Source: an uncultured Burkholderiales bacterium (GTDB lineage Bacteria; Pseudomonadota; Gammaproteobacteria; Burkholderiales; Burkholderiaceae_C). From it: a stretch of 38,926 nt of DNA. How positions within the stretch are numbered: position 1 is the first letter of the stretch; the number at the start of each line of letters is the position of its first letter. This document shows, piece by piece, positions 1 through 38,926 of the stretch. Position numbers and translations under genes: made by a program. The notes beneath the pieces are model-generated. The model saw only the letters and a program-made list of their open reading frames with translations, searched no databases and was not told where the DNA came from. Location of the stretch: the NCBI GenBank assembly GCA_903933115.1, contig CAIZIT010000023.1:1-38926 (forward strand). Direction: 5' to 3'.

Positions 1-10
1 TATTTAAATA
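1..10. promoter_or_regulatory. AT-rich palindrome ahead of the metallo-hydrolase gene
   Basis: TATTTAAATA is a perfect 10-bp palindrome, 29 bp ahead of the metallo-hydrolase start codon. AT-rich palindromes of this kind serve as operators for ArsR-family BigR/SqrR repressors that control related persulfide-dioxygenase genes. That link is inference: the site lies at the window edge, so the rest of the promoter is not visible. Confidence 0.2.
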
Positions 11-38
11 TAATGTAAGAAACTGAATCGAAAAAACC

Positions 39-914
39 ATGAACACCGTCCCATCCTCTTTGATCGTCCACCCTATTTTTGATCCTGCAACGTGGACGGT
101 CACTTATATCGTTCACGAAGAGGGCAAGAAGGAATGCGCCATCATTGACTCCGTCTTGGACTACGACCCGAAATCAGGGAGAACCGACTCGAAGTCTGCA
201 GAAAAAGTCATTGATTATGTTCAAACCCATCAGCTCGAAGTCGTGTGGATTTTAGAAACCCATGCCCACGCCGATCACATGAGTGGAGCCGCTTATCTCA
301 AAAAGCGGTTAGGCGGAAAGACCGCCATAGGAGAACACATCACACAGGTTCAACGGGTGTTCAAAAACATTTTCAACTTGGACTCCACATTCAAAGAAGA
401 TGGCTCACAATTTGATCGCCTTCTCAAAAGAGATGAAACTCTGAAAATCGGAAATTTAACAGCCAAAGTGATGTTTGTGCCTGGCCATACCCCCGCATGT
501 GTGGCCTACCAAATTGCGGATGCGGTCTTTGTGGGAGACACGTTGTTCATGCCCGATGTCGGCACCGCACGCTGTGACTTTCCAGGAGGCGATGCCCGAA
601 CACTGTATGGTTCTGTTCAACGAATTTTGAGTCTACCGCCTGAGACTCGGCTCTTCATGTGCCATGACTACCCGCCCAGCGAGCGAGCCGTTCAGTTTGA
701 AACCACAGTCTCAGAACAACGATTAAAAAATATTCATGTTCACGAAGGCATGACGGAGGAACGGTTCATTGAAATTCGACAATCAAGGGATAAAACCCTT
801 GACATGCCTGTCTTGATCTTGCCAGCAATTCAAATCAACATCCGAGCTGGCGAACTTCCGCCCCAAGAGTCCAATGGGGTTTCTTACCTCAAGATCCCAT
901 TGAATTCGATATAG
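39..914 (+). CDS. MBL-fold metallo-hydrolase, Blh/ETHE1-like (probable persulfide dioxygenase family)
   Basis: A 291-aa metallo-beta-lactamase-fold protein. The metal site is complete: HAHADH at residues 75-80, His150 in PGHT, Asp167 in VGDTLF and His209 in CHDYPP. The segment GTARCDFPGGDA (about 175-186) is typical of the Blh / ETHE1-like branch. ETHE1 relatives oxidise glutathione persulfide to sulfite, while Blh proteins work with a rhodanese in sulfide detoxification. The exact substrate here is inferred. It has no signal peptide, so it should be cytoplasmic. No strong Shine-Dalgarno precedes the ATG, but the reading frame begins at the length usual for the family. The next gene is convergent, so it is transcribed alone within the window. 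A glyoxalase-II-like hydrolase is the main alternative. Confidence 0.85.
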   Translation: MNTVPSSLIVHPIFDPATWTVTYIVHEEGKKECAIIDSVLDYDPKSGRTDSKSAEKVIDYVQTHQLEVVWILETHAHADHMSGAAYLKKRLGGKTAIGEHITQVQRVFKNIFNLDSTFKEDGSQFDRLLKRDETLKIGNLTAKVMFVPGHTPACVAYQIADAVFVGDTLFMPDVGTARCDFPGGDARTLYGSVQRILSLPPETRLFMCHDYPPSERAVQFETTVSEQRLKNIHVHEGMTEERFIEIRQSRDKTLDMPVLILPAIQINIRAGELPPQESNGVSYLKIPLNSI

Positions 915-1000
915 AGACAAAGCTCAGTTAAGTTATCAAAGATTTCATCCACATAGGGCGACAGAAAAAAAACTCGATAACTCCTGAGACTTCTTAAAAT

Positions 1001-1888
1001 TCAGGGGATCTCCAAGTCACCATCTGACTGCACCCAGTACGCCCGATCACGCCTAACGACCTCAACAAGCAATCGGGCGACTTGGCGTGTAGCACGCGAG
1101 GAAGGTCTAGCGGCAGTGATGCCCAAGACAATGGTTCGGTTGAATTCAGGCTCTATGATTTTAGACACCTCGAGGGTTCCCTCCTTGATCTCTTCTGTCG
1201 CGGCGTGAAGCGGTAGGACGGCATAAGCCCCACCCATTTTTGCAACAGCCTTTTGAATTTGTGTTGAATCGGCTTCCAGAAGAACGTTCAAGGTTACATT
1301 GGCCTGCTTTGCAAGCTGATCAAGCATCAATCTCACGCTGCTGGGTGTTCCAGGCAAGACCAGTGGGCAAGCATGGAGGCGAGAAAACCGAATGGTGGGC
1401 TCAGCAGTAAGTTCGCTCCCTGGTTGCCCCATCACATACGAAGAAACACGAACCAAAGGCTCAACGTCTTTGGGTTTGGTGTGCCCGTAACGATAGGGAA
1501 GTCCAATATCGATAAAGCCATTTGCGAGCCACTGATCAATCTGACCTGCAGAGCCTTCAAAAATTTGCAATCGGATGCCTGGAAATTTCTGTTTCAACTC
1601 AAAGAAAATGGGCATGCAAAGCACCATATACAAGGACGGCAATACGCCAATCCTCACCTCGCCGCCGATTGAGCTTGACCCTTCATGAAGTTGAGCTGTT
1701 AATTCCGCGGCTTGATCCAAAAGTAAAACCACTCTGGGCAATAGAGAATCCCCAAGTTCGGTCAGGGCCATACCCCGACCCGTTCTGTTGAAGAGACGAC
1801 CACCGCACTCCACCTCCAGACGAGATATTTGCCGACTGATGGCGGGTTGTGGTTGACCGAGCATGACGGCGGCTCGTGTAAGATGCAT
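1001..1888 (-). CDS. LysR-family regulator lacking the first helix of its DNA-binding domain
   Basis: The 295-aa product starts inside the LysR winged helix-turn-helix: MHLTRAAVMLGQPQPAISRQ aligns with the second and recognition helices. The usual 15-20 leading residues, which form helix 1, are absent. The only in-frame start is the ATG at 1888, because a TGA lies three codons upstream (1895-1897). The neighbouring frame is open to about 1928 but does not supply the missing helix either. The effector-binding domain (about residues 75-280) looks intact, for example RIGVLPSLY. The gene may be decaying, may have lost its 5' end when the divergent LysR gene came next to it, or may make a protein with altered DNA binding. 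It ends 86 bp from the convergent metallo-hydrolase gene. A target cannot be assigned. Confidence 0.75.
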   Translation of the reverse strand: MHLTRAAVMLGQPQPAISRQISRLEVECGGRLFNRTGRGMALTELGDSLLPRVVLLLDQAAELTAQLHEGSSSIGGEVRIGVLPSLYMVLCMPIFFELKQKFPGIRLQIFEGSAGQIDQWLANGFIDIGLPYRYGHTKPKDVEPLVRVSSYVMGQPGSELTAEPTIRFSRLHACPLVLPGTPSSVRLMLDQLAKQANVTLNVLLEADSTQIQKAVAKMGGAYAVLPLHAATEEIKEGTLEVSKIIEPEFNRTIVLGITAARPSSRATRQVARLLVEVVRRDRAYWVQSDGDLEIP

Positions 1889-1961
1889 GCAAATTCATAA
1901 TGTCCAATGCATTTTTTATTGTATATTAATGATGTAAAAATTATAGATTGAGGGCCTGCTC

Positions 1962-2840
1962 ATGACGCTCATCCAGCTGAAGCACTTCATCGTTCTTGCC
2001 AAGGCGGGCTCTTTTGTCAAAGCCTCCACGCTTTTGTTCATGACCCAGCCGGCCTTGAGCAGGAGCATCAAGTCGCTGGAAGAGGACTTGGGCAACTTGC
2101 TATTTGACCGTGTTGGCAAAAGAATTGAGCTGACCTCTTTTGGTCAAGAGATGCTCGCAAGGAGTCAATTCCTGATGGATGAGGCCGAACAGATGAAAAG
2201 CTTTGGCAAAAAGCTGAACGCTTCGACCTCGGGACGCATACGGCTGGGATTGAGCTCTGGGCCTGGGGCCCTCTTGACGGCGCCGCTCATGATTCATTTT
2301 GCTCAGCATTTTCCTAAATTCCATCTCGACATCCTTCGAGCCAACACGGTCAACCTCACGCAAATGTTGCGAGAACGAATGGTCGATGCATTGGTTGTGG
2401 ACATTCGCTCTTTGAGGCCCTCCCCCGACCTGAAGATTCAAGAGGTGATGGAGATGAAAGGGACTTTCATGTGTCGCAAAGATCACCCCCTCCAGCGCCT
2501 GGATCAAGTCAATATGGAGCAAATGCTTCAATATGCGATCGCCTCCACACCCCTCAGTGACGAGCTGGCCAGAATTTTGGTGGAACGGTACGGGGAAAAA
2601 GCACATCCAGAAAGCATGGTTAAATACACGAGCGATGAAATCTCGCACTTGGTTGAACTCGCCAAAAGCTCGGACACCATCGTTTTGGCAGTTGAGGCCT
2701 GTGGCAAAGAGCTGGTGGAGTTGAAGCTAAGTCCCAAGCTTCAGGCCAATGCAAGGTTTGGGCTGGTCACGGTTGCCAACAAGGCACAGGCGCATTTCCT
2801 GGGAGAGATCAAAGAAGTCATGCGTGCGCATCTTTGCTGA
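1962..2840 (+). CDS. LysR-family transcriptional regulator
   Basis: A complete 292-aa LysR-type regulator. Residues 1-60 form the winged helix-turn-helix, with the classic LKHFIVLAKAGSFVKAS and QPALSRSIKSLE segments. Residues from about 90 form the periplasmic-binding-protein-like effector domain, beginning IRLGLSSGPG. A good ribosome binding site (GAGGG, 7 nt before the ATG) supports the start. It is divergent from the shortened LysR gene, with an AT-rich 73-bp gap that should hold its promoter. LysR proteins usually repress themselves and activate a neighbour. The next gene downstream encodes a Lon-like protease and is not an obvious target, so the regulon is unknown. Confidence 0.9.
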   Translation: MTLIQLKHFIVLAKAGSFVKASTLLFMTQPALSRSIKSLEEDLGNLLFDRVGKRIELTSFGQEMLARSQFLMDEAEQMKSFGKKLNASTSGRIRLGLSSGPGALLTAPLMIHFAQHFPKFHLDILRANTVNLTQMLRERMVDALVVDIRSLRPSPDLKIQEVMEMKGTFMCRKDHPLQRLDQVNMEQMLQYAIASTPLSDELARILVERYGEKAHPESMVKYTSDEISHLVELAKSSDTIVLAVEACGKELVELKLSPKLQANARFGLVTVANKAQAHFLGEIKEVMRAHLC

Positions 2841-3035
2841 ACAACTTTTTAAGGATCCATTGATTGCTATTTCAAAGCGGTCCAGCCCTCACCGAGTCCC
2901 CCTTTCACCAATTTCTAGCTTCACCAGTTTCAAGTTTCACCAAGTCCCCGTTTCAACAAGCCCATGGTTCCTCTCATCCTCACGCCCTTGAACTCTCAGT
3001 TCACCCCCCATTGATAGACCACAACTCAAAAAGCC

Positions 3036-5459
3036 ATGCATCCTACACCCCCATCCGTCAGCACCCTTTCACCCCAAAATTTAAGACTCACGATCGACCC
3101 CTTGAGCTTGGCGTTTAAAAACACGTCGGAGTTGGTCCCAATGCCTTTGCCCTGGATAGGCCAAGAGCGAGCTCAAAGAGCGGCCCGCTTTGGGCTCGAG
3201 ATGAAGCAAGCCAACTACAACCTCTTTGTCATGGGAGAGGTGGGCAGTGGACGCTCGACCTTGCTCAAAGAGATGATGACCCAAGTGGCCGCCACGCGGG
3301 AGGTGCCCCCTGATTTGTGCTACTTGCACAACTTTGATACACCGGAGCACCCCTACGCCTTGCATGTGGAGGCGGGAGAAGGCAGGAAGTTAAGGCGACT
3401 GATGTCTGACTTTACAAAATCAATGGTCAATGAGGTCTCCAAACGCCTCACGGCCCAAGACTTCAAGGTCGAGCGAGAGCATTTGGAGAAGACCTACAAA
3501 CTGGAGGAGGACCGCGCTTATGCCGAACTGGATGCATTTGCTGAAGCGCGCAGTTTTTCACTCTTCAGACAAGGGGGCCATTTGGTCTTTACCCTGAGAG
3601 ACGAGCAAGGAAAACCCTTGACCGAGGCCGAAGCCTTGGCATTGCCCAAAGATCGTCGCTCGGCCATTGATCTGGCGGAGGATGAATTGCGCGCAGAAAT
3701 CTCCAATTTCATGGTCAAAACCCGTCCCTTTGATCGCATCAAAAATGAAGGCCTCGAGGCCCTGCGTCGTCAAACCATCAAGCCTTACCTTTTGGAGGAA
3801 ATTGCACGCATGAAAAAGGGCTTGAACCCCTCCACCCAAGAGCACCCCAAACTCACACACTACTGGGACAAATTGGTGGAGCACGTGCTCAAGCATGTGG
3901 AGCTTTTTGAGCCCCAAGAGGGCGAAGCCGAGGAAGAGGCCAGCAGGCAAGAGGAGCAAAGCACCCTGCTGCTTTGCTACAGGGTCAATGTCGCTGTAGA
4001 CAACCACCACACCAAAGGTGCGCCCGTTCTCATCGAGGACAACCCCGTGTTTCGCAGCCTCTTTGGAAGCATTGAGTACCAAACAGAAGATGACGTCTTG
4101 ATCAGTGACTTCACGCGCATCCGGGCGGGCAGTTTACACAAAGCGCACGGGGGCTTTTTGATGCTTCACGTGCATGACTTGCTGAGCGACCCCCTGGTCT
4201 GGGAGAAACTCTCAAGATTCTTAAGAAGCAATCGACTACAAATTGAAGATCCTGGCATTCTTCGATCGGCCATCGCATCTTTGGCCATGGAGCCTGAGGC
4301 CGTGGAGCTGAAGGTCAAGATCGTTTTGATTGGCACCACCGAGGAATTTTATATCTTGCAAGAGGGTGCCCCCGAATTCTTCAGGCGCTTCATGTGCAAA
4401 GTCGAGTTTGCAGAGAGCCTCTCCTCCACGGCCCAAAGTCATCAAGCCTCAGCCATCTTTGTGGCCCACTGCTGCCAAAGACTGGGCTTGTCGCACTTTG
4501 AAGCGGATGCGGTGGCCAGGCTCATCGAACTCACTCACCGAGAGGTCGACGATCAAACTCGCCAAAGTGCACTCTTCTCCCACACCGAGTCGATGGTCAT
4601 TGAGAGTGCCAGTTTTGCAAAAGAGCGCGGTGCGGCCTTCGTCCAAGCCACTGATGTCGACCGTGCCATTCAAGAACGCCATTACCGAAACAGCTACAAC
4701 GAACAAAGGCTTCAAGAGTCGATCACCGATGGTGAACGATTGATCACCGTCTCAGGCGAGCGAGTGGGCCAACTCAATGGACTGACCGTGATTGATTTGG
4801 GAGACCATGCTTTTGGGTTTCCTGTTCGTGTCACCGCCAGAACGTATGCGGGCAATGAAGGCTTGGTCAACATTGAGCGAGAGGTCAAACTCTCGGGTCC
4901 GATACATGACAAGGGGGTGCTCATCTTGCACAGCTACTTGTCCGCTTTGTTCTCCAACATCGCCCCCTTGGCCTTCAACGCTTCAGTGGTTTTTGAGCAA
5001 GAGTACAGTGGCGTCGAAGGCGATTCCGCATCTTGCGCGGAGTTGTATGCATTGCTCTCCTCTTTGTCGGGTTTGGCCATTCAACAAAACATTGGGGTGA
5101 CAGGCGCTGTGAACCAACATGGTGAGATTCTTCCCGTAGGTGGTGTGAACGAGAAGATCGAAGGCTTCTTTTGCACTTGTAAAACTCAAGGCTTGGACGG
5201 CACACAAGGGGTTTTGATTCCCCATCGAAACCGCGCCCACTTGATGCTCAGCCACGAGGTTGTTCGTGCTGTAGAAGAGGGTTTGTTTCACATCTACACC
5301 GCTGACCATGCAAGCGCAGCCGCCGCATTCCTCATGAAACGCCCCTTCGGCAGCACCGCTCAAAGCGGTGTTTTCGAGCCCCAAAGCATCTTGGCGCTTT
5401 GCCAAAGTGCATTGCAATCGTATCGACAATTGTGTCAAGCCACTTTGAGTCACCCGTGA
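3036..5459 (+). CDS. Lon-like ATP-dependent protease (YcbZ/LonH type)
   Basis: An 807-aa AAA protease. Walker A is GEVGSGRST (residues 67-75), with Arg where most P-loops have Lys, as I recall for this family. A long helical insert follows (about 110-300). The AAA region carries FGSIEYQ and HKAHGGFLMLHV, motifs shared with Lon-like proteins that place the substrate domain inside the AAA module. The C-terminal Lon protease domain has Ser664 in GDSAS and Lys707 in GGVNEKIEGF. The 43-residue spacing equals that of E. coli Lon Ser679/Lys722. The family degrades or processes proteins in the cytoplasm; substrates are largely unknown. Three other Met codons lie within the first 60 codons, but the chosen start keeps the conserved N-terminal DPLSLAF segment. 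It is probably a single-gene transcript. Confidence 0.9.
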   Translation: MHPTPPSVSTLSPQNLRLTIDPLSLAFKNTSELVPMPLPWIGQERAQRAARFGLEMKQANYNLFVMGEVGSGRSTLLKEMMTQVAATREVPPDLCYLHNFDTPEHPYALHVEAGEGRKLRRLMSDFTKSMVNEVSKRLTAQDFKVEREHLEKTYKLEEDRAYAELDAFAEARSFSLFRQGGHLVFTLRDEQGKPLTEAEALALPKDRRSAIDLAEDELRAEISNFMVKTRPFDRIKNEGLEALRRQTIKPYLLEEIARMKKGLNPSTQEHPKLTHYWDKLVEHVLKHVELFEPQEGEAEEEASRQEEQSTLLLCYRVNVAVDNHHTKGAPVLIEDNPVFRSLFGSIEYQTEDDVLISDFTRIRAGSLHKAHGGFLMLHVHDLLSDPLVWEKLSRFLRSNRLQIEDPGILRSAIASLAMEPEAVELKVKIVLIGTTEEFYILQEGAPEFFRRFMCKVEFAESLSSTAQSHQASAIFVAHCCQRLGLSHFEADAVARLIELTHREVDDQTRQSALFSHTESMVIESASFAKERGAAFVQATDVDRAIQERHYRNSYNEQRLQESITDGERLITVSGERVGQLNGLTVIDLGDHAFGFPVRVTARTYAGNEGLVNIEREVKLSGPIHDKGVLILHSYLSALFSNIAPLAFNASVVFEQEYSGVEGDSASCAELYALLSSLSGLAIQQNIGVTGAVNQHGEILPVGGVNEKIEGFFCTCKTQGLDGTQGVLIPHRNRAHLMLSHEVVRAVEEGLFHIYTADHASAAAAFLMKRPFGSTAQSGVFEPQSILALCQSALQSYRQLCQATLSHP

Positions 5460-5503
5460 AGGCATCCGAGTTGTCTTTGAATTGAAGACCAAGTGATGGA
5501 TCA

Positions 5504-5517
5504 TTGATTAATATCAA
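5504..5517. promoter_or_regulatory. FNR/ANR-type box ahead of the methyltransferase-phaC operon
   Basis: TTGATTAATATCAA matches the TTGAT-N4-ATCAA consensus exactly. A -10-like CAAAAT at about 5541-5546 would place transcription start near 5553, with the box centred about 42 bp upstream. That is the class II position for FNR activators. The gene start is at 5585. Activation under low oxygen is inferred from this geometry. Confidence 0.75.
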
Positions 5518-5584
5518 TCACGAGGAGCACCTAGAAGCGTCAAAATGAGACTTCGGCTCCTTCCCATCTCTTCAAAAGCTTCTC

Positions 5585-6430
5585 ATGAAAGACAAGGCAG
5601 CGGACTTTTCTGCGCAATCGCTCAGAGGCTTACCCAGCACGTTGCTGATTCCATTGGTGGCTCGCTCCAAAGGCATGCAATGGTTTCCAGAGCTGGATCC
5701 TCACGATGAATTTGCAACCCCAGTTCTTGACGCGCTCCAAGTTGAGGTCAACACCTATTTGAGCGACTGGGCCACTGTGCTCAATGTGCTTTGGAGGACC
5801 GATCGCATCAAAGCAGTAGGGCATCATTTTTTTGCCCAGCATCCCCTTGGTACAGGCATCAACTTGGGATGTGGTCTGTCCAAATATTTTCAATGGTTGG
5901 ACAACGGGTTGAACCGTTGGATCGACACGGACGTGGCGCAAGTGGTGGCCATGCGGCATTTTTACTTTAAAAGCACCTTGCACCAAAAGGATATCGGCCT
6001 TGACTTCAAAGTGAAAGGCTGGTGGAGAAAACTCCAACTCTCCACCTCTCAAGCCCGAGGTCCCCTTCTCATCATTTGCGAAGGCGTTTTGATGTATCTC
6101 ACGCACGAAGAGGTGAATGCCGTGCTCGAAGAAATCATCGAGCACGCGCCAAGTGGATCAGAAATCGTTTTTGACTTCATCTCGCCCCTTGGAATTGGGC
6201 AAGCCATTTTTCATCAAAGTGTAGGGCCAACGGGTGCTCAATTCACGTGGGGCTGCTCTAGAGCTGAAGACCTCACCTTGCGCCACCCTCGGCTGCGGGT
6301 TTTATCGCAGCGCAGTGTATCGGAAGTTTACGGCTTGGCAGGCTGGGTGAGCGAATGCTTCACCACGCCATTTCTAGGCGGTCCGCTTTATGGGTTGGCA
6401 CATTTTGGTATTCAAGAAAGGTCCGCATGA
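5585..6430 (+). CDS. Class I SAM-dependent methyltransferase of the leucine-carboxyl / TcmP-like family
   Basis: A 281-aa protein with the SAM-binding signature INLGCGLSKYF (about residues 92-102) followed by the acidic RWIDTDV motif. A further conserved block is PLLIICEGVLMYLTHEEV (about 160-177). These are hallmarks of the LCM/TcmP O-methyltransferase family (PF04072), whose members methylate carboxyl or hydroxyl groups of leucine, polyketides or unknown small molecules. The substrate here is not known. Its stop codon overlaps the start of the PHA synthase gene (ATGA at 6427-6430), so the two are almost certainly co-transcribed and translationally coupled. A perfect FNR-type box lies 68 bp ahead of the start codon. 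Confidence 0.85.
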   Translation: MKDKAADFSAQSLRGLPSTLLIPLVARSKGMQWFPELDPHDEFATPVLDALQVEVNTYLSDWATVLNVLWRTDRIKAVGHHFFAQHPLGTGINLGCGLSKYFQWLDNGLNRWIDTDVAQVVAMRHFYFKSTLHQKDIGLDFKVKGWWRKLQLSTSQARGPLLIICEGVLMYLTHEEVNAVLEEIIEHAPSGSEIVFDFISPLGIGQAIFHQSVGPTGAQFTWGCSRAEDLTLRHPRLRVLSQRSVSEVYGLAGWVSECFTTPFLGGPLYGLAHFGIQERSA

Positions 6431-8160
6431 TGGTCAAGAAATCAACGAAGAAACCGAGCCCCTCCATGGATGAGATGATTCATGCAGAGCTCTCCAAATT
6501 GTCGATGGGGCTGTCACCCATCGCATTGGCCGTGGCCTATGCGGACTGGGCGATGCACATGAGCTTCTCGCCTGGTAAGCAGTTGGCCATGGTACAACTG
6601 GCCCATCAACTGTTCCAAGACACGTTGGCGCAACAATCTGACACGCCGCTGCCATCAAACCTTTTGGTCAAGGACTCTAGATTCGACGACCCCGCATGGT
6701 CCACCTGGCCCTTTAAACTGCTGAAAGACAACTTTCAAGCCAATCAGGCTTGGTTCAAAGAGTTCACCCATGTCGCCGGCATGTCCAAGCACCACGAACA
6801 CTTGATGCGCTTTTTCACGAGGCAGTGGCTCGATGCCATATCCCCCTCCAATTGGGCGCTCACCAACCCTGAGGTGCTCGACAACATCAAGGCCACTGGG
6901 GGTCAAAGCCTCATGTTGGGCATGGAAAAATACATTCAAGATGTCAAAAGGATAACGGCTGAGCAACTGAAAATGGATCATCAAGAGGCGAGAAAACCCG
7001 CCTTTGAAGTCGGCAAAGATGTTGCCGTCACACCTGGCAAAGTGGTCTTCAAAAACAATCTGATTGAACTGATTCAGTACGCACCAAGCACCCAAACCGT
7101 CCACCCCGAGCCCTTGCTGATCGTGCCATCTTGCATCATGAAGTACTACATCTTGGATTTGTCGCCCCACAACTCCATGGTGAAATTTTTGGTCAATGAG
7201 GGCTTTACGGTTTTCATGGTCTCTTGGAGAAATCCAGACAGCGAGGACCGTGATTTGGGGATGCAAGACTACATTCAATGGGGTTTACTCGATACCGTCA
7301 AAGCCGTTCAAGCCCTCACCAAGTCTCAACGTATCCATGCAGTAGGGTATTGTCTAGGGGGGACCTTCTTGGCCATTGCTGCAGCCATTTTGGCCAAGAA
7401 AAAAAACCCATCCCCTCTCGCCACTGTGACACTATTGGCGGCGCAGACCGACTTTTCCGAACCCGGGGAGCTGGGTGTCTTCATTGACGAGGACCAGTTG
7501 GAGACCCTCAAAGAGGAGATGGCCAAAACCGGTTACCTCTCGGGCCAACAAATGGCGGGTTCGTTTCAGTTTTTGAACTCTCGCGATTTGATCTGGTCAC
7601 GCAGCACACAACGCTACTTGCTTGGGCGTGAGGAGGTCGGCAACGACATGGTGAGCTGGAACAAGGACACCACCCGACTGCCCGCTCGAATGCACACCGA
7701 GTACTTGGACTCCTTGTTTCTCAACAACGCATTGAGTGAGGGTCACTACCGAATGGATGGACAAGCGGTTGATTTGATGAACATCACGCAACCGATGATG
7801 GTCGTGGCCACAGCCAGGGACCACATTTCACCTTGGAAATCGGTCTATAAAATTCATGCGCTCACGGATACAGAAATTTGTTTTGTCCTCGCAGCCGGTG
7901 GGCACAACGCAGGGATCATCTCAGAGCCCGGTCACCCCCACAGAAGCTACCAGATCAGACAAGAGGCCCAGGGACAAGGATCGATCGAACCAGAGGCTTG
8001 GTTAACCCAGGCGACAACGGTCGAGGGAACATGGTGGAGCGCATGGAGTGAGTGGCTCAAGCACCACAGCCATGCACCCATCAAAGCCCAAGCCATCAAC
8101 CCTTCAGCGGGATTGAAGAATGCACCAGGAGAGTATGTGCTGAGGCGCTACGAGGACTGA
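6427..8160 (+). CDS. phaC: Class I poly(R)-hydroxyalkanoate synthase
   Basis: Polymerises (R)-3-hydroxyacyl-CoA into PHA at the granule surface. From the ATG at 6427 the protein has 577 aa, close to the 589 of the Cupriavidus necator enzyme. The catalytic triad is complete: Cys309 in the lipase-like box GYCLGG, Asp465 in ATARDHIS and His493 in GGHNAG. The spacing (156 and 28) is close to the C. necator C319/D480/H508 arrangement. The N-terminal domain (about 1-190) carries the usual helical oligomerisation region. The reading frame is open further upstream to 6355, but the start overlapping the methyltransferase stop codon is preferred. No phaA, phaB or phasin gene follows, so monomer supply must be encoded elsewhere. 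The next gene is convergent. Confidence 0.95.
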   Translation: MMVKKSTKKPSPSMDEMIHAELSKLSMGLSPIALAVAYADWAMHMSFSPGKQLAMVQLAHQLFQDTLAQQSDTPLPSNLLVKDSRFDDPAWSTWPFKLLKDNFQANQAWFKEFTHVAGMSKHHEHLMRFFTRQWLDAISPSNWALTNPEVLDNIKATGGQSLMLGMEKYIQDVKRITAEQLKMDHQEARKPAFEVGKDVAVTPGKVVFKNNLIELIQYAPSTQTVHPEPLLIVPSCIMKYYILDLSPHNSMVKFLVNEGFTVFMVSWRNPDSEDRDLGMQDYIQWGLLDTVKAVQALTKSQRIHAVGYCLGGTFLAIAAAILAKKKNPSPLATVTLLAAQTDFSEPGELGVFIDEDQLETLKEEMAKTGYLSGQQMAGSFQFLNSRDLIWSRSTQRYLLGREEVGNDMVSWNKDTTRLPARMHTEYLDSLFLNNALSEGHYRMDGQAVDLMNITQPMMVVATARDHISPWKSVYKIHALTDTEICFVLAAGGHNAGIISEPGHPHRSYQIRQEAQGQGSIEPEAWLTQATTVEGTWWSAWSEWLKHHSHAPIKAQAINPSAGLKNAPGEYVLRRYED

Positions 8161-8183
8161 GGCGCACGGCTCATGCTGGCCCC

Positions 8184-9881
8184 TTAAAAGAGCCCAACGA
8201 CCCGACCACTCTCGTTGATGTCAATGGATTCTGCAGAGGGAACGACGGGTAGTCCAGGCATGGTCATGACCTCTCCGCAAAGGGCCACCACGAACTGCGC
8301 GCCTGCTGAGAGTCTGACCTCTCGAACGTTCAAGACATGTCCGCTTGGAGCGCCTTTGAGTGAAGGATCGGTGCTGAAGGAGTATTGGGTTTTGGCAATG
8401 CAAACCGGAAAATGTCCATAGCCACTTTCTTGATACTTCTCCAACTGGGCCTTGACCTTCGAGTCCATCGAAATGGAGGACGCACCGTAGATCTTGGTGG
8501 CCACGGCGTTGATTTTGTCCCAAAGGGTGTCCGTGTCTGCATAGGCCAACTTGAACGTATTTGGGGCCTCACACATTTGGACCACGGCTTGGGCCAACTG
8601 GGTCGCACCCGCCCCCCCTTCAGCCCAATGCTTGGCCAAAATCACCTCGACACCGTACTTGGCACAAGAAGACTGGAGCAACTCTATCTCCGCATCTGTG
8701 TCCTCGGTCCTGTGGTTGATGGCCACCACACAGGGCAAGCCGAAGACTTCTCGCATGTTGCGGATGTGGCGCTCTAAGTTGACGAACCCTTTGGCCAGGG
8801 CCGTCAAGTTCTCCAACCCCAGCTCCCCAAGCGCCACCCCACCATGGAACTTCAATGCGCGAACGGTGGCCACCATCACGACGGCTGAGGGCTGAAGGCC
8901 CGATTTCCTGCACTTGATGTCGATGAACTTCTCGGCCCCCAAGTCCGATCCAAAGCCCGCCTCCGTCACCACATAATCGGCCAATTTGAGCGCTGTTTGA
9001 GTCGCCACCACCGAGTTACACCCGTGCGCGATGTTGGCAAATGGCCCCCCGTGAATGATGGCCAAATTGTTCTCCAAGGTTTGGACCAAATTGGGCGCAA
9101 AGGCTTGCTTCAAGAGCACCGCCATCGCACCATGGGCCTTCAAATCTCTCGCCAAGATGGGCTCTAAAGTCTTGCTGTAGCCAATCACAATTTGCCCCAG
9201 TCGTTCCTTCAAGTCCTGCAAACTGGTGGCCAAACAAAAGATGGCCATCACCTCCGAGGCCACCACAATATCAAACCCATCCTCTCTCTCAAAGCCATTG
9301 GCCACACCACCCAGACCGTTGACGATCTTTCTGAGCGCTCTGTCGTTCATGTCCACCACCCGTCTCCAGGTGATGCGACGTGTATCGATGTTCAGTGCAT
9401 TGCCATGGTGGATGTGGTTGTCGATCATGGCGGCCAACAAATTGTTGGCCAAAGCGATCGCATTGAAGTCGCCCGTGAAATGCAAATTGATGTCCTCCAT
9501 GGGGACCACCTGTGCATGACCGCCTCCAGTGGCTCCTCCTTTGACACCAAATACGGGCCCCAAAGAGGGTTCTCTGAGACAAACCATGGCATTTTTACCG
9601 ATGTGATTGAGGGCGTCGCCTAGGCCCACGGTGGTCGTGGTCTTGCCCTCACCGGCTGGAGTGGGGGAAATGGCCGTGACCAAAATCAACTTGCCGTTCG
9701 GACGCGCTTTTAAGGCGTCGATGTAGTCCAAGGAGATTTTCGCCTTGTAGTGTCCAAAGGGCTCCAAAGCCTCACCAGGAATTTGAGCCTTCTCCTGCGC
9801 CAAGGCCAATATGGGTTTCATGGTTGCCGCTTGGGCAATGTCGATGTTCGTGGAGGAATGGGTGCTCATTGGGGTGCTCAT
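8184..9881 (-). CDS. fhs: Formate-tetrahydrofolate ligase
   Basis: Makes 10-formyl-tetrahydrofolate from formate, THF and ATP in cytoplasmic one-carbon metabolism. The 565-aa product is of normal length. The signatures are clear: [12 protein letters not shown] at the N-terminus, the ATP-binding [10 protein letters not shown] (about residues 74-83), and [20 protein letters not shown] (about 103-122). The N-terminus contains a duplicated 12-bp unit (AGCACCCCAATG) that creates two possible ATGs, at 9881 and 9869. An AAAGAG sequence upstream favours 9881. It stands alone: the Lrp gene behind it is 216 bp away and reads the same way, while phaC is convergent and separated by 23 bp. No folD or purU gene is nearby. 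Confidence 0.97.
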
Positions 9882-10097
9882 TGGGGTGCTCTTTGAAGTG
9901 CTCGTTGTGCTGGTCTGGACAAATGGGTGTGGAGTGCAAGACTTGGATGCAATGGCTGCGTGGAGACAGCGATGATCATAACTAAAAAATCAGGGGCCTT
10001 GCTTGGGGTCATCAAGTGCACAACAACGAACATGCTGTTCAACCACTTGGCCACTTGAACACTTGGCCACATCGCTTGAACTTGGAAACCTCAAACC

Positions 10098-10565
10098 CTA
10101 CAAACCTGAGAGCGGCAAGGCTGTTTTGTACCTCACTTGCTTCAATGCAAAGCTCGAGCGGATCTTCTCGATGCCTGGAATGGGTGTCAACTGCTCAAGA
10201 ATAAAACGCTCGAGTGCACCAATGTCTTTGACCGCGACCCGGATGAGGTAGTCACAGTCACCGGTCATCAAGTAGCACTCCATGACCTCTTCATGCTCGG
10301 CAATTCGTGTCTCAAAATCTGCCAATGCGGACTTGGCTTGTTCTTTTAAGCTGATGGAGATGAAAACCGACAAGCCAATCCCCAAGGCCAAAGGGTCTGC
10401 CAAGGCCACATATTGCCGAATCACCTTGGCCTCCTCCAGAGCTTTGACCCTTTGTAAGCAAGGCGAGGGAGAGAGATGAACACGCTTGGCCAACTCGACA
10501 TTGGTGAGTGAGCTGTCTTGTTGCAACTGGGCCAAAATCTTCAAATCGGTGAGATCTAGATGCAT
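10098..10565 (-). CDS. Lrp/AsnC-family transcriptional regulator
   Basis: A 155-aa regulator with an N-terminal helix-turn-helix (about residues 5-50, [22 protein letters not shown]) and a C-terminal RAM/AsnC ligand-binding domain that includes [15 protein letters not shown]. Such proteins form octamers and sense amino acids or 2-oxo acids. It is divergent from the AceE-like E1 gene, with a 148-bp gap that holds a 9-nt inverted repeat overlapping its own start codon. This pairing recalls the Pseudomonas putida mdeR / mdeB arrangement, where an Lrp-type protein controls a 2-oxobutyrate dehydrogenase E1. Regulation of the neighbouring E1 by this protein is therefore likely but inferred. Confidence 0.93.
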
Positions 10566-10603
10566 AAAATATCAATAAAAGTGTAATTTGAAGAATTTTA
10601 TGC
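10562..10603. promoter_or_regulatory. Inverted repeat in the lrp-like / aceE-like divergent promoter
   Basis: GCATAAAAT (10562-10570) is repeated in inverted orientation as ATTTTATGC (10595-10603). The arm centres are 33 bp apart, about three helical turns. The left arm overlaps the start codon of the Lrp-type regulator. The spacing and AT-rich composition fit an Lrp-family operator used for autoregulation, but binding is inferred. Confidence 0.4.
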
Positions 10604-10713
10604 TTAAAAAAGCGGGCCCAGACACAAAATTCGACATCACATTTCTGGGCAAAAGCTCTACATTGAAGGCTCTTTAGTTCATTCGATCCTTTTTTTATGG
10701 TGAGCCTTGAGAT

Positions 10714-13401
10714 ATGACTCCATTTGAACCGCTGAATCCCCTCGATATCGACCCACAGGAAACCCAAGAGTGGCAAGAGGCCTTTGTCCAAACCCTGGCA
10801 GAGCATGGTCCGCAAAGGGGGCGCTATTTGCTGAGCGCGCTGTCGCAACTGGCACTTACGCACAAGGTGCAGTGGAGCCCGAACCTGATCACGCCCCACA
10901 TCAACACCATCCCGCCTGAGCAGCAACCCGTGTACCCAGGCGACTTGGCCATTGAGGAGCGAGTGGCCAGCATGATTCGTTGGAACGCCATGGCCATGGT
11001 GGCCAAGGCCAATGTCGCTTACGGTGACTTGGGGGGTCACATTGCAAGCTTTGCTAGCGCCGCCGACTTGTTCGAAGTGGGATTCAACCACTTCTTTAAA
11101 GCGCGCAATGAACACCAAAAGGAAGACCTCGTTTTCTTTCAACCCCACAGTGCACCAGGCATCTACGCAAGGGCCTTTTTAGAGGGCCGGTTGAGCGAGA
11201 AGGATTTGAACTTTTACAGACAAGAAATCTCGGGGCCCAAAGCGGGCAGCACAGGGCTCAGCAGCTACCCACACCCTTGGTTGATGCCCGATTTTTGGCA
11301 GTTTCCAACGGGCTCGATGGGCTTGGGGCCCATCAGCTCGATCTACCATGCACGGTTCATGCGTTACATGACGCACCGTGGCCTTTTGAATTGTGAGGGC
11401 AGAAAGGTTTGGGGCGTCTTTGGTGATGGGGAGATGGATGAACCGGAGAGCATGAGCGCTTTGACTTTGGCCTCAAGAGAGAAGCTCGATAATTTGGTCT
11501 GGGTGGTCAACTGCAACTTACAACGATTGGATGGCCCAGTTCGGGGAAATGGACGCATCATGGACGAGCTGGAAAAGCTGTTCACGGGTGCGGGCTGGAA
11601 CGTGATCAAAGTGGTCTGGGGCAGCGACTGGGATGGCTTACTTGCAAGAGACACCACGGGAGAATTGATCCGGACCTTGTCCAATACGGTGGATGGCCAG
11701 ATGCAAACCTTTGCAGCCAAAGATGGTCGATTCAACCGAGATAATTTTTTTGGACAAAACCCTCAATTGAGCCTCTTGGCCCAGGGCATGACGGATGAGC
11801 AAATTGATCGCTTGAAGCGAGGTGGACACGATTTGGTCAAAATTTATGCCGCCTACCAAAGCGCACAAGCTCACCGGGGACAGCCCAGTGTCATTTTGGC
11901 GCACACCAAAAAGGGTTACGGCATGGGGCAAGCCGGTCAGGGCAAAATGACCACCCACAGCCAAAAGAAAATGGACGAAGAGGCCCTGATCGAGTTCAGA
12001 AACCGCTTCCAACTCCCTTTGAGCGATGAGCAGGCCATTCACTTGAACTTTGTTCACCCCCAAGAACACAGCCAAGAAGTGGAGTACCTCAAAGCCAAGC
12101 GACAAGCGTTAGGTGGGTACTTGCCCAAGCGCTACAGCGATTGCGACCGCTTGGACATACCAGAGCTGGACACCTATGCAGCCTTTGCCCTGCAAGCGGA
12201 TCAAAAAGTCATGTCCACCACCATGGCCTTTGTGAGGCTTTTGGGCAATTTGCTAAAGACCCCCCTTTTGGGCTCGCGCATCGTGCCGATCGTGGCCGAT
12301 GAGGCAAGAACTTTTGGCATGGCCAACTTGTTCAAACAAGTCGGCATCTACTCCAGTGTGGGGCAGTGCTATGAACCCGAGGACATTGGCTCAGTGCTCA
12401 GTTACAGGGAGGCCTTGAATGGTCAAATTTTAGAAGAAGGCATCAGTGAAGCTGGGGCCATTGCCAGTTGGACAGCCGCTGCGACCAGTTACTCGGTGCA
12501 CGGTGTGGCGATGCTGCCCTTCTACATTTACTACTCCATCTTTGGCTTTCAACGCGTGGGGGACGCCATTTGGGCCGCCGCGGACCAAAGAGCCAGGGGC
12601 TTTTTACTCGGGGCCACTTCGGGCAGGACCACACTCGGCGGAGAGGGCTTACAGCACCAAGATGGGAGCTCTCACCTCGTGGCCGCCACCATCCCCAACT
12701 GTAAGGCTTATGACCCGGCCTTTGCAGGAGAGTTGAGTGTGATCATTGATCACGGCATGAGAGAGATGGTGAGCGAGCAAAAAGATGTGTTTTACTACAT
12801 CACGCTGATGAATGAAAACTATGCCCAACCCAACCTCCCGCCTGATGTCCAAGACGACATCATCAAGGGATGCTACAGCTTGGCCCATGTTCACCCCAGC
12901 GCCCCCGCAACCTCAAAGTCACACCCCCCATCCAAGGGCAAGGGCAAAGGCAAGATCAACGCCCATGTCCATACCCCAGCCCTTCAACACGTCACCTTGA
13001 TGGGCTCCGGCGCCATCTTGACCGAGGTCTTGAAAGCCAGCGAGATCTTGGCTGCACAAGGCATCGAGTGCTTTGTCTTGAGTGTCACCAGTTGGAGCGA
13101 GCTCTCCAGACAAGGGCTCCAAGCCCGACAAGCCTCTGCCCATCAATTGGACACTCAAAACGCGCATGTCCATCAGTGCTTATCGAAAACGCAAGGACCC
13201 ATCGTTGCGGCCAGTGACTACGTCTTGGCCGTCACGGAGAGCGTTCGTGCGTTCATCCCCAAAGGCAGGTCTTATCACACCTTGGGAACCGATGGATTTG
13301 GCAGAAGCGACACAAGGGCAGCACTCAGAGAGTATTTTCAAGTGAGCGCAGAGCACATTGCCAAGACGGCCTTGAACGCACTCCAATACGCAGCACTTTG
13401 A
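10714..13401 (+). CDS. AceE-type 2-oxoacid (pyruvate or 2-oxobutyrate) dehydrogenase E1
   Basis: An 895-aa homodimeric, thiamine-diphosphate-dependent E1, similar in length to E. coli AceE (887 aa). The ThDP motif is GDGEMDEPE (from Gly237) with its NCNLQRLDG partner (from Asn266). The transketolase-like pyrimidine domain contains GISEAGAIASWTAA. The C-terminal part carries a Lys/Gly-rich insert (about residues 728-752, including KGKGKGK) built from 6-bp DNA repeats, between the central and C-terminal domains. No E2 or E3 gene lies beside it, and an Lrp-type regulator is divergent. This suggests an accessory E1, perhaps acting on 2-oxobutyrate as MdeB does, that borrows E2/E3 from the main complex. 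A housekeeping pyruvate dehydrogenase E1 remains possible. An ATG with a weak upstream GGTGAG supports the start. Confidence 0.9.
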   Translation: MTPFEPLNPLDIDPQETQEWQEAFVQTLAEHGPQRGRYLLSALSQLALTHKVQWSPNLITPHINTIPPEQQPVYPGDLAIEERVASMIRWNAMAMVAKANVAYGDLGGHIASFASAADLFEVGFNHFFKARNEHQKEDLVFFQPHSAPGIYARAFLEGRLSEKDLNFYRQEISGPKAGSTGLSSYPHPWLMPDFWQFPTGSMGLGPISSIYHARFMRYMTHRGLLNCEGRKVWGVFGDGEMDEPESMSALTLASREKLDNLVWVVNCNLQRLDGPVRGNGRIMDELEKLFTGAGWNVIKVVWGSDWDGLLARDTTGELIRTLSNTVDGQMQTFAAKDGRFNRDNFFGQNPQLSLLAQGMTDEQIDRLKRGGHDLVKIYAAYQSAQAHRGQPSVILAHTKKGYGMGQAGQGKMTTHSQKKMDEEALIEFRNRFQLPLSDEQAIHLNFVHPQEHSQEVEYLKAKRQALGGYLPKRYSDCDRLDIPELDTYAAFALQADQKVMSTTMAFVRLLGNLLKTPLLGSRIVPIVADEARTFGMANLFKQVGIYSSVGQCYEPEDIGSVLSYREALNGQILEEGISEAGAIASWTAAATSYSVHGVAMLPFYIYYSIFGFQRVGDAIWAAADQRARGFLLGATSGRTTLGGEGLQHQDGSSHLVAATIPNCKAYDPAFAGELSVIIDHGMREMVSEQKDVFYYITLMNENYAQPNLPPDVQDDIIKGCYSLAHVHPSAPATSKSHPPSKGKGKGKINAHVHTPALQHVTLMGSGAILTEVLKASEILAAQGIECFVLSVTSWSELSRQGLQARQASAHQLDTQNAHVHQCLSKTQGPIVAASDYVLAVTESVRAFIPKGRSYHTLGTDGFGRSDTRAALREYFQVSAEHIAKTALNALQYAAL
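12934..12957 (+). repeat. 6-bp tandem repeat inside the AceE-like gene
   Basis: AAGGGC, AAGGGC, AAAGGC and AAGATC follow one another in frame and encode the KGKGKGKI stretch. The repeat lies in a surface insert that E. coli AceE lacks, which suggests growth by replication slippage. Confidence 0.7.
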
Positions 13402-13460
13402 GCCTCACCCCTAGTGAGGTGACCTTGGTGGCTGACGCTTCCCTCAGAATGCCGATGCCC

Positions 13461-13527
13461 CCTCAAAGCTACTCAAAGCTACTCATAGCTACTCAAAGCT
13501 TCTCAAAGCTACTCATAGCTACTCAAA
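13461..13527. repeat. 10-bp tandem repeat spanning the stop codon of the MDR oxidoreductase gene
   Basis: Seven near-identical 10-bp units (consensus ACTCAAAGCT, with variants ACTCATAGCT and TCTCAAAGCT) run from the aceE/oxidoreductase convergent gap into the last codons of the oxidoreductase gene. Its stop codon (13509-13511) falls inside a unit. Loss or gain of a unit would change the last residues of the protein. Confidence 0.85.
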
Positions 13528-14564
13528 ACGATCTTGCCAATGGTTCTTTGGCTTTGAAGAGCCAAGTGTGCTTGCCGCAAGTGAGCTGCCGTGATGGGTG
13601 CGTAAAACTGGGTGCCTGTGTCTCGCAAGAGACCCCGATCGATCCATGCCGCGACTTGATTGAGCAAGTGGTGCTGCTCGACCATGTCGGGTGTTTTCTC
13701 TTTGGAGCGAACAAACATCGCCTCCCAAAAGAAGCCCGCGCTTTTGGCCCTCAACGCATCCATGTTCAAGGGCTTTTGGTTGGGGACGATGGAGCACATG
13801 AGACCTTGGGGCGCCAGCAACTCGCATGCGGCATCGAAATGCGCATCGGTATCGTTCAAGATCAACACGTGATCAACGTGCTGAAACCCTAAATCTCTCA
13901 CCGCCTGGACCCAGTTTTGGTTGTGATCGACCACATGGTGTGCACCAAGGCTCTCACACCAAGAGATGCTGCTGGGCCGTGATGCCGTTGCGATGACCTT
14001 GAGACCTGCCACTTGACGGGCCAATTGAATCGCCATGGAGCCCACGCCCCCTGCACCACCAATGATCAAAATACTTTTGGCAGGGTGAGACAAGGGGCTC
14101 AGGCGATCTCCCGCTTTATTGACAATAGGCACGACTCGCAAACGATCGAACAAACTCTCCCAAGCCGTGATGGTGGTGAGCGCCAAGGCTGCAGATCGCT
14201 CAAAGGACAGACTGCGAGGCTTGTGGCCTGCAATGCGTTCATCAACGGCTTGGTACTGCGCGTAACTGCCTTGACGGGTGATTTCACCTGCGTAATAGAT
14301 CTCATCTCCCAGCTGAAAAAGTGAGACGTCCTCGCCCTTTTCAATGACCACACCACAGCCATCCCAGCCCAATATAGTGCTCGCTCCATCTCCCTTTGTT
14401 GTAGTGACCAGCATGCGACGTTTGACATCGAGGGGGTTGACCGAAATGGCCTTGACCTCCACCAAAACATCACGTGGACCTAAATGAGGGCGATCCATTT
14501 CCACTTGAAAAAATGAAGGCTCTTCCAAACTGTTCTTAACGGGATCGACTGCAAATGCTTTCAT
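13509..14564 (-). CDS. Medium-chain dehydrogenase/reductase, quinone-oxidoreductase-like
   Basis: A 351-aa MDR enzyme. Residues 1-130 form the GroES-like catalytic domain (SVNPLDVKRR). The Rossmann fold follows, with the NADPH-type IIGGAGGVGSMAIQLA motif. The Cys cluster for structural zinc is missing, so it belongs with zinc-independent quinone/enone reductases, though databases often call this group zinc-type alcohol dehydrogenase-like. The frame is open to 14618, but the ATG at 14564 is preferred because AGAGGA lies just upstream and the MKAF start is typical. The last residues (IVLSSYE) are encoded by a 10-bp tandem repeat. It is convergent with the AceE-like gene and divergent from a Bug receptor gene. 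The substrate is unknown. Confidence 0.88.
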   Translation of the reverse strand: MKAFAVDPVKNSLEEPSFFQVEMDRPHLGPRDVLVEVKAISVNPLDVKRRMLVTTTKGDGASTILGWDGCGVVIEKGEDVSLFQLGDEIYYAGEITRQGSYAQYQAVDERIAGHKPRSLSFERSAALALTTITAWESLFDRLRVVPIVNKAGDRLSPLSHPAKSILIIGGAGGVGSMAIQLARQVAGLKVIATASRPSSISWCESLGAHHVVDHNQNWVQAVRDLGFQHVDHVLILNDTDAHFDAACELLAPQGLMCSIVPNQKPLNMDALRAKSAGFFWEAMFVRSKEKTPDMVEQHHLLNQVAAWIDRGLLRDTGTQFYAPITAAHLRQAHLALQSQRTIGKIVLSSYE

Positions 14565-14837
14565 CTTGTTCCTCTGAGGAGACTGGGGGGGATCGAGGTC
14601 CAAAAAATGACCCTTCAAAATCTTAATTGAAATTTCATGATTTCAATCTTTTTAAGCCTTTTGTTCAAGTCGGCTTGATCACACCCCTTGAGCCTTGATA
14701 GAGAGCCATCGCCTGAGCACGAAAATTCAAAGGGCTTGCAACGCATGAAGCATGGGGTTTGTCCTAGGCGTTGATCCAGTTGAGTCACAGAACAATGGGT
14801 CATTGTCCGTCCTTGATGTTTTTAAAAAAGGATCCCC

Positions 14838-15833
14838 ATGCTGATTGAAAAACTGTCCCTCGCTCTCCTTGTTTTGACTTTGAGTGCTTGGACCGCATTG
14901 AAAGCGCAAGCCCAAACACCCGTCTCGACCTCCTCTTGGCCCAACAAACCCATCAAGCTCTTGGTCGGTAGCCCTGCGGGCTCCGGTACCGATGCGGTCA
15001 GTCGAATGGTGGCGGCCAAAGTGAGTGAGGCCTTGGGACAAGTTTTTGTGGTGGAGAACAAAGCAGGTGCTGGGGGTCAAATTGCTGCCGAACTGACCTC
15101 TAAGGCCCCTCCTGACGGCTACACCCTCATCTCCATCTCCAGTGCCCATGCCTCACAGGCCGCGACACTCAAGTCTTTGCCCTACGATCCGGTGGAAGGA
15201 CTCACCTGGATCTCCACGGTGGGGGTCTACCCCTTTTTACTGGCTGTGAGCCAAGAGTCCAATATTCAAAGTGTTGCAGACCTCATCAAAAAAGCCAAAG
15301 CCAATCCGGGCAATGTCAGCTACACAAGCTCCGGTGTGGGCAGTGCATTGCATTTGATGGGCGAATTGTTGGCCGCACAGACAGACACGCAAATGACCCA
15401 CATTCCCTTCCCCGCTGGGGGTGGGTTTGGCTACACCGACATCTTGGCTGGGCGCATTGACATGATGATCAATATCCCTGGCTTGATCGTGCCCTATGTG
15501 AGAGCCAATAAGCTCAGAGCCATCGCGGTGACCTCACCCGATCGCTACGAAACCCTGCCCAACGTCCCCACCCTGTCAGAAACCATCCCAGGCCTAGAGG
15601 TGATCTCTTGGCTCGGGTATGCCAGCCCACCGGGAACACCCGTAGAAATTGTCAAAAAAATCAATGCTTCTATTCGCACGGCTTTAACGAACAAAGATTT
15701 GCAAGCTCAAATGCAAAAGGCAGGCGTACGTCCCCAGGCCAACTCTCCAGAGGAGTTTCACGCACTCGTTGAAAAAGGAATTGCCAAGTACAAAGCCATT
15801 GCACAGTCTCGGAAAATTGAAATTCAACCCTAA
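14838..15833 (+). CDS. Bug/TctC-family periplasmic solute-binding protein (first copy)
   Basis: A 331-aa periplasmic receptor of the tripartite tricarboxylate transporter family. A signal peptide covers about residues 1-25 (hydrophobic core LALLVLTLSAW, cleavage near AQA). The mature protein begins with the Bug signature WPNKPIKLLVGSPAGSGTD, followed by VVENKAGAGG and the typical PYVRANKLRAIAVTSP segment. Bug proteins bind carboxylates, amides and similar small molecules. The TctA/TctB membrane partners are absent here. AAAGGA before the ATG supports the start. It is the first gene of a five-gene plus-strand cluster; the amidohydrolase gene begins 27 bp later, so this receptor probably captures the amidohydrolase substrate. 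Confidence 0.95.
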   Translation: MLIEKLSLALLVLTLSAWTALKAQAQTPVSTSSWPNKPIKLLVGSPAGSGTDAVSRMVAAKVSEALGQVFVVENKAGAGGQIAAELTSKAPPDGYTLISISSAHASQAATLKSLPYDPVEGLTWISTVGVYPFLLAVSQESNIQSVADLIKKAKANPGNVSYTSSGVGSALHLMGELLAAQTDTQMTHIPFPAGGGFGYTDILAGRIDMMINIPGLIVPYVRANKLRAIAVTSPDRYETLPNVPTLSETIPGLEVISWLGYASPPGTPVEIVKKINASIRTALTNKDLQAQMQKAGVRPQANSPEEFHALVEKGIAKYKAIAQSRKIEIQP

Positions 15834-15860
15834 ACCCCTTGGACACCTTATAGTTTTTTT

Positions 15861-17603
15861 ATGCAAACATCAACTGCACTCTCCAACCGAACAAAACACG
15901 GGTGGGCATCTCCTTTGAAGAAACAACTTCTCCTCTTGATCGGTGTTCTTTTGGTTTTACCGAGTCTTCAAGCACAAACGCTTGAGCACCCCAGCATGGT
16001 GCTGTTCAATGGCCGCATTTTGTCCCTTTCCGCCAAGAGCAGCAGCTCACCTCATTACGATGCTTTTGAGGCCATGAGCATCAAAGGCTCTGTGATTGAA
16101 GCTTTGGGTCGCAACAAAGAGATGCTTCAACGAGCAGGCCCCCGTACCCTTCGCATCGACTTGCACGGCAAAACGGTGATTCCTGGCTTGATCGACTCGC
16201 ACATGCACGGTGTGCGTGCAGCACTCAGCTACTCCACTGAGGTGCATTGGTTTGGCGCCACATCCATTGCACAAGCTCTTGAGAGATTGCGCCTGGCCGC
16301 CTCCAAGGCTCAACCTGGAGAGTGGTTGATCGTTGCGGGCGGTTGGATTCCCGAGCAATTCGAAGAAAAGAGAAAGCCCACCCAAGAGGAAATCACCCAA
16401 GCGGCGCCTCTCCATCCGGTCTACGTTCAGTGGATGTACGACTGGGCCATTTTGTCCCCTTTGGGCTACCAAAGGCTTGGGATTCAAAACGAACAAGATC
16501 TCCCCTTGGGGGCAAAATTTGAGTTGGATTCGCTCCAACAAAAAACGGGCGCTGTGGTGGGTGGCATTGTGCCTTTGTTTGACAGACTGCCTAAGCCCAC
16601 CTTTGAACAAAAAATTTCAGGGACACAAAAGTTCTTCCTTGAGCTCAATCGGCTGGGGATCACGGGGTTCATCGATCCAGGAGGATTCAACATGTCGCCC
16701 GAGGAGTATGCAGCACTTTTTGAGTTGTGGCGAAAAAAGGAGATGACCTTGAGGGTCAATTTCAGTTACTTTGCCCAACGCAAGGGTCGTGAGCTCGAAG
16801 AGTTCAAGGAGATCACCCAACTCTTGCCGATGGGATTTGGAGATGATTGGCTACGCTTCAACGGCATTGGTGAGCGTGTGACATTTGGCATGTACAACAA
16901 CGACAACCCGAGCGCTCAAGACAAGGAGCAGTTCTACCAAGTGGCCAGTTGGGCAGCCAAGCAAGGGCTGACACTCACTGAACATTGGCAAAATGGCAAC
17001 TCGGCACACCATGTGTTGGACGTCTTCGAGCGAGTCCATCAAGAAACGCCTCTTCACAATTTGCGGTGGTCGATTGCCCACTTGAACGATGCGGGGATAG
17101 ACACCTTTGCAAGGATGCAAAAAATGGGCATGGGATGGGCCATGCAAGATGCCATGTATTTGGACGGCGAGAGGCTCTTAAAAATTCGAGGAGCGGACCA
17201 GTTAAAGAGAATGCCTCTCTTGGTGAGCGCACAGTCAACTCAAGTGCACATTGGCGCAGGCACCGATGCCCACCGCGTTGCCAACTACAACCCCTTCATT
17301 GCTTTGCAATGGATGCTTGATGGAAAGTCTGCAAGTGGCATTGCACTGCGCAGCGCAGAGGAAATTCCCACCCGAGAAGAAGCGCTCTACATGTACACCT
17401 CGGGCAGTGCTTGGCTGGCCCATGCAGAAAAGAATCGAGGGGATTTGAAACCACAAACCTTGGCCGATCTCGTGGTCTTGGATCAAGACTACACCCAAGT
17501 GCCCGTCAACCGGATCTCCAAAACCCAGGCATTGATGACCATGGTCAATGGAAAAATTGTCTATCACAACAAAGAGGCTTTTCCTATCCAGAATCTCCAC
17601 TAA
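15861..17603 (+). CDS. Secreted amidohydrolase (amidohydrolase 3 / YtcJ-like)
   Basis: A 580-aa metal-dependent hydrolase. An N-terminal signal-like segment (LLLLIGVLLVLPSLQAQ, about residues 24-40) suggests export to the periplasm. The beta-sandwich entry FNGRILSL and the metal motif PGLIDSHMHG (His114 and His116) are clear. Further motifs are TEHWQNG, IAHLND and AGTDAHRV (metal-binding Asp), and the C-terminal ADLVVLDQDY typical of the family. YtcJ-like enzymes hydrolyse amides or N-acyl compounds; the true substrate is unknown. It sits between a Bug receptor and a carboxymuconolactone-decarboxylase-like gene, which suggests a role in one catabolic route. The 108-bp gap downstream may carry an internal promoter. 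Confidence 0.9.
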   Translation: MQTSTALSNRTKHGWASPLKKQLLLLIGVLLVLPSLQAQTLEHPSMVLFNGRILSLSAKSSSSPHYDAFEAMSIKGSVIEALGRNKEMLQRAGPRTLRIDLHGKTVIPGLIDSHMHGVRAALSYSTEVHWFGATSIAQALERLRLAASKAQPGEWLIVAGGWIPEQFEEKRKPTQEEITQAAPLHPVYVQWMYDWAILSPLGYQRLGIQNEQDLPLGAKFELDSLQQKTGAVVGGIVPLFDRLPKPTFEQKISGTQKFFLELNRLGITGFIDPGGFNMSPEEYAALFELWRKKEMTLRVNFSYFAQRKGRELEEFKEITQLLPMGFGDDWLRFNGIGERVTFGMYNNDNPSAQDKEQFYQVASWAAKQGLTLTEHWQNGNSAHHVLDVFERVHQETPLHNLRWSIAHLNDAGIDTFARMQKMGMGWAMQDAMYLDGERLLKIRGADQLKRMPLLVSAQSTQVHIGAGTDAHRVANYNPFIALQWMLDGKSASGIALRSAEEIPTREEALYMYTSGSAWLAHAEKNRGDLKPQTLADLVVLDQDYTQVPVNRISKTQALMTMVNGKIVYHNKEAFPIQNLH

Positions 17604-17711
17604 GTTAAAAAGTGCCGTTGGTCAGTTCTAAAGGGGCAATGCTTTGGATAATCAGTACCTTATGAGCTCCATGAGCTCTGCAATCCAAACCAACAAGAGA
17701 AAAGTCAAACA

Positions 17712-18242
17712 ATGGCACGCGTTAAATATGTCGACGAGACCTCCCACCCCGAGTTGATAGAGGAGATCAAAACCGTTCGCGCTCAAAGGCGTGGAAAGCT
17801 CATTCCTGTGTATGGACTTCTTTTGAACAGTCCTGAATTGGCTTTGTCTTGGATGCAGTTTTTAAATGCGGTCAGGTGGAAAATTAAATTGAGTGCGCGT
17901 CTCAGAGAGATGGTCATTCTCAGGGTCGCGTTGCACAACAAATCCGAGTACGTCATCGAAGTGCATCGAAAGAACTTCACCGAGGCCGATGGCCTGAGCC
18001 ATGCCGAGTGTGATGCGTTACTGAAAAAGAAAATTCCCCAGGGCATCTTCAACACGGAGGAGATGAGTGTCGTGTCTTATGTGGACCAATTGACCCTCAA
18101 AGCCCAAGTGGACGATGAGGTGTTTGCCGCCGTGAAGGCCCATCTCTCGGACCGGCAAATGGTGGAGTTGAGCGTCTTGATTGGTGCCTACAACATGCAC
18201 ACCCGCGTCATGAGCGCACTTCGAATCGACGCGGAACAATAA
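17712..18242 (+). CDS. Carboxymuconolactone decarboxylase-family protein
   Basis: A 176-aa all-helical protein of the CMD/AhpD superfamily. The core is LREMVILRVALHNKSEYVIEVH (about residues 62-83), with the Glu-Tyr and His of the conserved EY-x4-H pattern kept. The CxxC redox pair of AhpD-type peroxidase partners is absent, so a thiol peroxidase role is unlikely. True carboxymuconolactone decarboxylase acts in protocatechuate breakdown, but many family members have unknown functions. It lies between the secreted amidohydrolase and the 2-hydroxyacid dehydrogenase, with only 5 bp to the latter, so the two form one operon. It has no signal peptide. Confidence 0.88.
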   Translation: MARVKYVDETSHPELIEEIKTVRAQRRGKLIPVYGLLLNSPELALSWMQFLNAVRWKIKLSARLREMVILRVALHNKSEYVIEVHRKNFTEADGLSHAECDALLKKKIPQGIFNTEEMSVVSYVDQLTLKAQVDDEVFAAVKAHLSDRQMVELSVLIGAYNMHTRVMSALRIDAEQ

Positions 18243-18247
18243 ACACC

Positions 18248-19372
18248 ATGAGTTTGCCCTTTCACCTTGTCATTGAAGATGACGTCTTCACCCGCGTCCT
18301 CGACGTGGTTTTGAACCCTGAGTGCTCAAAGGAGAGGAAGTTGGCATTTGCCGACTTCTTTGCCCATGACGCACCTGATTTTCTACAATGGGCTCAAGCG
18401 CAGAAAAAGAACACCTCGCACCTTCAAAACTGCAGCGTTCGCTTTGTGCATTCCCAAGAGGAGTTGCGCGAACAGCTCCCCCACGCTCACGCGGTGATCG
18501 TGGAGTCCCTCTCCCTTGGTCGAGAGGAGATCGCGCAAGCCCCTCAACTGAAGGCGGTTCAAAAGTACGGCTTTTTGACCAAGAACATCGATCTCCTCGC
18601 CTGCGCCGAGCGCCACATCAAGGTGCTCAAGGTTCGAAGAAGGGCCAATATTGCCTGTGCTGAGCAAGCCATGATGATGATTCTCGCCTTGGCCAAAAGG
18701 CTCTGTGAGGTCAACAAACAAACCTCCACCCAAAGGCTTCAAAATGCGGGCTTTCAACCCCAAGCCTTTGATCGCAGGCACACCCCCAGCTCCAATTGGG
18801 CCCGCATCCCCAACATTCAAACCCTTTACGGCAAAAGCATGGGGATCATTGGGATGGGTGAAATTGGTCAAGAGATTGCAAAGAGAGCCCTGTCCTTTGA
18901 GATGAATGTGCTCTACACGCAAAGAACGCCCTTGGATCCAGAGAGCGAAAAAACCCTCAGTGCCCACTACCTCAGCCTAGAGGACTTGCTCGCCAAGAGC
19001 GACTGGGTCGTGGTCCAATTGCCAGCAACCCCTCAAACGCATCTGTTGCTGAACCATCAAAACTTGGTGCATCTTAAAAAGGGGGCTTGCATCATCAACG
19101 TCTCAAGAGCGCAGTGCATGGAGCGCCAAGCGATCATCGATCTCCTCCAAAGTGGACACATGGGGGGTTTTGCCTTGGACACACTTTGGAGTGAGCCGGG
19201 ATCGGACGATGATGAGTTGCTCCATTTTCCCAATGTGATCTTGACCCCGCACTTGGCGGGCAGTCCCAGGTTGAATGGTCTTCTTGACTTTGAGGAAATG
19301 ATTCATGACTTGGACCACGCCCTCAGCCCTCAAGCCTCAGCCCTCAACCCCTTCTCCATGAGTTCGACATGA
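18248..19372 (+). CDS. D-isomer-specific 2-hydroxyacid dehydrogenase
   Basis: A 374-aa NAD(P)-dependent dehydrogenase. The Rossmann motif GMGEIG covers residues 202-207. The catalytic set is visible: Arg in INVSRAQ, Glu in LWSEPG and His in TPHLAGS. The family reduces 2-oxo acids to D-2-hydroxy acids or the reverse; the substrate is not known. The N-terminal part is somewhat longer than usual. The C-terminus carries a 14-bp DNA duplication (19321-19348) that encodes a Pro/Ser/Ala-rich tail. The stop codon overlaps the ATG of the following Bug gene (ATGA at 19369-19372), which indicates translational coupling. Confidence 0.92.
   Translation: MSLPFHLVIEDDVFTRVLDVVLNPECSKERKLAFADFFAHDAPDFLQWAQAQKKNTSHLQNCSVRFVHSQEELREQLPHAHAVIVESLSLGREEIAQAPQLKAVQKYGFLTKNIDLLACAERHIKVLKVRRRANIACAEQAMMMILALAKRLCEVNKQTSTQRLQNAGFQPQAFDRRHTPSSNWARIPNIQTLYGKSMGIIGMGEIGQEIAKRALSFEMNVLYTQRTPLDPESEKTLSAHYLSLEDLLAKSDWVVVQLPATPQTHLLLNHQNLVHLKKGACIINVSRAQCMERQAIIDLLQSGHMGGFALDTLWSEPGSDDDELLHFPNVILTPHLAGSPRLNGLLDFEEMIHDLDHALSPQASALNPFSMSST
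19321..19348 (+). repeat. 14-bp tandem duplication at the 3' end of the dehydrogenase gene
   Basis: CCTCAGCCCTCAAG is followed directly by CCTCAGCCCTCAAC. The duplication extends the C-terminal tail of the 2-hydroxyacid dehydrogenase beyond its last conserved motif. Confidence 0.75.
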
Positions 19373-20373
19373 AGCTGAAACCAACGCTTCCTAGGCGTTC
19401 ATCCTATGGCTTGCAAGCCCTCACTTTGGTGGCGCTTTGGGGTCTCGCTTTGGGCGTGTCCCAAGCTCAAGAGAGCTGGCCCCAGCATCCCATTAAACTC
19501 GTCGTGCCCTTTCAAGCCGGCAGCTCGACCGATGTGGCGGCCCGCGTCATGGCCAGCAAGATGTCCAGTGCGCTCAATCAAGTGATGGTGATTGAGAACA
19601 AAATCGGTGCAAGTGGCTTCATTGGGGCCGAGTTTGTCTCTAAAGCCAGCAGCGATGGTTATACCGTTTTGTGGGGTACGACCTCCACTCAAATCATTGG
19701 ACCCATCATCAACGGCTCAACGGCCTATGACCCCGTGAAGGATTTCACACCGATTGGTCTCATTGCTTTTTCGCCCTATCTCTTGGTGAGCTCAGGAAAA
19801 AGCTCCATCAAGAGCTTGAAGGACTTGATCGAGTTGGCCAAAAGCAAGCCTCGGGAGGTGACGTATGCATCGGCAGGCAACACCAGTGTCGGCAACTTGT
19901 CTGCGCAACTGCTGTCACAAACTGCAAAAGTAAGCCTCACGCACATTCCCTACAAAAGCTCTGCCCAATCGGTGACCGACACCATGACGGGTATCGTGAA
20001 CATGCAGTTCTCCTCCATTGCACCGGTTTTGACCCATCTGAAAACCGGTTCATTGAAGGCTTTGGCCATCACGTCCAAAAACAGAATTTCTATTTTTCCG
20101 GACGTGCCCACCGTTGCCGAGTCGGGCTACCCAGGCTATGAAGCGTTGCTCTGGATGGGACTCTTCACCCCTCAAGGGGTGAACAATTCGATTGTGGACA
20201 AGCTGACCCTTGCGCTCAAAAGCACGTTGAACGATCCTGAGGTACAAAAAACCTTGCAAGCTCAAGGCTTGCAACCCAGCAACATCTACAAAGAGGAGTT
20301 GGGTGCATTTGTCAAATCAGAGCTCAACAAGTGGTCACAGGTGATCAAGTCGGCTGGCATTCAAGGGGATTGA
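19369..20373 (+). CDS. Bug/TctC-family periplasmic solute-binding protein (second copy)
   Basis: A 334-aa receptor with a signal peptide (LTLVALWGLALGVSQAQ, cleavage near residue 33-35). The Bug signature WPQHPIKLVVPFQAGSSTD follows, then VIENKIGASG and THIPYKSSAQSVTD. The start codon overlaps the stop of the 2-hydroxyacid dehydrogenase gene, so its synthesis is coupled to that enzyme. Having two receptors in one operon suggests either two related ligands or uptake of a substrate and a by-product. The TctAB permease is not encoded here. An 11-bp hairpin lies 46 bp downstream. Confidence 0.95.
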   Translation: MKLKPTLPRRSSYGLQALTLVALWGLALGVSQAQESWPQHPIKLVVPFQAGSSTDVAARVMASKMSSALNQVMVIENKIGASGFIGAEFVSKASSDGYTVLWGTTSTQIIGPIINGSTAYDPVKDFTPIGLIAFSPYLLVSSGKSSIKSLKDLIELAKSKPREVTYASAGNTSVGNLSAQLLSQTAKVSLTHIPYKSSAQSVTDTMTGIVNMQFSSIAPVLTHLKTGSLKALAITSKNRISIFPDVPTVAESGYPGYEALLWMGLFTPQGVNNSIVDKLTLALKSTLNDPEVQKTLQAQGLQPSNIYKEELGAFVKSELNKWSQVIKSAGIQGD

Positions 20374-20419
20374 AGCCCAATGACGCAGGAGCTGGTCTGA
20401 GGACCTGGGCCCCTCCATG

Positions 20420-20453
20420 GCCAAGAGCACTTGATTTCCCCCGTGCTCTTGGC
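20420..20453. terminator. Hairpin between convergent genes
   Basis: GCCAAGAGCAC (20420-20430) and GTGCTCTTGGC (20443-20453) form a perfect 11-bp stem with a 12-nt loop. It sits between the ends of the second Bug gene and the outer-membrane protein gene. There is no long T tract on either strand, so it may be a weak bidirectional terminator or an mRNA end-protecting hairpin. Confidence 0.6.
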
Positions 20454-20463
20454 TTAAAGCCCC

Positions 20464-21210
20464 CTAGTAATACTCGTATTCCACCTGAAGGCGAATGGTG
20501 GAAGAAGGTGATGCCTGTGTGATGCCCTTTAAAAATGCGGCATTCCACTTGATGCCTTCCACGGAGGAGAGTTTGACCTTGCCAAAAACCGCTGGTCCTA
20601 TTTTTTGCTCTTGAAGGGAAGTGGGCGAAAAGTGCTTGTAGTCGCCCAAGTTGCCAAAAGCTTGTGCGCCCCACTGAATGGGGGCTTGGGCTTTGTATTT
20701 GATTTGAGCCTGATAGTGCAACTCGGTCTGAAAGGGTGCTGAGGCGTTCAAATGGCGCTGAATCAACACATTGAAATTGTATTGAACCTTGCCCCAGTCC
20801 TTTTGAATCAAGGGTCCATAGGTGAGCTCATAGCCTTCAGAGGAGTCTTTGGGCTTTTCAATTTCCAACAAGATGCCCAACAAGGGTCCTTTGTCACCCC
20901 GAGTGAGTTGAAACTTGTTCTCCCACTCCCAAGCATCAAAGGCTTGGGGCTGGGGATCTTCTCGCTTGTATTTGGCATAGACCTCAGAGAACCAAAAGCT
21001 GCTCACCCCATACCCCACGCCAATGGAGTGCGCCATCGTGGAGCTGCCGTCTTTGTTTCTTTGCACACCCGATTTGAAGTCGAACTCTTTCTCGCCAACG
21101 TCGACTTTTGGCATCACCACATACTCATTGGGATCGGCATGGACCCCAGTTGCTGCCCCGATCGCCAGCACCAGTGCCAGCCCTTTGAATCCTAAACCAG
21201 TCTTTCTCAT
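20464..21210 (-). CDS. Uncharacterised outer-membrane beta-barrel-like protein
   Basis: A 248-aa exported protein. A signal peptide (LALVLAIGAATGVHA, cleavage near residue 25) is followed by EYVVMPKVDVGEKEFDFKSG. Alternating hydrophobic and polar strands rich in Tyr and Trp continue to the C-terminal VEYEYY, which resembles an outer-membrane signal. I recall similar proteins as conserved hypotheticals in betaproteobacteria, with no function assigned. The ATG at 21210 is chosen over 21222 because GGAG lies at the right distance and the signal peptide then starts properly. A Fur-like site lies about 40-55 bp upstream, which suggests iron-regulated expression. It is convergent with the Bug operon. 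Confidence 0.7.
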   Translation of the reverse strand: MRKTGLGFKGLALVLAIGAATGVHADPNEYVVMPKVDVGEKEFDFKSGVQRNKDGSSTMAHSIGVGYGVSSFWFSEVYAKYKREDPQPQAFDAWEWENKFQLTRGDKGPLLGILLEIEKPKDSSEGYELTYGPLIQKDWGKVQYNFNVLIQRHLNASAPFQTELHYQAQIKYKAQAPIQWGAQAFGNLGDYKHFSPTSLQEQKIGPAVFGKVKLSSVEGIKWNAAFLKGITQASPSSTIRLQVEYEYY

Positions 21211-21250
21211 TGAACACTCCATTGAAGAATGAAATGATTATAGATGAGAA

Positions 21251-21265
21251 TGAGAATGATTCCTA
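21251..21265. promoter_or_regulatory. Possible Fur box ahead of the outer-membrane protein gene
   Basis: TGAGAATGATTCCTA resembles the Fur 7-1-7 consensus TGATAATNATTATCA, with mismatches mostly in the right arm. The flanking sequence extends it with further GAGAAT/GAATGA hexamers (from about 21245), as in arrays bound by overlapping Fur dimers. It lies 41 bp upstream of the start codon. Iron control is inferred. Confidence 0.5.
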
Positions 21266-21330
21266 TTTAGATCAAAAGAAACGATCGATCGAGTCGCTAA
21301 GCACGTAAAAAGAATTCTTAAGTATCTATT

Positions 21331-21687
21331 TCAGTGAAAAAGATCGAACTTTTGGAAATACTGCCGACCCATGGCCAGCACTTGAGGGTCGCTGGGGTGG
21401 TCGCACTTGATGGATTCGACGATTTTTGATGCCACCTGATGCGCATGCAATTTGCACCACTCTTGAAATTCCACACGGGCCGAACTCGGACCGGTCAATA
21501 AGACATGGTCGACCTCGCCCAAAGCCAGCGAGACCTCTGTAAAGAATGCCTTCATGTCGGGCGCTTTGCCCTGATGGTGATGGTGCGATCGGGATTTGAT
21601 CAGCTCTTTTTCCATGTGCTCTTTGTCAAAGACCAACACATGGGCCTCATGATGATCCATCCAGACCACTGCGTGATGCTTGTTCAT
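21331..21687 (-). CDS. eRF1/Pelota-domain-like 'translational machinery' family protein
   Basis: A 118-aa protein starting with HHAVVWMDHHEAHVLVF, then a His-rich stretch (SRSHHHHQGK) and the conserved DHVLLTGPSSARVEFQEW. I recognise the family from Burkholderiales genomes, where it is named translational machinery protein and resembles the central domain of eRF1/Pelota. The biochemical role is unknown. A ribosome-associated or stress function is only a guess from the fold family. The gene follows the BON-domain gene after a 35-bp gap on the same strand, so both should come from the FNR-type promoter near 22395. Confidence 0.7.
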   Translation of the reverse strand: MNKHHAVVWMDHHEAHVLVFDKEHMEKELIKSRSHHHHQGKAPDMKAFFTEVSLALGEVDHVLLTGPSSARVEFQEWCKLHAHQVASKIVESIKCDHPSDPQVLAMGRQYFQKFDLFH

Positions 21688-21722
21688 AACAACTCCAAAT
21701 TTGATTGATAAATGCTTGGCAC

Positions 21723-22376
21723 TCAGCCCACCACCGTGAGGTGATCAATGACATCGCACACCCCTTCGTTGCTCCAAGCCGCATGGTTGACCAATGCACG
21801 CTCGTTCCAACTGTGAACCGTTCCAGTCAAGGTCACTACACCCTCTTTGACTTCAACAGTGATGTTTTTGGCTTCTGACTTGGCCCTTCTGTTCAAAGCG
21901 TCAACAATGTCACCCTTGACCACTGACTTGGCCAAATCGTGCTTGATGGCGATTTGATCGCTCACGCCCCTGACCCCCAGCAAATGTGACAAAGCACCCG
22001 CCAAGATGAGCTTTTGATAATTCCATTTCACGTGCCCCGTTAAGGTCACCCAGCCGTCTTCAACTTTCACGTGAACGTGCTCCTTGGGCACCAGGGTGGA
22101 CCAAGAAATGATGTTGTCGATGGCGTGAACGATATCGCCATCTGCGCGCTTGGTGAGGCTTGGCAAAGTCACCTCAATCTCCATGGCAATTCCTTTGACA
22201 CCGCTCACACGCTGAACGGCATGCTCTGCATGGAGTTTTTCAAAATAGTGATCCACATGACCAAAGAGTGTCACAACGCCGTCTTGGACCGTGACGCCAA
22301 TGTGCGTTGCGTTGATGGAGGGTTCGAATTTCAGTTCTGCTTGAACGTCCAGTTGCAATTGTGAGTCTGATTTCAT
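21723..22376 (-). CDS. Triple BON-domain protein
   Basis: A 217-aa protein made of three BON domains, each with the VTLFGHV / VTLTGHV / VTLTGTV beta strand and a following helical AV-x-GV segment (about residues 1-70, 75-145 and 145-217). BON domains bind phospholipid or peptidoglycan surfaces and occur in OsmY-like stress proteins. No signal peptide is visible, so unlike OsmY this one appears cytoplasmic. It is the first gene of a two-gene leftward operon. A perfect FNR-type box sits 53 bp upstream of the ATG, centred about 41 bp from a plausible transcription start, which suggests induction at low oxygen. Confidence 0.9.
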   Translation of the reverse strand: MKSDSQLQLDVQAELKFEPSINATHIGVTVQDGVVTLFGHVDHYFEKLHAEHAVQRVSGVKGIAMEIEVTLPSLTKRADGDIVHAIDNIISWSTLVPKEHVHVKVEDGWVTLTGHVKWNYQKLILAGALSHLLGVRGVSDQIAIKHDLAKSVVKGDIVDALNRRAKSEAKNITVEVKEGVVTLTGTVHSWNERALVNHAAWSNEGVCDVIDHLTVVG

Positions 22377-22428
22377 GATGTATCCCCTTTAAGTTCACTC
22401 CACTGTAATTGTGAAGCGGGGTTTTCAA

Positions 22429-22442
22429 TTGATAAAAATCAA
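22429..22442. promoter_or_regulatory. FNR/ANR-type box for the BON-protein operon
   Basis: TTGATAAAAATCAA matches TTGAT-N4-ATCAA exactly. On the minus strand a TACAGT -10-like hexamer (22402-22407) would start transcription near 22395, putting the box centre about 41 bp upstream. This is the class II activator geometry. It is one of two such boxes in this divergent region. Confidence 0.8.
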
Positions 22443-22507
22443 TGTAGCCAAGGATATTGAACGCTCATCTTTTAACCAACGAATTCATGGGCTGGACTGA
22501 CCGATCT

Positions 22508-22521
22508 TTGATCCAAATCAA
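22508..22521. promoter_or_regulatory. FNR/ANR-type box for the DUF2892 gene
   Basis: TTGATCCAAATCAA matches TTGAT-N4-ATCAA exactly. A TATGGT -10-like hexamer at 22543-22548 would start transcription near 22555, with the box centred about 41 bp upstream. It serves the rightward transcript of the DUF2892 gene and perhaps the copper ATPase behind it. Confidence 0.8.
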
Positions 22522-22593
22522 AGACTCCTTCTCCAATGGGTCTATGGTGTGAATTTGCGCCATCTCATCTCAACTCATCAAAAGGGAAACACC

Positions 22594-22791
22594 ATGTTGA
22601 TCACCATTGGAAGAACAGACCAGATCGTTCGCGTCTTGGCTGGCCTCACCCTTGTCGCCCTCACCGCAGTCGGCTCCATAGGCGACTGGGGCTGGCTCGG
22701 GTTGGTCCTTGTCTCTACAGGAATGCTGAGAATATGTCCCCTCTATTCGCTTTTGGGCTTGAACACTTGCAGTATGCCCCGTGACCATTGA
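22594..22791 (+). CDS. DUF2892 (YgaP-type) small inner-membrane protein
   Basis: A 65-aa protein: a short cytoplasmic N-terminus (LITIGRTDQIVRV), two transmembrane helices (about residues 14-30 and 34-48) and the family signature CPLYSLLGLNTC. This matches the DUF2892 membrane module that forms the membrane anchor of YgaP rhodanese and also occurs as a stand-alone protein. The role of the stand-alone form is unknown. The frame is open upstream to 22549, but the ATG at 22594 follows AAAGGG and is clearly the start. It lies behind a perfect FNR-type box, and the copper ATPase follows on the same strand. Confidence 0.85.
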   Translation: MLITIGRTDQIVRVLAGLTLVALTAVGSIGDWGWLGLVLVSTGMLRICPLYSLLGLNTCSMPRDH

Positions 22792-22984
22792 CGCTCAATA
22801 TTCAGCTCAATATACAGCTCACCGAATGGCGGCCTAAATGACCGCGAGAGGTCGGCAGATGCCAAGACCCTCATCGGAGGCCTCTCACGCTCAAGTCCTT
22901 CAAAATCTTGTGAGCAATAAAAACCACGCCCAACAATCACCACTCACGTATGATGGTGCATTATCAACGCCAAGGTCAGAGGCC

Positions 22985-25249
22985 ATGAACACTCCCAACG
23001 CTCCAACAGCACCGGAATTTTGTACCCTAGATATTCAAGGCATGACCTGCGCGTCTTGTGTCAACCATGTTGAGAAAGCCATCACGAAGGTCCATGGCGT
23101 AGAGGCGGCAATGGTCAATTTGGCCACAGAACAAGCCAAGGTTCGCTTCATCAAGGGTGCAAACACCTCCATGACCGAGCTGTTTGAAGCCATTGATCGA
23201 GCGGGATACAGCGCAACAATCACACCGCCACTCGGACAAAGGTTGGTGAACCAAGATGTTGAATTCTGGGCCCCCACTGGCCTATCAAGGGTGGTTCTCG
23301 CCATGCTGCTCTCGACGCCCCTCATGGCGCCCATGCTCTTGATGCCCCTCGGGATTCATCTCGAAATTGATCCTTTGATACAGCTGAGTTTGGCCACACC
23401 CGTGCAATTTTGGCTGGGCTCAAGATTTTTCCGAGGCGCTTATAAGGCTCTGCGAAGTGGTACGGCCAATATGGATTTATTGATCGCATTGGGAACCACA
23501 TCCGCATTCGGCTTGAGCTTGTACCTCATGAGCATCGGTATGCACCATGAACTTTACTTTGAAAGCGCAAGCGTTGTGATCAGCATGGTGCTGCTTGGCA
23601 AATGGCTTGAACTCAATGCGAAACACAAAACCAGTGGTGCCATACGTGAACTTCAAAAACTTTGGCCAGAATCTGCACACGTCTTGGATCAAGACCTCCA
23701 ATCGCATGAGATCCAATTGGAGCATTTATTGGTGGGTGACAAAATCAAAGTCTTCCCTAGCGAGCGCATCCCCGTCGATGGTGTGGTGATGGAGGGCGAG
23801 AGCTGGGTCGATGAGTCCCTCATCACTGGAGAGAGCGCTGTCGTTCACAAAACAAAGGGGCAACGTGTCATTGGAGGCTCGATCAATGGAGATGGGTTGA
23901 TCGTCTTGGAGGCCCAGGCCATTGGTGCCGAGAGCACCCTGTCAAAGATGATCCAATTGGTGGAGAACGTGCAAATGCAAAAAGCACCGATCCAAAAGTT
24001 GGTGGATCAAATCAGTGCGGTCTTCGTGCCCTTCGTCTTGATGGCTGCGGTCTTGACTTTTCTTGGCAACTTCTACCTGGATGGTCAATTCAACGAAGCG
24101 CTCCTGAGGGCTGTATCGGTGATGGTGATCGCTTGTCCTTGCGCGCTGGGACTGGCCACACCAGCGGCCATCATGGCTGGAACGGGTGTGGCTGCCAAAT
24201 TTGGAATCCTCATCAAAAACGCCGAAGTCTTGGAGCTCGCTCACCGCATCAAAATCATCGCCTTTGATAAAACGGGGACCTTGACACAAGGCGCTCCCAG
24301 TGTGATCCAAGTGATCGATCTGAATGCGGCCCTCTTACCTCCCAGCTCCTCGGCCCGATCCCTCGCCTCTGGGCTTCAAAGTGGCAGTGAACACCCTTTG
24401 GCAAAAGCGGTCATCCATGATGCCCTGCTCCATCAAGTCCCCTTCGCGGCCTTCACCTTCATCTCCAATTTGCCTGGGGTGGGCATCACGGGCCAAACCC
24501 ATCTTGAGCCCTTTGGCCAGGTCACCGTTGGACTACAAAGTCTGAACTCGCTATCGAAAGAGGTCTTCTTCAATGACCTGCTCAAAACCTTAGAGCCTCA
24601 CTTGCTCAGGGGCCAAACCGTCTCCATTTTGATGCTCAAACACCCGCAAACGGGAAACACCCCTTTGAGTGCTTTTGTTTTTGGTGACGACATCAAACCC
24701 GAAGCCCAAGGGGTCATCGCGAAACTGCGCCATATGGGTATTCGAACCGTCATGCTCTCTGGAGACAACACCTTTGCAGCCAACGCGGTGGGTCAAGCAC
24801 TCGGGATCGATGAAGTCTTCGCCCAGGTGCTCCCAGAGGATAAAAGCCAATGGATTGAAAAACTACAAAGCTCGCCCGAACACAAGCCCGTCATTGTCGC
24901 CATGGTGGGGGACGGCGTGAACGATGCCCCCTCATTGGTTCAAGCCGACGTTGGAATTGCCATGGGCACAGGCACACAAGTGGCCATGCAAGCCGCAAGC
25001 GTGACCCTCATGCGAGGCGATTTGAACTTGGTGTTTGCAGCGCTTGATATTTCCAAGAAAACATGGAACAAAATTCGACAAAATCTATTTTGGGCTTTCG
25101 TTTTCAATACGGTGGGCATCCCACTCGCTGCATTTGGACTTTTGTCCCCCATGGTCGCAGGAAGTGCCATGGCTTTGTCAAGCTTCTTTGTGTTGAGCAA
25201 TGCGCTTTTGTTGAGCAAATGGTCTCCTGAGGTCAATTCCCTTTCTTGA
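22985..25249 (+). CDS. Cu+-exporting P1B-type ATPase (CopA-like)
   Basis: A 754-aa heavy-metal ATPase. An N-terminal HMA domain has GMTCASC (residues 19-25). The actuator domain carries TGES, the M6 helix has CPC (384-386), the phosphorylation site is DKTGT (Asp428), SEHPLA marks the nucleotide-binding domain, and the hinge is GDGVNDAP (near 643). The final helices show FN and MALSS, matching the Cu+ subgroup apart from Phe in place of the usual Tyr. It should export Cu+ from the cytoplasm or load cuproenzymes. The frame is open from 22838, but the extra 49 residues look non-conserved, so the ATG at 22985 before the HMA domain is preferred. I see no CueR-type operator. It probably shares the FNR-type promoter of the DUF2892 gene, which would suit a role in oxidase assembly at low oxygen. 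It overlaps the convergent lipoprotein gene by 17 bp. Confidence 0.9.
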   Translation: MNTPNAPTAPEFCTLDIQGMTCASCVNHVEKAITKVHGVEAAMVNLATEQAKVRFIKGANTSMTELFEAIDRAGYSATITPPLGQRLVNQDVEFWAPTGLSRVVLAMLLSTPLMAPMLLMPLGIHLEIDPLIQLSLATPVQFWLGSRFFRGAYKALRSGTANMDLLIALGTTSAFGLSLYLMSIGMHHELYFESASVVISMVLLGKWLELNAKHKTSGAIRELQKLWPESAHVLDQDLQSHEIQLEHLLVGDKIKVFPSERIPVDGVVMEGESWVDESLITGESAVVHKTKGQRVIGGSINGDGLIVLEAQAIGAESTLSKMIQLVENVQMQKAPIQKLVDQISAVFVPFVLMAAVLTFLGNFYLDGQFNEALLRAVSVMVIACPCALGLATPAAIMAGTGVAAKFGILIKNAEVLELAHRIKIIAFDKTGTLTQGAPSVIQVIDLNAALLPPSSSARSLASGLQSGSEHPLAKAVIHDALLHQVPFAAFTFISNLPGVGITGQTHLEPFGQVTVGLQSLNSLSKEVFFNDLLKTLEPHLLRGQTVSILMLKHPQTGNTPLSAFVFGDDIKPEAQGVIAKLRHMGIRTVMLSGDNTFAANAVGQALGIDEVFAQVLPEDKSQWIEKLQSSPEHKPVIVAMVGDGVNDAPSLVQADVGIAMGTGTQVAMQAASVTLMRGDLNLVFAALDISKKTWNKIRQNLFWAFVFNTVGIPLAAFGLLSPMVAGSAMALSSFFVLSNALLLSKWSPEVNSLS

Positions 25250-25466
25250 GACGCTCTCTTTCAACTTCATAGTCTTGGTAGGTGGGCATCTTGTTGGGCA
25301 AGACCTCTTGTCCGGCATTCTTTAACTTTTCTTGCGACCTCACCCCCTCATAGATGGACTCTTGGGTGATGACGCCACAGGCGTTCAAAGCCAAGGCACC
25401 CAGCAAGATGACGCCTAGGGCGAGTCTGTTGGGCCTGGATTTCAAAGCTAAAGTGAAGGTGTGCAT
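25233..25466 (-). CDS. Small putative lipoprotein
   Basis: A 77-aa protein with an n-region (KSRPNRL), a hydrophobic core and a lipobox LNAC with Cys30. Residue +2 is Gly, so outer-membrane sorting is expected. The mature part is short and charged (IYEGVRSQEKLKNAG, YEVERERLKKGN). I do not recognise a family function. The reading frame is open upstream to 25601 through a 9-bp repeat that would encode KYS units, but the ATG at 25466 puts the signal peptide at the N-terminus and is preferred, although its ribosome binding site is weak. It is convergent with the copper ATPase gene, overlapping it by 17 bp. Confidence 0.7.
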   Translation of the reverse strand: MHTFTLALKSRPNRLALGVILLGALALNACGVITQESIYEGVRSQEKLKNAGQEVLPNKMPTYQDYEVERERLKKGN

Positions 25467-25505
25467 TTGGGGTATCTGCCAATCAAAGTCAAACGGATCA
25501 ACTGT

Positions 25506-25559
25506 GCTGTACTTGCTGTACTTGCTGTACTTGCTGTACTTGCTGTACTTGCTGTACTT
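25506..25559. repeat. 9-bp tandem repeat ahead of the lipoprotein gene
   Basis: Six perfect copies of GCTGTACTT run head to tail, ending in a degenerate seventh. They lie 40-93 bp upstream of the lipoprotein ATG on its strand, where a promoter or leader would be. The number of copies could vary by slippage and change promoter spacing. Confidence 0.9.
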
Positions 25560-25670
25560 GCTGATCTGCTGTATGCGCCCATGAAGGTTGGCCCCCATCA
25601 CCCCCCCCCTGCAGAATGCGCTCGCAGCAAGGGGAGTTGAAGGACACTCAGCTGACCATGGAAGAGAAAA

Positions 25671-26636
25671 TCAATCCGCCGTGATTTTTTTGGCTTTGAT
25701 CAATTGCGTCCATTTGTTGATGTCCGCCCTCAAAAGACTGCCCAACTCCTCTGGCGTGGAACCCACAGGCTCCGCGCCCGATTGGACCAATTTGGTGTTG
25801 ACGGCTTCAAGTTTGAGTGCTTTTTTGATCCCCGCACTCAACCGATCCACATCGGACTTCGAGGTCCCTGATTTCACAAAAACCGCATACCAATTGTTGG
25901 TGTCCACGCCAGGAACGCCCATTTCAGCAAATGTTTTAACGTCTGGCAACGTCACACTCCGCTTGCTCGCAGCAATACCAATCGGCTTGAGCTTACCCGA
26001 ATGAATGAGGCCAATGAGTCCAGGGATGTCACCAAAGAATCCATCCACATGTCCAGCCATCACGTCCGTGATGGCTGGCGCTGCACCTTTGTAGGGCACA
26101 TGCAAAATCTTGGTCTTGGTCGAGTCCGCCAATTGCTCCATGGCCAAATGCGGCACACTGCCTGTGCCAGAAGAGGCCAGTGCCAAATCTTTTCTCTTGG
26201 CCAAAGCAATGAACTCTGCACCGTTGTTGGCAGGACTGCCTGGGTTGACCACCAGCAACTCCACGTTGTTCACCACCAAAGACACGGGTGCCAAATCCTT
26301 CAAAGGGTTGTAGCTCAAATTGTCATAAAGACCAGGATTGATCGCGACCGCACCCGCGCTCGTGAACCAGAGGGTTTTACCGTCTGCCGCATTGGCAGAA
26401 ATGTACTCAGCTGCCACAGCGCCATTTCCACCTGGCTTGTTCTCCACCACAATTTGCACATTCAACTCTTTGCCCAAGGGCTCAGCCAATGTCCTGGCGA
26501 CGAAATCAACAGGACCTCCAGGTGGAAAAGCCACGATCATTTTGACGATGTTTGACTGAGACCAGGCCGCTTGAGCCAAAAAGATGGTGGCGCTCAAGGC
26601 CAATTTTTGAAGACAATGAGAGGATCTTTTATTCAT
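25671..26636 (-). CDS. Bug/TctC-family periplasmic solute-binding protein (third copy)
   Basis: A 321-aa receptor with a signal peptide (LALSATIFLAQAAWSQ) and the Bug core: VKMIVAFPPGGPVDFVAR, VVENKPGGNG, and HVPYKGAAPAITDVMAG. The PPGGPVD motif is shared with the fourth copy (31519-32547) and differs from the two copies in the amidohydrolase cluster, so these two may bind related ligands. It stands alone, divergent from the ring-cleavage operon across a 490-bp gap. That position suggests it brings in the substrate or an intermediate of that operon. The ribosome binding site is weak. Confidence 0.93.
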   Translation of the reverse strand: MNKRSSHCLQKLALSATIFLAQAAWSQSNIVKMIVAFPPGGPVDFVARTLAEPLGKELNVQIVVENKPGGNGAVAAEYISANAADGKTLWFTSAGAVAINPGLYDNLSYNPLKDLAPVSLVVNNVELLVVNPGSPANNGAEFIALAKRKDLALASSGTGSVPHLAMEQLADSTKTKILHVPYKGAAPAITDVMAGHVDGFFGDIPGLIGLIHSGKLKPIGIAASKRSVTLPDVKTFAEMGVPGVDTNNWYAVFVKSGTSKSDVDRLSAGIKKALKLEAVNTKLVQSGAEPVGSTPEELGSLLRADINKWTQLIKAKKITAD

Positions 26637-27126
26637 TTTTACTTTCTAACGGATTGAATGCGTACACCAACTCCGTATTGTATTGAACTGGAAGGGACAT
26701 AAAAGAAATTAAATCATCACTCTCAAGAATTGATTTAAGCATCATGCACATGTCCAAGCTCCCATTGGGCTCCAAGTTGGACTAAAACGAAGGTGGTCAG
26801 TGAGCTCTCATACGCCTAGGCTTTACTGACTTAAAAGTCCCAGCAAGAACAAAATGAAAAAGGTTAATTGGGAAGTGAAGATGAGCTTTTTTACCTAAAC
26901 TTTCTTGATCCTTTCACTTACATTTGTCGTTCTCCTCTAAATCATTTTTTAATAATCAAGCATTCAAGGAGGTCTCCGCGATTGCATCACAAGTCCATTT
27001 CTGAGCGTAAACACCGCCCTCTCAAAAGGCTCAAAAACCCCCTCAAAACAGCAATTTGGGTTAAAATTCAAGAACTGTTTCAAACAAGAAACATTGTCTC
27101 ACCATAGAAACACTCAAGGGGCCATC
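26637..27126. other. 490-bp divergent regulatory gap without genes
   Basis: No convincing coding sequence lies here. The gap must hold promoters for the third Bug gene and for the rightward ring-cleavage operon. Visible structure: a possible hairpin with GTCCAA (26752-26757) and TTGGAC (26777-26782) arms and an inner CCC/GGG pair; GACTT-AA-AAGTC (26828-26839); and an inverted repeat close to the VOC gene, listed separately. The ORF-like stretch at 26868-27107 has no ribosome binding site and an unconvincing composition. Confidence 0.6.
27076..27093. promoter_or_regulatory. Inverted repeat ahead of the ring-cleavage operon (possible IclR-type operator)
   Basis: TGTTTC (27076-27081) and GAAACA (27088-27093) form a perfect 6-6-6 inverted repeat 33 bp before the VOC dioxygenase start. 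IclR-family operators are short palindromes of this size, and an IclR gene lies in the facing operon. The link between the two is inference. Confidence 0.35.
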
Positions 27127-28092
27127 ATGCATTTGCAAGGCATTGAAAAAGTAACGTTAACTGCTTTGGATTTGGAGACTGCAAGGAAGTTCTATACCGA
27201 TTGGGGACTCACATTGACGCATCAAAGTGATGCCCACTTGCTCTTTGAAACTTTGAACGGTTGCCAGGTGAGCGTTCATGAAAGTCTCGACCCCCATTTG
27301 CCTGCAGGCATTGAAAAAGACCCGACCCTTAGAGAGATCACCTGGTGCGTGAAAGACGCACAAACACTGGAACATTTCGCCTCCAAGCTCTCCCACCTCG
27401 AGAGCTTTGAAAAACACCCTGACACCGTCAAGTGCAAAGACCCCTCAGGGCTCAGCATTGCCATCACCGTGACCCAGAAAAGGGACCTGAAGCTCCAAAG
27501 TGCGATCACGAATTCTTGGGACCAACGCCAGCGCATCAACCAGCCCAGTCCCATTTACGAGCGCGCAACGCCCGTGGAAGTGGGACACGTGGTTCTCTTT
27601 GTTGCCGATTTGGCGCAATGCTCTTCCTTTTACCAAGAATTTTTAGGCTTCACCGTCTCCGACACTTATCCCAATCGAGGGCATTTTCTGAGGTGCACCC
27701 CCAATGGGGGTCACCATGATTTGTTCATGTTGGAGCTTCCAGAAAAAAGAGTGGGACTCAATCACATTGCTTTCACGGTCAGAGATTTGCATGAGGTTTT
27801 TGGGGGTGGGATGCACATGTCAAGGTGCGGCTGGAAAACCGAATTGGGTCCCGGCAAGCACCCCGTTTCTTCGGCCATTTTTTGGTACTTTCACGCACCA
27901 ACTGGAGCGCTCGTGGAGTATTATGCCGATGAAGATGAGTTAACCCCCGAGTGGGTGGCCAGAGAGATCACCCCTGGACCCACCATGTTTGCAGAGTGGG
28001 CCATCAAGGGCGGCATTGATGGCCATACACGTCGACAAATTGAGGCACAAGCCCCCACGGGTCAATTCATGACCGATATGCCTAAAAAATAA
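27127..28092 (+). CDS. Two-domain VOC-family extradiol-type dioxygenase
   Basis: A 321-aa protein with two vicinal-oxygen-chelate modules, the layout of 2,3-dihydroxybiphenyl and catechol 2,3-dioxygenases. The N-terminal module (about 1-120) lacks the metal-ligand His (KVTLTALDL). The C-terminal module keeps all three iron ligands: His154 in VGHVVLF, His213 in LNHIAF and Glu264 in VEYYAD. It should cleave a catechol-like ring next to the two hydroxyls; the substrate is unknown. The frame is open from 27094, but the ATG at 27127 follows AAGGGG and is preferred. It leads an operon with a 75-aa protein, a Rieske oxygenase and its reductase. Confidence 0.88.
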   Translation: MHLQGIEKVTLTALDLETARKFYTDWGLTLTHQSDAHLLFETLNGCQVSVHESLDPHLPAGIEKDPTLREITWCVKDAQTLEHFASKLSHLESFEKHPDTVKCKDPSGLSIAITVTQKRDLKLQSAITNSWDQRQRINQPSPIYERATPVEVGHVVLFVADLAQCSSFYQEFLGFTVSDTYPNRGHFLRCTPNGGHHDLFMLELPEKRVGLNHIAFTVRDLHEVFGGGMHMSRCGWKTELGPGKHPVSSAIFWYFHAPTGALVEYYADEDELTPEWVAREITPGPTMFAEWAIKGGIDGHTRRQIEAQAPTGQFMTDMPKK

Positions 28093-28141
28093 ACGTCAGA
28101 AGTTTGATTTTTAAAAAAGACTCAATAAGGAACAGCTCATC

Positions 28142-28369
28142 ATGAACAGTCCCAACTCGCTTTATCACGTTGCTCTTCAAACGCGAGAGCACGAACCCAC
28201 CAGTTACGAAAATCTCTTGGGCGACTCCATCGAGCGCGCCTTCGCTCAAGGTTTTCACGACTTGGAGAGCTTGACCCAGTACCTCAACTCAGCAGGCCCA
28301 TCCTGCGCCGATGGCAAGCCTTGGACACCTGAGTCCTTTCAGCACGAAATGGCCAAATTGGGTCGATGA
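28142..28369 (+). CDS. Small protein of Rieske-oxygenase operons (recombinase-like HTH type)
   Basis: A 75-aa protein ending in the helical segment KPWTPESFQHEMAKLGR, preceded by TQYLNSAG. It resembles the small proteins named recombinase-like helix-turn-helix domain proteins that sit beside ring-hydroxylating oxygenase genes. The function is not established; regulation or complex assembly are both possible. AAGGA before the ATG supports the start. Its stop overlaps the Rieske gene ATG (ATGA at 28366-28369), so the two proteins are made together, which hints at a physical link. Confidence 0.75.
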   Translation: MNSPNSLYHVALQTREHEPTSYENLLGDSIERAFAQGFHDLESLTQYLNSAGPSCADGKPWTPESFQHEMAKLGR

Positions 28370-29433
28370 ACTTTTGGAGCAATCTCATGAATCAACACAC
28401 CCCACTGCACCTCCTACACCAAGCCAGTCCTGACCCCACCGAGAGCGTTTTGGCTCGAGGCCTTGAGAACTACTGGTATGCGCTTTGCCCTTCTAGCTTT
28501 GTCAAAGAGTCGCCCATTTCTCTGAGAAGACTGGGTTACAAATTGGCCCTTTGGCGTGATGCCAATGGACAAGTCAAGGCACTTGAAGACCATTGCCCAC
28601 ATCGGGGCGCACCACTCTCAATGGGGGTCGTTTTGGGCGATAAATTGGCCTGTGCGTACCATGGCATTGAAGTACGTGCAGACGGTGTGGTCACCAAAGT
28701 GCCTGGTAGTCCAGGCTGCAAACTCGAGGGCTCAAAGGCGACCCGAAGCTTTCCCATTATGGAGCGCAATGGGGTGATCTTTGCCTACAACGCCACAGAC
28801 CCCCATCTTGAAGTGCCTCCACCTTTGAACCTGCCCCCAGAGTTGACCTCTGAGGAGTGGTCATCATTTTTATGCTACACCGAGTGGGGCTGCGACTACA
28901 GGTACGTCATGGACAATGTGATGGACCCCATGCATGGCGCCTACCTCCACAAACAATCCCACACCATGGCCGATGGAGACATCACCGCCGAGTTCCAAAT
29001 CAGAGACACTGAGACCGGATTCTCTTTTGAGAAAAAAGGCCAACGCAATGTGAACTTTGACTGGACGGAGTGGATCGATACAGGCATTCACCTGATGCGC
29101 CTAGAAATCCCTTACCCCAAAACAGGTGGCCCAGGCGGCAGCTTCACCATCATTGGCGCTTACGTGCCCATCTCTCGTCAAGCCAGCGGGATCTTCTTTT
29201 GGAGATGCCGCAAAGTCTCCGGCTGGCAACGCGACACATGGCGCTTCCTGTACAAGAACCGCCTCGAAGCGCGCCACTGGCACGTCCTCGAACAAGACCG
29301 AGTGGCCATGGAGCAGTTTGAGCCCGACGCCAACTTACGCGAACACTTGTACCAACACGACATGGGAATTGTTAGAATGAGGCGAATACTCAAAAATTTG
29401 GCCAATGAGCAACTGGACAAGTTGAAGGCCTGA
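28366..29433 (+). CDS. Rieske-type ring-hydroxylating oxygenase, large subunit
   Basis: A 355-aa oxygenase. The Rieske [2Fe-2S] motif is C77-x-H79 ... C96-x2-H99. The mononuclear iron site shows His190-x4-His195 within DPMHGAYLH, with the bridging Asp183 before it. The size and the partner reductase fit the VanA/phthalate-oxygenase type, which needs no beta subunit. It should hydroxylate or O-demethylate an aromatic acid. Two ATGs are possible, 28366 (overlapping the small gene) and 28387; the overlap favours the first. The reductase gene follows 176 bp later. The facing operon supplies hydrolase, cupin and dehydrogenase functions that could act on its products. Confidence 0.93.
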   Translation: MNFWSNLMNQHTPLHLLHQASPDPTESVLARGLENYWYALCPSSFVKESPISLRRLGYKLALWRDANGQVKALEDHCPHRGAPLSMGVVLGDKLACAYHGIEVRADGVVTKVPGSPGCKLEGSKATRSFPIMERNGVIFAYNATDPHLEVPPPLNLPPELTSEEWSSFLCYTEWGCDYRYVMDNVMDPMHGAYLHKQSHTMADGDITAEFQIRDTETGFSFEKKGQRNVNFDWTEWIDTGIHLMRLEIPYPKTGGPGGSFTIIGAYVPISRQASGIFFWRCRKVSGWQRDTWRFLYKNRLEARHWHVLEQDRVAMEQFEPDANLREHLYQHDMGIVRMRRILKNLANEQLDKLKA

Positions 29434-29609
29434 GTCACCGAACCCAGTCTTCTTTGAGTGACAAGTCTCCTTCCATCAAGGGTCTTGAAAGAGGTGTGCG
29501 TTGAATGCGAATGGGGACCAACGTCCTTCATGGCGATGGAACGGACTTCTTCTTTCAAAGACCCTCTCCTTTTCATTTTCCTCTCTCATTACCTTACTCT
29601 TGCACAGCC

Positions 29610-30590
29610 ATGCTAGCTTTGGTCAAAACCATCCGATTTGAAACAGAAGACGTCATCAGCATTGAACTCTGTCCCAATCCTGCGAGCGCCACCACCCCGT
29701 TCTCAGACTTCAAGGCCTTCAGTGCTGGTGACCACATCGATCTTCAATTGCCCAATGGACTCACCAAGAGCTACTCCTTGATGAACAACCCCCAAGAGCG
29801 TGATCGCTACGTTCTTGGCGTCTTGAAGGACCCCAAGTCCCGTGGGGGCTCCAAGTGGCTTCACGAGCACTTGAAGGTGGGCATGCGCTTAGAGATCACT
29901 GAGCCGAGCAACAACTTTCCCTTGCACGAGAATTTTCAACACACCATTTTGGTTGCTGGTGGCATTGGCGTCACGCCCCTGTTGGCCATGGCCCATCGAC
30001 TCAAAGCCATGAACGCGTCCTTTGAGTTCATTTATGCGGCGAAATCCAAAGCCCTGGGCCCCTTCCAAGATGTGGTGACCCAATTTGGAGCTCCAGTTCA
30101 TTGGCACTTTGACGACGAGGTGGGTTCTCCTCCCCATTTGGAGCAGTTGATCCATGATCGCCTTCAAAAGAGTGGCCTTCAAGGAGAAGCTTGCCAACTC
30201 TACGCCTGTGGCCCAGAGCCCATGCTCGATGCATTCTTAAAAGCGTGCACCCATTTGTCGCTCCCCCACGCCAACATTGAACGATTCAAAGCCCCTGAAG
30301 TCCAAGTCAGCTCAGAGCTCAAAAAGGCCTACACCCTCACGCTCAAGAAGTCCAACAAGACCATTGAAGTCACACCAGACATGACGCTTTTGCAAGCGCT
30401 CAGAATTCACCACATCGAAGTGGACACCAGTTGCGAAGAAGGCGTCTGTGGGGCATGCGAGACCCGCGTGTTGTCGGGTGAGCCCGATCACTTGGACTAT
30501 GTGCTGAGTGACCAAGAGAGAGAAAAAAACAAGGTGATGATGGTCTGCATTTCGGGCTGCAAGAGCGACCACTTGGAGCTTGATCTTTGA
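29610..30590 (+). CDS. PDR/VanB-type oxygenase reductase
   Basis: A 326-aa electron-transfer protein for the Rieske oxygenase. The flavin domain holds KSYSLMN (about residues 50-56), the NAD domain AGGIGVTPLLAM, and the C-terminal plant-type ferredoxin has C-x4-C-x2-C in CEEGVCGAC, with the fourth Cys in VCISGC. This order (flavin, NAD, [2Fe-2S]) is that of phthalate dioxygenase reductase. The chosen ATG matches the family N-terminus (LVKTIRFETEDV) but has no Shine-Dalgarno and follows a pyrimidine-rich stretch. The in-frame ATG at 29505 has AGAGG ahead of it and would add 35 residues of unusual composition, so the start is uncertain. A 7-bp tandem repeat begins at the last codons. Confidence 0.92.
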   Translation: MLALVKTIRFETEDVISIELCPNPASATTPFSDFKAFSAGDHIDLQLPNGLTKSYSLMNNPQERDRYVLGVLKDPKSRGGSKWLHEHLKVGMRLEITEPSNNFPLHENFQHTILVAGGIGVTPLLAMAHRLKAMNASFEFIYAAKSKALGPFQDVVTQFGAPVHWHFDDEVGSPPHLEQLIHDRLQKSGLQGEACQLYACGPEPMLDAFLKACTHLSLPHANIERFKAPEVQVSSELKKAYTLTLKKSNKTIEVTPDMTLLQALRIHHIEVDTSCEEGVCGACETRVLSGEPDHLDYVLSDQEREKNKVMMVCISGCKSDHLELDL

Positions 30591-30619
30591 TCTTTGATCT
30601 TTGATCTTTGATCTTTGAT
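30581..30619. repeat. 7-bp tandem repeat spanning the reductase stop codon
   Basis: Five copies of TGATCTT plus a partial TGAT run from the last codons of the reductase gene through its TGA stop (30588-30590) into the convergent gap. Because 7 is not a multiple of 3, the units shift frame, but the stop sits in the second unit, so protein length is stable. Confidence 0.85.
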
Positions 30620-30712
30620 GCTGCCATGGCCATGCGTTTTAAAGAGGCCCATCCAACGATCCCGCGATCAACGGCTTTCACTGCATGTGACTTCCATTGA
30701 GCGAAGTTCTCC

Positions 30713-31519
30713 TTAACTGCCCAAAAACGAGCCCCCGTCGAGCAAAAGATTTTGCCCATTGATGTAGCCCGAGTGCACGCCACATAAAAACGCACACGCA
30801 GCCCCAAGCTCGCTCGGTTGGCCAAATCGTTGAGCCGGGTGTTTGGACAAACGCTCTTTGATCACTTGATCATAGGGCAAACCTCTTACCTGGGCTTGGT
30901 GGGTGAAATTCGAGCGCAGCCGATCGGTCTCAAAGGTACCAGGCAACAAATTGTTGATGGTGACACCCTTGGCCACAGTTTGCCTGGCCAAACCTGCCAC
31001 AAAGCCCGTGAGTCCTGCTCTCGCTCCGTTCGACAAGCCAAGCGCATCCAAGGGCGACTTCACCGCACTTGAAGTGATGTTGACGATTCGACCAAAGCCT
31101 TTGTCCATCATCTGATCCACATAGCTTTTGATCAACTCAATGGGGCTGAGCATGTTGGCATCCAATGCAGCCAGCCAATCCGCTCTTTGCCAGTTTCTGA
31201 AGTCGCCCGAGGGCGGCCCCCCCGCGTTCGTGACCAAGATGTCCACCTCGGGGTGATGCGCCTTGATTTGTGCCCTGCCCTCAGCAGTCGTCACATCGAC
31301 ACACTCCAGATGAACACCCAAGGCATGGACACCGCTCTTTTGAGCCCACATGTTTTGCTGCTCACGCAAGGCATCACACGCTGCTTTCAAAGGCCCCAGA
31401 GTTCTTGCCGCAATCACCACCTCCACCCCCTCGAGAACCAGGGCCTGAGCGCATGCAAACCCCAGGCCTTGAGAGGCCCCACAAACCAGTGCTTTTTTTC
31501 CGTAAAGACCCAAGTCCAT
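30713..31519 (-). CDS. Atypical short-chain dehydrogenase/reductase
   Basis: A 268-aa SDR-fold protein with the NAD(P) motif GASQGLG (residues 14-20) and TNAGGPPSG (97-105). After the catalytic Ser (Ser150/151 in ITSS) the usual Y-x3-K is replaced by LGLSNGARAG: Ser163 stands where Tyr is expected and Arg167 where Lys is expected. I recall a subfamily with the NxGGPPPG and LSNxxRAG pattern that shares this change, often annotated as 3-oxoacyl-ACP reductase. Whether it is catalytic is uncertain. Its ATG overlaps the stop codon of the Bug gene by one base, so it is the last gene of the minus-strand operon. Confidence 0.88.
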   Translation of the reverse strand: MDLGLYGKKALVCGASQGLGFACAQALVLEGVEVVIAARTLGPLKAACDALREQQNMWAQKSGVHALGVHLECVDVTTAEGRAQIKAHHPEVDILVTNAGGPPSGDFRNWQRADWLAALDANMLSPIELIKSYVDQMMDKGFGRIVNITSSAVKSPLDALGLSNGARAGLTGFVAGLARQTVAKGVTINNLLPGTFETDRLRSNFTHQAQVRGLPYDQVIKERLSKHPAQRFGQPSELGAACAFLCGVHSGYINGQNLLLDGGSFLGS

Positions 31520-32547
31520 TATTCAGCCTCGATGTGTTTGGCGCGAACGATCTTTGCCCAAGTCTGCGTCTCTTGAGCAATGTAGGAGGCGAATTCCTCG
31601 GGCTTTTGCAGCACTTCCGTCAAGCCTTGCGATTTCAAAAGTTCAAGCACTTTGGGTTGGGTAAAAATGCTCTGTGTGTCCTTGGCCAATTGATTGACGG
31701 TCTCAGTTGGCGTTCCCGCTGGGGCCAGCAAACCATACCAAGACGTCACCACCACCCCTTTGACCCCCTGCTCTTGCAGGGTGGGCAAATCAGGTGCCAC
31801 ACCCGAATGCACAGCATCCGTGATGCCCAGGGCCACCAATTTACCGCTCCTGATGTGAGGCAAAACGGCTGGGAGGTTGCTGAACATCAAAGGCACGTTG
31901 CCTCCCAACACATCGTTCAAAGCAGGAGCCGTTCCCTTGTAGGGCACATGGAGGATATCCACACCCGCTTGCTGCTTGAACAACTCACCCGCCAAGTGCA
32001 AACCACTGCCAATGCCTGGTGAAGCATAAGCCAAGGTGTTGGGCTTGGCTTTGGCCAGCTCGATCAACTCTTTGACGGTTTTGATCTGTGAGAGTTGACC
32101 CGCAACAAGGACATTGGGCGCTTTGGCGATCATGGTGATGGGCACAAAATCACGGTCGATTTGAAATGGAAAATTCTTCATCAACGAGGGATTGATCGTC
32201 AAATTGCCTGCTGGAATGACGAGCAAGGTGTGTCCGTCGGGCTTGGCTTTCTTGACCTTGTCCATGCCGAGATTGCCCTGCGCGCCTGGCAAGTTCTCCA
32301 CCATGGCACTTTGTGTGTAAAGCTTTTGAAGGCCCTCAGCCAATAAGCGTGAGAGCACATCCACGGGCCCACCAGGGGGAAATGGCGAGACAACGGTGAA
32401 GCGCTCTGCACCCAAGGACTTGTCTGCGCTCAAGGCGTTGGCATTGCCGCTTTGAGCAAGCGTGGCCCCTGCGCCCCCAAAGCAAAGTGCCAAGACACCG
32501 AGCTTCAAGACTCCCCACACCATGGTTTTACGAATACATCTGCTCAT
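31519..32547 (-). CDS. Bug/TctC-family periplasmic solute-binding protein (fourth copy)
   Basis: A 342-aa receptor. The signal peptide (LKLGVLALCFGGAGATLAQS) is followed by FTVVSPFPPGGPVDVLSR, VENLPGAQGN and HVPYKGTAPALNDVLGG. The frame is open to 32601, but the ATG at 32547 is chosen because GGAGG lies 9 nt before it and the signal peptide then begins properly. It lies between the aspartate-dehydrogenase-like gene (143-bp gap with a dyad) and the atypical SDR gene (1-bp overlap), inside the minus-strand catabolic operon. It likely binds the substrate of that pathway. An ABC permease gene lies at the far end of the same operon, but Bug proteins normally work with TctAB rather than ABC systems. 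Confidence 0.94.
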   Translation of the reverse strand: MSRCIRKTMVWGVLKLGVLALCFGGAGATLAQSGNANALSADKSLGAERFTVVSPFPPGGPVDVLSRLLAEGLQKLYTQSAMVENLPGAQGNLGMDKVKKAKPDGHTLLVIPAGNLTINPSLMKNFPFQIDRDFVPITMIAKAPNVLVAGQLSQIKTVKELIELAKAKPNTLAYASPGIGSGLHLAGELFKQQAGVDILHVPYKGTAPALNDVLGGNVPLMFSNLPAVLPHIRSGKLVALGITDAVHSGVAPDLPTLQEQGVKGVVVTSWYGLLAPAGTPTETVNQLAKDTQSIFTQPKVLELLKSQGLTEVLQKPEEFASYIAQETQTWAKIVRAKHIEAE

Positions 32548-32623
32548 TGCCCACATCCTCCATTTGTGCTCACCGCTTGTCAAAAAAAGTCTTCCCATCA
32601 AGACTTGCTGGAGGCCCCAGTCG

Positions 32624-32639
32624 CTTGGTGCTCACCAAG
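32624..32639. promoter_or_regulatory. Dyad upstream of the fourth Bug gene
   Basis: CTTGGTG-CT-CACCAAG is a perfect 7-2-7 dyad in the 143-bp gap between the aspartate-dehydrogenase-like and Bug genes. It lies 77 bp before the Bug start codon. It could be an operator for an internal promoter or an RNA hairpin that lowers read-through. Which one cannot be decided from the sequence. Confidence 0.4.
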
Positions 32640-32690
32640 TAAAAAGATTGATGCCTTGACGCCTTGACAGAGCAAAGCGCCCTGGAGTCC

Positions 32691-33500
32691 TCAAATCGTC
32701 ACATGCGCCACCTGGTTGTTCAAAAACCGCAAAGCACTCAAAACCGTCAACGCAGAGGTCTTGGGATTGCTGGCCAAGGGTCTTCCCTTCATCGTGATGT
32801 GCATCTCACCAAACGCACCATACGCTTCAATCTCGTGAATATTTTCACTCACCTGAGGATCCGCCATCAAGCACACCTGAGTTGCATCCAGACCCAGTCC
32901 AGCCAAGGAAAGGGTCGCGGCAACGTTGGCATTTTTGGGGTAAAGCCTTGCGGCTTGTCTTGCCGTGTCCTCTAAGAGGACTGTGGCTTGACTCAAATGC
33001 GCCAAGTCCACCAGCGCCTCGGCCGGTGTCCCCTTCCACCCCAAGGGGGGCTTGCGGGAGGTGTAACGCACGGCGCTCAAACCCGCCAGCTTGGCCGCCG
33101 CCAAGGCATCCACTCCACCAATGGCACCACTGAGCAAATGCAACTGCGCTTGACCCCTTCGAGAAGCCGCCTCCAAGTCCTCCAAAAGACCGTGCTCAGA
33201 AAGCGCACCGATCGACAATATTGCACACGACTGCCCTCTTTGAAGGGCTGGCATGACGTGCTCTCGCAAGGCGCCATGTGCGGCACACTCGAGCACCAAA
33301 GTGGTCTCCAAAGGAACCACCGAACACACCACAACAGCATGCTGGGGATTCAGGGTCTTGATTTTTTCTTCGACGTCTTTGACCCTCTCAGGCCTCACCA
33401 CGATGTGAGAAATTTGCAAATCCTCTCTTGCTTGGAGAGCCTCAAAAATCGATTGCCCAATTGCACCAAATCCAAGCAATGTGAAGGTTTTTAGAGTCAA
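32691..33500 (-). CDS. Aspartate dehydrogenase-like NAD(P)-dependent enzyme
   Basis: A 269-aa protein of the L-aspartate dehydrogenase (NadX) family. The Rossmann motif is LLGFGAIGQS (Gly10, Gly12, Gly15). Family blocks follow: SGAIGGVDALAAAKLAG, NANVAATLSLAGLG, ENIHEIEAYGAFGE (with the likely catalytic His) and NPKTSALTVLS. Family members oxidise L-aspartate to iminoaspartate or run the reverse amination. In this catabolic operon another amino or imino acid substrate is possible. The start is TTG at 33500, with AAGAGG six nt before it; no ATG gives a complete Rossmann fold. That ribosome binding site overlaps the stop codon of the ThDP enzyme gene, which points to translational coupling. Confidence 0.88.
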   Translation of the reverse strand: MTLKTFTLLGFGAIGQSIFEALQAREDLQISHIVVRPERVKDVEEKIKTLNPQHAVVVCSVVPLETTLVLECAAHGALREHVMPALQRGQSCAILSIGALSEHGLLEDLEAASRRGQAQLHLLSGAIGGVDALAAAKLAGLSAVRYTSRKPPLGWKGTPAEALVDLAHLSQATVLLEDTARQAARLYPKNANVAATLSLAGLGLDATQVCLMADPQVSENIHEIEAYGAFGEMHITMKGRPLASNPKTSALTVLSALRFLNNQVAHVTI

Positions 33501-33510
33501 TTGAAACCTC

Positions 33511-35220
33511 TTAGTCTTTTTTCAAAATAGGACCCGCGAACTTGGTCTTAAAAGGCCCCCAAGCCGTCATGTCCACTTCGACCATCACGGGCACATGGCT
33601 CTCTTGGGTTTTGGCCACCGCTTGCTTTAACACCTGCAACACGTCTTGGGGCTGCTTCAGGTGAAAGAACCCCAAACCCAGACTTTGACAAAGGGTCTCA
33701 AAATGCGGGTTATGCAAATCCACATAACAGTGCCTCGAGCCATAAATGTCGTCTTGGATATTTCGTATCACGCCGTAGCTCTTGTCGTTCATCAACAAGA
33801 TCACCATCTGAGCGCGCTCCTGGACCGCGCAGGCGAGCTCCCCCATATTGAGCACCAAGCCCCCGTCTCCACTCAACAAAAGTGTGGTGCCCCTTTGGCC
33901 CAAGACGGCGTTGGCCACACTCACGCCAATGGCCATGGGTAAACCTTGCCCGATTCCACCCCCAAGAGCATGGACTCCAGCTCTCGAGTGATGGAGCACT
34001 GGGGCGCGATTGCCCCACATGGTGTTGGACAAAGTGATGTCCCTGACCCACCACAAATCATCCTTGGCCAGTTGTTCAACGGCTTGCTGCAAGGCATCGT
34101 AAGGCCCGATCGCATCATCGACTTGCGCCTTGGCCAAGGTTTTGGCTTGGACGAGGTCTGCAATGAGACCAGGGTCGATGTGGCCCGCACGATCTCGCTC
34201 AAGGCGATCGGCCAAGGCATGCAAAGACAACAAGGCGTCGCCCTGCACAAAGAAGTCGCTGCTGTAGCCTTTGTTTTGCGCCAAAGCGTCCACATCAATG
34301 CGGTAAAGGGCTTTGGGGAACTTCAATTGGTACTTGAGCGTTTCGTTGCTCCTCAGTCTTGAACCCACCACCAATAAAGCATCGCAGGTCTGGTAAAAAG
34401 CCTCCACCGGTTTTTGCAAGTTGTAGGAACCAAGGGTGCTGGGGTGGCTTTCATCAAGGATTCCCCGTCCTTGCACGGAGGTGACCACACCAAAACCCAT
34501 TTGAACAAAGCGCTCAACGGCCTGGCGAGCATGACGTGCGCCCCCACCCAGCCAGAGCATCGGGCGCTTGGCGAGTTTGAGTCGCTCGGAGAGCTCATCC
34601 AACTTTTGTGCATCTGGGGCCATGGGTGCAATGCTGGGAGGCGACAAATCGTGCGGCAAATCGAGGAGCGAGGCTTGAACATCAATCGGGATCTCCACAC
34701 TCACCGGTCCCCTGGGCGCGGTCAAAGCCAAGCGATAAGCCTCTTGCAAAACCGATAGGGCACTTTGTGCATTTCTGATGCGAAAGGCCGCTTTGCCAAC
34801 CGCGCTGAGCATGGCCAACTGCGCTGGCGCTTCATGGATGTAGCCCAAATCTCGATCGACAAACTCAGACTCAATTTGACCCGTCAAATGAAGGATCGGC
34901 GTGCCTGCCGTTGTGGCCTCAATGAGCGCACCGGCAGCATTGCCTGCTCCCGTGCCCGTGCTCGTGACAAAAACCCCCAGGCCACCTGAGGCTCTGGCGT
35001 AAGCATCGGCCATGTTGCACGCACCCGCCTCACCTCTTGAGGAGACGAAGCGCAGTTGTTGGCGCCGGTGAAAGGCATCCAAGATGGGCATGTTGTGAAT
35101 GGAGATCACGCCAAAAGCAGCACCGACATGGGCTTCTTCGAGAAAGCGAGCAATCAACTCGCCCACCGTGATTTGAGGACGCTGTGTATTCAGGTGCTGG
35201 GTGGAAGTTTGATGGTTCAT
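33511..35220 (-). CDS. Thiamine-diphosphate-dependent enzyme (acetolactate synthase-like)
   Basis: A 569-aa enzyme of the pyruvate-oxidase / acetolactate-synthase family. The catalytic Glu64 lies in SSRGEAGACNMA. The central domain (about 190-330) follows, and the C-terminal ThDP/Mg motif is SGDGGLVLNMGELACAV with NDKSYG. The N-terminal active-site loop reads FGVISIHNMPILDA rather than the acetolactate-synthase FGYPGG type, so branched-chain amino acid synthesis is unlikely. No regulatory small subunit is present. It could decarboxylate or ligate a 2-oxo acid made by the pathway. The gene starts 12 bp after the IclR gene ends and is coupled to the aspartate-dehydrogenase-like gene. Confidence 0.9.
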   Translation of the reverse strand: MNHQTSTQHLNTQRPQITVGELIARFLEEAHVGAAFGVISIHNMPILDAFHRRQQLRFVSSRGEAGACNMADAYARASGGLGVFVTSTGTGAGNAAGALIEATTAGTPILHLTGQIESEFVDRDLGYIHEAPAQLAMLSAVGKAAFRIRNAQSALSVLQEAYRLALTAPRGPVSVEIPIDVQASLLDLPHDLSPPSIAPMAPDAQKLDELSERLKLAKRPMLWLGGGARHARQAVERFVQMGFGVVTSVQGRGILDESHPSTLGSYNLQKPVEAFYQTCDALLVVGSRLRSNETLKYQLKFPKALYRIDVDALAQNKGYSSDFFVQGDALLSLHALADRLERDRAGHIDPGLIADLVQAKTLAKAQVDDAIGPYDALQQAVEQLAKDDLWWVRDITLSNTMWGNRAPVLHHSRAGVHALGGGIGQGLPMAIGVSVANAVLGQRGTTLLLSGDGGLVLNMGELACAVQERAQMVILLMNDKSYGVIRNIQDDIYGSRHCYVDLHNPHFETLCQSLGLGFFHLKQPQDVLQVLKQAVAKTQESHVPVMVEVDMTAWGPFKTKFAGPILKKD

Positions 35221-35232
35221 GGTCTCAATCGT

Positions 35233-36072
35233 TTAGGAATGCACTCGGCTCATTCGGTCCGTCAACTCTTTTGCACACGACTGAACCAATTGAATCAATT
35301 TGGACATTTCAAGATCGGGCATTTTGAGATGGGGAATGGTGATGCTCAAGGCCGCAATCACATGACCGTCATCGTCAAAAACGGGGGCTGCAAGAGTAGA
35401 GATGCCACTCTCAAAGCCGCCCTGACTCAAGCTGTAGCCCTGAGCCCTTTCTTGGTCGATCATGCGTTTGAGCTCTTCAATGTTTTTGGGCGTTTTGGCC
35501 GTAAAGCTCTCAAGCGTGGGCTCGGGGTAGAGAAGCCGTAAGGCCTCCAAACTCAAGTCCCCAAGCAACACCCGTCCAAGGACCGTTGCATGAGCGGGCA
35601 AGCGAGCACCCACTTGAATCGAGTGAAAGGACGCATTGACACCGGGTGCTTTGTGAACGAACACCACCTCCCGCGCGTCTCTCACAACCAAATGGGCTGC
35701 AAAGCCACTCTCATCCCTCAAGCGCTGAACCACCGATTTGCCATGCTCGGTGAGCTCGAGAGAGGCCAAGTACTCAAAGCCCAGTCTCAAGATACCGAGG
35801 GCCAACTTGTAGCCCGCGGACTCACCCACTCGCTCCACAAAACCCTCATGCTCCAAGGTCTGAAGCATTCTAAAAACAGAGGCTCTTGGCAAACCCAATC
35901 GCCTAGAGAGCTCGGCACCGGTGAGCACTTTGTCTTGGGCGTTGAATTGCTTTAATAGCTGTAAGCCCCTCAAGAGCGCAGGAACAATGTAGCGCTCCTC
36001 TGCAGCAGGATGAGACTGCGGCTGGGTGGCCACGTGAGGGTTGAGGGCGCTTTGCCCTTTTGTGCCTTTCAT
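35233..36072 (-). CDS. IclR-family transcriptional regulator
   Basis: A 279-aa regulator. The winged helix-turn-helix lies near residues 30-95 (GAELSRRLGLPRASVFRMLQTLEHEGFVERVG). The IclR effector domain follows, with GVNASFHSIQVGARLPAHATVLGRVLL and the late GGFESGISTLAAPVFD motif. IclR proteins often control aromatic-acid pathways such as protocatechuate or phthalate use. Here the gene sits in the middle of the operon, overlapping the alpha/beta hydrolase gene by 4 bp, so it is probably made together with the enzymes it controls. The candidate target site near 27076 lies ahead of the facing operon. Confidence 0.95.
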   Translation of the reverse strand: MKGTKGQSALNPHVATQPQSHPAAEERYIVPALLRGLQLLKQFNAQDKVLTGAELSRRLGLPRASVFRMLQTLEHEGFVERVGESAGYKLALGILRLGFEYLASLELTEHGKSVVQRLRDESGFAAHLVVRDAREVVFVHKAPGVNASFHSIQVGARLPAHATVLGRVLLGDLSLEALRLLYPEPTLESFTAKTPKNIEELKRMIDQERAQGYSLSQGGFESGISTLAAPVFDDDGHVIAALSITIPHLKMPDLEMSKLIQLVQSCAKELTDRMSRVHS

Positions 36073-36881
36073 GAGCCCTCATCCAGTCCCAAGAGTTCAC
36101 TCACAACTTCTGGGCTCTCGATGGCACACGCGTGTCCAACAGGCCCCAAATCCAACAAGGTCTGGGACAAGGCATCTGCCACGACTTGGCAATCTGCAGG
36201 GGTCGTGATGCTGTCCAAATGACCGCTGGCGATTTGAACTGGACAAGTGGGCTTGGGATGGGTGAGCTCCCAACACAAGTCTGCATGAGCGAGCATTTGC
36301 GCCGCCTGGGTGTATCCCTTGGGGTCGACTTGGGACATGATCTCTTGAACCCTCAATCGCATCGACTCTGGCGCTTGGGGGGAGAGCATGGCGTGAGCCC
36401 TGAGTTTGGCCATCCCCATGGGGCCGTGCTCAATCAAGTTGGCCAAGCGATCTTTGAGCTTCTTTTCTCTGACCTCTTTGCTCGATGAACCATAACCCCT
36501 CGCCGGCGAGAGCAAAATCAAGCGCTGGACCCGAGAGGCGTTGAGGCGAGTTGCACTGGCCGCCATCAAGCAGCCCAATGAATGACCCACCAAAGTGACG
36601 GGATTTTTAACACCCATGAAATCCAACCATTGCCAAACCCGCTGGCCGTACTCTTCGGCCTTGGGCTCGGGGCTGGTGAGCTTGGTGCTCGAGCCGTATC
36701 CCGGTGCATTCCAAGCCAAAACTTGGTGAGTCTTGGAATGCTTGACCAACTCCAACTGCGCAGACCAACTGAGCATGCCTGAGCCAATGCCGTGGAGCAA
36801 GACATGGGTGATTTGGGGGGCCTTGCCCGAGGAAAGATACTGAATGCTTTGTCCCTCAGAATGAATGATTCTTGGATTCAT
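36069..36881 (-). CDS. Alpha/beta hydrolase
   Basis: A 270-aa serine hydrolase. The oxyanion region is LLHGIGSGMLSW (about residues 28-39), the nucleophile is Ser in GHSLG, the acid is Asp in SGHLDSITTP, and the base is His in VGHACAIESPE near the C-terminus. Size and motifs fit meta-cleavage-product hydrolases and related lactonases or esterases of aromatic catabolism, which would suit the ring-cleaving VOC enzyme of the facing operon. A hydrolase for an ester or enol-lactone is also possible. GAGGCGTAGAG before the ATG supports the start. It lies 15 bp behind the cupin gene and overlaps the IclR gene. Confidence 0.9.
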   Translation of the reverse strand: MNPRIIHSEGQSIQYLSSGKAPQITHVLLHGIGSGMLSWSAQLELVKHSKTHQVLAWNAPGYGSSTKLTSPEPKAEEYGQRVWQWLDFMGVKNPVTLVGHSLGCLMAASATRLNASRVQRLILLSPARGYGSSSKEVREKKLKDRLANLIEHGPMGMAKLRAHAMLSPQAPESMRLRVQEIMSQVDPKGYTQAAQMLAHADLCWELTHPKPTCPVQIASGHLDSITTPADCQVVADALSQTLLDLGPVGHACAIESPEVVSELLGLDEGS

Positions 36882-36896
36882 CTCTACGCCTCGGTT

Positions 36897-37505
36897 TTAA
36901 CGCTTGATCTTGGCCAAGGGGGAGTCTGGTGGGTATGTCGGGGTGATGGGTTTGGGAGAACCCAGCATCACGCACATGAGGGCATCTTCGTCCCCAATGT
37001 TTTGCTCCTCTCTGTACACACCAGGTGGCACAGAGATCAAATCACGCTCACCAAGGATCGCCTCAAAGCGCTCCCCATCTTTTTCACAAACCACTTTCAT
37101 CGAGCCTCTGATCACAAAGAAAATCTCCTCCACATCGTAGTGAATGTGAGAAGGACCAATGTTGCCAGCGGGAATGACCATCGTGGAAAATGTGAAGTGA
37201 GCGGAAGGGACCGTGTTTTGGTCTTTGGCAACGCCCGTGCCGCCTGTGCCCACGTAGCGCATTTGAGCGCGTCTGTACTTGGGGTCAAAATCCGCTTGAA
37301 ACTTCAATGCGTCCCAGTCGTATTGCCTGCTCGAGCGTGTGGCGATGCGGCTTTGCATCCACTGGGCAAAGGATTGGCCAGGATCTCGCAACATCGAGCG
37401 CTGAATGCTGGACTCCTCGGGAATTCGCGCATCCATCAAACCCACTTCATTAAAGACAGGTTGGTTGGCTGCGGCTTGATGGATATCGATGGGGGAAGAA
37501 GACAT
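36897..37505 (-). CDS. Cupin-domain protein
   Basis: A 202-aa single-cupin protein. The first cupin motif is SHIHYDVEEIFFVIRG, which supplies two His and a Glu as metal ligands. The second motif (VPPGVYREEQNIG) lacks the usual His, so the metal site differs from the classical four-ligand form. A 90-residue N-terminal extension precedes the barrel. Cupins in such clusters act as dioxygenases, isomerases or small-molecule sensors; the role here is unknown. AAAGG ahead of the ATG supports the start. It follows the SDR gene after an 80-bp gap and leads into the hydrolase gene. Confidence 0.88.
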   Translation of the reverse strand: MSSSPIDIHQAAANQPVFNEVGLMDARIPEESSIQRSMLRDPGQSFAQWMQSRIATRSSRQYDWDALKFQADFDPKYRRAQMRYVGTGGTGVAKDQNTVPSAHFTFSTMVIPAGNIGPSHIHYDVEEIFFVIRGSMKVVCEKDGERFEAILGERDLISVPPGVYREEQNIGDEDALMCVMLGSPKPITPTYPPDSPLAKIKR

Positions 37506-37584
37506 GGTGTAAACCTTTAAAACAAAAGCGCGGCAACTCCAAAGCAGTCACCAACGCCATTTCAGAAAAAAAACCCACAAGCAT

Positions 37585-38355
37585 TCAATGCATGACAAAG
37601 CCACCATTGACTGCTAAAACTTGACCCGTGATGTAAGCACTGCCCTTGCTCAACAAAAACAAAACCGCTGCATTGATATCAGCAGGCATTTGAGCCGCTT
37701 TGATGGCGCGTCCTTGTTCATAGTAATCGTGTCGGTGTTGTGGCACATATTCAGTGGCCTTGACCAATGTCAAACCAGGTGCAATGGCATTCACGGTCAC
37801 CCCATGTTCACCAAGCTCTCGAGCAAGGGACTTGGTCATGGAGATCACTGCGCCCTTGCTGGCCACGTAGGCCATCAAATTGGGGGCCCCCCAAAGGGCG
37901 GTGTCGCTGGCGATGTTGACCACTCGCCCCGAGCGAGAAGCCATCAAATGAGGCCTGGCCGCCACGGTCGTAAGCCAAGTGCCGCGCACATTGACTTGCA
38001 TCACCCGGTCCCAAGTCTCAATGCTCAAGTCTTGGTGGGCAACGCCTCCCGAATTGGTGATGGCCGCATTGTTGACCAAGCCATCTATCCCCCCCATGAG
38101 AGACGCCGCCTCTTGGACGCCCTGCGCTATGCTCAAAGGGTCCGCGTTGTTCATCTCCACAAAATGCGCTCGCTCGCCCAAGGACTTTGCCAAGGCTTGC
38201 CCCTCTTCAACAAGAATATCCGTCAAGACCACGCTTGCCCCACTGGCGATCAACGCCTGGGCAAAACTCTCCCCCAGGCCTCTGGCGGCGCCTGTGACCA
38301 AGACCTTTCGACCCGAGAGAGTGATCTCTGGGGTCGTGTTGGGAATTGTGCTCAT
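37585..38355 (-). CDS. Classical short-chain dehydrogenase/reductase
   Basis: A 256-aa SDR with an intact active site: TGAARGLG (residues 21-28), NNAAITNSG, Ser in VNIASDTALWG, and Tyr/Lys in YVASKGA. Length and the closing ITGQVLAVNGGFVMH are typical of 3-oxoacyl-ACP-reductase-like or cis-diol/alcohol dehydrogenases. In this operon it could oxidise a hydroxylated intermediate such as a dihydrodiol. GAGAGGG before the ATG supports the start, and the ATG overlaps the stop codon of the ABC permease gene (38352-38355), so the two are coupled. Unlike the SDR at the other end of the operon, this one keeps all catalytic residues. Confidence 0.94.
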   Translation of the reverse strand: MSTIPNTTPEITLSGRKVLVTGAARGLGESFAQALIASGASVVLTDILVEEGQALAKSLGERAHFVEMNNADPLSIAQGVQEAASLMGGIDGLVNNAAITNSGGVAHQDLSIETWDRVMQVNVRGTWLTTVAARPHLMASRSGRVVNIASDTALWGAPNLMAYVASKGAVISMTKSLARELGEHGVTVNAIAPGLTLVKATEYVPQHRHDYYEQGRAIKAAQMPADINAAVLFLLSKGSAYITGQVLAVNGGFVMH

Positions 38356-38926
38356 GAAAATGCCCTCTCAGAGCTTGGCAAATAGTGCAGCACCCGCTTC
38401 TCAGCCCAAACGACCCCGTAGTAGGCCAGCACACCAATCACGGTGAGCGCACCAATGACCACAAAGACAGCAGCCGTGTTGCCCTGTCCTTCAAAGTACA
38501 CCAACAAATAGCCAAGCCCCATGTTGCCACCCACCAGCTCACCCACCACCACACCAATGACGGCCAAAGTGCTGGCAATTCTCAGACCCGAAAACAAGGC
38601 GGGCAAGGTGCTGGGGAACTGCACATTGGCAAAGAGTTGCAAGGGTGTGCCTGAGAAAGACCTGGCCAAATTCATCAAGTCTTGGTCCATGGTTCTCATA
38701 GAGGACAAGACGTTGATCAAGACAGGGAAAAACACGATCAACACCGCCACCAGTATTTTGGGATACATGGTGTAGCCCAACCACATCACAAAAAGAGGTG
38801 CAAAGGCAACTTTGGGGGCAATTTGAAGGGCCAACAAATAGGGCGAAAAGACAGCTTCCAATTGAGGAGAACTGCCCAGCAAATAGCCCATCAAAGCACC
38901 TAAAAGAGAACCGAGCACAAAGCCCA
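38352..38926 (-). CDS. ABC transporter permease, SsuC/TauC-like (partial at the window edge)
   Basis: The C-terminal 191 residues or so of a membrane permease whose 5' part lies beyond the window. About four to five transmembrane helices are visible. The EAA-type loop that contacts the ATPase reads LARSFSGTPLQLFANVQFPSTLPALFSGLRIA-like in composition (roughly 100-130 residues before the end). The sequence LALQIAPKVAFAPLFVMWLG is characteristic of the SsuC/TauC/nitrate-type family that imports sulfonates, taurine, aromatic acids or pyrimidines. The ATPase and binding protein should lie upstream, outside the window. It is the first visible gene of the minus-strand catabolic operon and probably imports its substrate. 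Confidence 0.92.
   Translation of the reverse strand, partial: GFVLGSLLGALMGYLLGSSPQLEAVFSPYLLALQIAPKVAFAPLFVMWLGYTMYPKILVAVLIVFFPVLINVLSSMRTMDQDLMNLARSFSGTPLQLFANVQFPSTLPALFSGLRIASTLAVIGVVVGELVGGNMGLGYLLVYFEGQGNTAAVFVVIGALTVIGVLAYYGVVWAEKRVLHYLPSSERAFS

Follow-up and report, generated by a model that had tools for sequence, protein, structure and literature searches.

Which aromatic compound is handled by two facing operons that combine a Rieske oxygenase and an extradiol-type dioxygenase with a ThDP-dependent enzyme and an aspartate dehydrogenase (AspDH)? The window analyzed here, which raises this question, is the entire 38,926-nucleotide contig C23 of an uncultured Burkholderiales bacterium. 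All genes named in the initial annotation were borne out as open reading frames with matches to their families in profile scans, and they form two convergent operons (27127-30590 on the plus strand and 38926-30713 on the minus strand; Table 1). We found one additional gene, encoding a 75-amino-acid HTH_62 protein, that had been overlooked. The start codons of the Rieske oxygenase and VanB-type reductase genes were set by ortholog length. When we scanned for promoters and terminators, shuffled sequences yielded as many signals as the real one. The contig ends within the ABC permease gene. In the same genome, the terminal end of contig C53 encodes the matching first 73 permease residues; C53, which apparently adjoins C23, also carries the upstream ABC genes (two more beyond the permease remainder). 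An aldehyde dehydrogenase (ALDH) ortholog, which follows AspDH in most relatives, is located on contig C11 in this genome.

Table 1. Features of the two convergent operons, with supporting matches and proposed roles.
Feature	Position	Strand	Evidence or proposed role
Palindrome GTTTCAAACAAGAAAC, candidate IclR operator	27077..27092		34 bp 5' of VOC gene
VOC extradiol-type dioxygenase	27127..28092	+	Glyoxalase 1.2e-16; proposed 7,8-dihydroxykynurenate 8,8a-dioxygenase
HTH_62 small protein	28142..28369	+	98.8 bits; adjoins Rieske gene in most relatives
Rieske oxygenase	28387..29433	+	Family match; proposed kynurenate 7,8-dioxygenase
VanB/PDR-type reductase serving Rieske oxygenase	29610..30590	+	Family match
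SDR2	30713..31519	-	Ser/Arg replaces Tyr/Lys motif; proposed C=C reductase
Bug/TctC solute receptor	31519..32601	-	9.4e-69
AspDH, aspartate dehydrogenase	32691..33500	-	NF009827, 346 bits, cut-off 226; proposed iminosuccinate reductase
ThDP-dependent enzyme, PRK07064 family	33511..35220	-	NF005470, 788 bits, cut-off 495; proposed 2-oxo acid decarboxylase
IclR-family regulator	35233..36072	-	Family match
Alpha/beta hydrolase	36069..36881	-	S101, D223, H250 conserved
Cupin	36897..37505	-	HxHx3E motif; proposed pyridine-ring-opening oxygenase
SDR1	37585..38355	-	Ser-Tyr-Lys; proposed dihydrodiol dehydrogenase
ABC permease, C-terminal 190 aa	38352..38924	-	Truncated by contig end; remainder on C53

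Our preferred reading, to which we assign a probability of roughly 0.6, is that this cluster serves the uptake and breakdown of kynurenate or a closely related 4-hydroxyquinoline-2-carboxylate. In animals and plants, kynurenate acts as a signal molecule and derives from tryptophan; its quinoline route belongs to bacterial tryptophan breakdown, with an enzymology that dates from the 1960s (EC 1.14.99.2, 1.3.1.18, and 1.13.11.10). To our knowledge, no sequences have been assigned to these three entries, which are known as activities rather than genes. The initial annotation stated that the set matched no described pathway; this no longer seems to hold, as the enzyme classes appear to parallel the classical kynurenate route step by step. 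The two share a series of reaction types, which runs from dioxygenation and dehydrogenation of the dihydrodiol through extradiol cleavage, reduction of the side chain, decarboxylation, and oxidation of the aldehyde to the opening of the pyridine ring. The enzymes needed for all steps of this route, compared by class, are encoded in the window together with the ALDH gene on C11. The classical scheme is not known to include the roles proposed here for AspDH, the cupin, and the hydrolase.

In the putative route, for which we infer the substrate and every step assignment, the Rieske oxygenase and its reductase would convert kynurenate to the 7,8-dihydrodiol, from which SDR1 would form 7,8-dihydroxykynurenate, and the VOC enzyme would cut the 8,8a bond of this product. 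SDR2 would reduce the C=C bond in the side chain, a 3-carboxy-3-oxopropenyl group. Decarboxylation of the 2-oxo acid formed in that step would fall to the ThDP enzyme, and ALDH would turn the aldehyde into 5-(2-carboxyethyl)-4,6-dihydroxypicolinate. The ring-opening chemistry is our own proposal and the most speculative part: the cupin and the alpha/beta hydrolase may together open the pyridine ring, first between C4 and C5 of its cyclic beta-dicarbonyl form and next at the amide, to give 2-oxoglutarate and iminosuccinate, and AspDH may convert the latter to L-aspartate. This oxygenolytic ending was preferred because it gives the cupin a role and agrees with the reported production of glutamate by pseudomonads, which are described as turning kynurenate into glutamate, alanine, and organic acids (PMC11354673). 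Our first idea, a glutarate end product formed via hydrolytic ring opening, was not kept. A CoA-transferase and an acyl-CoA dehydrogenase beside the Pseudosulfitobacter cluster scored far under the cut-offs of the glutarate models, and since these genes fit other, higher-scoring families better, they were dropped as support.

Catalytic residues are conserved. The VOC metal site (H154, H213, and E264) is of the 2-His-1-Glu type, and its residues are retained in at least 97% of the 61 sequences compared; no named equivalog model was exceeded at its cut-off by this protein. In the Rieske protein, the Cys/His pairs (C77, H79, C96, and H99) and the His/His/Asp iron site (H190, H195, and D311; numbering of the 355-amino-acid frame) are conserved. 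SDR1 has Tyr/Lys in 75 of 75 sequences. At these positions, SDR2 has Ser/Arg (33/33) and SDR3 has Thr/Arg (41/41); the two families substitute for one another among loci, and such swapping with a shared lack of Tyr-x3-Lys is expected if both carry out a single reduction of an unusual kind. Fifth among the solved relatives of SDR3 is a peroxisomal enoyl-CoA reductase. The ThDP protein scores 256 bits against a 2-oxo acid decarboxylase model. By its sequence, AspDH belongs to the L-aspartate dehydrogenase family, given the equivalog match over cut-off and the conserved blocks that it retains; it aligns to 2dc1, and H222 is conserved among relatives. For the hydrolase, profile comparison found the meta-cleavage C-C hydrolases HsaD and BphD as the closest solved structures; its predicted model is good (pLDDT 96) yet resembles many esterases and hydrolases. 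The HxHx3E motif of the cupin is invariant among relatives, the match to a quercetinase profile is weak (1.6e-6), and the predicted model is poor (pLDDT 64). Neither predicted structure was given weight in assigning function. That the cluster is the gene set of the orphan 1960s kynurenate route, including the cupin/hydrolase/AspDH ending and a C=C reduction by two unrelated SDR families that lack Tyr-x3-Lys, is a more tentative claim, on which we would stop somewhat short of even odds.

The gene set is a true conserved cluster beyond chance, which recurs across species, in other classes, and in a second phylum. Gene contents were counted in 50 of 80 loci, namely those of Burkholderiales that were picked via the ThDP gene and span at least 21 kb, and codon-scored gene calls were used for the loci of relatives. 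The neighborhood comparison across Burkholderiales, which the initial annotation had suggested, revealed an invariable core (ThDP and AspDH, the cupin, the alpha/beta hydrolase, SDR1, IclR, and either SDR2 or SDR3) in all 50 of these ThDP-selected loci, together with ALDH in 46, Rieske in 46, VOC in 45, and HTH_62 in 40. Comparable sets were found in Acinetobacter, Klebsiella, Novosphingobium, Nitratireductor, and Streptomyces. The distribution of the ThDP family is patchy: it occurs in one of 274 genomes in a class-wide sample, namely this one, and in 37 of 399 in a family-wide sample, and five congeneric genomes on the list lack it. No ALDH ortholog was found in six of nine genomes, namely L008-L011, which represent the four closest relatives, together with L045 and L046. 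A match on a Variovorax SRS16 plasmid (H20; 44%) was set aside, as its context differs. The initial annotation treated the ThDP enzyme and AspDH as a coupled pair. AspDH is a core part beside ThDP in all of the long loci, which were picked via ThDP; the two need not act together. It makes better sense to group the ThDP enzyme with ALDH, since these two fit decarboxylation followed by oxidation (2-oxo acid to aldehyde to acid), and to have AspDH act later, on iminosuccinate derived from the pyridine ring.

A nitrogen-containing aromatic, as the initial annotation suggested, remains the best fit in kind, with the substrate itself not proven. Another compound of this kind, such as an aminophenolic acid or a quinoline or pyridine with other substituents, could also yield iminosuccinate or a related imino acid, and we consider such a substrate unlikely, though to be taken seriously. 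An imine product is indicated by AspDH together with genes of the RidA-like family, which is imine-hydrolysing; these are present in 15 of the 50 long loci and in 22 of 125 loci overall, in many of which they adjoin the Rieske gene or SDR2. The window has none, and the genome as a whole has a single, weak match (30%). Varied substrates are suggested by the transport genes, which are of three kinds across loci, and by the presence of several electron-transfer partners; some clusters contain FAD monooxygenases. Against this, the order of reduction, 2-oxo acid decarboxylation, and aldehyde oxidation is documented for kynurenate, and we could draw no alternative common substrate that employs all parts.

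A nitrogen-free methoxylated or phenolic acid is less probable still. Such an acid would be attacked by a Rieske demethylase or dioxygenase, undergo extradiol cleavage, and enter a lower route of an unusual kind, while AspDH would use oxaloacetate to assimilate nitrogen. The best solved relative of the Rieske protein is indeed dicamba O-demethylase, and the relatives of the VOC protein include homoprotocatechuate and catechol 2,3-dioxygenases. However, this leaves no role for AspDH or the RidA-like genes, and the standard lower-route families are absent from the proteins scanned. The cluster shares with classical meta-cleavage pathways (biphenyl, catechol, and homoprotocatechuate) a Rieske oxygenase, a dihydrodiol-type SDR, a VOC enzyme, and an HsaD/BphD-like hydrolase. 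In place of the hydratase, aldolase, and acetaldehyde dehydrogenase of those pathways, none of which was found by profile scans among the twelve cluster proteins (one further scan took in 10 of the 12), it has ThDP, ALDH, cupin, and AspDH, in line with the misfit reported in the initial annotation. Compared by description, the lum operon for riboflavin/lumichrome likewise combines an N-heterocycle, a thiamin-dependent decarboxylase, and Rieske and extradiol dioxygenases, but employs P450 and xanthine-oxidase-type steps unlike the cluster; its decarboxylase LumK/LumL acts on a heterocycle, and the abstract names no AspDH (PMC12746152).

The two operons appear to belong together. The palindrome GWTTC-N6-GAAWC precedes both in this genome, with the second copy on C53, and we infer that it is a candidate operator through which the IclR regulator would govern both operons. 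It is conserved before the VOC gene in L008-L010 and lies ahead of both operons in L008, L009, L034, and L037; among the 86 of 115 loci included, the exact palindrome is missing from 52. A mere juxtaposition of two unrelated operons is very improbable: although the modules are separated in some genomes and gene order varies, the palindrome is common to both, mixed single-strand runs of both modules occur in Caballeronia, Acinetobacter, Klebsiella, and Streptomyces, and a Rieske ortholog is located elsewhere in 10 of the 12 genomes whose locus has no copy. Together with the recurrence of the gene set in relatives, the palindrome agrees with the earlier view of one coherent degradation set.

For tryptophan dioxygenase (PF03301), no match was found in this genome or, by translated search, within 126 loci; 34 of 41 carrier genomes have one over cut-off, always away from the cluster. 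The immediate surroundings of the cluster yielded no gene of the kynurenine pathway, with tryptophan dioxygenase as the family sought and recurrent neighbors annotated from chosen examples of clusters seen in at least three loci. Counted against kynurenate were the lack of the ALDH ortholog in the nearest relatives, the kinship of the Rieske protein with dicamba demethylase, the absence of RidA from the window, the lack of an adjacent tryptophan dioxygenase, the patchy palindrome, the unsupported glutarate neighbors, and the poor cupin model.

PA3504-PA3514 of Pseudomonas aeruginosa PAO1 looks like the same cluster, in part because SDR3 matches Q9HYA2, a P. aeruginosa protein of solved structure, at 386 bits. 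A1S_0945-0958 of A. baumannii also looks like it, judging from the gene order of L111. In the literature passages retrieved, both appear only as uncharacterized operons or entries in expression tables, and the presumed counterpart in P. aeruginosa is termed uncharacterized in a paper from 2025. Among the matches listed for the open-access literature, the retrieved text assigned no cluster to kynurenate breakdown. If the kynurenate reading is true, about a dozen gene families would be assigned together in Proteobacteria and Streptomyces, and uncharacterized loci of P. aeruginosa, A. baumannii, and Klebsiella would gain a function. It would also account for an aspartate dehydrogenase that travels with genes for aromatic degradation.

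The degradation genes of the window form two convergent operons, and the contig that constitutes it (C23) belongs to a 2.82-Mb genome of 119 contigs. The thiamin-diphosphate (ThDP) protein scored 788 bits against PRK07064 and the aspartate dehydrogenase (AspDH) 346 bits against the aspartate dehydrogenase equivalog, both above cut-off. The enzymes, regulator, and transport genes named in the initial annotation were all found, and the standard lower meta-cleavage route is absent, as stated there; a 75-aa HTH_62 ("recombinase-like HTH") protein had been overlooked. These small proteins recur next to the Rieske oxygenase gene, as if they were part of the oxygenase system. In clusters of Comamonadaceae and of the Pusillimonas type, a conserved ~112-aa gene without a Pfam match, with homologs in ~20 loci, accompanies the genes for HTH_62, the Rieske oxygenase, and RidA-like proteins. 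The window also has short tandem repeats, perfect or nearly so, of ~6 copies each; the 7-bp array spans the reductase stop codon, between the operons. Reading of frames points to another possible catabolic group, with Bug receptors and amidohydrolase-like, short carboxymuconolactone-decarboxylase-like, and 2-hydroxyacid dehydrogenase-like proteins.

Coordinates of features in the window, in other contigs of the same genome (C11, C53), and in loci of relatives (other L numbers)
Feature	Sequence	Position	Strand	Remark
VOC dioxygenase, 75-aa HTH_62 protein, Rieske oxygenase, VanB-type reductase	Window	27127-30590	+	
ABC permease (cut), SDR1, cupin, alpha/beta hydrolase, IclR, ThDP, AspDH, Bug, SDR2	Window	38926-30713	-	
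Palindrome copy	Window	27077-27092		34 bp upstream of VOC
Second palindrome match	Window	5216		Within another gene
HTH_62 gene	Window	28142-28369		
HTH_62 gene	L110	4716-5045		
HTH_62 gene	L114	17038-17358		
~112-aa gene	L045	14588-14926		
FAD_binding_3 monooxygenase	L024	15107-16285		
FAD_binding_3 monooxygenase	L024	20343-21488		
FAD_binding_3 monooxygenase	L009	18928-20154		
Tandem repeat	Window	25505-25563		9-bp unit
Tandem repeat	Window	30580-30619		7-bp unit
Tandem repeat	Window	13462-13527		10-bp unit
Possible catabolic group	Window	14838-20373		
Putative second aromatic-degradation region	C11 (L125)	7961-15609		
Bug gene, two MmgE/PrpD genes	C53 (L126)	~1038-5045		Ahead of ABC operon, likewise in L008-L010

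With the ThDP protein as the query, 166 pattern matches and 138 relatives were obtained, and the best 80 of the 138 were retained. Genes were counted in the 50 of these loci with lengths of at least 21 kb, all of which have ThDP by choice. The neighborhood comparison called for initially confirmed that the set recurs across Burkholderiales: AspDH, cupin, hydrolase, SDR1, and IclR were each found in 50/50, as was either SDR2 or SDR3 (the alternative of SDR2 in relatives). Other enzymes and HTH_62 were frequent (aldehyde dehydrogenase [ALDH] and Rieske, 46/50 each; the extradiol-type dioxygenase VOC, 45/50; HTH_62, 40/50), and electron-transfer, transport, and RidA-like genes varied (VanB-type reductase, 28/50; ferredoxin, 13/50; ferredoxin reductase, 7/50; ABC transporter and MFS, 23/50 each; Bug, 29/50; RidA-like, 15/50). 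Annotated records of Klebsiella, Caballeronia, Acinetobacter (no IclR within the stretch), Paracoccus, Novosphingobium, Nitratireductor, and Pseudosulfitobacter have the set in varied order, and a Vibrio record has it with no Rieske gene within the stretch. In the plasmid collection, the ThDP gene and the cupin gene were found in 28 records each, 27 of them common to both lists. Translated search of a Streptomyces plasmid found all enzyme families, several at only 30-32% identity, and no IclR. A match in Variovorax SRS16 was rejected for its different gene context. The ThDP family was found in 37/399 sampled genomes of the taxonomic family and 1/274 sampled from the class; the distribution of the cluster is patchy.

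In alignments of 31-86 relatives per family, the following residues were conserved at 97% or more: the 2-His-1-Glu site of VOC, the Rieske cysteine/histidine pairs and iron site, AspDH H222, ThDP E64 and GDG..N motif, cupin H120, H122, and E126/E127, and hydrolase S101, D223, and H250. Among the short-chain dehydrogenases, SDR1 has the canonical motif residues Tyr and Lys (75/75); at these positions, SDR2 has Ser and Arg (33/33) and SDR3 has Thr and Arg (41/41). SDR2 and SDR3 share 25% identity and are mutually exclusive in the 50 long loci; L018 has both at a looser threshold and only SDR2 at a stricter one. The same slot is filled by two unrelated families, neither of which has the usual proton donor, and this suggests one unusual reduction. 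The 2,4-dienoyl-CoA reductases likewise replace the motif Tyr. The named solved relatives of SDR2 are carbonyl reductases, as are most of those of SDR3, the fifth of which is a peroxisomal trans-2-enoyl-CoA reductase.

The set comprises an oxygenase, a dihydrodiol-type dehydrogenase, an extradiol dioxygenase, a reductase, a 2-oxo acid decarboxylase, and an ALDH, and also two candidate ring-opening enzymes and AspDH. Kynurenate breakdown follows the same reaction series (KEGG tryptophan map), via 7,8-dihydroxykynurenate and 5-(3-carboxy-3-oxopropenyl)-4,6-dihydroxypicolinate to the oxopropyl, formylethyl, and carboxyethyl forms; papers of the Hayaishi school reportedly describe degradation through these intermediates. 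A kynurenate-type substrate is the reading that we favor, with a probability of roughly 0.6. Pseudomonads convert kynurenate to glutamate, alanine, and organic acids, according to a review passage citing a 1961 tracer paper (PMC11354673). For the ring opening, we hold our own proposal with less confidence: the last ring would be cut at two bonds, C4-C5 and C6-N, such that C2-C3-C4 plus the carboxyl would yield iminosuccinate (on which AspDH acts in its reverse direction), and the other half would be 2-oxoglutarate if the cut is oxygenolytic (cupin) or glutarate if hydrolytic. Release of iminosuccinate would account for AspDH and for the RidA-like genes (an imine-hydrolysing family; 22/125 loci), of which the window has none and this genome a single weak match. 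Glutarate-type neighbor genes were tested, and their identity was not confirmed, a point against the reading. Some clusters have FAD_binding_3 monooxygenases, one of which, speculatively, could arrive at the 7,8-dihydroxy intermediate from xanthurenate by hydroxylation.

In Pseudomonas aeruginosa PAO1, PA3498-PA3503 and PA3504-PA3514 are presumably this cluster. SDR3 matched the solved protein Q9HYA2 (386 bits), which we take to be PA3507; this match and the placement of PA3505 under nicotinate metabolism in a passage of PMC9732424 support the identification. Both sets are termed uncharacterised operons in part of PMC12771364. In Acinetobacter baumannii, A1S_0956-0958, annotated as aspartate dehydrogenase, betaine-aldehyde dehydrogenase, and acetolactate synthase, are upregulated with mucin (PMC5757984), and A1S_0945, 0946, and 0956 are expressed only in biofilm (PMC3758355); the A1S passages of these two papers name no pathway. 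Searches with the enzyme set and kynurenate terms found no assignment among the matches listed from the open-access journal literature. The nearest described relative in style is the riboflavin pathway, as outlined in PMC12746152.

The ALDH gene, located after AspDH in most loci, is not in the window. A 65% match lies on C11, in what appears to be a second aromatic-degradation region, near two further Rieske-type oxygenases, two Bug proteins, and a VanB-type reductase. Nine genomes have ALDH-less loci; a protein matching that of C11 at 76-77% was found elsewhere in three of them and not in the other six, which include the four nearest relatives (L008-L011), whose lack of ALDH counts against the kynurenate reading. 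Many of these genomes were binned from metagenomes, and parts may be missing from them; alternatively, a different ALDH may serve. For Rieske, 13 genomes were searched, namely, 12 with a Rieske-less locus stretch and L027, which already carries the gene; an ortholog (73-77%) was found elsewhere in 10 of the 12.

The upstream regions of close relatives have a palindrome in common, GWTTC-N6-GAAWC, with 45 occurrences in 86 loci (1,617,511 bases, 188,046 outside called genes). Of these, 43 were classed as intergenic, and 40 of the 43 lie no more than 90 bp from the position where a cluster gene was called to begin; the genes concerned are those for ABC ATPase, VOC, ferredoxin, SDR1, Bug, porin, cupin, and Rieske. 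An exact copy is present in 34 loci and absent in 52. Other spacings from 2 to 11 gave 0-7 matches, and 60 half-site permutations gave a median of 3 (two that overlap the motif, 32 each; the next, 18, 14, and 10). The chance expectation for the window was 0.33, and two matches occurred in 3/100 shuffles; the whole genome has six sites, and the pattern read backwards, as a control, has 42. The copy on C53 is identical in all 16 bases to that upstream of the ABC operon in L008 and L009, and is followed 30 bp on by an ABC ATPase, a binding protein, and permease residues 1-73 at the contig end. The remaining 190 residues are at the end of C23, and since the permease is split between these non-overlapping ends, the two contigs appear to be neighbors, in which case both facing operons would bear the palindrome. 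We infer that the IclR protein binds it.

Several points weigh against the kynurenate reading. The best solved relative of the Rieske protein is a demethylase; the cupin structure model is poor, and the hydrolase fold is non-discriminating. Tryptophan dioxygenase was found in neither this genome nor any of 126 loci, and is present elsewhere in 34/41 carrier genomes. This organism would take up the substrate from outside, and the ABC and Bug genes make such uptake possible.
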